From an uncultured Bacteroidia bacterium (GTDB lineage Bacteria; Bacteroidota; Bacteroidia; Bacteroidales; UBA932): DNA of 64,000 nucleotides. Location of the stretch: assembly GCA_902781705.1 (NCBI GenBank), contig CACZKE010000001.1, positions 1 through 64,000 on the forward strand, given 5' to 3'. Within the stretch, counting starts at the first letter, position 1. The number at the start of each line of letters is the position of its first letter. Position numbers and translations under genes: made by a program. The notes under the pieces were generated by a model. The model saw only the letters and a program-made list of their open reading frames with translations, did not search any database and was not told the DNA's origin. This document shows, piece after piece, positions 1 through 64,000 of this stretch.

Positions 1-269
1 TATTTGCCGTAAAGCAAAAGCCCATCTCGTTGGGGCGTAAATAGCCATAACGCCACATAATCAATGGCTGCAAGTGTCTGTTCATTCCATAGAATGCTTT
101 TGCCTCGGGACTCGACCAGGTTCTTATAACGCATCGACAGGTATTCCTTCACCTCCAGGATATCCGGTTTTATGCTCCGGAACTTAGAGGCGGGAAGTTC
201 CGTCGAATTTTTTTGCTGCAGTTCCAGTATTTTCTGAATCCGCTCCTTGAGATTTAAAGATGTGGCCAT
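1..269 (-). CDS. DnaC-like AAA+ ATPase, partial (runs off left edge)
   Basis: An open frame starts with ATG at 269 (MATSLNLKERIQK...) and runs 89 codons without a stop to the edge. The last visible residues, FTPQRDGLLLYGK, have the hydrophobic strand and glycine that precede a Walker A loop in DnaC/IstB-type helicase-loader ATPases, so the P-loop itself should lie just outside the window. The preceding N-terminal part is helical and charged, as in DnaC-like loaders. Its first 86 nt overlap the end of the upstream HTH gene in another frame, a compact arrangement common in phage and element replication modules. The family assignment rests on the pre-P-loop context alone; a different P-loop ATPase is possible. 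Confidence 0.55.
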   Translation of the reverse strand, partial: MATSLNLKERIQKILELQQKNSTELPASKFRSIKPDILEVKEYLSMRYKNLVESRGKSILWNEQTLAAIDYVALWLFTPQRDGLLLYGK

Positions 270-585
270 ATGAAGTCTGTTTATAAATAATCACTTTTTC
301 ATCCCTTTTATTATTGTGTGACTTTTTAGCGCCAGGCAATGTGACCTTTTCGCACATCCCTATGTGACTTTTTGTAACATAGTAACAGCGGGTGTTTCCT
401 GGCTTATGACGTGTCGGCGATTGCTCGATAATTTTTTTCCTCAATAAGCTTTGAATGGCTCTGGAGACACACTCCCGCCTACAACCGAGGTATTGTGCAA
501 TGCTTTTCTCACTACAGTACATACCGCAATCATTTGAAGTGAAGCCTGCATGGCTTGGGACGAAGATGCCATCTATATTAAGCAT
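184..585 (-). CDS. Helix-turn-helix protein, replication-initiator-like
   Basis: A 133-residue protein. Residues about 22-62 (CGMYCSEKSIAQYLGCRREC, then VSRAIQSLL) form a winged-helix/HTH pattern like those in phage and element replication or regulatory proteins. A basic, low-complexity C-terminal part follows. Its ATG shares one base with the stop of the upstream HTH gene (TGATG), so the two are probably translationally coupled. Its 3' end overlaps the DnaC-like gene by 86 nt; either this tail is genuinely coding or the protein ends functionally earlier. HTH protein followed by a loader-type ATPase is a typical element replication module, but the exact role is inferred. Confidence 0.6.
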   Translation of the reverse strand: MLNIDGIFVPSHAGFTSNDCGMYCSEKSIAQYLGCRRECVSRAIQSLLRKKIIEQSPTRHKPGNTRCYYVTKSHIGMCEKVTLPGAKKSHNNKRDEKVIIYKQTSYGHIFKSQGADSENTGTAAKKFDGTSRL

Positions 586-890
586 CAGCGTTTTATCATG
601 AGGCCTTGGATTTCACTCTTGCGGTACATGATCTTCCGCCCGAAGCGCTCCGGAATCAAATATCCTTCCTTTTCCCAGCGCCATAGCGTGGCGTCACTTA
701 CTCCGCCTAGCAGTATTTTCGCTTCCTTCTTGGAAATCAGCTCATCTTGTTCTTTTTGGGCGAGCATCTCCAAGGTGTTCGTCTGGACTTTTTCGCAGAT
801 GGCATCGGCAAAGCGCAGCAGGTCCTCTGCCTTTACTTGTACAATCACATTGGCGTGCCCCTCACCGATAATGTTCATAAACGTATCCAT
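585..890 (-). CDS. MerR/excisionase-type helix-turn-helix DNA-binding protein
   Basis: About 101 residues from the ATG at 890 (MDTFMNIIGEG...). The C-terminal half (ISKKEAKILLGGVSDATLW, then RWEKEGYLIPERFGRK) is the HTH_17/excisionase fold: a helix, a W-containing recognition helix, then a wing with the conserved basic R-G-R-K pattern. Bacteroidetes mobile elements usually carry such a protein as an excision or transfer regulator. A longer frame opens at 917, but that ATG lies inside a strong terminator hairpin (909-936), so 890 is preferred. The gene is coupled to the next HTH gene through a one-base stop/start overlap. Confidence 0.65.
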   Translation of the reverse strand: MDTFMNIIGEGHANVIVQVKAEDLLRFADAICEKVQTNTLEMLAQKEQDELISKKEAKILLGGVSDATLWRWEKEGYLIPERFGRKIMYRKSEIQGLMIKR

Positions 891-908
891 ATTTCCGATA
901 AATATTAA

Positions 909-936
909 AACCGCCATCCCTTGTGGAATGACGGTT
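909..936 (-). terminator. Rho-independent terminator after the two-helix membrane protein gene
   Basis: A 12-bp stem (AACCGCCATCCC at 909-920 with GGAATGACGGTT at 925-936, including G-U pairs) has a 4-nt loop. On the minus strand it is followed by a T/A-rich run. It sits between the gene ending at 991 and the HTH gene starting at 890. Confidence 0.6.
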
Positions 937-990
937 GCAAAACTAAATCAGATAAAAATGCGTTTCGTGCGTTTTGTTCGCGAACGCACT

Positions 991-1614
991 CTAAACGAAC
1001 TCTTTCAGTTCCTTCGAAATTTCTTCAATTTCATCCTGGCATTCGTCGTCGTTGGAGCGTATCCTCTCATTGACTTGTTTTATGGCGGTTTGCCAGTTCC
1101 TCACGGCGGTTGTCCGTAAATCCGGATAGCGGCTCGTTAGATAGTCATAAAATAGATTGATATTGTCTTTAATCTGATAAGTGTTCAGAAGCGCCAGGTA
1201 CAGGCAACCAATCTGCCAACGCTCGCGATGAGACCTTAGATACGTGACGGTGAACTCTTCAACGGACTCAGAGCGCTCTCTGGCAAATGGAGTCTTGACA
1301 TTTTTAGTAATGGGTTCCCCGTTACTATCGCCATTGACTCGTTTGGAATTCACCGAGTAGAGGAGTACCTTGAAGGAAATACTGCACCCAATCCAAACGA
1401 GGAAAAATTTGAGGACATCCTTAATCAATTTGAACGCTGCAGACGCGGCGCTCCCCGACGCAATCATCTTTTCGGAGAAAGAATAAAGGCAAAAGCCTAT
1501 AAGTGCAACGAAGAAGATGATTATAACAAATGCCCTGACAGGGTTGCGATATCGGATATCTATACTTCCCAGATCGAAGGGGATCAGTACATCAACTGGC
1601 TTTTCAATATACAT
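991..1614 (-). CDS. Uncharacterised two-transmembrane protein of accessory segment
   Basis: I do not recognise this family. From the ATG at 1614 (MYIEKPVDVLIPF...) the protein has about 207 residues: a short N-terminal stretch, one hydrophobic helix (FVIIIFFVALIGFCLYSF), a second hydrophobic segment (FFLVWIGCSISFKVLLYSV), and a soluble, charged C-terminal half with a helical region rich in R, E and K. A longer frame begins at 1710. The shorter start is preferred because a promoter-like TAAATTTG lies at 1649-1642 on the minus strand, inside the longer version. Base composition is much more AT-rich than the window to the right of the tRNA, consistent with acquired DNA. Confidence 0.5.
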   Translation of the reverse strand: MYIEKPVDVLIPFDLGSIDIRYRNPVRAFVIIIFFVALIGFCLYSFSEKMIASGSAASAAFKLIKDVLKFFLVWIGCSISFKVLLYSVNSKRVNGDSNGEPITKNVKTPFARERSESVEEFTVTYLRSHRERWQIGCLYLALLNTYQIKDNINLFYDYLTSRYPDLRTTAVRNWQTAIKQVNERIRSNDDECQDEIEEISKELKEFV

Positions 1615-1722
1615 CTCTGAAAATGCTATTGTTATCGAGTGCAAATTTACAAAATATACTCCATCTAAAGAGAGACTGGAAAGATATTCTTTCGGGCATA
1701 TTTCGGGCAAATGAGATATAAG

Positions 1723-1763
1723 AAAAGAGCTAAAACTCTGATTTTCAGAATTTTAGCTCTTTT
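1723..1763 (-). terminator. Long hairpin terminator downstream of tRNA-Arg
   Basis: A perfect 13-bp inverted repeat (AAAAGAGCTAAAA at 1723-1735, TTTTAGCTCTTTT at 1751-1763) with an inner CTGA/TCAG stem. It is flanked by T-runs in both directions and would end rplS/tRNA-Arg transcription; the symmetry means it can also work from the other side. Confidence 0.7.
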
Positions 1764-1769
1764 CAGAAG

Positions 1770-1852
1770 TGACTCCTACAGGACCTACAGGACTCAAACC
1801 TGTAACCTTTTGATCCGTAGTCAAATGCTCTATTCAATTGAGCTAAGGAGCC
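1770..1852 (-). tRNA. tRNA-Arg (ACG) with a 9-bp tandem duplication in the 3' half
   Basis: Read on the minus strand: acceptor GGCTCCT, D-arm GCTC/GAGC, anticodon stem TTTGA/TCAAA around loop CTACGGA (anticodon ACG), T-stem ACAGG/CCTGT with loop TTTGAGT, and acceptor 3' strand AGGAGTC followed by A. All canonical parts are present, but nine extra bases separate the T-stem from the acceptor strand. They are one unit of a tandem repeat CCTACAGGA (1775-1783 and 1784-1792, plus strand). Without one unit the gene is a normal 74-nt tRNA; with it, 83 nt. The gene may be non-functional, or this may be an integration scar, since DNA composition changes exactly at its 3' end. Confidence 0.75.
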
Positions 1853-1866
1853 AGTTGCCTTGCGGC

Positions 1867-2241
1867 TTATTCGTTTTCAGTAGCTTTGTAGACTCTTTCC
1901 TTGATGCGGGCCTTCTTACCGGTCAGGTCGCGGAGGTAGAAGATACGTGCGCGACGCACTTTACCGTACTTGTTGACCTCGATCTTGTCGATGAACGGAG
2001 AGGTGAACGGGAAGATTCTCTCAACTCCGATACCGCCGGAAACCTTGCGGACGGTGAAGGTCTTGGTGAAAGGATCCGCACCCTTCATCTGGATGACGAC
2101 ACCGCGGAACTTCTGGTCACGCTCCTTGTCTCCTTCCTTGATCCGGTAGGTCACGGTGATCGTGTCACCAGCCTTGAACTCCGGGAATTCAGCGGCCTTG
2201 CCACTGGCAAAAGCCTGCTCTGCTACTTTAATCAAATCCAT
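1867..2241 (-). CDS. rplS: 50S ribosomal protein L19
   Basis: 124 residues, full length. L19 contacts 16S rRNA at the 30S-50S interface. Family features include the N-terminal helix, [45 protein letters not shown], and the basic C-terminal stretch [23 protein letters not shown]. It is transcribed alone from a good promoter at 2348-2317 with a leader of about 70 nt, and is followed 14 bp later by tRNA-Arg, so the two may be co-transcribed up to the terminator at 1763-1723. Confidence 0.97.
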
Positions 2242-2316
2242 AATTTCAATGCTCCGAACCTCAGGCGCAACTTTACCGTTTCACTCCGTGGCAAGAGGTT
2301 GCTTGTTTCGGGACTG

Positions 2317-2348
2317 CAAATGTAGGAACAATTTTCGGATTGCGCAAA
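2317..2348 (-). promoter_or_regulatory. rplS promoter
   Basis: The minus strand has TTTG at 2348-2345, a 20-bp spacer, and TACATTTG at 2324-2317, matching the Bacteroidetes -33/-7 pattern. The predicted start is near 2311. It lies only a few bases past the dnaJ stop codon. Confidence 0.65.
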
Positions 2349-2354
2349 TTTTTT

Positions 2355-3542
2355 CTAGAAAATATTCTTTTCCTTGTCAAAAATCGCCTTGTCGTCCCGG
2401 CTGAGGTCCGGCGTGAAGGTCGTATTGTTCCGGATGGACTCCATCATTTCCTTCTCGGAGCGGGAGAGTTTCCGCGGAATCCAGACCAGGATCTTCACGT
2501 ACAGGTCGCCGGTGCCGCGCCCATAGCCCTGGACGGAGGGAAGTCCCTTGCCGCGGAGCTTGATCACGGTGCCGGACTGGGTGCCGGCGTCCAGCTTGAC
2601 CTTGTAACTGCCGTCCAGGCAGGGGACGGAGATCTCGCAGCCCAGCATGGCGTCCATCACCGAGATGATGCGCGTATAGAAGAGGTTGTTCCCGTCGCGG
2701 CGGAGGTTGGCATGGGCCTCCTCCTTGATGACCACGAGCAGGTCGCCGTTCGTGCCGCCGTGCATGGCGGAATGGCCTTCTCCGCGCACGGTCACCTGCA
2801 TCCCTTCCTCCACGCCGGCGGGGATCTTCACGCGCACCGTCTCACGGCGGCGCTCCAGACCGGTGCCGTTGCAGCGGCGGCAGGGGTTGGTGATGACCTG
2901 GCCTTCGCCTCCGCACTGGGGGCAGGTCTCGTAGGAGACGGCCCGGCCGAAGAGGCTGTTCACCACGCGCTGGGTCTGTCCGCGGCCGTTACAGGTGGGG
3001 CAGGTCTTGATATCGGCACTGCTCTTGGCGCCCTTTCCCTGGCAGTCGGGGCAGGGACGGTTCCGTTCGATGGTGACTTCCTTCTCGCAGCCGCTGGCGA
3101 TCTCTTCCAGGGTGAGCTTGACGCTGGTACGGATGTCCCGGCCGCGGTAGGTGCGCTGCTGGGCCTGGCCGCTGCCGGAGCCGCCGAACCCGAAGTCGAA
3201 TCCGCCGCCGCCGCCGAAGTTGAACCCGCCGCCGAAGACGTTCCTCAGGATGTCGTTCAGGTCGAATCCGCCGAAGTCGAATCCGCCTTCTCCGCCCATC
3301 TGGTCGCCGGCGAAGCCGAACTGGTCGTACCGGGCCTTCTTGTCGGGGTCGCTCAGGACCGAGTAAGCCTCGGCCGCCTCCTTGAAGTTGTCTTCGGCGG
3401 TCTTCTTCTCGGCGTCGGTCCCGTTCACCCAGCGGTCCGGGTGCCATTTGAGCGCGAGCTTGCGGTAGGCGGCCTTGATCTCGTCGGGCGTCGCCGACTT
3501 GGTCACGCCAAGTACCTCGTAGTAATCCCTTTTCTGTGCCAT
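2355..3542 (-). CDS. dnaJ: Chaperone DnaJ (Hsp40)
   Basis: 395 residues: DnaK co-chaperone that delivers substrates and stimulates its ATPase. The J domain (KRDYYEVLGVTKSATPDEIK...HPD...) is N-terminal, followed by a G/F-rich linker (GGFNFGGGGGFDFGF). Four CxxCxGxG zinc repeats follow (CPDCQGKG, CPTCNGRG, CPQCGGEG, CRRCNGTG), then the C-terminal substrate-binding domains. The frame extends to 3560, but that start would overlap grpE, and MAQKRDYYEVLG at 3542 is the normal DnaJ N-terminus. It lies 4 bp downstream of grpE in one operon. Confidence 0.97.
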   Translation of the reverse strand: MAQKRDYYEVLGVTKSATPDEIKAAYRKLALKWHPDRWVNGTDAEKKTAEDNFKEAAEAYSVLSDPDKKARYDQFGFAGDQMGGEGGFDFGGFDLNDILRNVFGGGFNFGGGGGFDFGFGGSGSGQAQQRTYRGRDIRTSVKLTLEEIASGCEKEVTIERNRPCPDCQGKGAKSSADIKTCPTCNGRGQTQRVVNSLFGRAVSYETCPQCGGEGQVITNPCRRCNGTGLERRRETVRVKIPAGVEEGMQVTVRGEGHSAMHGGTNGDLLVVIKEEAHANLRRDGNNLFYTRIISVMDAMLGCEISVPCLDGSYKVKLDAGTQSGTVIKLRGKGLPSVQGYGRGTGDLYVKILVWIPRKLSRSEKEMMESIRNNTTFTPDLSRDDKAIFDKEKNIF

Positions 3543-3546
3543 ATCG

Positions 3547-4113
3547 TTATGCTCCAACAATCACTTTTGCGTAGCGGAGAACCTTCCCGCCCAGGGTGTA
3601 GCCCGTCTGGACCACGTCGATGACCTTGCCTTTCAGGTTTTCGTCCGGAGTGGGGAACAGGGTGACGGCTTCGTGCAGCTCCGTGTCGAAGGTCTCGCCC
3701 TTGGCCTCGATGCGCTCCAGCCCCTTGGTCTTGAGATAGCCCATGAGTTTGTTCATGATGAGCTGGATCCCTTCCTTGGAAGCGTCGCTGTCGGTGGATT
3801 TCTCCAGCTGCGCCAGGGCGATCTCGCAGTCGTCCAGGACGGGGAGGAGGCCCTTGATCGTGTCGGCCGAGGCCGATTTCACCAGTTCGAGCTTCTCCTC
3901 GGCGGTACGGCGGCGGAACGTGTCAAACTCTGCCATCAGGCGCAGGAAATCGTTCTTCTGCTCCTCGGCCTTCTTCGCGGTCTCCTCCGCTTTCTTCTCC
4001 GTCTCGTCCACTTTCTTCAGGGCGTCGGCCAGTTGGTTCTGAAGCGCTTCAAGTTGCTTCTCGTCCTTTACAACTTCCTGTTTTCCAGTATCTTTCTTCT
4101 TTTTGTCTGCCAT
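3547..4113 (-). CDS. grpE: Nucleotide exchange factor GrpE
   Basis: 188 residues. GrpE releases ADP from DnaK. The N-terminal ~65 residues are a charged, heptad-like coiled coil (K/E/A-rich), followed by the conserved core (RLMAEFDTFRRRTAEEK, LLPVLDDCEIAL) and the C-terminal beta domain ending in GYTLGGKVLRYAKVIV. It is the first gene of grpE-dnaJ; dnaK is not in the window. Its leader carries an inverted repeat at the predicted transcription start (4136-4167). Confidence 0.96.
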   Translation of the reverse strand: MADKKKKDTGKQEVVKDEKQLEALQNQLADALKKVDETEKKAEETAKKAEEQKNDFLRLMAEFDTFRRRTAEEKLELVKSASADTIKGLLPVLDDCEIALAQLEKSTDSDASKEGIQLIMNKLMGYLKTKGLERIEAKGETFDTELHEAVTLFPTPDENLKGKVIDVVQTGYTLGGKVLRYAKVIVGA

Positions 4114-4135
4114 GGTTCAATCACTTAAAAACACA

Positions 4136-4199
4136 CGCGGTCCGCCGGGTGTACCGGCGAGACCGCGCAAAGTTAATCAAATTATCTGCCAGAGGCAAA
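4136..4199 (-). promoter_or_regulatory. grpE-dnaJ promoter and start-site inverted repeat
   Basis: The minus strand has TTTG at 4199-4196, a 20-bp spacer, and TAACTTTG at 4175-4168. Immediately downstream is an interrupted palindrome: CGCGGTC (4136-4142) with GACCGCG (4161-4167), and inside it GCCGG (4144-4148) with CCGGC (4154-4158). In the minus-strand direction it is followed by a short T-run. The promoter is well supported; the palindrome could be an operator, attenuator or thermosensitive hairpin. Confidence 0.6.
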
Positions 4200-4214
4200 A
4201 CCTCTGCCAAAGTG

Positions 4215-5612
4215 TCAGTCCTTCTTTGCTCCCTTCTTCAGGAGATACCGCTCTTCCTTGTAGGTCAGGCCCATGAACAGGATGGCGAGGACGCAGGCCC
4301 CGAGGAGCATCGCGAAGGTTACGCTCCAGCCCGCCTTCTGGGCCACCAGGCCGATGACCGAGTTCGCGAGGATGAAGGTTCCGAAGAAATAGCCGAAGAA
4401 ACCGGTGAGACCGGCGGCCGTGCCGGAAGCGTTCTTCGGCGCGAGGTCCAGGGCCTGCACGCCGATGAGCATGACCGGCCCGTAGATGAAGAAGCCGATG
4501 CCGATGAGCGAGATGATCACCATCGTCAGGTTGTCGATGAACGCCCAATACAGGGCGATGAACACTGCCACGAGGGCCATGAAGATCATGGTCGGGAGGG
4601 CGCGCATCCCGTGGAAGAGTTTGTCCGAGAGCCAGCCGCAGAGGAGCGTGCCCGGGATGGCCGCGAACTCATAGGCGAAGTAGGCCCAGCCGGCGCTCTT
4701 GAGGTCGATGCCCTTTTCCGTCAGGATGGTCGGGGCCCAGTCCAGGCAGCCGTAGCGGACCATATAGACGAAGGCGTTCGCCAGGGCGATGTACCAGAGG
4801 AACTTGTTGTTCAGGACGTGCTCGAAGAAGATCTCCTTCGCGGAGATGGCTTTCTCCTGCTTCTCGGAGTAGTTCTTGGGATAGTCGTTCCGCCACTTCT
4901 CCACGGAGGGGAGCCCGCAGGATTGCGGTGTGTCCCGGAGGAGGATATAGGCGAGCAGGGCGATGAAGATCGCGACGGCGGCCGGGAAAGCGAACGTGCC
5001 GATGAGGAAGTACAACTCCTCGTGCGCGCCGTAAAACCAGCTGCCGAACCAGGCCGCGCCGTACGTGGCCATCGGGCCCACGAGGGCACCGCCCACATTA
5101 TGCGCGCAGTTCCAGATACTCATCATCGTGCCCCGTTCACTCACGGAGAACCAGTGCGTCATGACGCGCCCGCAGGGGGGCCAGCCCATGCCGTTGAACC
5201 ATCCCACGAGGAAGTTCAGGATGCCCATTACCAGGATGGCGAGGGCCTTGTGATCCGCGCCGATCATTTGGATCGGGACGATCATGAAGCACATGGAAAT
5301 GGCCGACAGGATAAGGCCGAGGGGCAAGAATACCCGGGCGTTGGAGCGGTCGGAAACGCTGCCCATCAGGAACTTGGAGAGGGCGTAGGCGGCGGCGTTG
5401 AGGCCCAGTACGAAGCCGAGTTCGGTCTTTTCGAAGCCGAGCGGGGCCATGGCCGGGATGGCCATCGAGAGGTTCTTGCGTACGAGATAGAAGCCGGCGT
5501 AGCCGATGAACGCGCCGATGAACACCTGCAGGCGCAGGCTCTTGTAGCGGGCGTCCGCCTCCGGTCCGGTCTGTTCCGGCTGATGGGCGGGCTGTTGGAG
5601 GAATTTGAGCAT
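4215..5612 (-). CDS. glpT: GlpT/UhpT-type organophosphate:phosphate antiporter (MFS)
   Basis: 465 residues from the ATG at 5612, with about 12 hydrophobic segments. The family signature near the N-terminus (FIGYAGFYLVRKNLSMAIPAM) and the following SDRSNARVFLPLG loop mark the OPA family of the major facilitator superfamily, which exchanges organophosphates such as glycerol-3-phosphate for inorganic phosphate across the inner membrane. A longer TTG-initiated frame at 5648 overlaps the -7 box, so it is rejected. The gene is divergent from a phosphoesterase-SusCD operon, which supports a phosphorylated substrate. The precise substrate (glycerol-3-P, hexose-P or other) cannot be told. Confidence 0.88.
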   Translation of the reverse strand: MLKFLQQPAHQPEQTGPEADARYKSLRLQVFIGAFIGYAGFYLVRKNLSMAIPAMAPLGFEKTELGFVLGLNAAAYALSKFLMGSVSDRSNARVFLPLGLILSAISMCFMIVPIQMIGADHKALAILVMGILNFLVGWFNGMGWPPCGRVMTHWFSVSERGTMMSIWNCAHNVGGALVGPMATYGAAWFGSWFYGAHEELYFLIGTFAFPAAVAIFIALLAYILLRDTPQSCGLPSVEKWRNDYPKNYSEKQEKAISAKEIFFEHVLNNKFLWYIALANAFVYMVRYGCLDWAPTILTEKGIDLKSAGWAYFAYEFAAIPGTLLCGWLSDKLFHGMRALPTMIFMALVAVFIALYWAFIDNLTMVIISLIGIGFFIYGPVMLIGVQALDLAPKNASGTAAGLTGFFGYFFGTFILANSVIGLVAQKAGWSVTFAMLLGACVLAILFMGLTYKEERYLLKKGAKKD

Positions 5613-5645
5613 ATCCGTTAAAGGTTTCAGGTCTATTTCGAATTT

Positions 5646-5732
5646 CAAAGATAGTGATTATTCTTGAAATGTGATCGTTTTGTTAAAATCCTTTTCGGTT
5701 CATCCGATTCTAAATAAAATTTCTTAACTTTG
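5646..5732. promoter_or_regulatory. Divergent promoters of the glpT-like and phosphoesterase genes
   Basis: A -7 box TATCTTTG lies on the minus strand at 5653-5646 for the transporter (33 nt before its ATG), and TAACTTTG on the plus strand at 5725-5732 for the phosphoesterase (23 nt before its ATG). Neither has a clean TTG at the -33 position, which may mean activator dependence. The two start sites are about 80 bp apart and could share regulation. Confidence 0.55.
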
Positions 5733-5755
5733 AGTGATTTATCAGGCCACTATTG

Positions 5756-7696
5756 ATGAAAAGAGTTTGTAATTTATTGATTCTTTCCTTCTTCTGTCTC
5801 GCGGCATCCTGCGACAAGGACGAGCCGGCGGCCGAAAAGGTGGATGTCCAGTTCGAAGTGCCCGCCACGATGACGGTGGAAGAGGGTGCCTCAGAGATTT
5901 CTTTCCGCGTCCAGTTCTCCAAGGCCCCCCTGGCCTCTGACCAGATCATCCTGGGGTCCGGTACGACGGAATACACCTGTTCCATCACCTCCGTGTCGGA
6001 CACGCGGTTCGGCGTGTCCATCGCATCGGCCTGGTCCCGCGGCTTCGGCCCCGGCACCTATAATGTCTATCATGTGCGCGGGACGAACCGGACGCTGAAA
6101 GGAAAGACGGACATCATGGTCAAGTACCCCGGTGACGAGGACGTGAAGCCGGCCGACGGCAGCACGGTCTATGGGAAGGTCTCCTGCGAGGGGACGGGTC
6201 TGGCCGGGGTCGTCGTTTCCGACGGTATCGAGGTCGTGAAGACGGATTCCAAGGGCGTGTACCAGATGAAGTCCAAAAAGTACCACGGCTACGTCTTCGT
6301 GTCCACCCCGTCCGGCTACGAGCCGCTCGTGAGCGGCATCCTGCCCAAGTTCCACGCGACGCTCAAGTCGCCGGCCAATGTGGCGGAACGGGTTGATTTC
6401 CAACTGAAAAAGGCCGACGGTCAGGATAACCACCGGATGCTCATGCTGGGCGACATCCACCTGGCCCGCCGGACCGACGACCAGAAGCAGTTCGCCGGTT
6501 TCGTGAAGGATGTCAACGCCACCATCGCCGCGACGCCCGGGAAGGTCTATGCCCTCACGCTCGGCGACATGACCTGGGATCTCTACTGGATTACGAACAA
6601 CTACTCCTTCAAGGAATACCTGGCCGATGCCGCCGGCATCAAGGGCGTGATGCTGTACCACACCATCGGCAACCACGACCACAGCATGTACTATATGGGC
6701 GACTATGACACCGTGAAGGAGTACAAGGAACTCATCGGCCCTACCTATTATTCCTTCAACATCGGCAAGGTCCATTACGTGGTCCTGGACGACGTGGAGT
6801 GCACCAACAGCACTCCGACGACCGACGAAAAGGGCAATGCCTGCTACAAGCGCACCTACGACGGTCATATCGTCTCTGACGAACTGAACTGGCTCAAGAA
6901 GGACCTGGCCTCGGTTCCGAACGGGACGCCTCTGGTGGTGACGATGCATATCCCGCTGTACAGCGAGACGGGCACCTACAAGATCGAGGAAGCGTCGGCC
7001 CTGGAGAACGTCCTCAAGGCCTATCCGGAGGTCCATCTGTACACGGCCCACACCCATACCGTCTATAACACGGACCATCTCGGGACCAACCACCTGTACG
7101 AGCACAACGCCGGTTCCATCTGCGGCACCTGGTGGTGGAGCGGGAAGGAAACGCCGGGCGTGCACATCGGCCAGGACGGTTCTCCGGGCGGCTACACGCT
7201 CCTGGATATCGCCGGTACGAATGTCAAGTGGCAGTACAAGGCCACGGGGAAGGGGACCGATTACCAGTTCGTTACCTACGACCGCAACCAGATCCTCCTG
7301 ACCGACGACAAGTATGTCCCTTCTTCGAACGGCACTTACAAGTTCGACGCTTCCATCTGGGGGCAGGCGAATACCGCCAACGAGGTATATATCAATGTCT
7401 GGAACTGGGATCCCGACTGGAAGGTGGAGGTGAGCGAGAACGGCACGCCGCTGACGGTCAGCCAGATCGTCTCGGGTGAGAAGGACCCGCTGCACCTGAT
7501 CGCCTATACCGCCAAGCGGATCAACAAGAACAGCAAACCCACCTTCGAGACCACGAAGAACTACCACCTGTTCAAGGTCACGGCCTCCGGCCCGGATACG
7601 ACCCTGGACATCAAGGTGACCGACCGCTTCGGAAACGTCTATACCGAGACGATGCCCCGTCCGAAGGCCTTCAATACCGATACCTATAAATTTTAA
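5756..7696 (+). CDS. Calcineurin-like metallophosphoesterase lipoprotein
   Basis: 646 residues from the ATG at 5756. A lipoprotein signal (MKRVCNLLILSFFCLAASC) predicts membrane attachment on the periplasmic or outer face. After an N-terminal beta-rich domain and a carboxypeptidase-regulatory-like segment, the metallophosphoesterase core shows GDIHLA, LGDMTWD, GNHDHS and, near residue 425, HTHTVYN: the Asp/Asn/His ligands of a two-metal phosphoesterase. A C-terminal beta domain completes the MetallophosN-Metallophos-MetallophosC layout. It is the first gene of an operon with SusC, SusD and a BACON lipoprotein. Substrate unknown; a phosphomono- or diester is expected. Confidence 0.9.
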   Translation: MKRVCNLLILSFFCLAASCDKDEPAAEKVDVQFEVPATMTVEEGASEISFRVQFSKAPLASDQIILGSGTTEYTCSITSVSDTRFGVSIASAWSRGFGPGTYNVYHVRGTNRTLKGKTDIMVKYPGDEDVKPADGSTVYGKVSCEGTGLAGVVVSDGIEVVKTDSKGVYQMKSKKYHGYVFVSTPSGYEPLVSGILPKFHATLKSPANVAERVDFQLKKADGQDNHRMLMLGDIHLARRTDDQKQFAGFVKDVNATIAATPGKVYALTLGDMTWDLYWITNNYSFKEYLADAAGIKGVMLYHTIGNHDHSMYYMGDYDTVKEYKELIGPTYYSFNIGKVHYVVLDDVECTNSTPTTDEKGNACYKRTYDGHIVSDELNWLKKDLASVPNGTPLVVTMHIPLYSETGTYKIEEASALENVLKAYPEVHLYTAHTHTVYNTDHLGTNHLYEHNAGSICGTWWWSGKETPGVHIGQDGSPGGYTLLDIAGTNVKWQYKATGKGTDYQFVTYDRNQILLTDDKYVPSSNGTYKFDASIWGQANTANEVYINVWNWDPDWKVEVSENGTPLTVSQIVSGEKDPLHLIAYTAKRINKNSKPTFETTKNYHLFKVTASGPDTTLDIKVTDRFGNVYTETMPRPKAFNTDTYKF

Positions 7697-7716
7697 CCAA
7701 CCATAACCCATTCATT

Positions 7717-10700
7717 ATGAGACGGATTCGACAAATTGCTGCGACCCTCACGCTGCTCCTGGCGGCCATCCCGGCCGTCTGGGCGCAGAACCGGGTCGTG
7801 TCCGGCACGGTCCTGGACACCGGACAGCAGCCCATCGTCGGCGCCGCCGTCATCCTCTCCGGAACCTCGACCGGAGAAGTGACGACCGCCGACGGAACCT
7901 TCTCGCTCCGCGTCCCTTCCGAAGAAGTGACGCTGGAAGTCTCCTGCCTGGGCTACACCTCCCAGACCGTCCGCGTCCCTGCCGGGCAGGGGCGGATCAC
8001 CATCACCCTCGAGGAGGACAACATGATGCTGGAGGAAACCGTGGTCGTGGGCTACGGCGTCCAGAAGAAGGTGAACCTCACCGGCGCCGTCACGGCGGTG
8101 GATTCCAAGGAACTCCAGAACCGTACCACGCACAACCTGACGAACATGCTCCAGGGTGCGGTCCCGGGCCTGAACATCACCACCTCGTCCGGTAACCCGG
8201 GTTCCTCCGGAAGTCTGAACATCCGCGGTATCACCTCCATCAACACGGCCGACCCGCTTGTCCTCATCGACGGTTCCGAAGGCGACCTTTCCCGCGTGAA
8301 TTCCTCCGACGTGGAGAGCATATCCGTGATCAAGGATGCCTCGGCCGCCGCCATCTACGGTGCCCGCGCCGCGTACGGCGTCATCCTCGTGACGACCAAG
8401 GCCGGTACCGAAAAGGGTGGCAAGGCCACGGTCCGCTACAGCGGCCGCATGGGCTGGGAAGAGCCGACGGTGTCCACCGACTTCGAGACCCGCGGCTACT
8501 GGTCCGTCTATACCGTGGACAAGTTCTGGGCGACCGACGCCGGCAAGAACTACACCAACTACACCGCCCACGATATGGCCGAGATGCTGGCCCGCGTGAA
8601 TGACGTGACGGAGAATCCTGAGCGTCCCTGGGTCGTGGAGGAGGTCCGCAACGGCCGCAACCAGTGGATCTACTATGCCAATACGGACTGGTACCACGAA
8701 CTGTACAACGACCGTCATCCGGTCCAGCAGCACAACGTCTCCGTCACGGGTGGCAACAAGGATGTAAAGTACTACCTGTCCGGCGCTTACGACCGTCAGA
8801 GCGGTATCATCAAGATGAACCCCGACGTGTTCAACCGTTACAACCTGCGTGCGAAGATCGACGCGCGGCTGAACAAGTTCGCCCGCCTTTCGAACAACAC
8901 GGCCTTCTACAGCTCCGCCTACAACTATCCGGGCGGCAGCAGCGTGCAGGATTCCTTCGCTTACGCTTCCCGGCACGCCCTCGCGTGCTTCCCGCTCCAG
9001 AATCCGGACGGCAGCTGGCTCTATGGTACGCCGCTCATCGGCTATAACGTGGCGAACGGCCGTCACCTCGTCTTCGGGGAAGGGAAGGCCCGCAACCAGC
9101 AACTCCGCAGCGACTTCGCGAATACGACCGAGTTGAAGATCACCCCTGTCAAGCAGTTCACCCTCACCGCGAACTACACCTACCGGCTCTACCAGAACCG
9201 GAACCAGTACCGCAGCGTGAACTTCGAGTACCGCCGGTATCCGGGCGCCCCGTACGAGTACTACACCACCGGCGCGGGCGAGGATGCCCTCACCGAGAAT
9301 ACGACGACCAACCAGCGCCACACGGCCAACGTCTTCGGCACCTATGACAACACCTTCGCCGATGCGCACCACCTGACGGTCACCGCCGGCATGAACGCCG
9401 AGCAGTGGGCCTCCAAGAGCGTGGGCGCCGTGGGCAAGAACCTCCTTTCCGAGACGCTGAACGACCTGGACCTCGTGGGCCCGGACGCCACCGGCGCCAC
9501 CGTGATGGAGGTTTCCGGCGGCCAGAACGAGTACGCGATCATGGGCTTCTTCGGCCGTATCAATTACAACTACAAGGAACGCTACCTGCTCGAACTCTCA
9601 GGACGTTACGACGGTACCTCCCGCTTCCAGAAGGGGCATCAGTGGGGCTTCTTCCCCTCTGCTTCCGTCGGCTGGCGTATTTCCGAGGAACCGTTCATGC
9701 GCAATGTCCGCTGGCTGGACAACCTGAAACTCCGCTTCTCCTACGGTAACCTGGGCAACCAGGTGGTCCGCACTTCCGGCGGCGGCCAGAACTATTACGC
9801 CTACCTGCGGAAGATCTCCATCAACGACTTCGCGGGCTACACCTTCGGCGAAAGTTCCACGATGAGCAAATATGCCACGCTGGGCGCCCCGGTCGATGCC
9901 AACCTGACCTGGGAGACCGCCGAGCAGTGGAACGCCGGCCTGGACTTCGCGGCCTTCAAGAACCGCCTCACCTTCACGGGCGAAGTCTATCGCCGTAACA
10001 CCCTGAACATGCTCACGGCGGGTCCGGACCTGCCGGCCGTCTATGGCGCCGGCTCCCCGCAGACCAATGCAGCGGACCTCAAGACCGTGGGCTATGAACT
10101 GTCCCTCGGCTGGCGCGACCAGGTGAGCCTGTTCGGCAAGCCCCTGGGCTACGGCATCCGCGCCACCCTGAGCGACTTCCAGTCCCATATCACCCGCTAC
10201 AACAACCCCACCAAGTCCCTGTCCATGGCCTATTACGAGGGCATGCGCATCGGCGACATCTGGGGCTTCGAGGTGGACGGCCTGTTCAAGACCGACGAGG
10301 AGGCGAAACAGTACACCTCCGAGGTGCTGGACTGCAGCGGCTACATCAGCGGCCGTATGACCGGCGGTTTCCTCGCCGGCGACCTCCGCTATGTGGACCG
10401 GGACAACGACGGCCACTACAAGATCGACTCCAACGGGAAGTTCGTCCTGGACGAGGCGGGAAACAAGATCCTCCTTCCGGAGGACGAATGGCGGGTGAAC
10501 ACCCTGGGGCTCGGCAGCAACACGGTCGACGACCCCGGTGACCGCAAGATCCTGGGCAACGGCCTTCCGAGCCTCCAGTACGGCGTCACCCTCACCGCCG
10601 ATTACCTGGGCTTTGACTTCCAGGCCTTCTTCCAGGGAACGGGCAACCACTACTGGTATCCGGCGGGCATGAACATGATGTTCTGGGGCCCGTACGCCTA

Positions 10701-11103
10701 TTCCTACACCTCTTTCCTGCAGCGCGACTTCATCGACCGGGTATGGACCCCGGAGAATCCGGACACCTACTTCCCGCGTCCCCGCGCCTACTCTTCCACC
10801 GGCGGCGAACTCTCCAAGGTGAACAGCCGCTACCTGCAGAACATCCGCTACCTCCGCTTCAAGAACCTGACCGTGGGTTACACCCTTCCGGCCCGGCTCA
10901 CGCGGAAGGTGGGCCTGGAGCAGCTGCGCATCTACTTCTCCGGCGAAAACCTCGCCTACTGGTCCCCGCTCAAGAAATACACGAAGTACCTGGATCCGGA
11001 AAGCGCCTACACGCGTGACGGTTCCGGCAACTCCGCGGCCCAGGACCAGATGAGTTATCCCTGGCAGAAGACCTACATGTTCGGCATTGACATCACTTTC
11101 TAA
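7717..11103 (+). CDS. SusC/RagA-family TonB-dependent outer-membrane transporter
   Basis: 1128 residues. A signal peptide (ends AAIPAVWAQ) is followed by a CarboxypepD_reg-like domain (VVSGTVLDTGQQPIVGAAV), a TonB-box-like region (EETVVVGYG), the plug (LQGAVPGLNI, LNIRGITSINTADPLVLIDG, ISVIKDASAAAIYGARAAYGV) and a large 22-strand barrel ending in the aromatic terminus (MFGIDITF). It imports a bulky ligand captured by the neighbouring SusD. It follows the phosphoesterase by 20 bp and precedes SusD by 18 bp, so one operon is likely. Confidence 0.97.
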   Translation: MRRIRQIAATLTLLLAAIPAVWAQNRVVSGTVLDTGQQPIVGAAVILSGTSTGEVTTADGTFSLRVPSEEVTLEVSCLGYTSQTVRVPAGQGRITITLEEDNMMLEETVVVGYGVQKKVNLTGAVTAVDSKELQNRTTHNLTNMLQGAVPGLNITTSSGNPGSSGSLNIRGITSINTADPLVLIDGSEGDLSRVNSSDVESISVIKDASAAAIYGARAAYGVILVTTKAGTEKGGKATVRYSGRMGWEEPTVSTDFETRGYWSVYTVDKFWATDAGKNYTNYTAHDMAEMLARVNDVTENPERPWVVEEVRNGRNQWIYYANTDWYHELYNDRHPVQQHNVSVTGGNKDVKYYLSGAYDRQSGIIKMNPDVFNRYNLRAKIDARLNKFARLSNNTAFYSSAYNYPGGSSVQDSFAYASRHALACFPLQNPDGSWLYGTPLIGYNVANGRHLVFGEGKARNQQLRSDFANTTELKITPVKQFTLTANYTYRLYQNRNQYRSVNFEYRRYPGAPYEYYTTGAGEDALTENTTTNQRHTANVFGTYDNTFADAHHLTVTAGMNAEQWASKSVGAVGKNLLSETLNDLDLVGPDATGATVMEVSGGQNEYAIMGFFGRINYNYKERYLLELSGRYDGTSRFQKGHQWGFFPSASVGWRISEEPFMRNVRWLDNLKLRFSYGNLGNQVVRTSGGGQNYYAYLRKISINDFAGYTFGESSTMSKYATLGAPVDANLTWETAEQWNAGLDFAAFKNRLTFTGEVYRRNTLNMLTAGPDLPAVYGAGSPQTNAADLKTVGYELSLGWRDQVSLFGKPLGYGIRATLSDFQSHITRYNNPTKSLSMAYYEGMRIGDIWGFEVDGLFKTDEEAKQYTSEVLDCSGYISGRMTGGFLAGDLRYVDRDNDGHYKIDSNGKFVLDEAGNKILLPEDEWRVNTLGLGSNTVDDPGDRKILGNGLPSLQYGVTLTADYLGFDFQAFFQGTGNHYWYPAGMNMMFWGPYAYSYTSFLQRDFIDRVWTPENPDTYFPRPRAYSSTGGELSKVNSRYLQNIRYLRFKNLTVGYTLPARLTRKVGLEQLRIYFSGENLAYWSPLKKYTKYLDPESAYTRDGSGNSAAQDQMSYPWQKTYMFGIDITF

Positions 11104-11121
11104 AGGACGGAGGACAAGAAT

Positions 11122-12945
11122 ATGAAACGATACATTTTACCTGCTCTTCTGATCTGCCTGACCTCCTGCAGCGGTTTCCTGGACCGGACGCCCAAGTCCA
11201 CCCTGGCTCCCGAGAACTACTTCCGGGACGAGACGGACCTGCAGCTTTTCTCCAATACGTTCTATAACAATCTGTTGGACAAGGAACCCTACAAGGAACA
11301 GAGCGACCAGCTGGTGTGCCTGAACCTCTCGACCTTCCTGCGCGGCGGCAACTCCCGCACCGTTCCGAACTCCGGCGGCGGCTGGGGCAACGGTTCCGGC
11401 GCCTGGGGCGACCTCCGCAAGATGAACACCCTGCTCGAGAACATCGACAAGTGCGAGGACGCGGCCGCCGTGGCCGAGTACTCGGGCCTGACCCGCTTCT
11501 TCCGGGCCTACTTCTACTTCAACATGGTGAAGCGCTTCGGCGACGTGCCGTGGATCGACGCCCAGCTGGAAACCGACTCTGAGGACCTGTACCGGCCGCG
11601 TGACAGCCGGGAAGTCATCCTGGGCCACATGCTGGAGGACATCGACTTCGCGATCGCCAACCTTCCTTCGGGCGTGAGCCCTTACCGGGTGAACCGCTGG
11701 ACGGCCCTGGCCCTGAAGGCCCGTTTCTGCCTGTTCGAGGGTACGTTCCGCAAGTACCATGATCCGGCACAGCACCCGGACATGTACGTGGTTCCGCTTC
11801 CTGCCGACGCCCGCACCGCCGCCCAGTACCTGCAGCTGGCGGCCGACGCCGCCCGGGAACTGATGGACGACGGCCCCTATAAGTTGGCCCAGGTGGACGA
11901 CTACCGGACCCTCTTCGCCAATGTCGACGCCAACCGCGACGAGTTCATCCTCGCCATCAAGAACGACCAGAGTCTCCAGGTGTGCAACAACGCCACGGCC
12001 TTCGCGATGATGACCACCCAGGGAACCCCGGGTTTCACCCGCAAGTTCGTCGCCAGCGTCCTGAACGCCGACGGTACCCGTTTCACGGACCGTCCCGGCT
12101 GGGAAACCATGCAGTTCGCCGAGGAACTGACCGGCCGCGACCCGCGCCTCACCGCCATCACGGTGGGTCCCGGCGCCGTCTGGCTGGGAGATGCGACGGT
12201 ATCGGCCCCGGACCTGAATTGCACCGTGACCGGCTACCAGGTGATGAAGTTCGTCATGGACAAGACGCTTCCCGAGTGGGGCCGCGTGGACAAGTCCTAC
12301 AATGACATGCCCGTCTTCCGCTATGCGGAGGTCCTGCTCAACTACGCCGAGGCCAAGGCCGAACTGGGCACCCTGACCCAGGGCGACATCGACGAGACCG
12401 TGAACGCCCTCCGCCAGCGCGTGGGGATGACCGGCCTCCTGAACCTGGAAGAGGCCAATGCCAACCCGGACCCGTACCTGCTTTCCGACGAGTTCGGCTA
12501 CCGGAACGTCACCGGGGCGAACCAGGGCGTCATCCTGGAGATCCGCCGCGAACGGACCCTGGAACTCGCCATGGAAGGCTTCCGGCTCTCCGACCTCCTC
12601 CGCTGGAGAGAGGGCAAGTGCCTGGAGCAGCCCATCTACGGCGCCTATTTCCCGGGCGTGGGCAAGTATGACCTCACGGGCGACGGCACCCCGGACATCA
12701 ACATCTGGACCGGCACCGATCCCAAGAGCAAGGACGTGGCGGACTTCCAGTTGGGCGTCCCCACGGGCATCGAGCTCACGGACGGAACTTCCGGCTACGT
12801 GTATCACCATGCCAACGTGGAGCGCAGTTTCGACGAAAGCCGCGACTACTACTATCCCATCCCCACCAAGGAGCGCCAACTCTATCATGACAAGGGCGTG
12901 GATCTCAAGCAGAACCCGGGATGGAAGGATGGTCTGAGTTACTAA
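11122..12945 (+). CDS. SusD/RagB-family surface ligand-binding lipoprotein
   Basis: 607 residues with a lipoprotein signal (MKRYILPALLICLTSC). The N-terminal SusD motif (FLDRTPKSTLAPENYF), TPR-like helices (GLTRFFRAYFYFNMVKRFGDVPW), and the C-terminal RagB signature (RRERTLELAMEGFRLSDLLRW) are all present. The protein caps the SusC barrel and binds ligand at the cell surface. A purine-rich GGACGGAGGA lies upstream of the ATG at 11122. Confidence 0.97.
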   Translation: MKRYILPALLICLTSCSGFLDRTPKSTLAPENYFRDETDLQLFSNTFYNNLLDKEPYKEQSDQLVCLNLSTFLRGGNSRTVPNSGGGWGNGSGAWGDLRKMNTLLENIDKCEDAAAVAEYSGLTRFFRAYFYFNMVKRFGDVPWIDAQLETDSEDLYRPRDSREVILGHMLEDIDFAIANLPSGVSPYRVNRWTALALKARFCLFEGTFRKYHDPAQHPDMYVVPLPADARTAAQYLQLAADAARELMDDGPYKLAQVDDYRTLFANVDANRDEFILAIKNDQSLQVCNNATAFAMMTTQGTPGFTRKFVASVLNADGTRFTDRPGWETMQFAEELTGRDPRLTAITVGPGAVWLGDATVSAPDLNCTVTGYQVMKFVMDKTLPEWGRVDKSYNDMPVFRYAEVLLNYAEAKAELGTLTQGDIDETVNALRQRVGMTGLLNLEEANANPDPYLLSDEFGYRNVTGANQGVILEIRRERTLELAMEGFRLSDLLRWREGKCLEQPIYGAYFPGVGKYDLTGDGTPDINIWTGTDPKSKDVADFQLGVPTGIELTDGTSGYVYHHANVERSFDESRDYYYPIPTKERQLYHDKGVDLKQNPGWKDGLSY

Positions 12946-12964
12946 CCGCTAAGGAATGAACGAT

Positions 12965-15900
12965 ATGAAACTGATCAATATATGTAAAGGCGTAGCTGCT
13001 CTCGCTGTCGGGGCCCTCCTTTCGGGGTGCTCGCAGAAGGAGCAGGACGTGGAGGCGCGGGCCGTCGCGGCCGCCGAGACCTCGCTGACCTTCGAGGCGA
13101 CCGGGGCTCCCGCCCAGACCGTCAAGGTCTATGCCGACGGCACCTGGGCGGTGGATACCCCCGATGCCTGGATCCATGTGAGCCCGATGTCCGGCAAGGG
13201 CATGGGCGAAGTGACCGTCACGGTCGACGACAACGTCTCCGGCGGCGTCATGGACCTGCCCCGTACGGGGAGCATCCTCATCCAGGGCGGCTCCGTGGAA
13301 CGCCGGGGAAGCATCACCGTCCAGCAGGGCGGCGATACCTACAAGGGCGTTTCAGAACTGACCGTCAAGGAAGTGTGCGTCCTGGACGATGAGGCCGTGG
13401 CCAAGATCCCGTCCGCCCAGGTGGCGGCCGTGACCACCGGCGGCTTCGTCCTGACGCAGGACGGCGAAAACCTGTATGTGCAGGGCGCCCGGGAAGTCTC
13501 CGTCGGGGACAATGTCTCCCTGAACGGCAAGAAAGGCACCTTCAACAAGTGCCCGACCTTCTTCGTGGACGAACTCACCGTCGTCTCCTCCGGGTCGATG
13601 ACCTATCCCGAGGCTCCGGACATGACCGACCAGCTCGCGTCCTTCCAGGGCGGTTCCATCCCTTACATCACCCTGCGCGGGTCGATGGTCAACGGCTCCC
13701 TGAAAGTGGGGCCCGCTTCCGTCGTGGTGGTGGACCCGGTCGATGACCTGGGTCTCGCAGCCGTGGACCTGCACAAGGTGGTGCTGACGGGTTATGCCGT
13801 CGGTATCAACGGGGCTACGGGCTATCTGGTGGCCACTTCCGTCAAGGACGAAGGCAAGGACGAGTCCCTTATCCCGTACCCGCTGCGGTGGGCCATCGGC
13901 AAGGACCTGAACTATTCCAGCAGCACCTTCACGAAGGATTCCCCGCGCATCGACGCGGTCCAGGGCATCGGTTACATCGAGTATGTGCCCTATGACCTGG
14001 AGAACACCGACGCATCCGGCAACTACAAACTGGATGTCCAGGCGAGCAACCCCCGCGTCACCGGTCCTTGGGTGAACGACTACTGGCTCTTCTACGGCAG
14101 CGGCGCCATCCTGGCCGGCACCGAGGTGCAGATCTCCTTCGAGATGCGCTCCTCCGCCTGGGGCATGAAATACTGGCTCCTGGAATACCTGGACGGCGAC
14201 GAGTGGAAGGTGGCCGGCACGCCGCAGGTCACGACCGAACCGGGCTATGAGGTGCAGTACCATGTGGCGACGAATGCCGACGGTGCGACGAACTCCCAGG
14301 TCCGCGAGGTCATCCAGTTCCGCCGCAACAACGAGCACCTGCAGATCCGCATGCGCTGCTCCGCCCTCTGGAGAGGCGGCGGCGGCACCACGGCTTCCCG
14401 TTCCACGGCCTCTTCCCGTCTGACGATCACCAACGTGGACGACGATACCTACCGTCCTGCCGTCATCATCCTCAAGGAAGGCAACGGCGTGGAGAAGGAT
14501 CCCGTCTATGCCGACATCCAGGTGGATCCCGAGCTCCTGACCTTCAACGGCACTCCGGGCGCTCCGAAGACGCTCACCGTCAAGTCCGACTATGACTGGA
14601 CCATCTCCACGGCATACGAGTGGCTGCACCTCGATGTCGAGGGCGGCGTCGCCGGCGAAGAGACCACAGTCACCGTCACCTGCGACGAGAGCGAACTCTC
14701 CGAACTCCGCGAAGGCACCATCCGCATTGTCTCCGAAGACAGCGAGAAGGTGATCAACGTGGTCCAGAGTGCCGCCGGCCAGATGCTGGATCCGTTCATC
14801 AGCATCAGTAACGGCAACCGGAAGGAAGTGCTGGAAGGCGAGGGGACCCTGACCCTTAAGATCCAGTCCAACGTGGAGGTCAGTGCCGAAACCACCGATG
14901 GCTGGATTACCGTGGAACCGGTTCCCGATACCCGGGCGCTGGTGGAATGGACCGAGTACACCGTCACTTACACGGCCAACGAGGACCTGGCCGAGCGTAC
15001 CGGAACTATCCGTTTCTTCAATGACGAGAAGAACCTGGAGTCCGTCTTCACGCTGGTGCAGGCCGGAAAGACGCCGGAACCCGAGTATCCGGAGGGCGTC
15101 TTCTTCCAGGATGACTTCGAGTGGCTGGAGCCCTGGGCGGCTTACACTGTGGACGATGTGGCCAATAACAGCGTGGGCTCTTCCCCGAACGCCTTCACCA
15201 AGGCCGAGGTAGCCGATGCCCTGGCGCTCTTCCAGGCCAAGGGATATGGTTATGTCTGGGGCTGGAAGGGCCAGGACTGGTCGGACGGTACGCCGGACGA
15301 CGGCAACAAGCAGACGTTGTACCTGATGCACAACTACCTCAAGTTCGGCAAGACGTCCTACAACTCCGGCATCATCCTGCCGGCCCTGTCCGGAATCACC
15401 GGAATGGAGGATGTGGACCTCACCTTCGACTGGAGCTGGTGCATGACCGGTGCCTCCAAGCCCGACATCATGACGCTGACGGTTACCGTGACGGGCGGCG
15501 GCACGATCGCCGCGACCGGAACGGAGGTGAGCGGCGAGATCCAGTCCGGCCAGCCCACGGAAGGCGACCTGACGCGCCTCGAGTGGCAGCATGCCAAGGT
15601 ACGCATCCTGGGTGCGACGCCGGAGACCCGGATCACCATCCGGCCGACGAACGCCGATCCGTCCATCTCTTCCACCCGCAAGCAGAATCGCTGGTACCTG
15701 GACAACGTCAAGGTGGCGCGCCCGCAGCAGACCGTCCATTTCGCCGACGACTTCGAGTGGCTGGAACCCTGGGCGGCCTATACCGTGGACGATGTGGCGA
15801 ACAACACCGTGGGCTCCTCCCCGAACGCCTTCACCAAGACTGAGGTGGCCGGTGCCCTGGCGGAACTGCAGTCACGGGGTTACGGCTACATCTGGGGCTG

Positions 15901-16363
15901 GAAGGACCAGGACTGGTCCGACGGCCTCCCCGACAATGGCAACAAGCAGACGCTCTATTTCATGCACAACTACCTCAAGTTCGGTAAGACCTCCTACAAC
16001 TCCGGCATCGTCCTGCCGGCCCTGACGGGCATTTCCGGCACGGCCGATGTGGACCTTACCTTCGACTGGTGCTGGTGCATGACGGGCGCCTCCAAGCCCG
16101 ACATCATGACGCTGACCGTCACCGTGACCGGCGGTGGCCGCCTCGCGGACACCGGAACGGAGGTGAGCGGCAACATCGAATCGGCCCAGCCGACGGAGGG
16201 CGACCTGACACGGCTCGAGTGGCAGCACGCCAAGGTGCGCATCCTGGGTGCGACGCCGGAGACCCGGATCACCATCCGGCCGACGAACGCCGACCCGGCG
16301 GTCACTTCCGCTCGCAAGCAGAACCGCTGGTACCTGGACAACATCCGGGTCGTGAGTGAGTAA
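12965..16363 (+). CDS. Multi-domain BACON surface lipoprotein with duplicated C-terminal module
   Basis: About 1132 residues. The ATG at 12965 has AAGGA at a proper distance, whereas the in-frame ATG at 12956 abuts that AAGGA. A lipobox (GALLSGC) is followed by a BACON-like beta-sandwich (TWAVDTPDAWIHVSPMSGKG), an OB-like DUF5689-type region (about residues 125-220), and a central domain. Two more BACON-type repeats follow (TISTAYEWLHLDVEGG; SAETTDGWITVEPV), then two almost identical ~212-residue modules beginning DDFEWLEPWAAYTVDDVANN. No catalytic motif is recognised, so it is probably a surface binding protein for the SusCD substrate. It ends the phosphoesterase operon. Confidence 0.85.
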   Translation: MKLINICKGVAALAVGALLSGCSQKEQDVEARAVAAAETSLTFEATGAPAQTVKVYADGTWAVDTPDAWIHVSPMSGKGMGEVTVTVDDNVSGGVMDLPRTGSILIQGGSVERRGSITVQQGGDTYKGVSELTVKEVCVLDDEAVAKIPSAQVAAVTTGGFVLTQDGENLYVQGAREVSVGDNVSLNGKKGTFNKCPTFFVDELTVVSSGSMTYPEAPDMTDQLASFQGGSIPYITLRGSMVNGSLKVGPASVVVVDPVDDLGLAAVDLHKVVLTGYAVGINGATGYLVATSVKDEGKDESLIPYPLRWAIGKDLNYSSSTFTKDSPRIDAVQGIGYIEYVPYDLENTDASGNYKLDVQASNPRVTGPWVNDYWLFYGSGAILAGTEVQISFEMRSSAWGMKYWLLEYLDGDEWKVAGTPQVTTEPGYEVQYHVATNADGATNSQVREVIQFRRNNEHLQIRMRCSALWRGGGGTTASRSTASSRLTITNVDDDTYRPAVIILKEGNGVEKDPVYADIQVDPELLTFNGTPGAPKTLTVKSDYDWTISTAYEWLHLDVEGGVAGEETTVTVTCDESELSELREGTIRIVSEDSEKVINVVQSAAGQMLDPFISISNGNRKEVLEGEGTLTLKIQSNVEVSAETTDGWITVEPVPDTRALVEWTEYTVTYTANEDLAERTGTIRFFNDEKNLESVFTLVQAGKTPEPEYPEGVFFQDDFEWLEPWAAYTVDDVANNSVGSSPNAFTKAEVADALALFQAKGYGYVWGWKGQDWSDGTPDDGNKQTLYLMHNYLKFGKTSYNSGIILPALSGITGMEDVDLTFDWSWCMTGASKPDIMTLTVTVTGGGTIAATGTEVSGEIQSGQPTEGDLTRLEWQHAKVRILGATPETRITIRPTNADPSISSTRKQNRWYLDNVKVARPQQTVHFADDFEWLEPWAAYTVDDVANNTVGSSPNAFTKTEVAGALAELQSRGYGYIWGWKDQDWSDGLPDNGNKQTLYFMHNYLKFGKTSYNSGIVLPALTGISGTADVDLTFDWCWCMTGASKPDIMTLTVTVTGGGRLADTGTEVSGNIESAQPTEGDLTRLEWQHAKVRILGATPETRITIRPTNADPAVTSARKQNRWYLDNIRVVSE
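15112..16350 (+). repeat. Tandem 636-bp coding duplication
   Basis: The segment beginning near 15115 recurs with an offset of 636 bp (212 codons) near 15751. Long runs are identical at the DNA level, for example around 15583-15656 and 16219-16292, showing a recent in-frame duplication of one domain of the surface lipoprotein. Confidence 0.9.
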
Positions 16364-16370
16364 CTGACTT

Positions 16371-16418
16371 TTTGTCCCTTCGCCCGATTTTTGCAGGACG
16401 GAGGGACAAATTGTTTTT
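16371..16418 (+). terminator. Terminator of the phosphoesterase-SusCD operon
   Basis: Arms TTTGTCCCTTCG (16371-16382) and CGGAGGGACAAA (16399-16410) form a 12-bp stem with one G-T pair, followed by TTGTTTTT. It lies just after the stop at 16363. Confidence 0.8.
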
Positions 16419-16422
16419 GGGT

Positions 16423-16842
16423 ATGGACGAAAAGGAATTCAACAAGGAGTGGAAAGACGGTGAGATCGTCAAGTACGCGGGTAACTACGATGAGAATGCC
16501 TTCTGGGAGAAACTGAAGAAGTTCGGCCGGAAGGCGGGTATCAAGGTGTGCTATGCCGCCCTGCTGCTGTTCTATGTGCTCAAGAGTCCGATGACTTCCG
16601 GGAAAGACCGGGCGAAGATCCTCGGGGCGCTGGGCTATTTCCTCCTGCCCATCGATATCATCCCGGATTTCATCCCCGTTGCGGGCTTCACGGACGACCT
16701 GGCCGCCCTGACCTGGGGTGTCTATTGCGTCATCAAGAGCATCACCCCGGAAGTGAAGGCCCAGGCCGCCGCCAAACTCCACGAGTGGTTCGGCGATTTC
16801 GACGACCACCTGCTGGACCTTTTCTTCGAGAAGCACGACTAG
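16423..16842 (+). CDS. YkvA/DUF1232-family small membrane-associated protein
   Basis: 139 residues from the ATG at 16423; an upstream TTG frame runs through the terminator and is rejected. The hallmark is GYFLLPIDIIPDFIPVAGFTDD, the conserved DUF1232 hairpin of hydrophobic residues with P-I-D-x-I-P-D. An N-terminal charged helix precedes it, and a C-terminal helical tail follows. The function of the family is unknown. The stop codon shares the palindromic CTAG with the stop of the convergent radical SAM gene. Confidence 0.85.
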   Translation: MDEKEFNKEWKDGEIVKYAGNYDENAFWEKLKKFGRKAGIKVCYAALLLFYVLKSPMTSGKDRAKILGALGYFLLPIDIIPDFIPVAGFTDDLAALTWGVYCVIKSITPEVKAQAAAKLHEWFGDFDDHLLDLFFEKHD

Positions 16843-18077
16843 CGCATCCTCGCCCAGGGCATGACATACGCCGGAGGGAGTTCCTGCTGCAGGAGCTCCC
16901 TCATCTTTTCCATGTAGGGAGCCGTGTGCCCATAGAACCGGTAATACCCCGCGCAGAGGGCGTTGAGGCCGGTTTCGCCGGCTTCGGTCCGGCTGAAGCG
17001 GTGCTTGGGACATTCGCCGTTGCACAAGGTAAGATACTGGCAGCGGAAGCATTTCTCCGGAAGGGAATTGCGCTTGTCTATCCCGAACTTCACCTGCCGG
17101 GGTGACTCCATCATGGACCGGATGGACGTTTCAGAGATGTTGCCCAGCCGGTATTTCGGATACACGAAATGGTCGCAGGGATACAGGTCGCCGTTGTGTT
17201 CGATGACGGCGTTCCCACCGCAGGTGCGGTCGTAGGCGCAAGTGCCGGGCATGACGCCGCACCAGTTCGCGAGGGTGGCGTCGAACAGTCCCACGAACGT
17301 CTGTCCTACGTCGTTCCGGACCCAGTAGTCGAAGATGTCGCACATGAATTGGCCGAACCCCTTTGCGGAGACGGACCAGGGTGCCAGACGGGCCCCTTCC
17401 GTGGACGGGTCCACGATGTATCCGCCCTTCACATGCTCCACCACCGGCATGAACTGCATGTACCGGCTTCCCAGCGACTGGAGGAACCGGTAGACTTCCA
17501 GGCCCCGCCCTTCGGAGATCCGGTTCACCGTGGACATGGTATTGAATTCCACTCCGCGGTCGCGGAGGAGGGACAGCCCTTTCAAGACTTTGTCGAAGGT
17601 GAGCGCGCCGCCCTTGTCCTTCCGGTATTTGTCGTGGATGTCCCGGGGGCCGTCAATGGAGATTCCCACGAGGAAGTGATTCTCTCTCAGGAAATCCGCC
17701 CATTCCTCCGTGAGGAGCGTACCGTTGGTCTGGAGAGTGTTGAAGACCGTCTTCCCGTCGGCATATTTCTTTTCCAGTTCGATCGCCTTCCGGTAAAAGG
17801 GGAGGCCCAGCACGAGCGGCTCGCCGCCGTGCCAGTTGAAGGTCACTTCCGGGACGTCGTTCGCGGCGATGTATTCCCGGATGACCGTCTCCAGCATCTC
17901 CTCGCTCATCAAGGGCTCCCGGCCGCCGTAGATATCGGCCTTGTCCAGGTAGTAGCAGTAGGCGCAGCGGAGGTTGCACAGCGACCCGGCGGGCTTGAGC
18001 ATGATGTTGAAGGCCGCCGGCCCGGTGATCCGGACCGCATCCTCCAGCAGGAGCTGGTTCTGGAAAGGATGTCCCAT
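16839..18077 (-). CDS. Anaerobic sulfatase-maturating-type radical SAM/SPASM enzyme
   Basis: 412 residues. The radical SAM cluster motif is C34-x3-C38-x2-C41 (CNLRCAYC), followed by WHGGEP and a C-terminal SPASM region with many Cys (CGVMPGTCAYDRTCGG, CDHF, CFRCQYLTLCNGECPKHR) that would bind two extra 4Fe-4S clusters. This matches anSME, which oxidises an active-site Ser or Cys of sulfatases to formylglycine in the cytoplasm. No sulfatase gene lies in the window, so it may act in trans or on another peptide. It follows a small lipoprotein gene by 1 nt and is probably co-transcribed with it. Confidence 0.9.
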   Translation of the reverse strand: MGHPFQNQLLLEDAVRITGPAAFNIMLKPAGSLCNLRCAYCYYLDKADIYGGREPLMSEEMLETVIREYIAANDVPEVTFNWHGGEPLVLGLPFYRKAIELEKKYADGKTVFNTLQTNGTLLTEEWADFLRENHFLVGISIDGPRDIHDKYRKDKGGALTFDKVLKGLSLLRDRGVEFNTMSTVNRISEGRGLEVYRFLQSLGSRYMQFMPVVEHVKGGYIVDPSTEGARLAPWSVSAKGFGQFMCDIFDYWVRNDVGQTFVGLFDATLANWCGVMPGTCAYDRTCGGNAVIEHNGDLYPCDHFVYPKYRLGNISETSIRSMMESPRQVKFGIDKRNSLPEKCFRCQYLTLCNGECPKHRFSRTEAGETGLNALCAGYYRFYGHTAPYMEKMRELLQQELPPAYVMPWARMR

Positions 18078-18078
18078 C

Positions 18079-18675
18079 TTACAGCGGGTGGCTGACGCCG
18101 AAGGTCAGACTGACGTTGGCCTTTCCGGCGGGGATCATCTGCGGGGTGAGCCGGAATCCTTTTTCCAGCGTGACGGCGGATGCCCCTTCCATCGACAAGT
18201 CCATCGACAGGTTCAGGGCGAACGGGACGGTTACGATGTTCCGGGCGGCCTCGGCGGCCGCGGCCCAGCGGGGCGATCCGGACAGTTCGAGAACTCCGCT
18301 CATTTCCACGGAGGCGGAAGACGTGGCGTCCAGGTGTGGAACGCAACTCAAGGTAAGGGCCGGTTTGGATGCTTCCAGGACAGGCCCATCCAGCAGGGGA
18401 GGGCTCTTCAGTTCCTTGTTCCCCGACGAATAGCAGAAGTTTCCATTCGGGTCCAGGTCCACGATGTCCAAATTGGGAACGGCCTGGTTGGCTTGGACGA
18501 TGTAGTGCAGGATGGCCCCTGTCCGGACGAGCCCGGCGTCTCCGAAAGCGACGGTCATGCCCGGGAGGACGGTTACGACCGGATCGATGTCTTTGCCCAG
18601 GTCCATCTCCTTGTCCACGATGCACGAACAGAGCAAGGGAATCAAAAGAAGGACGGCACGAAGAGTTCGTTTCAT
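18079..18675 (-). CDS. Small lipoprotein paired with the radical SAM gene
   Basis: 198 residues, family not recognised. It has a lipoprotein signal (MKRTLRAVLLLIPLLCSC, modified Cys18) and an otherwise beta-rich, probably periplasmic or surface domain. A Cys at 111 lies in CVPHL, loosely resembling the C-x-P-x-R maturation motif of sulfatases but lacking the Arg. It is first in a two-gene operon with the anSME-like gene (1-nt gap) behind a convincing promoter at 18730-18699. The link to the enzyme is positional only. Confidence 0.7.
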   Translation of the reverse strand: MKRTLRAVLLLIPLLCSCIVDKEMDLGKDIDPVVTVLPGMTVAFGDAGLVRTGAILHYIVQANQAVPNLDIVDLDPNGNFCYSSGNKELKSPPLLDGPVLEASKPALTLSCVPHLDATSSASVEMSGVLELSGSPRWAAAAEAARNIVTVPFALNLSMDLSMEGASAVTLEKGFRLTPQMIPAGKANVSLTFGVSHPL

Positions 18676-18698
18676 GTGGTCAGTTTGCTAGAACAGGG

Positions 18699-18730
18699 TA
18701 AATATACCGTTTCCCCGTGAAAAATGCAAA
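18699..18730 (-). promoter_or_regulatory. Promoter of the lipoprotein-radical SAM operon
   Basis: The minus strand has TTTG at 18730-18727, a 20-bp spacer and TATATTTA at 18706-18699, about 24 nt before the ATG. Confidence 0.6.
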
Positions 18731-18754
18731 CTTTCTACCGGAAGGAACGGCTGG

Positions 18755-19384
18755 TTACCAGCGCATGGGGACTCGTTCCAGCAGCGGGTCGCGGGAAAGG
18801 TCGTTGGGGTTGGTGCCGGGGGCGCCTTCGGGCACGGGAAGGCCCATGGTTTCATAATGCTTGGTCCAGTACGGGAGAATCTCGCCGTCAGGACCCTTGA
18901 AGGTCATCGGAATGGAGGAAAAGAGCGGCTCGCCGGCAGAATCCCGGAAACATTCATAGACCAGTTCGCTGCAGTAGAGCGTGCTGTCGCCGGGCATGAA
19001 GGCGAAATCGTAGGGGCGGCCGGAGAGGGCCCGTGCGCGCCGGACGGCATCCCGGGCGTCCAGCCCGCTGCGCAGCCGGTAAACGGTCACCATCGGCCTG
19101 CCTTCGGAATCCTTCGCGGATTCCCGGAGGAATTTGCGAAGGGGCGTGCGCACCACCCCCTGGTCCGGCACGGCTTCCCAGACATGGCCCGTCCAACTCC
19201 CGTCCAGGAATCCCACATGGGAATAATCCCCGGACGTGGCCGTTTCGATGGCTTCGCTCATCCCGCCTTCGGAGACCTGGAACAGCAGGTCTCCCGGCCG
19301 AAGGGCGCAAGGCCGATGCAACCCGGCAGCCGCAAGGACGGCCAGGAAGGTGAGGACAAGGGCTATAAGAATGGAACGACGCAT
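18755..19384 (-). CDS. YiiX/YebB-like permuted papain-fold (NlpC/P60-related) hydrolase
   Basis: 209 residues from the ATG at 19384. The N-terminal hydrophobic segment (ILIALVLTFLAVLAAAG) is a signal peptide or anchor. The permuted order is seen: LRPGDLLFQ and the catalytic His56 in DYSHVGF come first, and the catalytic Cys138 in LYCSELVYE later. These enzymes hydrolyse amide bonds, often in cell-envelope peptides; the actual substrate is unknown. A longer frame starts at 19408, but that ATG lies inside the tRNA-Glu terminator hairpin. Confidence 0.82.
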   Translation of the reverse strand: MRRSILIALVLTFLAVLAAAGLHRPCALRPGDLLFQVSEGGMSEAIETATSGDYSHVGFLDGSWTGHVWEAVPDQGVVRTPLRKFLRESAKDSEGRPMVTVYRLRSGLDARDAVRRARALSGRPYDFAFMPGDSTLYCSELVYECFRDSAGEPLFSSIPMTFKGPDGEILPYWTKHYETMGLPVPEGAPGTNPNDLSRDPLLERVPMRW

Positions 19385-19393
19385 ACCTGAAAC

Positions 19394-19418
19394 AAAAAAG
19401 GCAGCCATCTGGCTGCCT
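19394..19418 (-). terminator. Terminator of tRNA-Glu
   Basis: A 9-bp stem, AGGCAGCCA (19399-19407) with TGGCTGCCT (19410-19418), is followed on the minus strand by TTTTTTG. It lies right after the tRNA 3' end and upstream of the hydrolase gene. Confidence 0.85.
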
Positions 19419-19423
19419 CTTGG

Positions 19424-19495
19424 TACTGGGTAGGAGAATCGAACTCCTATTGCGAGATTGAGAATCTCGAGTACTAACCGTTATACGAACCCAGC
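19424..19495 (-). tRNA. tRNA-Glu (CTC)
   Basis: The minus-strand cloverleaf has acceptor GCTGGGT/ACCCAGT, an anticodon stem CGAGA/TCTCG around loop TTCTCAA (anticodon CTC), and T-arm AGGAG-TTCGATT-CTCCT. Its promoter is at 19537-19507 and its terminator at 19418-19394, so it is a self-contained unit. Confidence 0.95.
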
Positions 19496-19506
19496 GGTTG
19501 GGAGTA

Positions 19507-19537
19507 CAAAGGTACTGCTTTTTTCCGGATTTCCAAA
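19507..19537 (-). promoter_or_regulatory. tRNA-Glu promoter
   Basis: TTTG at 19537-19534, a 19-bp spacer, and TACCTTTG at 19514-19507 on the minus strand, 12 bp before the tRNA 5' end. Confidence 0.65.
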
Positions 19538-19540
19538 TTT

Positions 19541-19918
19541 TTATTTCAAAAATACGAAAAAAACGGCCAGGACCAGGCAGCCGAAGGCGGCGATATGGTT
19601 CCACTGGACGGGCTGCCCCTTGAAAAGGAAGGTGACAATGACCGTGAAGATGGTCAGGGAGATGACTTCCTGGATCACTTTGAGTTGCATCAGGTTGAAG
19701 GGACCGCCGTTCCCCTGGAAGCCGATGCGGTTCGCCGGGACGGTGAGGCAATACTCGAAAAAGGCGATACCCCACGAGAAAAGGATGATGAGGATGAGGG
19801 GCCAGTCTGTGGAAATCTTCATTTCCTGGAGTTTGAGATGGCCATACCACGCGAATGTCATGAAGACGTTCGAGAAGATGAGCATGATGACGGTCCAGAT
19901 GCCTTGCTGCATAATCAT
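19541..19918 (-). CDS. DUF486/DMT-family small membrane protein
   Basis: 125 residues with four hydrophobic helices. Conserved-looking segments are FMTFAWYGHLK, SWGIAFFEYCLTVPANRIG, GPFNLMQLKVIQEVISL and the C-terminal FGCLVLAVFFVF, as in DUF486 proteins of the drug/metabolite transporter superfamily. The transported substrate, if any, is unknown. It diverges from glmM, and the predicted promoters of the two genes overlap. Confidence 0.85.
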   Translation of the reverse strand: MIMQQGIWTVIMLIFSNVFMTFAWYGHLKLQEMKISTDWPLILIILFSWGIAFFEYCLTVPANRIGFQGNGGPFNLMQLKVIQEVISLTIFTVIVTFLFKGQPVQWNHIAAFGCLVLAVFFVFLK

Positions 19919-19920
19919 TT

Positions 19921-19951
19921 TTGGATTTGGGGCGCAAATTTAATACTTTTG
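19921..19951. promoter_or_regulatory. Overlapping divergent promoters, DUF486 gene and glmM
   Basis: Plus strand: TTG at 19921-19923, a 20-bp spacer, TACTTTTG at 19944-19951, 17 bp before the glmM ATG. Minus strand: TAAATTTG at 19942-19935, 16 bp before the DUF486 ATG, without a clear -33 element. The minus -7 box lies within the plus-strand spacer, so polymerase cannot occupy both at once. Confidence 0.6.
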
Positions 19952-19968
19952 CAGGATAAAACCATCGT

Positions 19969-21381
19969 ATGACCCTGATCAAATCCATATCCGGCATCCG
20001 CGGCACCATCGGTGGCGCACCGGGCAGCGCACTCACCCCCATCGACATCGTCAAATTCACGGCCGCCTACGCCGCCACCCTTCCGCAGCGGAAACCGCAT
20101 CCGAACGGGTCCCGTTACAAGATCGTGGTCGGAAAGGACGCCCGGCTGTCCGGCGACATGGTGGAGCAACTCGTCGTCGGGACCCTCGTGGGCTGCGGCA
20201 TCGACGTGGTGAAGTGCGGCTTCGCCTCCACCCCGACCACCGAAATGGCCGTCCTTTTCGCGGAGGCCGACGGCGGCATCATCCTGACTGCCAGCCACAA
20301 CCCGCACCAGTGGAACGCCCTCAAACTCCTGAATGACAAGGGTGAATTCCTCACGGCCATGGAGGGGCAGGCAGTGCTGGACCTCGCGGCGAGCGAAGAT
20401 TTCCGCTTCGCGGAGGTCGACGACCTCGGCTCCATCGAAGAGGAGGATTTCACGGACAAGCACCTGGACGCCGTCCTGGCGCTTCCCGCCGTGGACGCGG
20501 AGGCCATCCGGGCCGCGCATTTCACCGTGGTGGTGGATGCGGTCAATTCCGTGGGCGGCATCATCATGCCGCGCCTGCTGGAGCGGCTGGGCGTGAAGTG
20601 CATCGGCCTCAATTGCAATCCCACGGGCGAATTCGCCCATAATCCGGAACCGCTGCCGGCGAACCTCGTGGACCTTTCCCGCACCGTCGTCCGTGAAAAG
20701 GCGGACCTGGGCGTGAGCGTGGACCCGGACGTGGACCGGCTCGCCTTCATCTGCGAGAACGGGGAGCCGTTCGTGGAGGAATACACCCTCGTGAGCGTCG
20801 CCGACTACCTGTGCGAGCTGGCCGAGAAGGCCGGCAAGCCCATCGCCACCGTCTCCAACCTGTCCTCCACCCGCGCGCTCCGCGACGTGACAGAGGCCCA
20901 TGGCGGCACCTACTATGCCGCGGCCGTGGGCGAAGTGAACGTGACCACCCAGATGCACCGGGTGAACGCCCTCATCGGCGGCGAAGGCAACGGAGGCGTC
21001 ATCTATCCGGCCATCCATGCCGGCCGTGACGCGATGGTGGGCGTCGCCCTCTTCCTGTCGAACCTTGCCCATAAGAAACTGACGGTCAGCGAACTCAAGA
21101 AGACCTATCCGCAGTATTTCATCGCCAAGAACAAGATCCAGCTCAGCGACGGCGCCCTGATCGACAAGATCCTCTCCGAACTCAAGAACGTCTATGCGCA
21201 GGAAGAGATCAACGACATCGACGGCGTGAAAATCATCTTCGAGGCGAAGAAGCAGTGGGTCCACCTCCGCAAGTCCAACACCGAGCCCATCATCCGCATC
21301 TATGCCGAGGCCCCCACGATGGAGGACGCCGAAGCCCTTGCGAACGAGGTGATCACCGTGGCACAGCGTATTATCGGTTAA
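19969..21381 (+). CDS. glmM: Phosphoglucosamine mutase (alpha-D-phosphohexomutase)
   Basis: 470 residues. GlmM converts glucosamine-6-P to glucosamine-1-P in the cytoplasm for UDP-GlcNAc and peptidoglycan synthesis. Visible landmarks are SISGIRGTIGG at the N-terminus, the phosphoserine loop TASHNP (Ser109), the Mg loop DPDVDR (Asp252/254/256), a sugar loop with GGEGNGG, and the C-terminal phosphate loop RKSNTEPIIRIY. Phosphomannomutase activity cannot be excluded from sequence alone. Its stop overlaps the next gene's ATG (TAATG). Confidence 0.9.
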   Translation: MTLIKSISGIRGTIGGAPGSALTPIDIVKFTAAYAATLPQRKPHPNGSRYKIVVGKDARLSGDMVEQLVVGTLVGCGIDVVKCGFASTPTTEMAVLFAEADGGIILTASHNPHQWNALKLLNDKGEFLTAMEGQAVLDLAASEDFRFAEVDDLGSIEEEDFTDKHLDAVLALPAVDAEAIRAAHFTVVVDAVNSVGGIIMPRLLERLGVKCIGLNCNPTGEFAHNPEPLPANLVDLSRTVVREKADLGVSVDPDVDRLAFICENGEPFVEEYTLVSVADYLCELAEKAGKPIATVSNLSSTRALRDVTEAHGGTYYAAAVGEVNVTTQMHRVNALIGGEGNGGVIYPAIHAGRDAMVGVALFLSNLAHKKLTVSELKKTYPQYFIAKNKIQLSDGALIDKILSELKNVYAQEEINDIDGVKIIFEAKKQWVHLRKSNTEPIIRIYAEAPTMEDAEALANEVITVAQRIIG

Positions 21382-22448
21382 TGTTCTCCTTCCGCACCAC
21401 CCCCCTCGAGGACCAGTTGGACAAGACCCTGCACGAAGGCAAGGTCGGCTGTTTCTGCACCCAGAACTGCTGGGACACGGCCCATACCCGCTGGATGTAT
21501 GACATTTTCCGCGACCGGGGCAACCTGGAGGTCGTCTTCTCGCCCCGCGACGCCGAACTCACGCCCGGAACGAACCATATCGACTTCGATCTGGAACGGC
21601 TCCAGGGACTCAATGCCGTCGTCGTGGAGATCCAGGACGTGGGCGTCCGCTACTTCAACTATACGAAGGACGTGATGCGCCTGATGGAGATGCTGTCCCT
21701 GCTGGGCGAGGAAGCACCGTCCCTGTATGTCGTGGACCATATCAATCCATCCGGCCGCGTGGTGGAAGGGACCATCCCTTCCGTCGTGGGCGAGATGTTC
21801 GTTCCCAAGGTGGCGCACCGGCACGGGCTTACCCTCGGGGAACTCGTGAACCTGTACGCTTCCGAGATCGGCGCGAAGTTCCCCATCCACATCATCTCGG
21901 CGCGGGCGACGGATTCCAACCGGCAGCTCCTGCCGTGGACCATCGCACCGGCGTCGGACATCCCGGGCCTGTTCAGTTCCTACCTGTACAGCGGCGGCGG
22001 CCTGTGGAACAATACGACGGTGACGCCCGGCATCGGCACGGCGCGTCCCTACGAGTATATTGGCGCTCCGTTCGTACGTCCGGGCCTTCCCGTGGACCTT
22101 CCCGTCGTGGAAGGGGCCCTGATGCGTCCATGCTCCTTCACCCCGGCGGCCGGCAAGTATGTCGGCGAGCGCTGCCAGGGCTTCCAGATCATGCTTTCAC
22201 CGGGCGAGGACTATCACAGCCTCATGCATACGCTTCGCCTGATGCGCTGGTTCACAGAGCATTACTCCGCCTTCGAGTTCGAGGATGCCTTCTGGACCAA
22301 GTTGGCGGACCCGGTGCTGGAGGAATACCTCCGCGGCCGCATCCCCTTCGACATCGCCCGGGAGCACATCAAACTGGAAGAACAGAAGTGGATCCGCAAG
22401 GCCAAGCGCTACCTCCTGTACGACGACCAGCCGTATCGCATGAAATAA
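21381..22448 (+). CDS. DUF1343/NamZ-like exo-beta-N-acetylmuramidase
   Basis: 355 residues from the ATG that shares one base with the glmM stop. Conserved DUF1343 features are VGCFCTQNCWD, FSPRDAEL (where family members have an EHG-type motif), VVEIQDVGVRYFNYTKDV, VVDHINPSGRVVEG, GLWNNTTVTPGIGTARPYEYIGAPF and FTPAAGKYVGERCQGFQI. Family members remove MurNAc from the non-reducing end of peptidoglycan fragments. It has no signal peptide and is somewhat short, so cytoplasmic recycling next to GlmM is a reasonable guess. Confidence 0.87.
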   Translation: MFSFRTTPLEDQLDKTLHEGKVGCFCTQNCWDTAHTRWMYDIFRDRGNLEVVFSPRDAELTPGTNHIDFDLERLQGLNAVVVEIQDVGVRYFNYTKDVMRLMEMLSLLGEEAPSLYVVDHINPSGRVVEGTIPSVVGEMFVPKVAHRHGLTLGELVNLYASEIGAKFPIHIISARATDSNRQLLPWTIAPASDIPGLFSSYLYSGGGLWNNTTVTPGIGTARPYEYIGAPFVRPGLPVDLPVVEGALMRPCSFTPAAGKYVGERCQGFQIMLSPGEDYHSLMHTLRLMRWFTEHYSAFEFEDAFWTKLADPVLEEYLRGRIPFDIAREHIKLEEQKWIRKAKRYLLYDDQPYRMK

Positions 22449-22449
22449 T

Positions 22450-22480
22450 TTGGATTTATCGCAAAAGATTTCTATCTTTG
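22450..22480 (+). promoter_or_regulatory. rpmE promoter
   Basis: TTG at 22450-22452, a 20-bp spacer, TATCTTTG at 22473-22480; leader of about 32 nt to the ATG at 22518. Confidence 0.75.
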
Positions 22481-22517
22481 CGGTCCAAAATTGTATACAA
22501 TTTAAGTTTTACGTAAA

Positions 22518-22769
22518 ATGAAGAAAGGAATCCATCCCGAAACCTACCGTCTTGTAGCTTTCAAGGATATGTCGAATGACACCATCTTCGTCACCCGTAG
22601 CTGCGCCCCTTCCAAGGAGACCATCGAGGTCGAAGGCGTTACCTACCCGCTGGTGAAGCTGGAGATTTCCAACACTTCCCACCCGTTCTACACGGGCAAG
22701 GTGAAGCTCGTTGACACCGCCGGTCGCGTCGATATGTTCTACCAGAGATACAAGAACCGCAAGAAATAA
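22518..22769 (+). CDS. rpmE2: 50S ribosomal protein L31, type B
   Basis: 83 residues. The start MKKGIHPETYRLVAFKDMSN, the middle SNTSHPFYTGKVKLVDTAGRV and the end MFYQRYKNRKK are standard type B L31. The CxxC zinc pair of the zinc-binding (C+) form is absent; a single Cys occurs at CAPS. It is transcribed alone, between a strong promoter and a strong hairpin. Confidence 0.97.
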   Translation: MKKGIHPETYRLVAFKDMSNDTIFVTRSCAPSKETIEVEGVTYPLVKLEISNTSHPFYTGKVKLVDTAGRVDMFYQRYKNRKK

Positions 22770-22792
22770 GTTCTTCCGGATCAAAAGGTTAC

Positions 22793-22824
22793 AAGAAGTC
22801 CCGCTCGAGAGAACGGGACTTCTT
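22793..22824. terminator. Bidirectional terminator between rpmE2 and the winged-helix gene
   Basis: A perfect 11-bp stem (AAGAAGTCCCG at 22793-22803, CGGGACTTCTT at 22814-22824) lies in the 60-bp gap between two convergent genes. Confidence 0.75.
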
Positions 22825-22829
22825 CGTTT

Positions 22830-23546
22830 CTATCCCAGCATCTTCAGGATCTGTTTTTCCGTCGCCTCGGGAGCGATGCTCCGGATATGCTCCACGAGCC
22901 GCTCCAGCGACTCGGCGGGGGAGTGGCCGACCTCCAGCGTCCGCGGCTCGCCGAAAGGGAATCCTCCCGGGCCGGGGAGGGCATCGACACAGAACAGCGC
23001 TTCCGGGGAGCAAAAAGACGACACTTGCCAGCCGTTGTAATGCAGGTCCGGACCCCGATAGACGCGGGTGATGTCGCCGGTGACGACACGGCACTGCATC
23101 TGGAGGCGGGTCATGAGGGCGTCGGCCGCGCTCTTCTTGACATCCAGCAGTTTGCGGATGTCCCGGATGGAGATGCTTCCTTGCTCTTCCATCAGCGCCA
23201 GGACGCGCCGCTGTTCCTCCGTGGGCGTGTACTTGGGCAGGCTTCGCCGGTAGTTCATCAGTTCGGCGTACCACTGTACCGTGGCGAAGGCCGCCTTGCC
23301 GCCCCAGAGGAACTTCCCGTAGGCGATGTCGCCGCTCTGGACGGAGAAGATCTTCCAGTCCCAGGGCCCCAGTAAATCTTCCTCCCCGTCGAACCAGTAC
23401 TCCCGCGGGGTACGTTCTTCGATGGAATATCCGGGAATGGGATTCTCAAAAAAAGGGACGATGCCCAGTTCCTCGATGGTACTGTACATCGTCTCGGGGG
23501 ATGTGACTGTCAGGGAGTTCCCTGTCTTGGGTACGAAGATGGACAT
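22830..23546 (-). CDS. Winged-helix protein, possibly AlkZ-related
   Basis: 238 residues from the ATG at 23546, preceded by AGGAG at good spacing; a longer frame to 23579 overlaps the upstream gene. The N-terminal part has FDGEEDLLGPWDWKIFSVQ and GKFLWGGKAAFATVQWYAEL. The middle (EEQRRVLALMEEQGSISIRD, IRKLLDVKKSAADALMTRL) is a clear winged helix. The W-D...YGKxLxxKxTF-like pattern resembles AlkZ-related crosslink-repair proteins, but the QxQ/QxD glycosylase motif is not evident, so catalytic activity is doubtful. It lies 4 bp downstream of an outer-membrane protein gene. Confidence 0.5.
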   Translation of the reverse strand: MSIFVPKTGNSLTVTSPETMYSTIEELGIVPFFENPIPGYSIEERTPREYWFDGEEDLLGPWDWKIFSVQSGDIAYGKFLWGGKAAFATVQWYAELMNYRRSLPKYTPTEEQRRVLALMEEQGSISIRDIRKLLDVKKSAADALMTRLQMQCRVVTGDITRVYRGPDLHYNGWQVSSFCSPEALFCVDALPGPGGFPFGEPRTLEVGHSPAESLERLVEHIRSIAPEATEKQILKMLG

Positions 23547-23550
23547 GCCG

Positions 23551-24222
23551 TTATCTCCTGTAAGGACGCCTTCCGCCACCCATGCCCGGGCCGAAGCACC
23601 AACTCAGGCCGAAGGCGACGTGCGAGTACTTGCCGCCGCTGTTCAGGTACCACTGGTATTGGACGGACATCCGGACCCTTTCGAAAAGTTCCACACCAGC
23701 GCGGGGACTGATCACGAGGGACTGTGTCCAATCGGACCCGCCGGCAACCGTATTCTTCTCATACCCGAATCCGGGGCCGATGCCGATCCCGAAATAGGGA
23801 TTGAATCCGGCGTAGGGGAGCATCTTGAAATCGGTCATCACGAGCGGCGCTCCCTGCCAGAACCAGAGGTCGTCGCCGTACTTGTTGGCGGTGTCATACG
23901 AGAGGGATCCCTTTCCGAAAGTAGTGGAAAGTTGCAGGCCCATGTCCACGTACGGACCCAGGCCCACGCGGTATTCGCCGAAGAAACCCACGCGGTCGGG
24001 CCGGTAGGGCTTGATGCCGTTCACTTCGCGCGTGGTGAAATGATTCAGGGTGACGCCGAATTCGAACGTCCCGGCGCCCATGTAGTAACCGCCACGGCCG
24101 GAGGGGCCGTGCCCATAACCGTATCCGTAACCCATTCCGCCGCCGTAGCGGCCGGGTCCGTACTGGGCGAAGGCACTCATCCCGAGCGCCAGCGCGAGGA
24201 GGGTGGTCAGCATTCTTCTCAT
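23551..24222 (-). CDS. Outer-membrane beta-barrel protein with Gly/Tyr-rich N-terminus
   Basis: About 223 residues from the ATG at 24222 (MRRMLTTLLALALGMSAFAQ signal peptide). The mature N-terminus is a low-complexity run of G, Y and R (YGPGRYGGGMGYGYGYGHG). A region of alternating hydrophobic strands ending in aromatic-rich VAFGLSWCF then suggests a small porin-like barrel. The Gly/Arg-rich tail GPGMGGGRRPYRR is unusual for a barrel terminus. Family not recognised. Confidence 0.65.
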   Translation of the reverse strand: MRRMLTTLLALALGMSAFAQYGPGRYGGGMGYGYGYGHGPSGRGGYYMGAGTFEFGVTLNHFTTREVNGIKPYRPDRVGFFGEYRVGLGPYVDMGLQLSTTFGKGSLSYDTANKYGDDLWFWQGAPLVMTDFKMLPYAGFNPYFGIGIGPGFGYEKNTVAGGSDWTQSLVISPRAGVELFERVRMSVQYQWYLNSGGKYSHVAFGLSWCFGPGMGGGRRPYRR

Positions 24223-24251
24223 GGCGAAATCGTTTTTTCCCCGTGAAATAC

Positions 24252-24284
24252 AAAAAGCAAGCCAGCCCGGAAAGGCTGGCTTGC
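24252..24284 (-). terminator. Terminator of the V-ATPase operon
   Basis: An 11-bp perfect stem (GCAAGCCAGCC at 24257-24267, GGCTGGCTTGC at 24274-24284), with TTTTT following on the minus strand (24256-24252), 19 bp beyond the last ATPase gene. Confidence 0.9.
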
Positions 24285-24302
24285 CGTCGATCATACAAAG
24301 GT

Positions 24303-24734
<432 letters not shown>

Positions 24735-26516
24735 TTATTGTTTCTTTAACGGGTTATAGTTTCGGCCGGCGGCCTCGTATCCGGAATTCTTGAAGAACTC
24801 CAGGAAGTTCAGTCGCAGCGGGTGTACGAAGGCGCCGAGGGCGGCCATCGCGATGTTGAGGGTATGTCCCACGAGGACGATGAGGATGAAGGGGATCCAC
24901 ATGACGAGGTTGCTTCCGTCGCCGAGGATCATGCCGCCGATGTCGTTGAAGGCCTTGCCCAGCATGCTGCCGGCGAGACCCAGGGCGTACAGGCGCAGGT
25001 AACTCAGCACGTCGCCCAGCAGGCCGGTCACCGTGTTGTAGGTTTCCCAGAGCCCGGAGCCGATGTTGATGAGCGGATTGCGGTGCAGGTCGTTCAGCAG
25101 GAAGATGCCTGCCGCGGAGACGACGCCCAGGGCGATGATGACCCACTTCGTGATGTCCTTGTCCAGCACGCCGATGAGGGCGAGGGCGCCGACGGCCGTG
25201 CCGCCGACGATCAGGAGCGTCCAGCCCCAGGTGCCCAGGGAATTGGCAAATCCCTTGACCTTGGTCTGGTTGTAGGTCTTGACGACCATGGCGAGGCACA
25301 GGTGGACGATACCCACGATGAGGGCGAGGACCATGGTCCCGTCATAACCGGCGATCTTCGACGGCAGGAACGGGAAGCCCTTGAAGATGCTCCATTCGGC
25401 GATATCCATTGAGAAGAACGTATGGAACAGGAAACCGATGACGGTCGTCCCGATGCCGAGGGTGACCACGAGCGGCGCATAGTCCTTGAAACTGTCCACC
25501 TTCTTGAGCAGCAGGCCGATGACGATGAGAATGAGTCCGTAACCGGCGTCGCCCATGCAGAAGGCGAAGAACAGCAAGAAGAAGACGGCGATGAAAGGCG
25601 TGGGGTCGAAACCGTTGTAGGCCGGGCGGCCGTACATGTCGGTGAGAACCTCGAACATCCTGACGAACTTGTTGTTGCGGAAACTGATCGGCGGATTGTC
25701 CTCCACCACGGCCGCGTCCTTGAAGTAGTATTCGCCGGTCGCGTCCAGGGCCTTGGTCACGGCTTCTTCATCCTCAGCGGGCGCATAGCCCACGAGGGTG
25801 ACGAGCGTATTCTCCGCGGCGGGGACGGCGGCCTGGGAAGCGAGATACAGGTCCAGGTCGGAGAGATTCCGCCGGGCCGCGTTCTCGATCTTTCCGCGCA
25901 CGTCCTTCACGCCGGCGAGGACCGCCTTCTCCCGGTCGATATTGGCCTGGAGGGTGGCGATGCGGGCCTGGATGTCGGTGGCGCTGGCCTTGGGGCCGCG
26001 CTTGAGGGCGTCCGGAAGCGGATCTTCGCCTGCAACGACGTAATAGACCTTTCCGTCCAGTTCATTGACGACCGATAGGGCGTACTGGTCGGCCCATTCG
26101 GCCTTGAAGGCCTTGGCGGGAGTGATATGGAAATGGACCGGGATCCCGGCGTCTTCCACCGCACGGAGCTTGTCGCGGTCATACTCGCCCCAGGGCTCGC
26201 TCGCGGCGGCCTCCTTTTCGGCGGCCTTGAGCGCTTCCTCGAGTTCAGCGAGATGGTCCAGGGCGGCTTTCGCCGTCTCTTCCGGGTCGCCGGAAACGGC
26301 GGTAGGGGCAAGTCCTTCCGGAATCTCCACCTTGTCCAGGGACTGAAGCAGGGCGTGCTTCCGCTCCGCATCGGCGAGGATGGCGGCGGACTTGTCGTCG
26401 ATCGGCTTCACGCTGCGGGTAATGTCCACGAGGCCGATTTCCTGGAGTTTCTCCAGGAGGCCTTCCTGGTCCCCCTTCAGGAGGATGAAGGAGTATTTGG
26501 TCATCGGGGCAATCAT
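24735..26516 (-). CDS. atpI: V-type ATPase subunit I
   Basis: 593 residues. The N-terminal ~300 residues are cytoplasmic and largely helical or coiled coil (peripheral stalk contact); the C-terminal half holds about seven transmembrane helices (FIAVFFLLFFAFCMGDAGYG, VITFGIGTT-like region, SYLRLYALGLAGSMLGKAFN, FILIVLVGHTLNIAMAALG). The GDAGYG and R-L-Y-A-L-G-L motifs are characteristic of subunit a/I, which conducts ions to the K ring. Its ATG overlaps the atpD stop (ATGA). Confidence 0.95.
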   Translation of the reverse strand: MIAPMTKYSFILLKGDQEGLLEKLQEIGLVDITRSVKPIDDKSAAILADAERKHALLQSLDKVEIPEGLAPTAVSGDPEETAKAALDHLAELEEALKAAEKEAAASEPWGEYDRDKLRAVEDAGIPVHFHITPAKAFKAEWADQYALSVVNELDGKVYYVVAGEDPLPDALKRGPKASATDIQARIATLQANIDREKAVLAGVKDVRGKIENAARRNLSDLDLYLASQAAVPAAENTLVTLVGYAPAEDEEAVTKALDATGEYYFKDAAVVEDNPPISFRNNKFVRMFEVLTDMYGRPAYNGFDPTPFIAVFFLLFFAFCMGDAGYGLILIVIGLLLKKVDSFKDYAPLVVTLGIGTTVIGFLFHTFFSMDIAEWSIFKGFPFLPSKIAGYDGTMVLALIVGIVHLCLAMVVKTYNQTKVKGFANSLGTWGWTLLIVGGTAVGALALIGVLDKDITKWVIIALGVVSAAGIFLLNDLHRNPLINIGSGLWETYNTVTGLLGDVLSYLRLYALGLAGSMLGKAFNDIGGMILGDGSNLVMWIPFILIVLVGHTLNIAMAALGAFVHPLRLNFLEFFKNSGYEAAGRNYNPLKKQ

Positions 26517-27130
26517 GACGCCGAGGCCTCCTCCTCCTCTTCCTCCGCCGCGTGGCGCTGCTTGACGATCTTCTGGGATGCCTTGGAGAGGTTCTCCTCG
26601 TCTTCCATGTACCGCTTGATCTTGCGGATGGCCTCCTGGTAGCCCGGAATCTGGACCTTCTCGTAGAGGTTCACCTTCTGGGTGGTCTTCTTCCGCTGGT
26701 AGTCCAGGATGCGGGCCTTCTCCTTATAGACCTCCGACTCGATGCCGAGCCGGGAGAGTTCCTTGAGGATGGCCACGCCGTCGGCATACCAGGCGGGTTT
26801 GGTGAAGGCGTTGAACGGGCGGATCTCGTACTTGATTTCACCGAGGGCCGGTGTCTTCACGCCCGCGACCTTCGCCGTGTACAGGTCCACGTCGGTGATG
26901 GCCACGAGCCCGGGATCGAATTCGTTCCAGAGGGCGGCGAGATAGTCGTAACGGTTCAGGGCGGCTTCCAGGTCGGCAATAAGACGTTCGCTCTCCTCCT
27001 TGGCCTTCCGCACCTCCAGGCGCAGGGCACTCTCCTTGTTCTGCAGCGTAGGGAGCGCCTTCTGCCGGACCTTGAGCTGCTTGCCCAGTTCGTTCAGCGA
27101 GGTTTTATTGTATTGAAACTTTACAGCCAT
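26513..27130 (-). CDS. atpD: V-type ATPase subunit D
   Basis: 205 residues, mostly long helices, forming the central rotor shaft. The N-terminus (YNKTSLNELGKQLKVRQKALP) and C-terminus (KIKRYMEDEENLSKASQKIVKQRHA) match subunit D. The tail is acidic (AAEEEEEEASAS). One-base overlap with atpB upstream and 4-base overlap with atpI downstream. Confidence 0.94.
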   Translation of the reverse strand: MAVKFQYNKTSLNELGKQLKVRQKALPTLQNKESALRLEVRKAKEESERLIADLEAALNRYDYLAALWNEFDPGLVAITDVDLYTAKVAGVKTPALGEIKYEIRPFNAFTKPAWYADGVAILKELSRLGIESEVYKEKARILDYQRKKTTQKVNLYEKVQIPGYQEAIRKIKRYMEDEENLSKASQKIVKQRHAAEEEEEEASAS

Positions 27131-28449
27131 TAATTCTTCCAGTATTTGTCGATGAGGGCCTGCTTGATGCCGGTCTCGGCCGGGGAGAAGTACTTCGCGA
27201 AGAGCTTCCAGGCGGTGTCCAGCATCTCGGTGATGGTGATGTTGACGTCGATGGCGAGGAGTTCGCGGGCGTAGTCCTTCGCGTAGGAGAGGCAGCGGAG
27301 GTCGTAGTCCGACAGGTCGAAACCGTTCTCCAGCTTGGTCTTCGCGTTCTGCGCATCGGCATACAGGCGGACGGAGGCGTTCATGACCTGGGAGTGGTCC
27401 TCGCGGGTCTTCTTGTTCTGGACGAGTTGCTTGAGTCGGCTCAGGGACCGGAACGGGTCGATGATGACCTTGCCGGTGTCGGAATCGGCACGCAGGAACA
27501 GCTGGCCTTCGGTGATGTAACCGGTGTTGTCCGGGATGGCGTGGGTGATGTCGCCGTCGTTCAGGGTGGTCACCGCGATGATGGTGATGGAACCTTCGGT
27601 CGGGAGTTGCACGGCCTTCTCGTAGATCTTGGCGAGGTCGGAGTACAGGGAACCCGGCATGGAGTCCTTGGACGGGATCTGGTCCATACGGTTGGACACG
27701 ATCGAAAGGGCGTCCGCGTACAGGGTCATGTCGGTCAGGAGCACCAGGACCTTCTCATTCTTGTCCACGGCGAAGTACTCGGCGGCCGTCAGGGCCATGT
27801 CCGGCACCAGGAGGCGCTCCACCGGGGGATTCTCCGTCGTGTTGATGAAGCAGATGATCTTGTCCAGCGCGCCGGCGGCCTCGAAGGAGTGCCGGAAGAA
27901 CAGGTAGTCGTCGTTGGAGAGGCCCATGCCGCCGAGGATGATCTTGTCCACATCGGCGCGGAGGGCCACATCGGCCATCACCTGGTTGTAGGGCTGGTCC
28001 GGGTCGGCGAAGAACGGGATCTTCTGGCCGGACACGAGGGTATTGTTCAGGTCGATGCCGGCGATGCCGGTCGGGATGAGCTGGGAGGGCTGGCGACGCT
28101 TGTACGGGTTCACGGAAGGACCGCCGATCTGGCGCTCCTCGCCTTCGATCTCGGGACCGCCGTCGATCGGATGGCCGTAGGCGTCGAAGAAACGTCCGGC
28201 GAGTTGGTCGGAAACCTTGAGGGTGGGCGGTTCGCCGAGGAAGGTGACCTCGGCGTTCGTGGGAACGCCTTCGGTGCCGGAGAAGATCTGGAGGGTCACG
28301 ACGTCGCCCTTGACGCGCACGACCTGGGCGAGTTTGCCGGCCACGACGGCCAGTTCGTCGTTGGAGACGCCCTTCGCACGGAGCGAGACCGTCGCCTTGG
28401 TGATGGCTTCCAGCTGGGTATAGACTCTTTGGTATGCTTTCGTTGCCAT
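27130..28449 (-). CDS. atpB: V-type ATPase subunit B (non-catalytic nucleotide-binding)
   Basis: 439 residues. The P-loop position of the F/V-ATPase fold is degenerate (FFADPDQPYNQV), as expected for the non-catalytic B subunit. GIAGIDLNNTLVSGQKIPFF, LLTDMTLYADAL, RMDQIPSKDSMPGSLYSDLA and TITEMLDTAWKLF are typical. It packs with subunit A in the A3B3 head. Confidence 0.97.
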   Translation of the reverse strand: MATKAYQRVYTQLEAITKATVSLRAKGVSNDELAVVAGKLAQVVRVKGDVVTLQIFSGTEGVPTNAEVTFLGEPPTLKVSDQLAGRFFDAYGHPIDGGPEIEGEERQIGGPSVNPYKRRQPSQLIPTGIAGIDLNNTLVSGQKIPFFADPDQPYNQVMADVALRADVDKIILGGMGLSNDDYLFFRHSFEAAGALDKIICFINTTENPPVERLLVPDMALTAAEYFAVDKNEKVLVLLTDMTLYADALSIVSNRMDQIPSKDSMPGSLYSDLAKIYEKAVQLPTEGSITIIAVTTLNDGDITHAIPDNTGYITEGQLFLRADSDTGKVIIDPFRSLSRLKQLVQNKKTREDHSQVMNASVRLYADAQNAKTKLENGFDLSDYDLRCLSYAKDYARELLAIDVNITITEMLDTAWKLFAKYFSPAETGIKQALIDKYWKN

Positions 28450-28454
28450 AATGC

Positions 28455-30197
28455 TTATGCGATCATTTTGTCCACGGTTTCACGGTAGGCGGCGAAGGTC
28501 TCGCTCTGGAACTCGGAGTAGTTCATCTGGCGGAGCGTATTGATGAGCTCCTTGAAGAAGGCGCGGCACTTCTCGAAGTCCTCGAACTCGTAATCCTTGC
28601 TGCAGATCCCCAGGACGAGGTCCAGCATGTAGCGCTGGCGCTCGATCGGGCACAGGGCGTCGATGGCGTCGAACGCATCCTGCTGCAGGATGACGAAGTC
28701 CACGAGCTCGGACTTCCAGAAGTTCACGTGGTAGCTCATCGGCACGCCGTCGTCGCCGAGGATGTTGATCTGCTCGCTGGCTTCCTTGCCGCGGCGGATG
28801 AGGTTCTTCGCGGTGCGGACCTTCTCCACCCAGCCGGGCTCGACGGTCCGGTCCAGGTATTCGGCGATTTCCGGATACTCCAGGTACTTGGAGTAGGAAT
28901 CCAGCGGGGAGACGGCCGGGTAGCGCTTCTGGTCGGCGCGGTTCTGCTCGAGGGCGTAGAAGCAGCGGGCGGCCTTCTTCGTGGACTCGGTCACGGGCTC
29001 CTTGAGGTTACCGCCGGCGGGGGAGACCGTCCCGATGAAGGTGACGGCACCGCGCTCGCCGTTGTTCAGGATGACCATGCCGGCGCGGGAGTAGAAATTG
29101 GAGATGATGGAGGAGAGGTCCACCGGGAACGCGTCGGCGCCCGGGAGCTCTTCCATACGGTTACTCATCTCACGGAGGGCCTGGGCCCAGCGGGAGGTGG
29201 AGTCCGCGAGCAGGAGGCACTTCAGGCCCATCGCCCGGTAGTACTCGCAGATGGTCATCGCGGTATAGACGGAGGCCTCACGCGCGGCGACCGGCATGTT
29301 GGAGGTGTTGCAGATGATGGTGGTACGCTCCATCAGGTGGCGGCCGGTGTGCGGGTCGATGAGTTCCGGGAACTCGGTGAAGATTTCCACGACCTCGTTG
29401 GCGCGTTCGCCGCAGGCCGCCATCACGATGACGTCGGCGTCGCCCTGCTTGGCGATGGCGTGCTGGAGGACGGTCTTGCCGCAGCCGAACGGACCGGGGA
29501 TGAAGCCGGTGCCGCCTTCGGCGATGGGGTTCAGGGTGTCGATCACCCGGACGCCCGTCTCCATGATGCGGTCGGGACGCGGCTTCTCGCGGTAACCCTT
29601 GATGGCCACCTTGACGGGCCATTTCTGGGTCATCGTAACATTGACATCTTCGCCCTCGGCGTTCGTGAGGACGGCGATGACGGTGTCCACGTTGTAGGAA
29701 CCTTCCGGTTTGACGGATTTCACGGTGTAATCGCCCTTGAAGGCGAACGGGACCATGATCTTGTGGGGCAGCCAGCCTTCCTTGACTTCGCCCAGCCAGT
29801 CGGCGGCGACGACCTTGTCACCGGGCTTGGCGATGGGGGTGAAGTCCCAAAGTTTCTCACGGTCCAGGGGGTCGGTGTACTCGCCGCGCTGCAGGAAGAC
29901 GTCCTGCATGGTGGTGAGGTCGTTCTGCAAGCCGTCATAGACGCTGGACAGCAGGCCGGGACCCAGGGTGATCTCCAGCATTCGGCCTTCGAACTCCACC
30001 TTGTCGCCGCCCTTGAGGCCGCGGGTGCTCTCGAACACCTGCACGGAGGCGTTTTTCCCGTTCACCTTGATTACCTCGGCCATCATCTTGACGCCGCCCA
30101 GGTCGATGTAGCAGATCTCGTTCTCGGCCACCGGTCCGTCCACCAGGACGGTCACCAGGTTCGAGACGATCCCCGTAACAATACCTGTAGTTTTCAT
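28455..30197 (-). CDS. atpA: V-type ATPase catalytic subunit A
   Basis: 580 residues. Walker A GPFGCGKT lies near residue 233, followed by ACGERANEV (catalytic Glu), and MLLADSTSRWAQALREMSNRM and GDVHSD-like V-ATPase segments. The ~90-residue non-homologous insertion of V/A-type A subunits (residues ~110-200) is present. It hydrolyses or makes ATP on the cytoplasmic face. The downstream atpB follows after 5 bp. Confidence 0.97.
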   Translation of the reverse strand: MKTTGIVTGIVSNLVTVLVDGPVAENEICYIDLGGVKMMAEVIKVNGKNASVQVFESTRGLKGGDKVEFEGRMLEITLGPGLLSSVYDGLQNDLTTMQDVFLQRGEYTDPLDREKLWDFTPIAKPGDKVVAADWLGEVKEGWLPHKIMVPFAFKGDYTVKSVKPEGSYNVDTVIAVLTNAEGEDVNVTMTQKWPVKVAIKGYREKPRPDRIMETGVRVIDTLNPIAEGGTGFIPGPFGCGKTVLQHAIAKQGDADVIVMAACGERANEVVEIFTEFPELIDPHTGRHLMERTTIICNTSNMPVAAREASVYTAMTICEYYRAMGLKCLLLADSTSRWAQALREMSNRMEELPGADAFPVDLSSIISNFYSRAGMVILNNGERGAVTFIGTVSPAGGNLKEPVTESTKKAARCFYALEQNRADQKRYPAVSPLDSYSKYLEYPEIAEYLDRTVEPGWVEKVRTAKNLIRRGKEASEQINILGDDGVPMSYHVNFWKSELVDFVILQQDAFDAIDALCPIERQRYMLDLVLGICSKDYEFEDFEKCRAFFKELINTLRQMNYSEFQSETFAAYRETVDKMIA

Positions 30198-30216
30198 TGA
30201 TTCTATCTTTAATTGT

Positions 30217-30861
30217 TTATTGTTCAGTGTAATTCACTCCCTTGAAGGTGCCGCGGACCTCCTGGACGAGGCGGCGGAACTGTTCGCGGCCCACTTCCTC
30301 GTCCAGCGCCAGCCAGCGGTTCACGATGTGCAGCTTGGCGATGTAGGCGAGGACGGCCTCGATGTCGAAGTAATGGAAGATGGACAGGCTGTCCACCTTC
30401 TCCCAGAGAATGTCGTCCAGGCCCTTCTCGCGCGTGACGAGGTCTTCGCCGGCGAGGACCGCATCCACTTTCTGCGCTTCCTCGAATTCGCCGCCGGTGA
30501 AGCGGAAACCGTCGATGTCCACGTCCGGGGCGTCCGGGTCTTCGCCCGTCATGACGTCCATATCCGGCTCCCGGCCCAGCTGGGCGTTCAGGTAGCGGAC
30601 CTTGGCGTTGCGGAGGTTGAGGTCGAACCGGAAATATTCGCGGAGGAAGCGGTTGCGGCTGCGGAGCGCCTCGGCGTAGAAGTCCGGGGTGAGTTCCTTG
30701 TCGCTGAATCCCTTGAGGAGGAAGTCCACGAGGGCGGCGTCCTTTTCGTCCAGGTCCCGTTTGATCTCGGCGATGACGGAGTTGAATCCGCCGCCGTCCG
30801 CGTACTTGAAGTCCGCGGTCAGGAACGGGAGACTGGCGATGATATACTCGTAATTGCTCAT
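30217..30861 (-). CDS. DUF2764 V-ATPase operon protein
   Basis: 214 residues: SNYEYIIASLPFL at the start, an acidic middle (GEDPDAPDVDIDGF) and a helical C-terminus. DUF2764 proteins sit between atpE and atpA in Chlamydia, spirochaete and Bacteroidetes V-ATPase operons that lack a recognisable subunit C. Here too it occupies that place, so a stator-like or subunit C-equivalent role is inferred, not shown. Confidence 0.88.
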   Translation of the reverse strand: MSNYEYIIASLPFLTADFKYADGGGFNSVIAEIKRDLDEKDAALVDFLLKGFSDKELTPDFYAEALRSRNRFLREYFRFDLNLRNAKVRYLNAQLGREPDMDVMTGEDPDAPDVDIDGFRFTGGEFEEAQKVDAVLAGEDLVTREKGLDDILWEKVDSLSIFHYFDIEAVLAYIAKLHIVNRWLALDEEVGREQFRRLVQEVRGTFKGVNYTEQ

Positions 30862-30865
30862 GCCT

Positions 30866-31468
30866 TTACCCGAACAGGATCTTCTTCGTCGCAGGCCGGA
30901 GGTAACCGCCGATGAGGTCCTTGAAGGTCTCGTCGGTCAGGCTCACGAAATAGCCACCGTCCTTGGGGCCGATCTTGAATCCGCCCGTGACTTTCTTGGA
31001 GAAGGTGGCTTCCACGCCCTTGCCGATGATCTTGCCGAGTTCGCTCTTCACGAACGGCTCCAGGCCGGCCTTGAGGGATTCGGGCAGGACGAGGGCGAGG
31101 TCCGCCGGCTCTTCGGCGGAGAACTTCTGCGCCACGGCGGTGATGATTCCCTTGACATATTCCTCGCTGGTGAGGGCCTTCTCGACGGCCGTGTCGGCCA
31201 TCTTGGTGACGATGAGGTTCTCGATGTCGGAACGGGTGGCCTGGACGGACTGTCCGGCGGCCATTTTCACGTCGCCTTCCACCTTAACCTTGTAGTCGTC
31301 GGCTTCCTTGCGGGCCCTTGCGAGGATGGCCTCAGCCTCCTCCCGGGCTTTTTTTACGATCTCTTCCGCTTCGGAGAGCGCCTTCTGGAGAACGGCTTCC
31401 CCTTCCTGTTTTCCCTTCGCGAGGCCTTCGTCATAGAGCCTCTGGGTGAGTTCCTGGAGTTTGTCCAT
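30866..31468 (-). CDS. atpE: V-type ATPase subunit E
   Basis: 200 residues. The N-terminal ~70 residues form a long charged coiled coil (EEIVKKAREEAEAILARAR); the C-terminal domain contains LPESLKAGLEPFVK and GGFKIGPKDGGYFVSLTDE. It belongs to the peripheral stator stalk. First gene of the operon, with a strong promoter at 31543-31512. Confidence 0.92.
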   Translation of the reverse strand: MDKLQELTQRLYDEGLAKGKQEGEAVLQKALSEAEEIVKKAREEAEAILARARKEADDYKVKVEGDVKMAAGQSVQATRSDIENLIVTKMADTAVEKALTSEEYVKGIITAVAQKFSAEEPADLALVLPESLKAGLEPFVKSELGKIIGKGVEATFSKKVTGGFKIGPKDGGYFVSLTDETFKDLIGGYLRPATKKILFG

Positions 31469-31511
31469 ATCGATGATTCAGTGTTTTGTTAATAGCCGGT
31501 TTACAATTTGA

Positions 31512-31550
31512 CAAAGATAGCGAAAAAATGTGTGAACCCCAAAGGGGTTC
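31512..31550 (-). promoter_or_regulatory. V-ATPase operon promoter with overlapping palindrome
   Basis: TTTG at 31543-31540, a 20-bp spacer and TATCTTTG at 31519-31512 on the minus strand. The -33 TTTG is embedded in a 7-bp perfect inverted repeat (GAACCCC, 31534-31540; GGGGTTC, 31544-31550), which may be an operator or serve as the terminator of the upstream ABC-F gene. Leader about 40 nt. Confidence 0.65.
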
Positions 31551-31611
31551 TTGGACAAAACCTCTTTTGGGTGAAAGTTGTTTCTTCGGAAATGACGAAA
31601 AAACCCGTTAC

Positions 31612-33414
31612 TTAAATCTCCGACAGTTCCAGCCAGCGCATCTCCTTTTCGTCCAGAAGGGACTGGAGTTCGCCGTAGCGGGTGGAGGCTTGTTGCAACT
31701 CTCCGGCGGTCAGGGTACCGCTGGAGAGTTTTGCTTCCAGGTCGGATTTCTCGGCTTCGAGGCGGGGGATTTCCTCGTCGAGGGCTTTGAGTTCCTGCTG
31801 TTCTTTCCAGGTGAGCTTGCGACGGGAAGATTTCTCCACGCGCTTCGCTTGGTCGAAATGACAGTCTTTTTCCGACGTCTTCTGGACAGCCTTCTGTGCG
31901 GCTTTCTGCTGGGTTTCGTAGTCCTTGATGAAGGTGCGGTATTCGGTGTAGTTGCCGATGAAGTCCTTCACGACGCCGTCACCGCAGAAGACGAAGAGGT
32001 GGTCCACCAGGCGGTCCAGGAAGTGGCGGTCGTGGGAGACGATGATGAGGGAGCCCTTGAATTCCAGCAGGTATTCCTCCAGGATGTCCAGGGTGACGAT
32101 GTCCAGGTCGTTCGTGGGCTCGTCCAGGATGAGGAGGTTGGGCTGCTGCTTGAGGATGGTCAGGAGGTACAGGCGCCGCCGTTCGCCGCCGGAGAGGCGC
32201 TCCACGGGGTTCATCCACATGTCGTGCGGGAAGAGGAACCGGCCCAGCAGGTGCGTGTCGCCGATGGTGTCCATCACCGTCTGCCCGGGTTTGAACTGCA
32301 TCCCGGCCTGGTGGTAATAGCCGATCTTCAGGGATTCGCCCCGGTCGATGATCCCGTCCAGGGTGCCGCCCATCGACGGGTTCCAGCCGCCGGTGAGGAG
32401 GTTGAGGAAGGTCGTCTTCCCGGCCGCGTTCCGTCCCACGATCCCCACGCGCTCATACCGCTGGAAATTGTAGGTGAAATGGCTCAGGTAGCATTTGTCC
32501 TCCCACCAGAAGGAAACGTCCTTGCAGTTGATGACCTTGTTCCCGAGATAGGTGCTCTTGACCTGCATCTCGGACATGCCGACCTGCTTGGAAACATAGG
32601 TGTCCTCCGCCCGTTCCTTCAGTTCCCAGAAGGCCTGCTTGCGGTATTTGGCCTTGCCGGTGCGGGCGCACGGGGTGGCGTGCATCCACTCCAATTCCCG
32701 CCGCAGGACGTTCCGGACCTTGTCCGTCTCCGCGTTGTAATTGTCGATGCGCTCCTGCCGCTTCTCCAGGAAGTTCATGTAGTCCCCCCGGTAGATGTAC
32801 ACCTGCCCCCGGTCCATCTCCATGACCGTGTTGCATACGCGGTCCAGGAAATACCGGTCGTGGGTGACCATGAACAGGGTGCTCCGTTCGTGCTTGAGCC
32901 GCTGCTCCAGGAACTCGATGGCGTCGATGTCCAGGTGGTTCGTGGGCTCGTCCATGATGTAGAAATCGGCCTCCGAGGCCAGCATCCGGGCCAGGGCGAC
33001 GCGCTTGACCTCGCCGCCGGACAGGTCCTTCATGGGCTTGTCCCAGTCCGCCAGGGAGAACTGCGTCAGGAGCCGCTGCACCCGCCGCTCGTACTCCCAC
33101 AGATGCTCCTGGTCCAGGTGGTCCGTCCACTGCCCCGAATCGTCCATGATCTGGCGGAAGATGGACTTCTCGGGATCGTAAGCGTATTCCTGTTCCAGGA
33201 AGGCGATCCGTATATCCTTGAGAAAGAGGATCTTCCCGCCGCTGTCGGACTTGTCCTTGCCGGCGAGGATCCTCAGGAGGGACGTCTTTCCGGTCCCGTT
33301 CGGCGCGATGAGCGCCACCTTGTCGCCTTCATTGATATTGAAGTCGATGTGCTCGAACAGCACCTTGGGACCGTACGACTTGGATATGTTCTCGATTTGC
33401 AGGTAGCTTGCCAT
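31612..33414 (-). CDS. uup: ABC-F ATPase, Uup type
   Basis: 600 residues from the ATG at 33414; an in-frame extension to 33501 is upstream of the -7 box. Two ATPase domains show Walker A APNGTGKTSLL and GRNAAGKTTFLN and signatures LSGGEVKRVALA and LSGGERRRLYLL. Both Walker B strands are visible (FYIMDEPTNHLDI; LLILDEPTNDLDI). No transmembrane helices occur. A P-site tRNA-interacting type linker joins the domains, and a C-terminal coiled coil (after about residue 540) marks Uup. Family members act on ribosomes or DNA. It is transcribed alone. Confidence 0.92.
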   Translation of the reverse strand: MASYLQIENISKSYGPKVLFEHIDFNINEGDKVALIAPNGTGKTSLLRILAGKDKSDSGGKILFLKDIRIAFLEQEYAYDPEKSIFRQIMDDSGQWTDHLDQEHLWEYERRVQRLLTQFSLADWDKPMKDLSGGEVKRVALARMLASEADFYIMDEPTNHLDIDAIEFLEQRLKHERSTLFMVTHDRYFLDRVCNTVMEMDRGQVYIYRGDYMNFLEKRQERIDNYNAETDKVRNVLRRELEWMHATPCARTGKAKYRKQAFWELKERAEDTYVSKQVGMSEMQVKSTYLGNKVINCKDVSFWWEDKCYLSHFTYNFQRYERVGIVGRNAAGKTTFLNLLTGGWNPSMGGTLDGIIDRGESLKIGYYHQAGMQFKPGQTVMDTIGDTHLLGRFLFPHDMWMNPVERLSGGERRRLYLLTILKQQPNLLILDEPTNDLDIVTLDILEEYLLEFKGSLIIVSHDRHFLDRLVDHLFVFCGDGVVKDFIGNYTEYRTFIKDYETQQKAAQKAVQKTSEKDCHFDQAKRVEKSSRRKLTWKEQQELKALDEEIPRLEAEKSDLEAKLSSGTLTAGELQQASTRYGELQSLLDEKEMRWLELSEI

Positions 33415-33420
33415 GACCTG

Positions 33421-33428
33421 CAAAGATA
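33421..33428 (-). promoter_or_regulatory. uup -7 element, leaderless arrangement
   Basis: TATCTTTG on the minus strand ends 6 bp before the ATG at 33414. The -33 position (about 33449-33451) has no TTG. Transcription should start within a few bases of the start codon. Confidence 0.5.
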
Positions 33429-33554
33429 CGCATTTTATTTGAACACCGTCCTTTGTCCCGGATGCGAAGGAAGCGACGGACGGCCTCCACGCCTGCGCCA
33501 ATACGCGACCTGAGACTGCCGTATTGCTTCCCGAACTGAAGTTCCCGGACTGTT

Positions 33555-33656
33555 AGCACGGCCCAGGGAACGTTTTTATGGATTTTTGTTCCCAGCTGCG
33601 TGCTGAAGCACAGCTCAGGGAACAATTGGGGCCCAAAACGTTCCCGCAGACGTGCT
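33555..33656. repeat. Nested palindromic element of about 100 nt
   Basis: The outer arms AGCACG-N5-GGGAACGTTTT (33555-33576) and AAAACGTTCCC-N5-CGTGCT (33635-33656) are exact inverted repeats apart from a symmetric 5-nt internal loop. Inside are TTGTTCCC (33586-33593) with GGGAACAA (33618-33625), AGCT (33594-33597) with AGCT (33612-33615), and a terminal GTGC-TGAA-GCAC hairpin. It lies in the 318-bp gap between uup and the xylanase gene. Nothing coding is evident there. Confidence 0.75.
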
Positions 33657-33663
33657 GGGCAAG

Positions 33664-33705
33664 AAAAAAGGATGACCTTAAGCCATGCTGACTTTTGGTC
33701 ATCCT
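33664..33705 (-). terminator. Terminator of the xylanase-esterase gene
   Basis: A 9-bp stem (AGGATGACC at 33669-33677, GGTCATCCT at 33697-33705) is followed by TTTTTT on the minus strand. It lies 28 bp after the stop codon. Confidence 0.8.
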
Positions 33706-33732
33706 CTCGTTGCGTAAGTCGGTTGCCGTGGA

Positions 33733-39676
<5,944 letters not shown>

Positions 39677-39705
39677 AGAATAGGTATTGGTTTATGGAAT
39701 ATGCC

Positions 39706-40911
<1,206 letters not shown>

Positions 40912-40921
40912 TCAGCATCCT

Positions 40922-41929
40922 ATGAAAAGAGAGTCCTGTCTGCTTCTTTCCGCAGCCGCCGTTAGCCTGCTGCTTGTCTCCTGCGCCCCGAAACCGCGGC
41001 ATTTCGAACTGGGCGGCAATCCCATCATCACGCACATGTATTCGGCGGACCCGTCGGCCCATGTGTTCGGGGATTCGCTGTACGTGTATCCCAGCCACGA
41101 CCGGGACATGGCCCGGGGCTTCGACATGGAGGATTACCATGTCTATGTGACCGGCGACATGAAGACCTTCGAGGACCGGGGCGTGATCTTCCGGCCCTTC
41201 GAGCAGACGTCCTGGGCGACGAAGAACGCCTGGGCGCCGGACTGCGTGGAACGGAACGGAAAGTATTACCTGTACTATCCGACCGATGTCAAGTATATCG
41301 GCGTTGCCGTCGCGGACAGCCCGTACGGCCCCTTCGAGGACCCGCTGGGGCATCCGCTTCTCACCATCGACTCTCCCGGGGTCATCTGCGACCGCGATTT
41401 CATCGACCCCTGCGTGTTCATCGACGATGACGGGCAGGCCTATATGTTCGTGGGGCAGAATACTTGCTGCTGCATTAAGTTGAATGACGACATGATTTCC
41501 TACGACGGTGAGGTGCATATCATCGAAGGCCTGGAGGAATTCTTCGAGGCCTCCTGGGTCCATAAGTATAACGGGAAATACTACTTGTCCTACAGCAACA
41601 GTCCCTTCACGGGCCACCAGCCGGAAATCGTCTATGCCATGGCCGACAACCCCCTGGGCCCGTACGAGTACAAAGGCCGGATCCTGGGTCCGGTGAGCAG
41701 CGGCACCAACCACCACAGTATCGTGCAGTTCGGGGACGACTGGTTCCTGTTCTACCACACCGGCGACCTGGGCAACTACAACTGGCCCGATCGGGGAATG
41801 GGCGGCTCCCACCGCAGCGTGTGCGTGGATTACCTGTATTACAACGAGGACGGAACGATCCGGGAAGTCCAGCCCACCGTCAGTCAGGAGAAGTTGGAAG
41901 GGAATACCGCTTTCAAAGGGGAGTATTGA
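40922..41929 (+). CDS. GH43 family glycosidase lipoprotein
   Basis: 335 residues with a lipoprotein signal (MKRESCLLLSAAAVSLLLVSC). The five-bladed propeller has the expected triad: base Asp43 (YSADPSAHVF), modulator Asp162 (DFIDPCVFID) and acid Glu209 (FFEASWVHK). Typical activities are beta-xylosidase or alpha-L-arabinofuranosidase on arabinoxylan; which one cannot be said. It is divergent from the CE1 gene and convergent with the GH3 gene (7-bp gap). Confidence 0.93.
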   Translation: MKRESCLLLSAAAVSLLLVSCAPKPRHFELGGNPIITHMYSADPSAHVFGDSLYVYPSHDRDMARGFDMEDYHVYVTGDMKTFEDRGVIFRPFEQTSWATKNAWAPDCVERNGKYYLYYPTDVKYIGVAVADSPYGPFEDPLGHPLLTIDSPGVICDRDFIDPCVFIDDDGQAYMFVGQNTCCCIKLNDDMISYDGEVHIIEGLEEFFEASWVHKYNGKYYLSYSNSPFTGHQPEIVYAMADNPLGPYEYKGRILGPVSSGTNHHSIVQFGDDWFLFYHTGDLGNYNWPDRGMGGSHRSVCVDYLYYNEDGTIREVQPTVSQEKLEGNTAFKGEY

Positions 41930-41936
41930 TCCGCGT

Positions 41937-44216
41937 TTACCGGACTGAGAGAACCGTTTTCTGCACATCCCGGCTGTTCGGGCCCGCCATGATCTCGAAA
42001 TCGCCGGGCTCGCACACCCATTGGAGGTCGTGGTTGTAGTAGGAAAGGTCCTCGGCGGTGAGATGGAAGTCCACCTGTACGGATTCACCGGCGGGAATGT
42101 GGACCTTCCGGAAGCCCTTGAGTTCCTTCACCGGACGGGTGGAGGAAGCATAGATGTCGTGGATATATAGCTGGACGATTTCGTCGCCGTCGCGGGAACC
42201 GGTGTTCTTCACGGTGACGGATGCGGTCACCGAACCGTCCATCGGCATGGTCGATGCGCTCAGGGTGACGGGGGAGTATTCGTAGGTGGTATAACTCAGA
42301 CCGTAGCCGAAAGGATAGAGCGGGGCGTTGATCTCGTCGATATAGCAACTGACGAACTTCTGGTAGGGTTTGTCGTCGGGATGCGGGCGGCCGGTGTTCT
42401 TGTGGTTGTAATACAGCGGCAGTTGGCCTACGTTGCGCGGGAAGGACGTCGTGAGTTTCGCCGACGGGTTCACGTCGCCGAAGAGGACATCGGCAATGGC
42501 GTGACCGCCTTCGGAACCGGGGCTCCAGACATTCAGGATGGCGTCCATCTCCGCATCTTCCCAGGTGAGCGTGAGCGGACGACCGGTCACGAGGAGCATC
42601 ACAACCGGCTTCCCGGTGGCTTTCAGGGCCTTCAGAAGCTCTATCTGGGCGTCAGGAATGGAAATGTCCGTGCGGGAGGCGCCTTCGCCGTTGAGATTGG
42701 CAATCTCGCCCACACAGGCGACGACCACATCGGCCTGGCGAGCCTTGGCGACCGCCTCGGCGATGAGCCTTTCCTGCGGAATGGTATGGATGTCCGGGGC
42801 CTGGTAGCCCGGCATGAAGATTTTGTACAGGCCGAAGCGGACGGATTCTTCCAACTCTTTGTCCTTGAAGAGCCAACTTCCTTCGGCATAGGATGCATTT
42901 GCGACTTCGGCAATGCCTAGATACGGGGTGACGCTTTCGCCATTGTGGTCGGACATCGACCAGGTCCCTGCCATAGCGGAGGCATCCTGGGCTAGCGGCC
43001 CCACCACGGCAATGCGCTGGTTCTTGGACAGCGGCAGGACGCCGTTGTTCTTGAGGAGCACCATGGACTCCTGCGCTGCCTTGCGTGCGAAAGCGAGGTG
43101 CTCGGGGGTGTAGATTTCCTTTACTGAGCGAGTTGCATCCAGGTACTTGAACGGATTCTCAAACAGACCCAACTTGTATTTCGCCTCCAGGATGCGTCGG
43201 CAGGCCTTGTCGATATCGGCCTCTGTCACGCGGCCTTCAACTAAGGATTTCCGGAGCGTACCCACATAACCGTCGGAGTTCATGTCCATATCCAGCCCCG
43301 CCTGGAGGGATCGGGCCGAGACTTCCTGCAGGTCGCCGATGCCATGGTTCACTTCCTCGGCAATGGCCGTGGCGTCGGAAACGATGAAACCGTCGAAGCC
43401 CCATTCTTTCCGCAGCAGGTCGTCCATCAGGTACTTGTTCATCGACGCCGGAATCCCTTCGAACTCATTGAACGAGGACATGTAGCTCGCAGCACCGGCA
43501 TAGGCGGCCTGCTGATACGGCCGCATATAGCCGTTCAAGGCCTCCTGGCGACTTAGGAATACGGAATTGTAGTCCCGGCCAGCCTCGGCGCCGCCATAAA
43601 GCGCATAGTGCTTGACACACACCATCACGTCGTGGTCGTCATAGACGCCGTCCGTGCCTTGATATCCGCGGACATAGGCCTTGGCGATCTCGCCGCCCAG
43701 GTACGGATCCTCACCGCCTCCTTCCACGATCCGGCCCCAGCGGGCGTCGCGGCAGATGTCCACCATCGGGCTGAACACCCAGTTGATGCCGGCCGCGGAC
43801 GCCTCCGCCGCGGCAATCCGGGCCGTCTGCTCCACCAGGTCCATGTTCCAGGACGTGGAAAGGGCCAGCGGCACCGGGAACACGGTCTGGAAGCCGTGGA
43901 TGACGTCCATGCCGATGATGAGCGGAATGCCCGCCCCGGACTCCAGGGCGATCTGCTGGATGTCGCGGATGTATTCCGTGTTGCCGGTTCCGTACACGCC
44001 GCCGAGCTGGCCCGCCCGCAGGAGCTTGACATTCTCGTCCTCCTCCGTCACGCGGATGGCCGAGATGAATCCCGGCGCGGAATGCAGGTTCAGCTGGCCG
44101 ATCTTCTGTTCCAGGGTCATCCGGGACATCAGGTCGTCAATGTACTTGTCCATGTCGGACTTGGGGGCGCAGGCGGCTATGACGGCCAGCGCTGCGATAA
44201 TCAGGTATTTTTTCAT
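41937..44216 (-). CDS. GH3 beta-glucosidase/beta-xylosidase (BglX-like)
   Basis: 759 residues with a lipoprotein-like signal (MKKYLIIAALAVIAACAP). The N-terminal barrel has nucleophile Asp281 (GFIVSDATAI; most members have a Trp after the Asp) and the K-H motif (CVKHYALYGGAEAGRDYN). The second domain has GPLAQDASAMAGTWS and VVACVGE, and a fibronectin-III-like C-terminal domain follows (TASVTVKNTGSRDGDEIVQLYI). It finishes oligosaccharides in the periplasm. Its -7 box TATCTTTG (44231-44224) ends 7 bp before the ATG. Confidence 0.94.
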   Translation of the reverse strand: MKKYLIIAALAVIAACAPKSDMDKYIDDLMSRMTLEQKIGQLNLHSAPGFISAIRVTEEDENVKLLRAGQLGGVYGTGNTEYIRDIQQIALESGAGIPLIIGMDVIHGFQTVFPVPLALSTSWNMDLVEQTARIAAAEASAAGINWVFSPMVDICRDARWGRIVEGGGEDPYLGGEIAKAYVRGYQGTDGVYDDHDVMVCVKHYALYGGAEAGRDYNSVFLSRQEALNGYMRPYQQAAYAGAASYMSSFNEFEGIPASMNKYLMDDLLRKEWGFDGFIVSDATAIAEEVNHGIGDLQEVSARSLQAGLDMDMNSDGYVGTLRKSLVEGRVTEADIDKACRRILEAKYKLGLFENPFKYLDATRSVKEIYTPEHLAFARKAAQESMVLLKNNGVLPLSKNQRIAVVGPLAQDASAMAGTWSMSDHNGESVTPYLGIAEVANASYAEGSWLFKDKELEESVRFGLYKIFMPGYQAPDIHTIPQERLIAEAVAKARQADVVVACVGEIANLNGEGASRTDISIPDAQIELLKALKATGKPVVMLLVTGRPLTLTWEDAEMDAILNVWSPGSEGGHAIADVLFGDVNPSAKLTTSFPRNVGQLPLYYNHKNTGRPHPDDKPYQKFVSCYIDEINAPLYPFGYGLSYTTYEYSPVTLSASTMPMDGSVTASVTVKNTGSRDGDEIVQLYIHDIYASSTRPVKELKGFRKVHIPAGESVQVDFHLTAEDLSYYNHDLQWVCEPGDFEIMAGPNSRDVQKTVLSVR

Positions 44217-44223
44217 AACGCTC

Positions 44224-44356
44224 CAAAGATAGGAAGAAAATGCGTAGGGCGGAAAGGGGAAAGGTCATGTTTGAACGATTCGTCGCGTTAAAAAACACAT
44301 CGGCCGAAAAAATGCAGGCCGATGGCCCGGTTCGTGTGGAAAAAGCGTATCTTTAC
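44224..44356. promoter_or_regulatory. Divergent GH3/GH106 control region with palindrome
   Basis: The minus -7 box TATCTTTG is at 44231-44224 (TTC at the -33 position) and the plus -7 box TATCTTTA at 44349-44356. Between them is an 8-bp perfect inverted repeat, CATCGGCC (44298-44305) and GGCCGATG (44317-44324), with an 11-nt spacer. It is a plausible operator; on the minus strand it is also followed by T-runs. Confidence 0.5.
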
Positions 44357-44372
44357 TGAAAATGGATAAACC

Positions 44373-47300
44373 ATGGACAAAACCGGACGATTAGCTATCA
44401 CCCTGACAGGGGCGTTGCTTCTTTCCATAACTGCCTCTGCGCAAGGTTATGATGATGATTTCAAGAACCCTCCCCAGGAAGCCCGGGCCCGGGTTTGGTG
44501 GCATTGGATGGACGGGAATATCACGAAGGAGGGCATCAAGGCAGATCTGGATTGGATGAAAGCCGCCGGCATTGCCGGGGTGCAGCAGTTCGATGCCGGC
44601 GGGGACCTGATGATGGGCATGAAGCCTATCGTGGAGCGGAAGCCCTATATGCAGGAGGAGTGGAAAGAGGCTTTCAGCTATGCGGTCCATTATGCCGATT
44701 CCCTGGGGATGGAGTTTGCCATTGCCTCGGCCCCGGGCTGGAGTTCAACCGGCGGTCCCTGGGTGAAACCGGAGGATGCCATGAAGAAACTGACCTGGCG
44801 CACCATGGAGGTGAAAGGGGACCCGAAAGCCCGGAAGCCGCAGTCTTTCGTTCTGCCGGAGCCGTTCACGACCATCGGCAAGTTTCAGAATGCAGTCTCT
44901 GAAGATGTGCTCTCGATGGGAGCGAAGATGGCCCCCTGGTACCAGGACGTGGCGGTTGTGGCCGTCCGGGTTCCGGAGGCGGAGCAATCCCTCTCCGGCC
45001 TGGGCGCAGAAGTGACGTCCAGCGGTGGAGCGTTCACGGTGGACATGCTTTCCAACGGGGACCTGGCCGATGGCGCCGACCTTCCGAAGAATCCCGCCGG
45101 GACCCATGCCTGGATCCAATACACATTCCCTGAACCCGTTACGGTGAAGGCCCTGACCCTTGTGGGCGGCGATGTCCGGAGCCAGTGGGATGCGGCGGCC
45201 CCGACCTACCGGCACTTTCTGGAAAGCAGTGCGGACGGCCTGCATTGGCAGGAAGTGTGCCGGATCCCTTCCGGAAGCGTCCCGCAGCAGACCATCGACA
45301 TACCCGTGACGACGGCCCGGTATTTCCGGCTGCAGGTGGCGAATCCCATCGGGAACCAGCTGTATGCCGCCCTCGGTTTCGGCGGTGCCGTCGCGGACGG
45401 CACTCCCATCCATGAGTGGGTGCTCCATACCGTCACGAAGGTGAACCATGCGGAGGAGAAGGCCGGCTTTGCCGCGCCGCACGATCTCATGGACAACCCC
45501 ACGCCGGAAACCGACGCTCCGGTTCTCGAAACCATCGACCTGACTTCTTACGTCAAGGACGGAGTCCTTACCTGGCAGGTTCCCGACGGACACTGGCGGA
45601 TCTATCGTTTCGGCGCCTCCCTGACCGGCAAACAGAACCATCCCGCACCGCCGGAAGCCACGGGTCTTGAGGTGGACAAACTGGACAAGGAGGCCTGGAT
45701 GGATTATTTCCGCCAGTATATGGACATGTACAGCGAGGCGGCCGGAGGAATGGTAGGGGAGCATGGCATCCAGTATATCCTGACGGATAGTTACGAAGCA
45801 GAGCAGATGACCTGGACCAAAACCCTGGCGCAGGAGTTCAAGGCCCGCCGTGGTTACGACCTTTTCCCCTGGCTTCCCGTCCTTACCGGCGAGATCGTCC
45901 GGAGCAGCGAGGAGAGCGAGAAGTTCCTTTTCGACTGGCGCGAGACCCTCGGTGAACTCTTTGCGGCCAATTACGACCGGATCAATGACATCGTCCGCGA
46001 ATACGGTATGAAGGGCCGCTACACGGAGTCTCATGAGAACGGGCGCGTGTTCATCGGCGACGGCATGGACGTCAAGATGACGGCCGCCGTGCCCATGAGC
46101 GCCTTCTGGATCCCCGGAACAGGAGGCGGCTCGACGTTGGAAATGGCCCAGGCGGATATCCGCGAATCGGCTTCCGTGGCCCATGTGTATGGGCAGAACA
46201 TCGCCGCGGCGGAATCCTTCACGGCCGCGGGCCTTTCGAATAACGCCTGGAGTTATTATCCCGGCAACCTTAAGTTCATGGCCGACATGGCCCTGTACAG
46301 CGGCATCACCCGCTTCGTCATCCACGAGAGCGCCCATCAGCCTTCGGACGCCCACAGGCCTGGCCTGGGCCTGATGTTTTTCGGCCAGTGGTTCAACCGT
46401 CACGATACCTGGGCGCCCTATGCGCGCTACTGGACGGACTATCTGGCCCGGAGCTGCTACATGCTCCAGCGGGGGCGCTATGTGGCTGATATCCTGTGGT
46501 ACTATGGCGAGGATACGAATATCGCCGGAATCTATGGACATGAACTGCCCGCCATTCCGGAGGGGTATTCCTTCGATTTCATCAATCCTTATGGTGTCAA
46601 GAACCTGCTGTCCGTTAAGGACGGGTCCATTGTTACGCCTTCGGGCATGAAATACAAGGTGCTGGTGCTCGGGGAGCATTGCCGGATGATGTCCCTGGAG
46701 GTGCTTCGCAAGTTGGTCGATCTGGCCCGTTCCGGTGCCGTCATCTGCGGAACCATCCCGGAAAAGCCTGCCGGACTTACTGACGATCCGGCCGAGTTCG
46801 ACCGCCTGGTGGCCGATATCTGGCATTCCGGCCGCCCGAACGTGTCCACCCGATCGCTGGAGACTGTCCTGAAGACCCAGGGTGTAGCGCCCGATTTCCA
46901 GTATGTTGCTCCGGCCGATCTGAAATTCGTCCACCGGACCGACGGCGACCGGGAAATCTACTGGGTGCGGAATTTCAGTGACGGACCCGTCCGGGCGCAA
47001 TTGAAGCTTCGTGACGCGGAGGGCCCGCTGACGGTGTACAACCCGGAAACGGGGACGAAACTCCCCGGTGCCATGCAGGGCGACAACCTGTATCTGGAAG
47101 CGAACCAGGCCCTCTTCGTGGTCTCTGACCGAAGCGGTATGCCTGCCCCGGCCTATGAGCCTCCGGTGCGCACCGGCTACCTGGCCCTGGATGGCCCCTG
47201 GACGGTCACGTTCGAGGGACTGGCCGCCCCGGAGGGTTCCCGTTCCTATCCGGAACTCGCTTCCTACACGGAATCTGACGAGCCGGCCGTGAAATACTTC

Positions 47301-47654
47301 TCCGGCATCGCAACCTACCGGAACACGTTCACCCTCAAGAAGAAAGAAAAGGCCGACGGCCTCCTCATCGACCTCGGGGAAGTGGGCCGGATGGCCGATG
47401 TGTCCGTTAATGGAGAGCATGTGGCCTTCCTCTGGAAAGCCCCGTACAAGGTGGAATGGACCGGCCTTCTGAAACCGGGAAAGAACACCCTGGAAGTGAA
47501 AGTCGTGAACACCTGGCCCAACCGTCTCATCGGCGACGCCCAGCCGGGCGCGGAGAAAGTGACCTATACGACCATGCCTTTTTACCGGGCCGACTCCCCG
47601 CTTACACCTTCCGGCCTCATGGGTCCGGTGGTGCTGGAGAAACTGCAAAGGTAA
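44373..47654 (+). CDS. GH106-like alpha-L-rhamnosidase, secreted
   Basis: 1093 residues with signal peptide (ends ITASAQG). The N-terminal segment FKNPPQEARARVWWHWMDG, followed by NITKEGIKADLDWMKAAGIAGVQQF and GWSSTGGPWVKPEDAMKKLTW, is the GH106 hallmark. The catalytic barrel follows (YILTDSYEAEQMTWT, YTESHENGR, IHESAHQPSD) and the C-terminus has a GH2-like sugar-binding jelly roll (VSVNGEHVAFLWKAPYKVE). GH106 enzymes remove alpha-linked rhamnose from pectin (RG-II) or rhamnosides. It converges on the AraC regulator gene (4-bp gap). A paralogue is at 60510. Confidence 0.88.
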   Translation: MDKTGRLAITLTGALLLSITASAQGYDDDFKNPPQEARARVWWHWMDGNITKEGIKADLDWMKAAGIAGVQQFDAGGDLMMGMKPIVERKPYMQEEWKEAFSYAVHYADSLGMEFAIASAPGWSSTGGPWVKPEDAMKKLTWRTMEVKGDPKARKPQSFVLPEPFTTIGKFQNAVSEDVLSMGAKMAPWYQDVAVVAVRVPEAEQSLSGLGAEVTSSGGAFTVDMLSNGDLADGADLPKNPAGTHAWIQYTFPEPVTVKALTLVGGDVRSQWDAAAPTYRHFLESSADGLHWQEVCRIPSGSVPQQTIDIPVTTARYFRLQVANPIGNQLYAALGFGGAVADGTPIHEWVLHTVTKVNHAEEKAGFAAPHDLMDNPTPETDAPVLETIDLTSYVKDGVLTWQVPDGHWRIYRFGASLTGKQNHPAPPEATGLEVDKLDKEAWMDYFRQYMDMYSEAAGGMVGEHGIQYILTDSYEAEQMTWTKTLAQEFKARRGYDLFPWLPVLTGEIVRSSEESEKFLFDWRETLGELFAANYDRINDIVREYGMKGRYTESHENGRVFIGDGMDVKMTAAVPMSAFWIPGTGGGSTLEMAQADIRESASVAHVYGQNIAAAESFTAAGLSNNAWSYYPGNLKFMADMALYSGITRFVIHESAHQPSDAHRPGLGLMFFGQWFNRHDTWAPYARYWTDYLARSCYMLQRGRYVADILWYYGEDTNIAGIYGHELPAIPEGYSFDFINPYGVKNLLSVKDGSIVTPSGMKYKVLVLGEHCRMMSLEVLRKLVDLARSGAVICGTIPEKPAGLTDDPAEFDRLVADIWHSGRPNVSTRSLETVLKTQGVAPDFQYVAPADLKFVHRTDGDREIYWVRNFSDGPVRAQLKLRDAEGPLTVYNPETGTKLPGAMQGDNLYLEANQALFVVSDRSGMPAPAYEPPVRTGYLALDGPWTVTFEGLAAPEGSRSYPELASYTESDEPAVKYFSGIATYRNTFTLKKKEKADGLLIDLGEVGRMADVSVNGEHVAFLWKAPYKVEWTGLLKPGKNTLEVKVVNTWPNRLIGDAQPGAEKVTYTTMPFYRADSPLTPSGLMGPVVLEKLQR

Positions 47655-47658
47655 GCGG

Positions 47659-48549
47659 CTATTCCTTCCGCTTTCCCTGGGTGAATTTCCGGTATTCCAC
47701 CGGGGTCATGCCGGTGAGGCGGCGGAAGGCGGTGAAGAAGTAATCCTCGTTCTCGTAGCCCATTTCGTACGCGACCTGCTTGACGGGTCGCGTACTGTTC
47801 GTCAGGGTCTCCTTGACCTTGCCCATCTTCACTTCCTGGATGTACTTGGCGGGGGAGAAGCCGGTGTATTCCTTGAAGATGCGTCGGAAATTGGAATAGC
47901 CCATGCACAGCTGCTGGGCCACGTCTTCGGGCGTGATGGTGCGGAACTGCTCGGAGATGAGGATCTTGGCGCGGTTGATCTGGTCGGCGACTTCGGAGAA
48001 GGCCTCGTTGCGGCCGTAGAACCAGGCCAGGGAGAGCAGGTGGGCAACCAGGCCGCCCAGGCGCTGCTGGAAACCGGACATCTGCTGCGTGGCGGTCCGG
48101 ATGGCCTCTTTATAGAGATCGACGATGTCGCTCCTGAGGCCGGCGTGCCAGACCGGGCGGTTCAGGGAGAAAAAGCCGTTCCGGACCCAGGAGTTCATCT
48201 GTCCGCCCTTGAATCCGATCCAGTACTCTTTCCAGCCTGTCTCGGGATCCGGACGGTACGTATGCCATTCGCCCGGGAACAGCAGGAAGAAACTGCCCTG
48301 CCGCACCTGGACCGGATGGGACTGCGTGGCGCTGCGGAACGTTCCCTGTCCCTGCGTGATGTAAAGCAGCTGGTATTCGTCCAGGACGCGCCCGCGTTTC
48401 TCGGAAAACAGATAGCGGGAGGGATGGTTGGACGGGGGATAGGGCTCACCGGGGCCCACTTCCTGGAACCCGACCGAATTCACGGCCGTGCCCCACAGCA
48501 GGTCATTGGGACCCGCGACCAGGTACTTCAGATGGATGGCGTCGTTCAT
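47659..48549 (-). CDS. AraC-family transcriptional regulator
   Basis: 296 residues. A cupin-like sensor domain (RQGSFFLLFPGEWHTYRPDPE, about 75-110) is followed by a dimerising helical segment and two C-terminal HTH motifs (TPEDVAQQLCMGYSNFRRIFKEY and KQVAYEMGYENEDYFFTAFRRLTG). It probably senses a sugar ligand in the cytoplasm. It starts 1 nt after the stop of the hybrid sensor gene, so the two regulators share a transcript. Confidence 0.92.
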   Translation of the reverse strand: MNDAIHLKYLVAGPNDLLWGTAVNSVGFQEVGPGEPYPPSNHPSRYLFSEKRGRVLDEYQLLYITQGQGTFRSATQSHPVQVRQGSFFLLFPGEWHTYRPDPETGWKEYWIGFKGGQMNSWVRNGFFSLNRPVWHAGLRSDIVDLYKEAIRTATQQMSGFQQRLGGLVAHLLSLAWFYGRNEAFSEVADQINRAKILISEQFRTITPEDVAQQLCMGYSNFRRIFKEYTGFSPAKYIQEVKMGKVKETLTNSTRPVKQVAYEMGYENEDYFFTAFRRLTGMTPVEYRKFTQGKRKE

Positions 48550-48550
48550 G

Positions 48551-51500
48551 TCAGTTCGTCTTGTTCACTTGGCTCGGCGGATAGCCGAAATGGTTCTTGA
48601 ATTCACGGGAGAAGGTGGAAGGGGAGGAGGCGCCCACTTTGTCGGCCACCTCGCTCACCGTCCACGATCCGGAGAGGAGCAGCTGCCGGGCGATGTTCAT
48701 GCGGTAGGCCGTGGAATAGGCCTTCGGCGTCTCGCCGGTGAGGGCCTTGACCTTGGCATACAGGCTGCTGTAACTCATGCACAGGGCGCCGGCCATGTCG
48801 TTGACATCGGCCTCCACGTTGTCCAGGTTGGCATCCAGATAGGCATGGACCTTCTCCAGAAACTCTTTTTCGGAAGGGGAAAGTCGGACTTCTTCCGTCT
48901 TTTCCGGGTCCTTCAGGTCGGCCGAGGTCAGGTTCCGGATCTTGTCCTGCAGGATTTTCCGGTTCCGCAGGAGACTTTCCACGGCGGCCCTCAGGTAATC
49001 CGGGTCGAAGGGTTTCGGGATGTAGGCGTCGGCCCCGGCCTTCATGCCTTCGATGCTGCTTTCGGCATCGGCCTTGGCGGTGAGGAGGATGACGGGGATG
49101 TGGTTCCAGTCCGGGTGGGCTTTGATATCCGCGCAGAGGCTGTAGCCGGTCTTTCCCGGCATGATGACATCGCTCAGGACGAGGTCCGGCAGGCTCAAGG
49201 CGAGATTGTCCTCCGCTTCCAGGCCGTCGGAGGCGAGGATGACGTTGTAGCGGTCGCTGAAGAGATCCTTCAGGAACAGCCGCAGTTCGGTGGTGTCTTC
49301 GGCAATCAGGAGGGTCTGCTCCTTGGACAGGTCGCCGGTCCCGGCAAAGATGTCCTGCGGCGCGGAGGCGACGGCTTCGGCTTTGTATTCCGGGTAGGAG
49401 GCGGCATCGGCCGGGAAGGTGAATCGGAAGATGGATTCGGCAGGCTGGTTGGGCTCGTAGGTGATCGCTCCGTGATGCAGCCTGGCCAGTTCCTGGGCAT
49501 AGTTCAGGCCGATGCCGGAGCCCACGGTACCGGACTGTTCCGCGCCGAGCCGCTCGAACCGGTCGAAAATCTTTCCTCGCTTCTCTTCCGGGATGCCGAT
49601 GCCGTCGTCGATGACGGAAATGATGACCTGCCCGTCCTCCCGCTGGAGCGAAATCCGGATGTGTCCGCCTTCCGGGGTGTATTTCACGGCGTTGCTCACG
49701 AGGTTGCCGAAAACCTTGGAGACCTTCTCCGTATCGAAGATTCCGATGCAAGTCTCCGGGAAGTCGGTGGACAGTTCCTGCTCCTTCTCGGAAGCGGCAA
49801 AGCGGAACATCCCCGCCATGGACTGAAGGAGGGACGTGAGGTCGTTTTCCCGGAGCGTGAGTGTTTCCCCGGTATTCCGCCCAGCGCTGGAAAGCAGCTG
49901 CTCGGAAAGGGACTGCAGGTGCTCCGCACTACGGCCGATTAGCCCGACGAGACTCTTCTCATGCTCCGGCAATTCGCTCTTTTCCAGCTCCTTGGCCGGT
50001 CCGACAATCATGGTGAGCGGCGTCCGGAACTCATGCGAAATGTTGGTCAGGAAGTCGATATGCTGCTGGCCCATCTCTTCGCGCTGCTGGGCGAGCGCCA
50101 GGCGGTCCTTCTGCATGCGGTACCGGATGAAGAAGCCGATGCCGCCCAGGATCAGGACCGTTCCCAGCAGCCAGTACAGGGCGATGGCCCAGGGCGCGGC
50201 CCAGGGTGCGGGTCGGATGGTGACGGGAAGGTCGATGACGGAGTGGCTCCAGTTCCCGTTCTGTACGCGTACGCGTGCCTGGAAAGAATAATGTCCCGCC
50301 GGGAGTTTCGTATAGACGGCGTGCGGAGCGAGGACCCCGGAATGCCAGTCCGCCTCGTATCCTTCCAGCCGCCAGGCGTAATTCAGAAGGGATCCGGAAT
50401 CATAGTCGATTCCGGCGAACCGGAAGCTGAGGGTATTCTCGTCGTAGGGAAGGACCAGTCTTTCCGTCCGGGCAGGGACGGCCGCGTCGTTTACCTCAAT
50501 GGATTCCATCTTCAAGGGCGTATCCTTCTCCGCTGGCCGGAATTCGTCCGGATCCACGATGGTCAGGCCTCCGGATCCGCCGAAATAGACCTTTCCGTCC
50601 AGGCCGACGGCACCGGAGAGCAGGTCGTAGAAGCGTCCTTCCCGGTAGCGGCTGTCCTGCATGGCCGTCAGGGTCTTGGACCAGGGGTCGTACCGGGAGA
50701 GGTGGGTGGCCGTGGATATCCAGATATAGCCGTCCCGGTCCTGCACCAGGGATTTGATGTCGCCGACCATGACCCCGGAAGCTGTGTCAAAGCGTTCCAC
50801 CGTCCCGTTCGCCTCGTCGAAATGGATAAGCCCGTCGTTGTAAGTGCCCATCCAGAATGTGCCGTCGCGGGCCATCATCAGGGCACTGACGTTCTTGAAC
50901 CCTTCGCCGAACGGGACGATGGACCCGTCCGGCTTCACTTCCAGCAGACCGTCCCGGAGACCGACGATGAAGATGCGCCCGTCGCCCGGGGAGGGCATGA
51001 TATAGGAAAAGGGAATGTCCGTAGGGTAGCGTTCTTTCGTCCCGTCCGCCTGCACTCTCCGGAGTTCGGTGGAACCGGACAGCCAGAGGGTCCCGTTCCT
51101 TCCGGGGGAGATGGAGAAGGTGCCGTCATCGGTCCGGACGGAATTCATCAGATGGGGAACGCCTTTATGAGGAAGGTAATTGGCGACCGTGTTCCCGTCG
51201 AACAGGACGACGAGCCGTCCTTCCCTTCCCATGAAGATCCCGCCGCAGGAATGTTCCGTGTCCTGCCAGACAATCCTTTCCTCCTGGGGAGAGAAACAGC
51301 TGAAGCGGTCCCCGACCCGCAGCCAGAGGTATCCTTCCGGATCCGGGACCAGGTGGCTGATCCGGCGGTCGTCCCCGGCGATTTCCACGGAACGGAACGG
51401 CTGCCGGGCGGCTATGTAGGTCCATCCCTGCCTTGCGTCCGCTTCCCAAAGGCCGCCGTCCCGGTCCGTGAACCGGACGGGAGCCTCTGAAACCTTTCCC

Positions 51501-51976
51501 GGAAGCGTAAAGGCCTCCGCCGGATCGTATCCCAGGACTTCCAGGGAATTCTTGTCCAGGTCGAACCTTCCGGACTTGGAGGTAAAGGCAATCCGGGCAC
51601 TGTCGGTTTCGACAATCTGTTCCACCGGGTCGAAGACGGTCGTGTTCAGGTGGTGGAACCGGCCGTCCCGATACCAGTTGAGGCCGCATTCGGTGCCGAT
51701 CCAGAGCGTTCCCTGTCCGTCCTGGCACAGGGAGAGGATATTGTCGTTGTTCAGGGAGCCTTCCTGTCCGGAAGCATAGAAAACCGTATAGGTGCTCCCG
51801 TTATAGCGGTTGAGGCCCCGGTCCGTACCGAACCAGATGTACCCGTCCGCATCCTGGGCGATGGCTTTCACGCGGGGATTGGACAGCGTCCGTGCGGAAA
51901 CGCCCTCCTGCGCCCCGGCCGGAGCGGCGGTGGAACAAAGAAAAAGGATTACTGTCAAAAATAGAAGTTTCCGCAT
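48551..51976 (-). CDS. Hybrid two-component system sensor/regulator (HTCS)
   Basis: 1141 residues from the ATG at 51976; an upstream TTG at 51985 is less likely. A signal peptide precedes two seven-bladed propeller-type sensor regions built from Reg_prop repeats (DGYIWFGTDRGLNRYNG, QGTLWIGTECGLNWY). A Y_Y_Y domain (residues ~495-590), one transmembrane helix (~602-622) and HisKA with His648 (NISHEFRTP) follow. HATPase_c (NLVSNAVKYTP, GIGIPEEK, GSGIGL), a receiver with Asp936 (LSDVIMPG) and an AraC-type DNA-binding domain complete the chain. A periplasmic oligosaccharide switches on the facing SusCD operon. Confidence 0.95.
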   Translation of the reverse strand: MRKLLFLTVILFLCSTAAPAGAQEGVSARTLSNPRVKAIAQDADGYIWFGTDRGLNRYNGSTYTVFYASGQEGSLNNDNILSLCQDGQGTLWIGTECGLNWYRDGRFHHLNTTVFDPVEQIVETDSARIAFTSKSGRFDLDKNSLEVLGYDPAEAFTLPGKVSEAPVRFTDRDGGLWEADARQGWTYIAARQPFRSVEIAGDDRRISHLVPDPEGYLWLRVGDRFSCFSPQEERIVWQDTEHSCGGIFMGREGRLVVLFDGNTVANYLPHKGVPHLMNSVRTDDGTFSISPGRNGTLWLSGSTELRRVQADGTKERYPTDIPFSYIMPSPGDGRIFIVGLRDGLLEVKPDGSIVPFGEGFKNVSALMMARDGTFWMGTYNDGLIHFDEANGTVERFDTASGVMVGDIKSLVQDRDGYIWISTATHLSRYDPWSKTLTAMQDSRYREGRFYDLLSGAVGLDGKVYFGGSGGLTIVDPDEFRPAEKDTPLKMESIEVNDAAVPARTERLVLPYDENTLSFRFAGIDYDSGSLLNYAWRLEGYEADWHSGVLAPHAVYTKLPAGHYSFQARVRVQNGNWSHSVIDLPVTIRPAPWAAPWAIALYWLLGTVLILGGIGFFIRYRMQKDRLALAQQREEMGQQHIDFLTNISHEFRTPLTMIVGPAKELEKSELPEHEKSLVGLIGRSAEHLQSLSEQLLSSAGRNTGETLTLRENDLTSLLQSMAGMFRFAASEKEQELSTDFPETCIGIFDTEKVSKVFGNLVSNAVKYTPEGGHIRISLQREDGQVIISVIDDGIGIPEEKRGKIFDRFERLGAEQSGTVGSGIGLNYAQELARLHHGAITYEPNQPAESIFRFTFPADAASYPEYKAEAVASAPQDIFAGTGDLSKEQTLLIAEDTTELRLFLKDLFSDRYNVILASDGLEAEDNLALSLPDLVLSDVIMPGKTGYSLCADIKAHPDWNHIPVILLTAKADAESSIEGMKAGADAYIPKPFDPDYLRAAVESLLRNRKILQDKIRNLTSADLKDPEKTEEVRLSPSEKEFLEKVHAYLDANLDNVEADVNDMAGALCMSYSSLYAKVKALTGETPKAYSTAYRMNIARQLLLSGSWTVSEVADKVGASSPSTFSREFKNHFGYPPSQVNKTN

Positions 51977-51997
51977 GATTGGCAATGGTCAGTGCTG

Positions 51998-52079
51998 CGA
52001 ATATAAACATGTTTTGCAGATTTTGCAATCTTTTCCCAAGAAATAGCAAAGTATCAATTATTACAATTTGAGAACTTTG
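51998..52079. promoter_or_regulatory. HTCS promoter and SusC upstream region
   Basis: Minus strand: TTG at 52028-52026, a 20-bp spacer, TATATTCG at 52005-51998, 22 bp before the HTCS ATG. Plus strand: a degenerate -7 GAACTTTG at 52072-52079 with no TTG at -33, as expected of an activator-dependent SusC promoter. A direct repeat TTTTGCA occurs at 52012-52018 and 52021-52027 and might be a regulator site. Confidence 0.5.
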
Positions 52080-52132
52080 CATCGGACCACAAGCCGAATT
52101 GATAACCAACAACAACAATAACTCAACCGCTC

Positions 52133-55100
52133 ATGAAAAAGAAACTCTTTCTCCTGGCTGTCGCTCTGATGAGCGCTGTCGCCGCCCTGGCACAGCCGCG
52201 TCAGATTACCGGCAAGGTGGCGGACGCCAACGGCGAGCCGCTTATCGGCGTAGGAATCATCGTCCGGGGTACGACCACCGGTACGATGACGGATGTCGAC
52301 GGTAACTTCGCCCTGAACGTTCCCGCCGACGCCATCCTCGAAATCTCTTCCATCGGCTATGTTTCCCAGGCCATCCCCGTGGGGAACAAGACGACCTTCG
52401 ACATCGTCCTCGAAGAGGATGCCGAACTCATCGAAGGAACCGTGGTCATCGGCTACGGTACCGTCAAGCGCGAGAACTTTACCGGATCCGTCGCGACGGT
52501 CAAGGTCGGGGACTCTCCGATCTCGAACGCTCCCAAGACGAACCCGATGGATCTGCTGCGCGGCATGACCACCGGCGTGCAGATCTCCCAGTCCGGTGTC
52601 GCCGGTTCCGATCCCAGCATGCAGGTCCGCGGCCAGAAGTCCATCTCCGGCGGCAGCATGCCGCTCATCATCCTGGACGGCGTGATCTTCAAGGGCAGCC
52701 TGATGGACATCGACCCCGACACGATTGAGTCCATGAGCGTGATGAAGGATGCGACATCCCTCGCCGCCTACGGCTCCCAGGCCGCGAACGGCGCCATCAT
52801 GATCACGACCAAGAAGGGCCAGGTGGGAAAGCCCATGATTTCCTTCAAGGGTTCCGTCGCCCTCGTGGAGCAGAACTTTACCCCGGAACTCCGGGATGGC
52901 TACGGCTATATCGAACTCTTCAACGCGCGTAACGGCCGCAAGTTGGACGACACTTCCTTCCTGGGCCCGGTGGAAAAGGAGAACTACGACAAGGGCCAGT
53001 ACACGGACTGGATCGACTATGTGAGCCAGACCGGCGTCCGCCAGGACTACTCCCTGAACGTCTCCGGTGCCACCGAGAACATGAACTACCTGTTCGGCGC
53101 CTCCTTCAATGACAACAAGAACTTCATCAAGGGGAACGAGTTTGTCCGCGAGACCATCACCGGCCGCATCAATACGACCATCACCAAGAACATCAAGTTC
53201 GGCATCAACTTCAACTATGCCGAGACCCAGAACGACGGCGTCCGTCCGAACTACACGGCGGTCCGCATCACTCCCTGGGGTTCTCCCACCCTCTCCGACG
53301 GCGTGACCATGCGCAAGTACGTGGACGGCAAGGAAGCCGACCCGATCAACCCCCTCTGGAACGTCTATAACGGCCGTGATGTCGTGAACCGCACGACCAA
53401 CGCCACCATCGGCGGCACCCTGGACGTCAACATCCCCTGGGTGAAGGGCCTGTCCTACCGCCTGACCGGCAACTACAACAAGCGCCTGGGCTATTCCTAC
53501 AGCTTTACGCACGAGACCAACTTCGTGAACATGGCCGACGGCGAGGCCGCCTACACGACGGAAGCCTTCGATACACACCTGAACGAGGCGGGTGGATTCA
53601 TCAGCAATACGATGAACCTGTCCTACGTCATCGACAACATCCTCTCTTACACCCGTGAGTTCGGGAAGCACTATGTGAATGCCTCCCTGGTGTACACGCG
53701 CGACGCCAACCGCATCGAGAGCAATGGCGAGTCCGGCGAGGATTTCTCCGGCCTCGGGAACACCTCCCTCGGCATCTTCCGCCTCGCGGACGCCGGCGTG
53801 CACAACATCACCGCCCCGACCTATTCCTTGCATACGGACGTGGGTTATCTCGCCCGCGTGATCTACTCCTATAACAACAAGTACCACTTCAACGCTTCCT
53901 TCCGCCGGGACGGGTCCTCCGTGTTCGGATCCGAGCACAAGTGGGGTAACTTCCCGGCCGTGGGTATCGCGTGGACCATTTCCGACGAATCCTTCATGGC
54001 CGGCACCAGGAATTGGCTGGACTACCTCAAACTCAAGGCCTCCTGGGGTAAGAACGGCAACCAGTCCCTCTCTCCCTACGGCACCCTGTCCCGCATGAGC
54101 ATGGGTAAGTCCGGCGGCTTCACCTACTTCTTCGGCAACAGCCCGGTCTATGGCCAGACTCTCGCCACCATCGGCAACCCGAATCTCGGCTGGGAAACCA
54201 CCACTTCCTTCAACGCCGGTTTCGAGGCGGACCTTCTGAACCGTCGCATCCACTGGGAACTGGACGGCTACAAGTCCATCACCACGGACCAGATTTTCAA
54301 CCGCACCGTTCCCGTGATGGGCGCCGGAATCACCAGCCAGAGCGCGACCATGGGCCGCGTGGACAACTGGGGCGTCGAATCCACCCTCACCACCCAGAAC
54401 ATCCGGAAGCAGAACCTGAACTGGACGACCACTTTCAACTTCACGATCAACCGCAACAAGCTCGTCGAACTGTACGGTGACGGCGAGGACGACATCCCGA
54501 ACAACCTGTTCCTGGGCAAGTCCCTGGGTGCGGTCTACGGTTACCGCTGGGACGGTGTGGTGCAGACCACCGATACGGATTACATGGCCAAGAACGGCGC
54601 CCTCGCCGGTGATGCCAAGTATGCCGACCTGAACGGCGACGGGGTCATCACCCCGGATGACCGCGAAATCCTCGGTTACAACAAGGAGGCCTTCCGCCTG
54701 AGCATGAGCAACACCGTCACCTGGAAGGACTTCACCCTGTTCTTCCTCTTCAACGGGACGTTCTCCAGCAAGATGTACGGCCGCGCCGCCAACAACCTGG
54801 CCTACCTCTCCTACGAGAACATGCAGTACACCAACATGTTCAATCATCCGTACTGGACGGAGGAGAACAAGAGTAATGTGTATCCCCGTCCGGCCTACAA
54901 CGACGGCAAGTTCATGGCCCTGGATCCCTACGGCTTCGTCCGTCTCCAGGATCTGCAACTCTCCTACAACATGCGGTTCCCGTTCCTGCAGCGGATGGGT
55001 GTCAAGTCCGTGCAGGCCTATGTCTCCGGCCGCAACCTCTTCTTCATCGCTCCGGGCTGGAAGTTCAGCGATCCGGAAGTGAGGAACCCGCGCTCCCAGC

Positions 55101-55144
55101 AGCTCGCCAGGACTTATACCTTCGGTCTGAATGTCAGATTCTAA
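52133..55144 (+). CDS. SusC/RagA-family TonB-dependent outer-membrane transporter
   Basis: 1003 residues with signal peptide (ends SAVAALAQ), CarboxypepD_reg-like domain (ITGKVADANGEPLIGVGIIV), TonB-box-like GTVVIGYGTV, plug (LLRGMTTGVQISQ, MQVRGQKSISGGSMPLIILDGV, SMSVMKDATSLAAYGSQAANG) and barrel ending in the aromatic FGLNVRF. It imports the ligand of the HTCS-controlled locus. SusD follows within 14 bp. Confidence 0.97.
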   Translation: MKKKLFLLAVALMSAVAALAQPRQITGKVADANGEPLIGVGIIVRGTTTGTMTDVDGNFALNVPADAILEISSIGYVSQAIPVGNKTTFDIVLEEDAELIEGTVVIGYGTVKRENFTGSVATVKVGDSPISNAPKTNPMDLLRGMTTGVQISQSGVAGSDPSMQVRGQKSISGGSMPLIILDGVIFKGSLMDIDPDTIESMSVMKDATSLAAYGSQAANGAIMITTKKGQVGKPMISFKGSVALVEQNFTPELRDGYGYIELFNARNGRKLDDTSFLGPVEKENYDKGQYTDWIDYVSQTGVRQDYSLNVSGATENMNYLFGASFNDNKNFIKGNEFVRETITGRINTTITKNIKFGINFNYAETQNDGVRPNYTAVRITPWGSPTLSDGVTMRKYVDGKEADPINPLWNVYNGRDVVNRTTNATIGGTLDVNIPWVKGLSYRLTGNYNKRLGYSYSFTHETNFVNMADGEAAYTTEAFDTHLNEAGGFISNTMNLSYVIDNILSYTREFGKHYVNASLVYTRDANRIESNGESGEDFSGLGNTSLGIFRLADAGVHNITAPTYSLHTDVGYLARVIYSYNNKYHFNASFRRDGSSVFGSEHKWGNFPAVGIAWTISDESFMAGTRNWLDYLKLKASWGKNGNQSLSPYGTLSRMSMGKSGGFTYFFGNSPVYGQTLATIGNPNLGWETTTSFNAGFEADLLNRRIHWELDGYKSITTDQIFNRTVPVMGAGITSQSATMGRVDNWGVESTLTTQNIRKQNLNWTTTFNFTINRNKLVELYGDGEDDIPNNLFLGKSLGAVYGYRWDGVVQTTDTDYMAKNGALAGDAKYADLNGDGVITPDDREILGYNKEAFRLSMSNTVTWKDFTLFFLFNGTFSSKMYGRAANNLAYLSYENMQYTNMFNHPYWTEENKSNVYPRPAYNDGKFMALDPYGFVRLQDLQLSYNMRFPFLQRMGVKSVQAYVSGRNLFFIAPGWKFSDPEVRNPRSQQLARTYTFGLNVRF

Positions 55145-55157
55145 AAGCTACTCCGTC

Positions 55158-56981
55158 ATGAAAAAGTATATTTACATCCTCGTTTCCCTCGCCGCCCTCG
55201 TTTCTCTCGCCGGCTGCCAGAAAGACAGCGAATACCTCCAGGAGGATCCCAAGACCATCTTCACCGTGGACAACGCTTTCACCAAGAGTTCCCAGGTGGA
55301 CGCCCAGGTAGCCCGCATCTACTATGCGGCCTACAGCCTCTATGTCTGGATCGACGGAGACATCTTCGCCTCCTTCGGCGGCAGCCCCAGCTCCACGTTG
55401 CTGGGTTATGGCTCCGATACCATCGAAGGCAATGCCGCTGTCGCCAACGCCGGCGGCGCCTTCTCCCATTTCGACAACCTGGACGCCCTCAACGGCCGTT
55501 TCCTGAACCTGTGGAACGCCCTGTACCAGCTCATCAGCTATGCGAACCTCGCCGTGTACGGTGCCGAGCAGGTCGAGTGGCCTTCCGAGGCGGAAAAGAA
55601 CGACCTCGTTTCCCAGGCCAAGTTCTTCCTGGGGTGGGGCTATCTCCGTCTCGCGGAATGCTTCGGCTCCGTGCCGCTCGTGGAAGAGTTCAACCAGGAC
55701 CTCCGCTACGACTATGTCCGCACCCCGCGTTCCGAAGTGTATGCCTTCGCGATCAAGATGCTCTCCGAAGCCGCTGCCGGCCTTCCCGACTACCCGGCCG
55801 CCGATGGACGTATCGCCAAGGGTGCCGCCAATCACTTCCTCGCCGAGGCCTACATCGCCCAGGGCGTCGAAACCGGTGACAAGAGCAACTTTACGAGCGC
55901 CATCACCGCCGCCAACGCCACCATCGGCCTTCACCCGCTCATGACCCGGCGTTTCGGTGTCCGGGCCAACCCGGCCGACAAGGGTACCACCGGCATGTTC
56001 AACATCCCGAATTACGTGGCCGACGGTACGCCGTATTATGACCTGTTCCAGATTGGAAACTATGACCGCAGCGAGGGCAATACCGAGAGCCTCTGGGTGC
56101 TCCAGACCCCGACGTACGACCAGCAGTCCCGCGCCAACAGCGGCCAGAGCAACAACAGTATCGTCGGCTGCGCCCAGCCGTACCGCGACCTCGTCTGGAA
56201 GCCGGAGTACAAGGAAGGCGCCACGGGCCCCTGGTCCGCCGACTCCCGCATCGACATGCAGAAGTATCCGTTCGGTGCCGCCGGTCCGTATTGCGGTGGC
56301 GGTTCCTGGGGTATGTTCGGCAGCAACGACTATATTGATGAATATGTGTGGGAAGGCGATTTCGCTACCGACGACCGCAATTCCCAGCTGATCCTGATCG
56401 ACCCGGTGTGCATGGACGAAGGCCACAGCATGGCCGGCCAGATTGTGGACAAGAATATGCTCACCGAGCCCTGGCGCTACATGCGTGTCTCCGGCAAGGT
56501 GAACCTGCCCGACGCCTGGGGCTTCGATTCTCACTGTATCATCATGGGCCAGGGGCCGCAGGCTATGTTCGGCCGCGACGTCTATGCCGCCCGTTCCGCC
56601 GAGACCTATCTCCTTCTTGCCGAGGCCCAGCTTCGCAATGGCAATGCCTCCGAGGCGGCCAAGGCCCTCAACGCGGTCCGTGCCCGTGCGAACTGCTCGA
56701 AGATGTACGATGCCGGTGAGGTTTCCATCGTCACAATCCTCGACGAGCGCGCCCGTGAACTCGCTTGGGAAGAGCATCGCTGGCCCACCCTTCTCCGTCT
56801 GGCGAAGGAAGGCGAGACGAACACCGTGATGCATGAACAGCTCCGCGCCCACGCCCAGTATGTCCATGACAATCCGGTCTTTCCGGGCACCGCTCCCAAG
56901 TGGTCCCTGTTCCCGATTCCGCTCACGGTCATCCAGCTCAACTCCGGAGCCGAGATGCCGCAGAACGACGGCTGGAAATAA
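55158..56981 (+). CDS. SusD/RagB-family surface ligand-binding lipoprotein
   Basis: 607 residues from the ATG at 55158; the frame to 55131 overlaps SusC. Lipobox LVSLAGC is followed by the N-terminal SusD region (DSEYLQEDPKTIFTVDNAF), helical repeats (QAKFFLGWGYLRLAECFGSVPLVEE), and the C-terminal signature (TILDERARELAWEEHRWPTLLRL). It binds the ligand at the surface and caps the SusC barrel. Confidence 0.96.
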   Translation: MKKYIYILVSLAALVSLAGCQKDSEYLQEDPKTIFTVDNAFTKSSQVDAQVARIYYAAYSLYVWIDGDIFASFGGSPSSTLLGYGSDTIEGNAAVANAGGAFSHFDNLDALNGRFLNLWNALYQLISYANLAVYGAEQVEWPSEAEKNDLVSQAKFFLGWGYLRLAECFGSVPLVEEFNQDLRYDYVRTPRSEVYAFAIKMLSEAAAGLPDYPAADGRIAKGAANHFLAEAYIAQGVETGDKSNFTSAITAANATIGLHPLMTRRFGVRANPADKGTTGMFNIPNYVADGTPYYDLFQIGNYDRSEGNTESLWVLQTPTYDQQSRANSGQSNNSIVGCAQPYRDLVWKPEYKEGATGPWSADSRIDMQKYPFGAAGPYCGGGSWGMFGSNDYIDEYVWEGDFATDDRNSQLILIDPVCMDEGHSMAGQIVDKNMLTEPWRYMRVSGKVNLPDAWGFDSHCIIMGQGPQAMFGRDVYAARSAETYLLLAEAQLRNGNASEAAKALNAVRARANCSKMYDAGEVSIVTILDERARELAWEEHRWPTLLRLAKEGETNTVMHEQLRAHAQYVHDNPVFPGTAPKWSLFPIPLTVIQLNSGAEMPQNDGWK

Positions 56982-56995
56982 TCTCTGACACTTTT

Positions 56996-57028
56996 AACCT
57001 CCGGCCCCTTGACTGCGGACCGGAGGTT
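56996..57028 (+). terminator. Intercistronic hairpin between SusD and the GH2 fusion gene
   Basis: A 9-bp perfect stem, AACCTCCGG (56996-57004) with CCGGAGGTT (57020-57028), is followed by CCATTTTCATT. The weak T-run suggests partial termination or an RNA-stabilising stem that gives more SusCD than downstream enzyme. Confidence 0.55.
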
Positions 57029-57053
57029 CCATTTTCATTGAGAAAGAACGGAT

Positions 57054-60000
57054 ATGAATAGGAAAAGAGTCTTTGCCCTGATGATTTCCCTGTCTGTCCT
57101 TCTGCCCGGTATGGGACAGGAGCGCAGCCGCGGGTTGAACGATGACTGGAAGTTCGTGCGCGATTCGCTCGCGGGCGCCGAGGCGGTCCGCTATGACGAT
57201 TCGGCCTGGAAGACGGTGGACCTTCCCCACGACTTCAGCCTGGAGCCGCTCCCGGCAGGGGAGTACACCCTCGGACCCTTCTCCCGGGAGACCAAGGGCG
57301 GACGCTCGTTGGGCTACCTGCCCGGCGGCACCGGCTGGTACCGGAAGGCTTTCACCCTGGACAAGGCCGATGCCGGGAAGGCGGTTTCGCTGGTCTTCGA
57401 CGGCGCTTATATGCTGACGGACGTGTGGGTGAACGGCAAGCCGGCCGCCGCCCACAAGAACGGCTACACGCCTTTCGCGTTTGATATTACCGACCTGCTG
57501 GTTCCGGCCGGACAGGAAAACCTCCTGGCGGTCCGGGTTGTCAACTACGGCAAGAACAGCCGCTGGTACAGCGGTTCCGGCCTGTATCGGGACGTAGAGC
57601 TGGTCGTAACCGATCCGCTGCATATCGCCCAGTGGGGAACCTATGTGACGACGCCATCGGTCACGGCGGACAAGGCGACTGTCCATCTGGAAATAACCCT
57701 TGAGAATGCCCTCCGGAAGGCTTCCAAGGCGCAGTTGCAGGTTCGTTTGCTGGATGGAAAAGGTCGAGAAGCGGCCTTCGGAACCACCGCTGTGAAGGTG
57801 GCCGGCCAGACTTCGGCCGGTCTGGACCTGGAAGTGGAGAAGCCTTTGCTCTGGACGCCGGACGATCCGGCCCTCTATACGGCCGAAGTCCGCGTGCTTT
57901 CCAAGGGGAAGGAAACGGATCTCGTGAAAACGCGTTTCGGCATCCGTACCATTGAGGTGAATGCCCGGGAGGGTTTCAAGCTCAACGGCGAGCCGATGCT
58001 CCTAAGGGGCGGCTGCGTCCATCACGACAACGGCCTGCTCGGCGCCGAGGCCCACCGTACGGCGGAATACCGCCGCGTCCGCCAGCTCAAGGACGCCGGC
58101 TTCAACGCCGTGCGTTGCGCCCACAACCCGCCGTCCCGGCACTTCCTGGACGCTTGTGACGAGCTCGGCCTTCTGGTCATCGATGAATTCACCGACATGT
58201 GGGAGCAGCCCAAGAACGTGGACGACTATTCGCAGTTCTTCAAGGAGAACTGGGAGAAGGACCTGACTGACATGATGCTCCGCGACCGCAACCACCCGTC
58301 CGTGGTGATCTGGAGCATCGGCAACGAGATCCCCAACTGGAGCGTTGCGGACGCTTCCCGGATCGGCAAGATGCTCACGGCGAAGGTGCGGGAATTGGAT
58401 CCTACCCGTCCGGTTACGCAGGGTGTCACCAGCGCCTATATCCATATCGACTGGGACCATTCCGAAAAGACGTTCGAACACCTGGATATCGCCGGCTACA
58501 ATTATCTGACGCATTATGTCGAAGGGGATCACGCCAAATACCCGGAGCGGGTCATCATGGGCACGGAATCCTATCCCAACCAGGCATTCACGTACTGGAA
58601 GGACGTGGTGGAAAAGCCCTATGTGATCGGCGATTTCGTCTGGACGGCACTGGACCATCTCGGAGAGGTGGGCCTGGGCGGCGGACGTTACGTCCCCGCC
58701 GACCGTCCGCAGCGCGGCGGTCCGCAGTTCCAGACTTCCCGCGGCCCCGAAGAGGGGATGAATCCGGCGATGATGTGGCAGTTCCCGGACCGCCTGGGCC
58801 CGGAATTCCCGGCAACTTATACGAATTATTGCGGGGACATCGACCTCATCGGCGACAAGAAGCCGCAGGGCCGTTACCGCGATGTCCTGTGGGACATCAG
58901 TCCGCTGGAAATCCTGGTGCACGAGCCCATCCCTGCCGGCATGGTCGAGATGGTCGGTCTCTGGGGCTGGCCGCAGGAACAGGCCCGATGGTATTGGCCC
59001 GGACATGAAGGGGAGTCCTTCCAGGTCCGTGTGTTTACCAAGGCCCCGCAGGTGCGGCTGGAGGTGAATGGCGAGAGCGTGGGCGTACAGCGGACGAATG
59101 AAGAGTATATCGCGCTGTTCGAAGGCGTGACTTACCACCCGGGCAAACTCGTGGCCATCTCGCTGGACGCGGAGGGGAAGGAACTGGAAAGCCGCGTGCT
59201 GCGTACACCGGGTAAGCCGGCTTCCGTCCGACTGCTCCGGGAACGCTATAACCATGACCATGCACTGGTTTATCTGAAGGCGGAGGTCATCGACGATGCC
59301 GGCGTCGTTGTTCCGGACGTCTTCCCGCTGACCTTCGATATCCAGGGAGCGACCTTCGTGTCCGCCGGCAACGGCGCTCCCGATGACATGGTATCTTTCC
59401 GGTCCCGCACCCCGAAGACCTGGAACGGGGCGGCGATGCTCATCGTCCGTCCGTCCGGTCCGGATGCCCGGGTGGAAGTGACGGTCCATTCCGCCGGCCT
59501 GCAGGCTGGCAAGGCCGTCTTTGACGGTCAGGGAAAGGATATCCTGAAGAAGGACATCGGCGTGGGCCTCTGCTCGGTTATCGGCATCGGCGCCGACTTC
59601 GAGGACTCCGTGCGCCGCGTGGCTGAAACCGGGGCTACCTATGTGGAACTCAACAACTTCATGGGCGGCCGGATGTTCGGCCTCACGCCCGGAGAGGCCA
59701 AGGCCATCTTCGACAAATACGGCCTGCGGGTCATCTCCGACGTGACGATGGCCTCGGTCGTCGAGGATACACCGGAGTATCTGGACCGCTGGGAGCAGAT
59801 TTTCAAGGAGGACGCCGTCCTGGGCGTCAAGTACGTGTCCATGACCGCCAATCTGTGCTGGGGGACCGAGGCGCACGCGAAAACGTGCTGTGACGTGCTG
59901 AACAAGATCGGCGCCCTGGCGAAGAAATACGGCATCCAGTTCCTCTATCATCTCCACAACATCGAGTTCAATCCGATTCTGGATTCCGACTACCCGGGCC

Positions 60001-60488
60001 AGATCGTGGACTTCCTGCTGGAGAATACGGACCCTGAGCTGGTGAAGCTCGAGGACGACGTGTTCTGGGTGCAGATCGGGGGCCGCGACACCGTGGAGTT
60101 CCTGAAGAAACATGGCGACCGCATTCCGATGCTGCACGTCAAGGATTTCTACTTCATCGGAGAAGGCGACTATCTGGACTACAAGGCCGTTTTCGAGCAG
60201 TTCTACGCGAACGGCGGCACCGACTGGGTGCTGGAGATGGAGGACCCGATGACCCGCCAGCAGATGTACGACAAGGCCGAAGGCCACAACCGGATGAGCC
60301 AGACCCGCGAATCCGCAGGCGGCCCTGGCGTTCCCCGTCCCGGCTTTGGCGGTCCCCGCCCGCAACCTTCTCCCGAAGAGATCGCCGCCCGCATGCGCGC
60401 CCAGAACGCTTCTCGTCTGAAGTCGCTGAAAGATATCGAGACCAACATGCGTACGCTGGAGGGAATGCCTTTCATCCCATTCTTGTAA
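57054..60488 (+). CDS. GH2 glycosidase fused to a sugar isomerase/epimerase TIM barrel
   Basis: 1144 residues with a signal peptide (ends SVLLPGMGQE). Residues ~25-815 are GH2: sugar-binding domain (GYLPGGTGWYRKAF), Ig-like domain, barrel with acid/base Glu425 (WSIGNEIPNW) and nucleophile Glu505 (MGTESYPNQ), and C-terminal beta domains. Residues ~830-1075 are an AP_endonuc_2/sugar phosphate isomerase-epimerase barrel: DIGVGLCSV, HLHNIEFNP, LLENTDPELVKLEDDVFWVQ, PMLHVKDF and VLEMEDP, with probable metal ligands in LEDD, HVKD and LEMED. A Gly/Pro-rich tail follows. The two enzymes are in one frame without a stop. Both parts would be periplasmic or surface-exposed. Substrate unknown. Confidence 0.9.
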   Translation: MNRKRVFALMISLSVLLPGMGQERSRGLNDDWKFVRDSLAGAEAVRYDDSAWKTVDLPHDFSLEPLPAGEYTLGPFSRETKGGRSLGYLPGGTGWYRKAFTLDKADAGKAVSLVFDGAYMLTDVWVNGKPAAAHKNGYTPFAFDITDLLVPAGQENLLAVRVVNYGKNSRWYSGSGLYRDVELVVTDPLHIAQWGTYVTTPSVTADKATVHLEITLENALRKASKAQLQVRLLDGKGREAAFGTTAVKVAGQTSAGLDLEVEKPLLWTPDDPALYTAEVRVLSKGKETDLVKTRFGIRTIEVNAREGFKLNGEPMLLRGGCVHHDNGLLGAEAHRTAEYRRVRQLKDAGFNAVRCAHNPPSRHFLDACDELGLLVIDEFTDMWEQPKNVDDYSQFFKENWEKDLTDMMLRDRNHPSVVIWSIGNEIPNWSVADASRIGKMLTAKVRELDPTRPVTQGVTSAYIHIDWDHSEKTFEHLDIAGYNYLTHYVEGDHAKYPERVIMGTESYPNQAFTYWKDVVEKPYVIGDFVWTALDHLGEVGLGGGRYVPADRPQRGGPQFQTSRGPEEGMNPAMMWQFPDRLGPEFPATYTNYCGDIDLIGDKKPQGRYRDVLWDISPLEILVHEPIPAGMVEMVGLWGWPQEQARWYWPGHEGESFQVRVFTKAPQVRLEVNGESVGVQRTNEEYIALFEGVTYHPGKLVAISLDAEGKELESRVLRTPGKPASVRLLRERYNHDHALVYLKAEVIDDAGVVVPDVFPLTFDIQGATFVSAGNGAPDDMVSFRSRTPKTWNGAAMLIVRPSGPDARVEVTVHSAGLQAGKAVFDGQGKDILKKDIGVGLCSVIGIGADFEDSVRRVAETGATYVELNNFMGGRMFGLTPGEAKAIFDKYGLRVISDVTMASVVEDTPEYLDRWEQIFKEDAVLGVKYVSMTANLCWGTEAHAKTCCDVLNKIGALAKKYGIQFLYHLHNIEFNPILDSDYPGQIVDFLLENTDPELVKLEDDVFWVQIGGRDTVEFLKKHGDRIPMLHVKDFYFIGEGDYLDYKAVFEQFYANGGTDWVLEMEDPMTRQQMYDKAEGHNRMSQTRESAGGPGVPRPGFGGPRPQPSPEEIAARMRAQNASRLKSLKDIETNMRTLEGMPFIPFL

Positions 60489-60509
60489 CAATACGACATT
60501 CATTTCCAT

Positions 60510-63500
60510 ATGAAAAGAACAGCAGTCCTTCTCTTCGCGACCCTTTGCTTGGCAGCTGCAGTTTCATCCTGCGCCGACAAGGGGGGCGCGGCCCGCAAAG
60601 TTTCCATTGACGAACTCCAGGCGGGTTTCCAGAACCCTCCGAAAGAATCCCGCGTCCGTGTCTGGTGGCACTGGATGGGGGATGATGTGACCGAGTCCGG
60701 AATCCGGGCCGACTTCGAGTGGTTCAAGCGGGTCGGCATCGCCGGTTTCCACCAGTTCAATCTCGGCGGCAGCCAGGGAGACGCCAAGTACATGAGTGAC
60801 GTCTGGAAGGACCGCCTGTACTTCGCCGCCCGGCTCGCCGATTCCCTCGACCTTGAAATGGGCGTCCCTTCCTGCGCCGGCTTCAGCGCCACGGCAGGCC
60901 CCTGGGTGAAGCCCGAGGAGGGCATGAAGAAGCTGGTCTGGCGCACCGTGGAAGTGAAGGGCGGCGACGTGGACGTCCAACTCCCTCCTTCCTTCACCAA
61001 GGTCGGCGCTTTCCAGAACGGCGGTCCTGCCGGCCGCAGTTATGATCCGAACGCTCCCGAAACCGGAGGAGAGATCGCGGTCCTGGCCGTGAAGCTTCCC
61101 GAGGGAGCCGTCTCTCCGTTGGATGCGAAAGTGACGGCCAGCGGCGGTGATTTCACCCTGGAGATGCTGACGGACAACGACGTCACCAACGGCGCCCTCC
61201 TGCCTCCGGGCAAAGACGGCTTCGCTTGGATCCAATATGAGTTCCCCGAGGCGGTGACCGTCCGTTCCTTGAGCATCGTCGGCGCCGCGGGCGGCGGCGG
61301 TTTCCCGGGCATGGGTGGCGGCGGACCCGCCGCGAATGCCCTCGAGTGCAGCCAGGACGGCCAGACCTGGACCCGCGTCTGCGACGTCCGGGGCGGTGGT
61401 GCCGCCCAGGCGACGATGAGCGTCCCGGAAACGACGGCGAAGTTCTTCCGTCTGACCGTCCGGAACCCGCAGCCCCGTCCCATGCGTCCGGCCGGTTCGA
61501 ACCTGGGCTTCGGCGACGGCGCCCCGATGGCCAGGCCTGCCCCCGCTCCGGTCGGTACGCGGATTTCCGAGTTTGTCGTCTGGCCCTCCAGCCGGATCAA
61601 CCGCGCGGAGGACAAGGCTGGCTTCACGGCTGCGAACAACTTGATGGATTCCGCCACGAAGGCTTCCGCGGGCGAGGTGTTCCCGTCCCTCGACGACGTC
61701 GTCGACCTGACGGACAAGGTGGATGCTTCCGGCCGGCTTCGCTGGAACGCTCCCGAAGGCCGCTGGCGGATCTACCGCTTCGCCTGGTCCATCACCGGCG
61801 AGGTGAACCATCCGGCTTCCGACGAGGCCCTCGGCCTTGAAGTCGACAAGATGGATCCTGTGGCCTTCTCCCGCTTCATCCACGTTTATCTCGATACGTA
61901 CCGCGACGCCACGAAGGGGTTCCTGGGCGAAAAGGGCATCCGTTATCTCCTGACGGACAGCTTCGAGGCGGAGAACGAGAACTGGACGCCTGCGATGCTG
62001 GAGAGTTTCCGCCGCCTGCGCGGCTATGACATGAAGGCCTGGATGCCCGTCCTGACCGGCGAAATCATCGGTTCCGCCGACGAGAGCGAGCGTTTCCTCC
62101 ATGACTGGCGTGCCACGATCGGCGACCTGATCGCCGATAGTTATGCCCAGTTGACCGACATCATCCGCAAGGATTACGGCATGGTCGGCGGCTATTATGA
62201 GTCCCACGAAAGCGGTCGCGCCTACGTCGTGGACGGCATGGACGTCAAGCGGACGTCCAGCGTTCCGATGGGCGCGATGTGGGTCGAATCCCCTTGGCTC
62301 CGGAGGGGACCGGACGGCCGGTTCGACCGCCGGGGACATGAAGCCGACCTCCGGGAATCCGCTTCCGTCGCCCACATCTACGGGCAGAACTACGTCGCGG
62401 CGGAATCCATGACCACCTGGGGCGACCAGCTCCAGTACCAGTATGCTCCGGAAGACCTCAAGGAAACGGCCGATCAGGAGCTGGCGAACGGCGTCAACCG
62501 CTTCTACGTCCATCTCAGCGCCCACCAGCCGCGCGAGACCGTGCCGGGCATCGGCATGGGCAACATCATCGGCCAGTGGTTCAACCGCCACGAAACCTGG
62601 GCGGAAATGGCCGGCGCCTGGGTGGACTACATCTCCCGCACCAGCTACCTTCTCTCGTCCGGTCTCAATGTGGCCGACGTGCTCTATTACTACGGCGAGG
62701 ATTCCAATGTGACGGCCCTGTTCGGACGCGGCAGCGGGGTTCCTGCCGGCTACCAGTGGGACTACTGCAATCCGACGGCCCTCAAGGACGAGATGGTCGC
62801 CACGAAGGACGGCCGTATCCTCGCCAAGACGGGCAAGACGGAGTACAGCCTCCTCTGGATGGACCGGAACGTCGATTACATGTCGATGGACGTGCTCCGC
62901 AAGATCGCGTCGCTGGTCCGGGACGGCGTGCAGCTGGGTGGCGTCCGTCCGAAGCATGCCGCTTCCCTCAACGACGATCCGGAGGAATTCGATGCGCTCG
63001 TGAAGGACATCTGGGATACCGGCCGGGCCAACGTCCACGAGTCCAACGACATGCTCGCCGTCCTTCAGGAAATCGGCATCCGTCCCGACGTGGACATCGA
63101 CGACAGTTTCCGCTTTCTCCACCGTGACTGCGGGGATGCGCAGGTCTATTGGATCAACAAGCCCCTCTCCGAAGGTGGTGACGCGACCCTTTCGTTCCGC
63201 GTTTCCGGCCTGAAGCCGTCCGTCTGGCATGCCGAGACCGGGAAGATGGAGGAGGTCTCCTACCGCGTGGTCGGGGACCGTACGGAAGTCGACCTGCACC
63301 TCGTACCGAATGACGCGGTCTTCGTCGTCTTCTCCGGCAAGGGCGAGGCGTCCCATACGGTCGCCAGCCCGGTCCAGCGCGAAGTCCTGACGATTGCCAC
63401 GCCTTGGACGGTGAAGTTCCAGGAGAACCGCGGCGCTCCCGCCGAGGCCGTTTTCCCGGAGCTGAAATCGCTCTCCGAGTCGGACGTCTTCGGCATCAAA

Positions 63501-63860
63501 TACTTCTCCGGCGTCGCGACTTACAGCAACACGCTTTCCGCCTCCAAGCTGGAAGGTCGTGCGATCCTCGATCTCGGCAAGGTCAAGAACATCGCCGAGG
63601 TCTACGTCAACGGCAAATACTGCGGTACGGCCTGGAAGACTCCTTGGACGGTCGATGTGACGGATGCGTTGAAGGAAGGGGACAACACCCTGGAAATCAA
63701 GGTCGCGGACCTCTGGATCAACCGGCTCGTCGGCGACAACCAGCCCGACGCCCCGGAGCGGATCTGCACGACCCCGGGTGTCCAGTCCATCTATCCGGCG
63801 GACTATCCGCTCAAGGAATCCGGCCTGATCGGCCCGGTCCGGCTTATAGAAAACAAGTAA
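60510..63860 (+). CDS. GH106-like alpha-L-rhamnosidase lipoprotein
   Basis: 1116 residues with a lipoprotein signal (lipobox AAVSSC). GH106 hallmarks are FQNPPKESRVRVWWHWMGD, GIRADFEWFKRVGIAGFHQF, GPWVKPEEGMKKLVW, YLLTDSFEAENENWT, YYESHESGRAYVVDG and VHLSAHQPRE, plus the C-terminal jelly roll (VYVNGKYCGTAWKTPW). It differs from the paralogue at 44373 by Gly- and Pro-rich insertions (about residues 252-275 and 315-345). Probably anchored in the outer membrane. It lies 21 bp downstream of the GH2-isomerase gene in the SusCD operon, pointing to a rhamnose-containing substrate. Confidence 0.88.
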   Translation: MKRTAVLLFATLCLAAAVSSCADKGGAARKVSIDELQAGFQNPPKESRVRVWWHWMGDDVTESGIRADFEWFKRVGIAGFHQFNLGGSQGDAKYMSDVWKDRLYFAARLADSLDLEMGVPSCAGFSATAGPWVKPEEGMKKLVWRTVEVKGGDVDVQLPPSFTKVGAFQNGGPAGRSYDPNAPETGGEIAVLAVKLPEGAVSPLDAKVTASGGDFTLEMLTDNDVTNGALLPPGKDGFAWIQYEFPEAVTVRSLSIVGAAGGGGFPGMGGGGPAANALECSQDGQTWTRVCDVRGGGAAQATMSVPETTAKFFRLTVRNPQPRPMRPAGSNLGFGDGAPMARPAPAPVGTRISEFVVWPSSRINRAEDKAGFTAANNLMDSATKASAGEVFPSLDDVVDLTDKVDASGRLRWNAPEGRWRIYRFAWSITGEVNHPASDEALGLEVDKMDPVAFSRFIHVYLDTYRDATKGFLGEKGIRYLLTDSFEAENENWTPAMLESFRRLRGYDMKAWMPVLTGEIIGSADESERFLHDWRATIGDLIADSYAQLTDIIRKDYGMVGGYYESHESGRAYVVDGMDVKRTSSVPMGAMWVESPWLRRGPDGRFDRRGHEADLRESASVAHIYGQNYVAAESMTTWGDQLQYQYAPEDLKETADQELANGVNRFYVHLSAHQPRETVPGIGMGNIIGQWFNRHETWAEMAGAWVDYISRTSYLLSSGLNVADVLYYYGEDSNVTALFGRGSGVPAGYQWDYCNPTALKDEMVATKDGRILAKTGKTEYSLLWMDRNVDYMSMDVLRKIASLVRDGVQLGGVRPKHAASLNDDPEEFDALVKDIWDTGRANVHESNDMLAVLQEIGIRPDVDIDDSFRFLHRDCGDAQVYWINKPLSEGGDATLSFRVSGLKPSVWHAETGKMEEVSYRVVGDRTEVDLHLVPNDAVFVVFSGKGEASHTVASPVQREVLTIATPWTVKFQENRGAPAEAVFPELKSLSESDVFGIKYFSGVATYSNTLSASKLEGRAILDLGKVKNIAEVYVNGKYCGTAWKTPWTVDVTDALKEGDNTLEIKVADLWINRLVGDNQPDAPERICTTPGVQSIYPADYPLKESGLIGPVRLIENK

Positions 63861-63869
63861 AACAAGAGT

Positions 63870-64000
63870 ATGCCAACGGATTCTTTCCCCCTGCTGAACA
63901 GCCCCATCCAACTCGGCCGCGTCGTTTTCCGGAACCGGATGTTCTCTGCGCCGATGGGCGCGACGGACATCACCGCCGACTGCTGTCCCGGACCCCGTGT
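63870..64000 (+). CDS. Old Yellow Enzyme-type NADH:flavin oxidoreductase, partial (runs off right edge)
   Basis: Only 43 codons are visible, from the ATG at 63870. The segment LLNSPIQLGRVVFRNRMFSAPMG is the classic beginning of the FMN-binding OYE barrel (P-I-x-x-G-x-x-x-x-N-R-x-x-x-A-P-M). Members reduce activated C=C bonds (enones) or act on dienoyl-CoA and steroid or flavonoid-type compounds. No signal peptide is present, so it is cytoplasmic. It follows the GH106 gene by 9 bp and so belongs to the same operon. Confidence 0.75.
   Translation, partial: MPTDSFPLLNSPIQLGRVVFRNRMFSAPMGATDITADCCPGPR

Follow-up and report, generated by a model that had tools for sequence, protein, structure and literature searches.

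The window, a stretch of 64,000 nucleotides from a Bacteroidales bacterium that probably inhabited an animal gut, ends within an operon that was traced beyond the window edge along contig C1 (52133-76554). Eleven genes lie on the same strand, spaced -14 to 91 bases apart, in the order SusC, SusD, a GH2/TIM-barrel fusion, GH106, an Old Yellow Enzyme (OYE)-type ene-reductase, an MFS transporter, a metallo-beta-lactamase (MBL) fold protein, Sde182, an FMN_bind-carboxylesterase fusion, a PHB-type esterase and a second GH106. The first gene encodes a SusC-type TonB-dependent transporter (52133-55144, plus strand; TIGR04056, 781 bits at a cut-off of 368) and is followed on the plus strand by those for a SusD-type surface lipoprotein (55131-56981; PF07980, PF14322), the fusion of GH2 with an AP_endonuc_2 TIM barrel (57054-60488; PF02836, PF02837, PF00703, PF01261) and a GH106 alpha-L-rhamnosidase lipoprotein (60510-63860; PF17132, 835 bits, lipobox-like N-terminus). 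The OYE, assigned by Pfam and family alignment, occupies 63870-65819 on the same strand; since it starts at 63870, the window (63870-64000) contains only its first 43 complete codons. Divergent from SusC, the minus strand carries a hybrid two-component sensor/regulator (HTCS; 48551-51985) with the Pfam domains Reg_prop, Y_Y_Y, HisKA, HATPase_c, Response_reg and HTH_18, and an AraC-family regulator (47659-48549; PF12833, PF02311). Upstream neighbours are an additional GH106 (44373-47654, plus strand; PF17132, 931 bits) and a CBM48-CE1-like esterase of the ferulic-acid-esterase type (39706-40845, minus strand; PF00756, PF02922). Profile matches confirmed the original prediction of SusC, SusD, a GH2-isomerase fusion and a GH106 lipoprotein on one strand behind an HTCS/AraC pair; its range of 57054-64000 holds the fusion, the GH106 and the start of the OYE, but SusC, SusD and the regulators lie to the left of 57054.

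The region qualifies as a polysaccharide utilisation locus (PUL), since SusC and SusD homologues lie side by side and are accompanied by glycosidases and a linked HTCS. The proposed membership of the OYE in the same operon agrees with the spacing, which is 9 bases from GH106 and 2 bases to the MFS gene. The grouping is more than chance, given that the family scores greatly exceed the curated cut-offs and that a second genome conserves the module. A promoter-like TATCTTTG is located in the gap between the MFS and MBL genes, so the last five operon genes may have their own promoter; scans for sigma-70 promoters and terminators gave results near or below chance. Behind the operon follow GH94, GH78 and GH3, then rhamnose-catabolism genes, among the downstream products an L-rhamnose isomerase above its cut-off. 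As anticipated for a locus other than a pure pectin system, a Pfam scan of 26 products of the own genome gave no polysaccharide lyase (PL), GH28 or GH105.

The OYE has 649 residues, the part beyond the window being read from the same contig, and matches Oxidored_FMN (198 bits) and Pyr_redox_2 (91 bits). Its architecture, with Oxidored_FMN, a four-cysteine Fe-S motif and a C-terminal flavin/NAD domain in one chain, is that of the 2-enoate-reductase (EnoR) class, and NADH-dependent reduction of a 2-enoate is predicted on this ground. Members of the subfamily, with His176, His179 and Trp181, were retrieved at 80 loci in Bacteroidota, Bacillota and Spirochaetota; a self-trained gene caller called the gene at 74 of these and a six-frame search at all 80. 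In the family alignment the Fe-S cysteines C350, C353, C356 and C368 are present at 80/80 loci. Trp181 is invariant as well, whereas FadH, like YqjM, has a tyrosine at this position, suggesting that the OYE may have unusual chemistry. The subfamily is uncharacterised, and the OYE stayed below the cut-off of each of the 25 NCBIfam models listed. It matched mycofactocin OYE 2 with 408 bits; the bile-acid reductase BaiCD (394.6 bits, equivalog cut-off 825) and the long-form bilirubin reductase BilR (369.2 bits, cut-off 750) were rejected as identities. According to its published description, FldZ of Clostridium sporogenes, an EnoR-class enzyme, shares the OYE-like FMN barrel, the four Fe-S cysteines and the C-terminal FAD/NADH domain (PMC5882074); the OYE studied here differs in its invariant Trp181 and in its place in a PUL. 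FldZ is described as reducing cinnamate and p-coumarate and hardly reducing caffeate (PMC5882074), the latter being counted against the model presented below.

The MFS protein is nearest to carboxylate-transporter models of NCBIfam and lies above the cut-off of the L-lactate transporter (SfMCT) model (427.5 versus 320 bits). On that score it may instead export a product of rhamnose breakdown. A neighbouring acyl-CoA ligase was considered as a defining partner and rejected: an 85% homologue lies near GH94 and Rha genes in genome G064, which is without an OYE match at E <= 1e-60.

Esterases were found on both sides of the regulators. The upstream CE1-type enzyme matches 6rzn, 'Ferulic acid esterase', at 289 bits. 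The FMN_bind-carboxylesterase carries the motif SGATFTS on a lipoprotein-like chain and the genome encodes ApbE. With a [S/T]GA[S/T]-like motif, export as judged by eye and ApbE, it shares the features of exported proteins flavinylated by ApbE and is a candidate for covalent FMN; in contrast to those with a reductase fusion, its FMN_bind part is joined to a carboxylesterase. The fusion is present in at least three genomes. Of 91 genomes of the genus, 5 have the OYE, and these include all three; the odds of this co-occurrence ignore kinship between genomes. The FMN_bind part was checked at 30 of the matching loci and two more; the homologue at L042 has AGAT in place of the motif, and in the AlphaFold2 model this part has a pLDDT below 50 over nearly its whole length. 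In G084, and seen in that genome only, the other esterase is fused to a PNPOx-type (flavin split-barrel) domain. This second fusion fits the idea of a flavinylated periplasmic 'reductive esterase', in which covalent FMN supplied by ApbE would enable the lipoprotein itself, or else a partner, to reduce the hydroxycinnamoyl moiety at the site of cleavage; we regard the idea as doubtful. If true, deglycosylation would be coupled both to respiration outside the cytosol and to the reduction that the OYE carries out in the cytoplasm. The fumarate-reductase-like enzymes described in PMC8238504 include fumarate, urocanate and methacrylate reductases, and no word starting with 'esterase' or 'carboxylesterase' occurs in its main text.

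For the TIM domain of the GH2 fusion, a Foldseek search gave as closest characterised structures the 3-keto-beta-glucopyranoside-1,2-lyases and AtOGE. Matches of this type, at ranks 3 and 5-9 with E values of 4e-15 to 3e-9, include 8tcd, 8tcr and 8tct (3-keto-beta-glucopyranoside-1,2-lyases) and 8bvk; D-tagatose 3-epimerases come next at E 3e-9. The domain has an identity of 20-27% to the AL1, BT1 and AtOGE chains and shares with them the TIM fold and the metal/catalytic set HxH, D, H, E as described for AtOGE in PMC10628242, with HxH at 966-968 and the motifs YHLHN (965), EDDVFW (1000), LHVKD (1027) and LEMED (1060). It differs in being fused to GH2 and in standing in an operon without sugar oxidoreductase or DUF1080. 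In the listed matches from 150 relatives, the full-length fusion occurs in the own genome and G067 only, where a sister PUL carries PF06439 beside it; elsewhere in the own genome, PF06439 has seven matches on five other contigs. The predicted 3-keto chemistry was thus partly right, judged by the nearest structures and the sister PUL. However, neither Gfo/Idh nor DUF1080, sought to the right of position 64,000, was among the 11 operon products, which rules out a complete 3-keto-glycoside pathway in the operon; esterases, a transporter and another GH106 were found there. A keto-sugar as the substrate of the OYE, also proposed, is unlikely because the OYE is without the signal peptide that the fusion has (both judged by eye) and because the flanking sequence covered contains a TIM-domain relative at only one of 79 OYE loci (L111), the own-species record left out.

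A search for the same gene order in other genomes, suggested at the outset, was successful. RUG528 keeps the order SusC-SusD-GH106-OYE-MFS-FMN_bind/esterase-MBL, followed by a reversed GH106, a PHB-type esterase, GH78 and GH3. A 73% homologue of the upstream GH106 lies within this locus (L063), and a 66% homologue of the AraC regulator adjoins GH106 genes in G067 (L192). Neighbours were counted at the 80 OYE loci, own species included. Within 6 kb of the OYE, a rhamnosidase was found at 9 loci, at 2 kb or less in seven of these nine, and an esterase at 17; the same MFS lies within 0.5 kb at 10. Corrinoid-methyltransferase-type genes are near at 8, two of them (L120, L129) based on a URO-D-like match alone. 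None of the four classes was present at 48 loci, some of which are short contigs, suggesting that the OYE also serves elsewhere. Up to 2.5 kb from the OYE, the density of rhamnosidase matches is 19.8 per Mb, or 17.2 when the own species is left out, and it falls to 8.6 per Mb at 7.5-10 kb; for comparison, nine genomes totalling 26.6 Mb contain 75 family matches. In the OYE tree, the linkage requires at least three changes along branches with good support.

Individual loci vary in composition. At L065 the OYE has genes for an esterase, GH106, GH78 and aldehyde dehydrogenase in its vicinity, and in G084 it follows GH2 and the esterase-PNPOx fusion. In Bacillota, L121 combines GH78, a carboxylesterase, a sugar-transporter-like gene and the OYE (Pfam), and L129, L125 and L133 have a comparable set by similarity, with GH78 on the opposite strand in L125 and L133; L125 alone among the 80 loci also has an FAD_binding_2/FMN_bind exported reductase. 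Blautia luti (L141) carries GH78, MBL, a ROK-like gene, OYE and GH1. Two records, L064 (G067:C63) and L085 (G056:C112), are the same contigs and not independent of G067 and G056. Two arrangements count against the model presented below: G025 and G067 have a GH106-esterase-MBL locus separate from OYE-MFS, on other contigs, and G044 has a related SusCD-GH106-esterase locus and no OYE in its genome at E <= 1e-60.

Our preferred reading, to which we give an even chance, builds on the genes present, their spacing and families, the conserved motifs, and the co-occurrence and recurrence of the module: the operon is a PUL for rhamnoside esters, and the enoic acid released, most likely a hydroxycinnamate, acts as an electron sink when reduced. 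With esterases encoded to the right of position 64,000, an acylated rhamnoside becomes the likely substrate. We infer the identity of the substrate, the transport direction and the role as electron sink as follows. SusCD would bring in an acylated plant rhamnoside, from which the GH106 rhamnosidases in the periplasm or at the surface, the GH2 fusion and the two esterases would take off rhamnose, the second sugar and the acyl group. The freed alpha,beta-unsaturated carboxylate would pass the inner membrane via the carboxylate-type MFS, and the cytoplasmic OYE would hydrogenate it, re-oxidising NADH, before the reduced acid leaves the cell; rhamnose would enter the pathway encoded downstream. 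A caffeoyl-rhamnosyl-glucoside such as the phenylethanoid glycoside verbascoside is a concrete, if tentative, candidate substrate.

Common plant glycosides include rhamnosylated flavonoids and saponins, and it is conceivable, if unlikely, that a flavonoid or steroid/triterpenoid rhamnoside is the substrate, in which case the OYE would reduce an enone in the aglycone, while the esterases would remove acetyl or malonyl groups. Flavonoid catabolism also involves EnoR-class enzymes (PMC7862272), and the OYE reaches 395 bits against BaiCD and 408 bits against mycofactocin OYE 2, but it stays below the BaiCD cut-off of 825, and the partner MFS is nearest to carboxylate transporters. Phloretin hydrolase (PF18089) had no match in the own genome, in a search in which the control genomes gave none either, and the corrinoid-methyltransferase-type neighbours in Bacillota would suit methoxylated aromatics. 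Nothing pointed to the flavonoid rutinosides originally proposed in particular.

Characterised Bacteroides GH106 enzymes attack RG-I and RG-II in PULs that share HTCS, SusCD and GH106 with this locus. A PUL for RG-I/RG-II side chains or feruloylated pectin, in which the esterases would remove acetyl or feruloyl groups and the OYE would detoxify ferulate, incidentally to sugar use, is nevertheless quite unlikely. A GH28 gene adjoins the FMN_bind-esterase gene on the same strand in G067, and esterase genes are close to the OYE at L087, L093 (BD-FAE by Pfam) and L078. However, in place of PL, GH28 and GH105, the products scanned here include esterases, OYE, MFS and MBL, and GH94, GH78, GH3 and rhamnose catabolism follow downstream.

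That a lactate exporter and a general ene-reductase stand in the operon by happenstance is very improbable: the MFS score, the separate OYE-MFS pairs of G067 and G025 and the 48 loci without other neighbours would agree with it, but the repeated rhamnosidase linkage and the conserved module of RUG528 argue against it. Least credible is a 3-keto-glycoside system with elimination by the GH2-TIM fusion and the OYE acting on a 2-hydroxy-3-keto-glycal or keto-sugar, since the structural neighbours, AtOGE-type residues and PF06439 that favour it are opposed by the missing Gfo/Idh, the signal peptides, the flanks of RUG528 and the Bacillota loci, which are without a TIM-domain relative (L111 excepted), and G084, which retains the OYE with a GH2 that is without the TIM domain.

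The open-access literature searched yielded no report that places an OYE in a PUL with rhamnosidases and none that describes an FMN_bind-esterase. Because the OYE subfamily is present in the named strain Blautia luti MSK.16.34, the acylated-rhamnoside reading is testable in culture. If it is true, one plant metabolite would supply a single PUL with carbon and with an electron acceptor as well, which would offer a genetic handle on hydroxycinnamate hydrogenation by rumen and gut microbes.

The analysis covered C1:60001-120000 in addition to the window; contig C1 (CACZKE010000001.1) extends to 272 kb in a genome of 3.07 Mb. The original prediction had placed glycosidases and an ene-reductase in one SusCD operon. 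This observation is real, and the system is larger than the window had allowed to be seen. Eleven genes, all on the + strand, occupy 52133-76554, downstream of divergent HTCS and AraC genes. The operon starts at 52133 with SusC, followed by SusD, a GH2 protein fused to an AP_endonuc_2 domain (GH2-TIM), GH106, an Old Yellow Enzyme-type ene-reductase (OYE, Oxidored_FMN plus Pyr_redox, 63870-65819), an MFS transporter (427 bits to the L-lactate transporter model of NCBIfam, whose cut-off is 320), a protein of metallo-beta-lactamase fold (MBL) with a twin-arginine-like N-terminus, a nucleoside-hydrolase-like protein (Sde182), a fusion of FMN_bind to a carboxylesterase of type B, a protein matching Esterase_PHB (30.5 bits against a cut-off of 23) and, last, the second GH106. 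The intergenic gaps are -14, 72, 21, 9, 2, 91, 1, 2 and 17 bases, then a short overlap; the last GH106, which ends at 76554, was set to start at ATG 73252, 6 bases 3' of the start used for the gaps. The OYE gene is thus flanked by just 9 bases 5' and 2 bases 3'.

The full Bacteroidota promoter pattern, TTTG-N17..23-TANNTTTG, is strongly enriched in the window (7 matches versus 0.18 expected). Because no match occurs at or after 36023, the window's share of the operon contains no full pattern. The 91 bases between MFS and MBL contain a -7-like TATCTTTG at 67112, possibly an internal promoter; similar octamers in the stretch L009 were not in excess (4 versus 2.2 expected).

Upstream lie GH43, GH3, GH2, a third GH106 and an esterase of CBM48-CE1-like type, which scores 289 bits against a ferulic acid esterase of solved structure. 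Downstream, a convergently oriented acyl-CoA ligase is followed by AraC, GH94, a sigma factor, a lipoprotein of PNPOx-like type, GH78, GH3 and, in reverse orientation, another GH78. Farther downstream are an L-rhamnose isomerase, above its cut-off (618 against 572 bits), and a rhamnulokinase-like and a RhaT-like protein, both below theirs (469 against 528 and 351 against 369 bits). In C1:93326-108298 (L010, L011), 2-oxoacid dehydrogenase genes of E2 and E3 type come after these, E3 passing its cut-off, and at a greater distance stands an aldolase/dehydrogenase-like gene under its cut-off; this group possibly forms a rhamnose-to-acyl-CoA route. Elsewhere in the window, the - strand carries V-type ATPase genes (24303-31468); of these, subunits A and B score above their NCBIfam cut-offs, and the others were judged from gene calls alone.

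The OYE has the architecture of the 2-enoate-reductase class (EnoR). In the alignment, all 79 loci with a residue at these positions have H179 and W181, all but one of 79 have H176, and the four cysteines are present in 80/80; FadH has Tyr at the W181 position, as does YqjM. The protein stays below the cut-off of each of the 25 models listed, and assignments as BaiCD (395 bits, cut-off 825) or BilR (369 bits, cut-off 750) were rejected. It shares its architecture with FldZ, the EnoR of Clostridium sporogenes, described in PMC5882074 as reducing cinnamate and p-coumarate but caffeate hardly at all. Activity on enoates is suggested by the carboxylate-type MFS partner, by neighbouring esterases and corrinoid methyltransferase-type genes, by BD-FAE- and CE1-like esterases in the Bacteroidales loci L078, L087 and L093, and, in the single locus L125, by an exported reductase of FAD_binding_2/FMN_bind type, although none of these proves it.

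Three aligned OYEs, used as the query of a single scan, retrieved 371 relatives, of which the best 80 were analysed; the OYE was located in all 80 loci by six-frame searches. Within 6 kb of it, a rhamnosidase was found in 9/80 loci, an esterase in 17/80 (any of five queries) and corrinoid-methyltransferase-type parts in 8/80, two by a URO-D-like match alone, and the same MFS lay within 0.5 kb in 10/80. Any of these four classes was present in 32 loci and none in 48, some of them short contigs; the counts take in the organism's own species (L099). Rhamnosidase density was 19.8 per Mb within 2.5 kb of the OYE and dropped to 8.6 per Mb at 7.5-10 kb; leaving out the own species, the two values are 17.2 and 8.8. 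Esterase density fell likewise from 42 to 17 per Mb, and every MFS match lay within 2.5 kb. The family background, 53 matches for GH78 and 22 for GH106 in 26.6 Mb, takes in fragments and three matches below cut-off; it is biased upward, because its nine genomes were picked for a rhamnosidase near the OYE, and it derives from profile searches, whereas the per-distance densities derive from single-sequence searches. The nearest rhamnosidase was closer than 2 kb in 7/9 loci, against 20% expected under an even spread over 10 kb (binomial 3e-4). On the OYE tree, rhamnosidase linkage needs 6 changes, of which well-supported branches demand at least 3, and is clustered as well (0/500 shuffles had as few changes); the linkage therefore has more than one origin, yet is in part inherited by descent.

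Two further arrangements were observed. L122, L123, L124, L137 and L134, from Spirochaetota and one Lachnospiraceae record, share an order in which an altronate/galactarate dehydratase-like gene is followed by a permease-like gene, a PHB-type esterase and the OYE; Pfam identifies the dehydratase-like gene in L124 only. The reductase of L125 (12739-14859), exported by a Tat signal, lies two genes past the OYE in a GH78/carboxylesterase locus.

Among named records, the best OYE match is Bacteroidales bacterium UBA3289 (L099, 100% identity), counted as the own species. RUG528 (L063, L169), whose prefix stands for rumen genomes, has the order SusC (62%), SusD (49%), GH106 (68%), OYE (88%), MFS, FMN_bind-esterase (80%), MBL (75%), reversed GH106 (73%), PHB-type esterase (72%), GH78 (68%) and GH3 (75%). 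L065 has esterase, GH106, GH78, aldehyde dehydrogenase, OYE and MFS, and genome G084 an in-frame esterase-PNPOx fusion, a GH2 without TIM domain, then the OYE. In L061 (97-1491), a PHB-type esterase and a PNPOx-type flavin domain share one reading frame, whereas the window genome encodes them as two separate genes; the matches listed across 150 relatives contain no second such fusion. Genome G044 has a related locus, SusCD-GH106-Sde182/carboxylesterase fusion, and no OYE match at E <= 1e-60. In L044 (10011-12896), an Sde182-like part is fused to a carboxylesterase that matches the window genome's FMN_bind-esterase at 64%. OYE-MFS is a separable pair, because genomes G067 and G025 keep the GH106-PHB esterase-MBL set and OYE-MFS on different contigs. 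Divergent from OYE-MFS in G067 (L058, 11287-14924) are an acyl-CoA dehydrogenase (Pfam) and, by eye, EtfAB-like genes.

The FMN_bind-esterase contains the motif SGATFTS and, as esterase motifs, GESAG, NSDEG and NHASE; in one homologue AGAT replaces SGAT. The genome has one ApbE gene. Among 30 loci from the esterase search and 2 doubtful ones, the FMN_bind part occurs only in the own genome, G067 and G025 (the last in pieces); RUG528 also has it. The OYE is present in 3/3 same-genus genomes with the FMN_bind-esterase versus 5/91 overall, or, without the own genome, in 2/2 given 4/90 (0.0015, kinship ignored). The word 'esterase' is absent from the main text of the eLife survey of flavinylated proteins (PMC8238504).

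In the matches listed across 150 relatives (four candidates scored per genome), only the own genome and G067 show the full-length GH2-TIM fusion. In a structural comparison with a predicted model (pLDDT 79.6; TM-scores normalised by query length 0.54-0.66, most rmsd values >=5 A), the closest neighbours of the TIM domain were two Parabacteroides proteins, uncharacterised and named 'sugar phosphate isomerases', and the 3-keto-beta-glucopyranoside-1,2-lyases AL1 and BT1, then AtOGE, and after it D-tagatose 3-epimerases. It has counterparts of the AtOGE metal-binding and catalytic residues described in PMC10628242, and a G067 sister PUL (L168, G067:C78, 4620-15641) has, in this order, SusC (79%), SusD (72%), GH2-TIM (64%), a PF06439 3-keto hydrolase and GH43-CBM6. 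Given these features, 3-keto elimination on one sugar of the substrate is possible, but an oxidase for such a step is absent from the window operon.

A candidate substrate consistent with the gene set would be verbascoside, which PMC10812750 describes as rhamnosyl-glucose to which a phenylethanoid and caffeic acid are bound. According to that source, plantain containing verbascoside enhanced in vitro rumen fermentation, perhaps through use as an energy source, and the metabolites of verbascoside are hydroxytyrosol and 3-hydroxyphenylpropionic acid. Substrate identity and the electron-sink role are putative; the locus itself is a conserved, partly recurrent PUL variant that carries esterases and an enzyme of the 2-enoate-reductase class.
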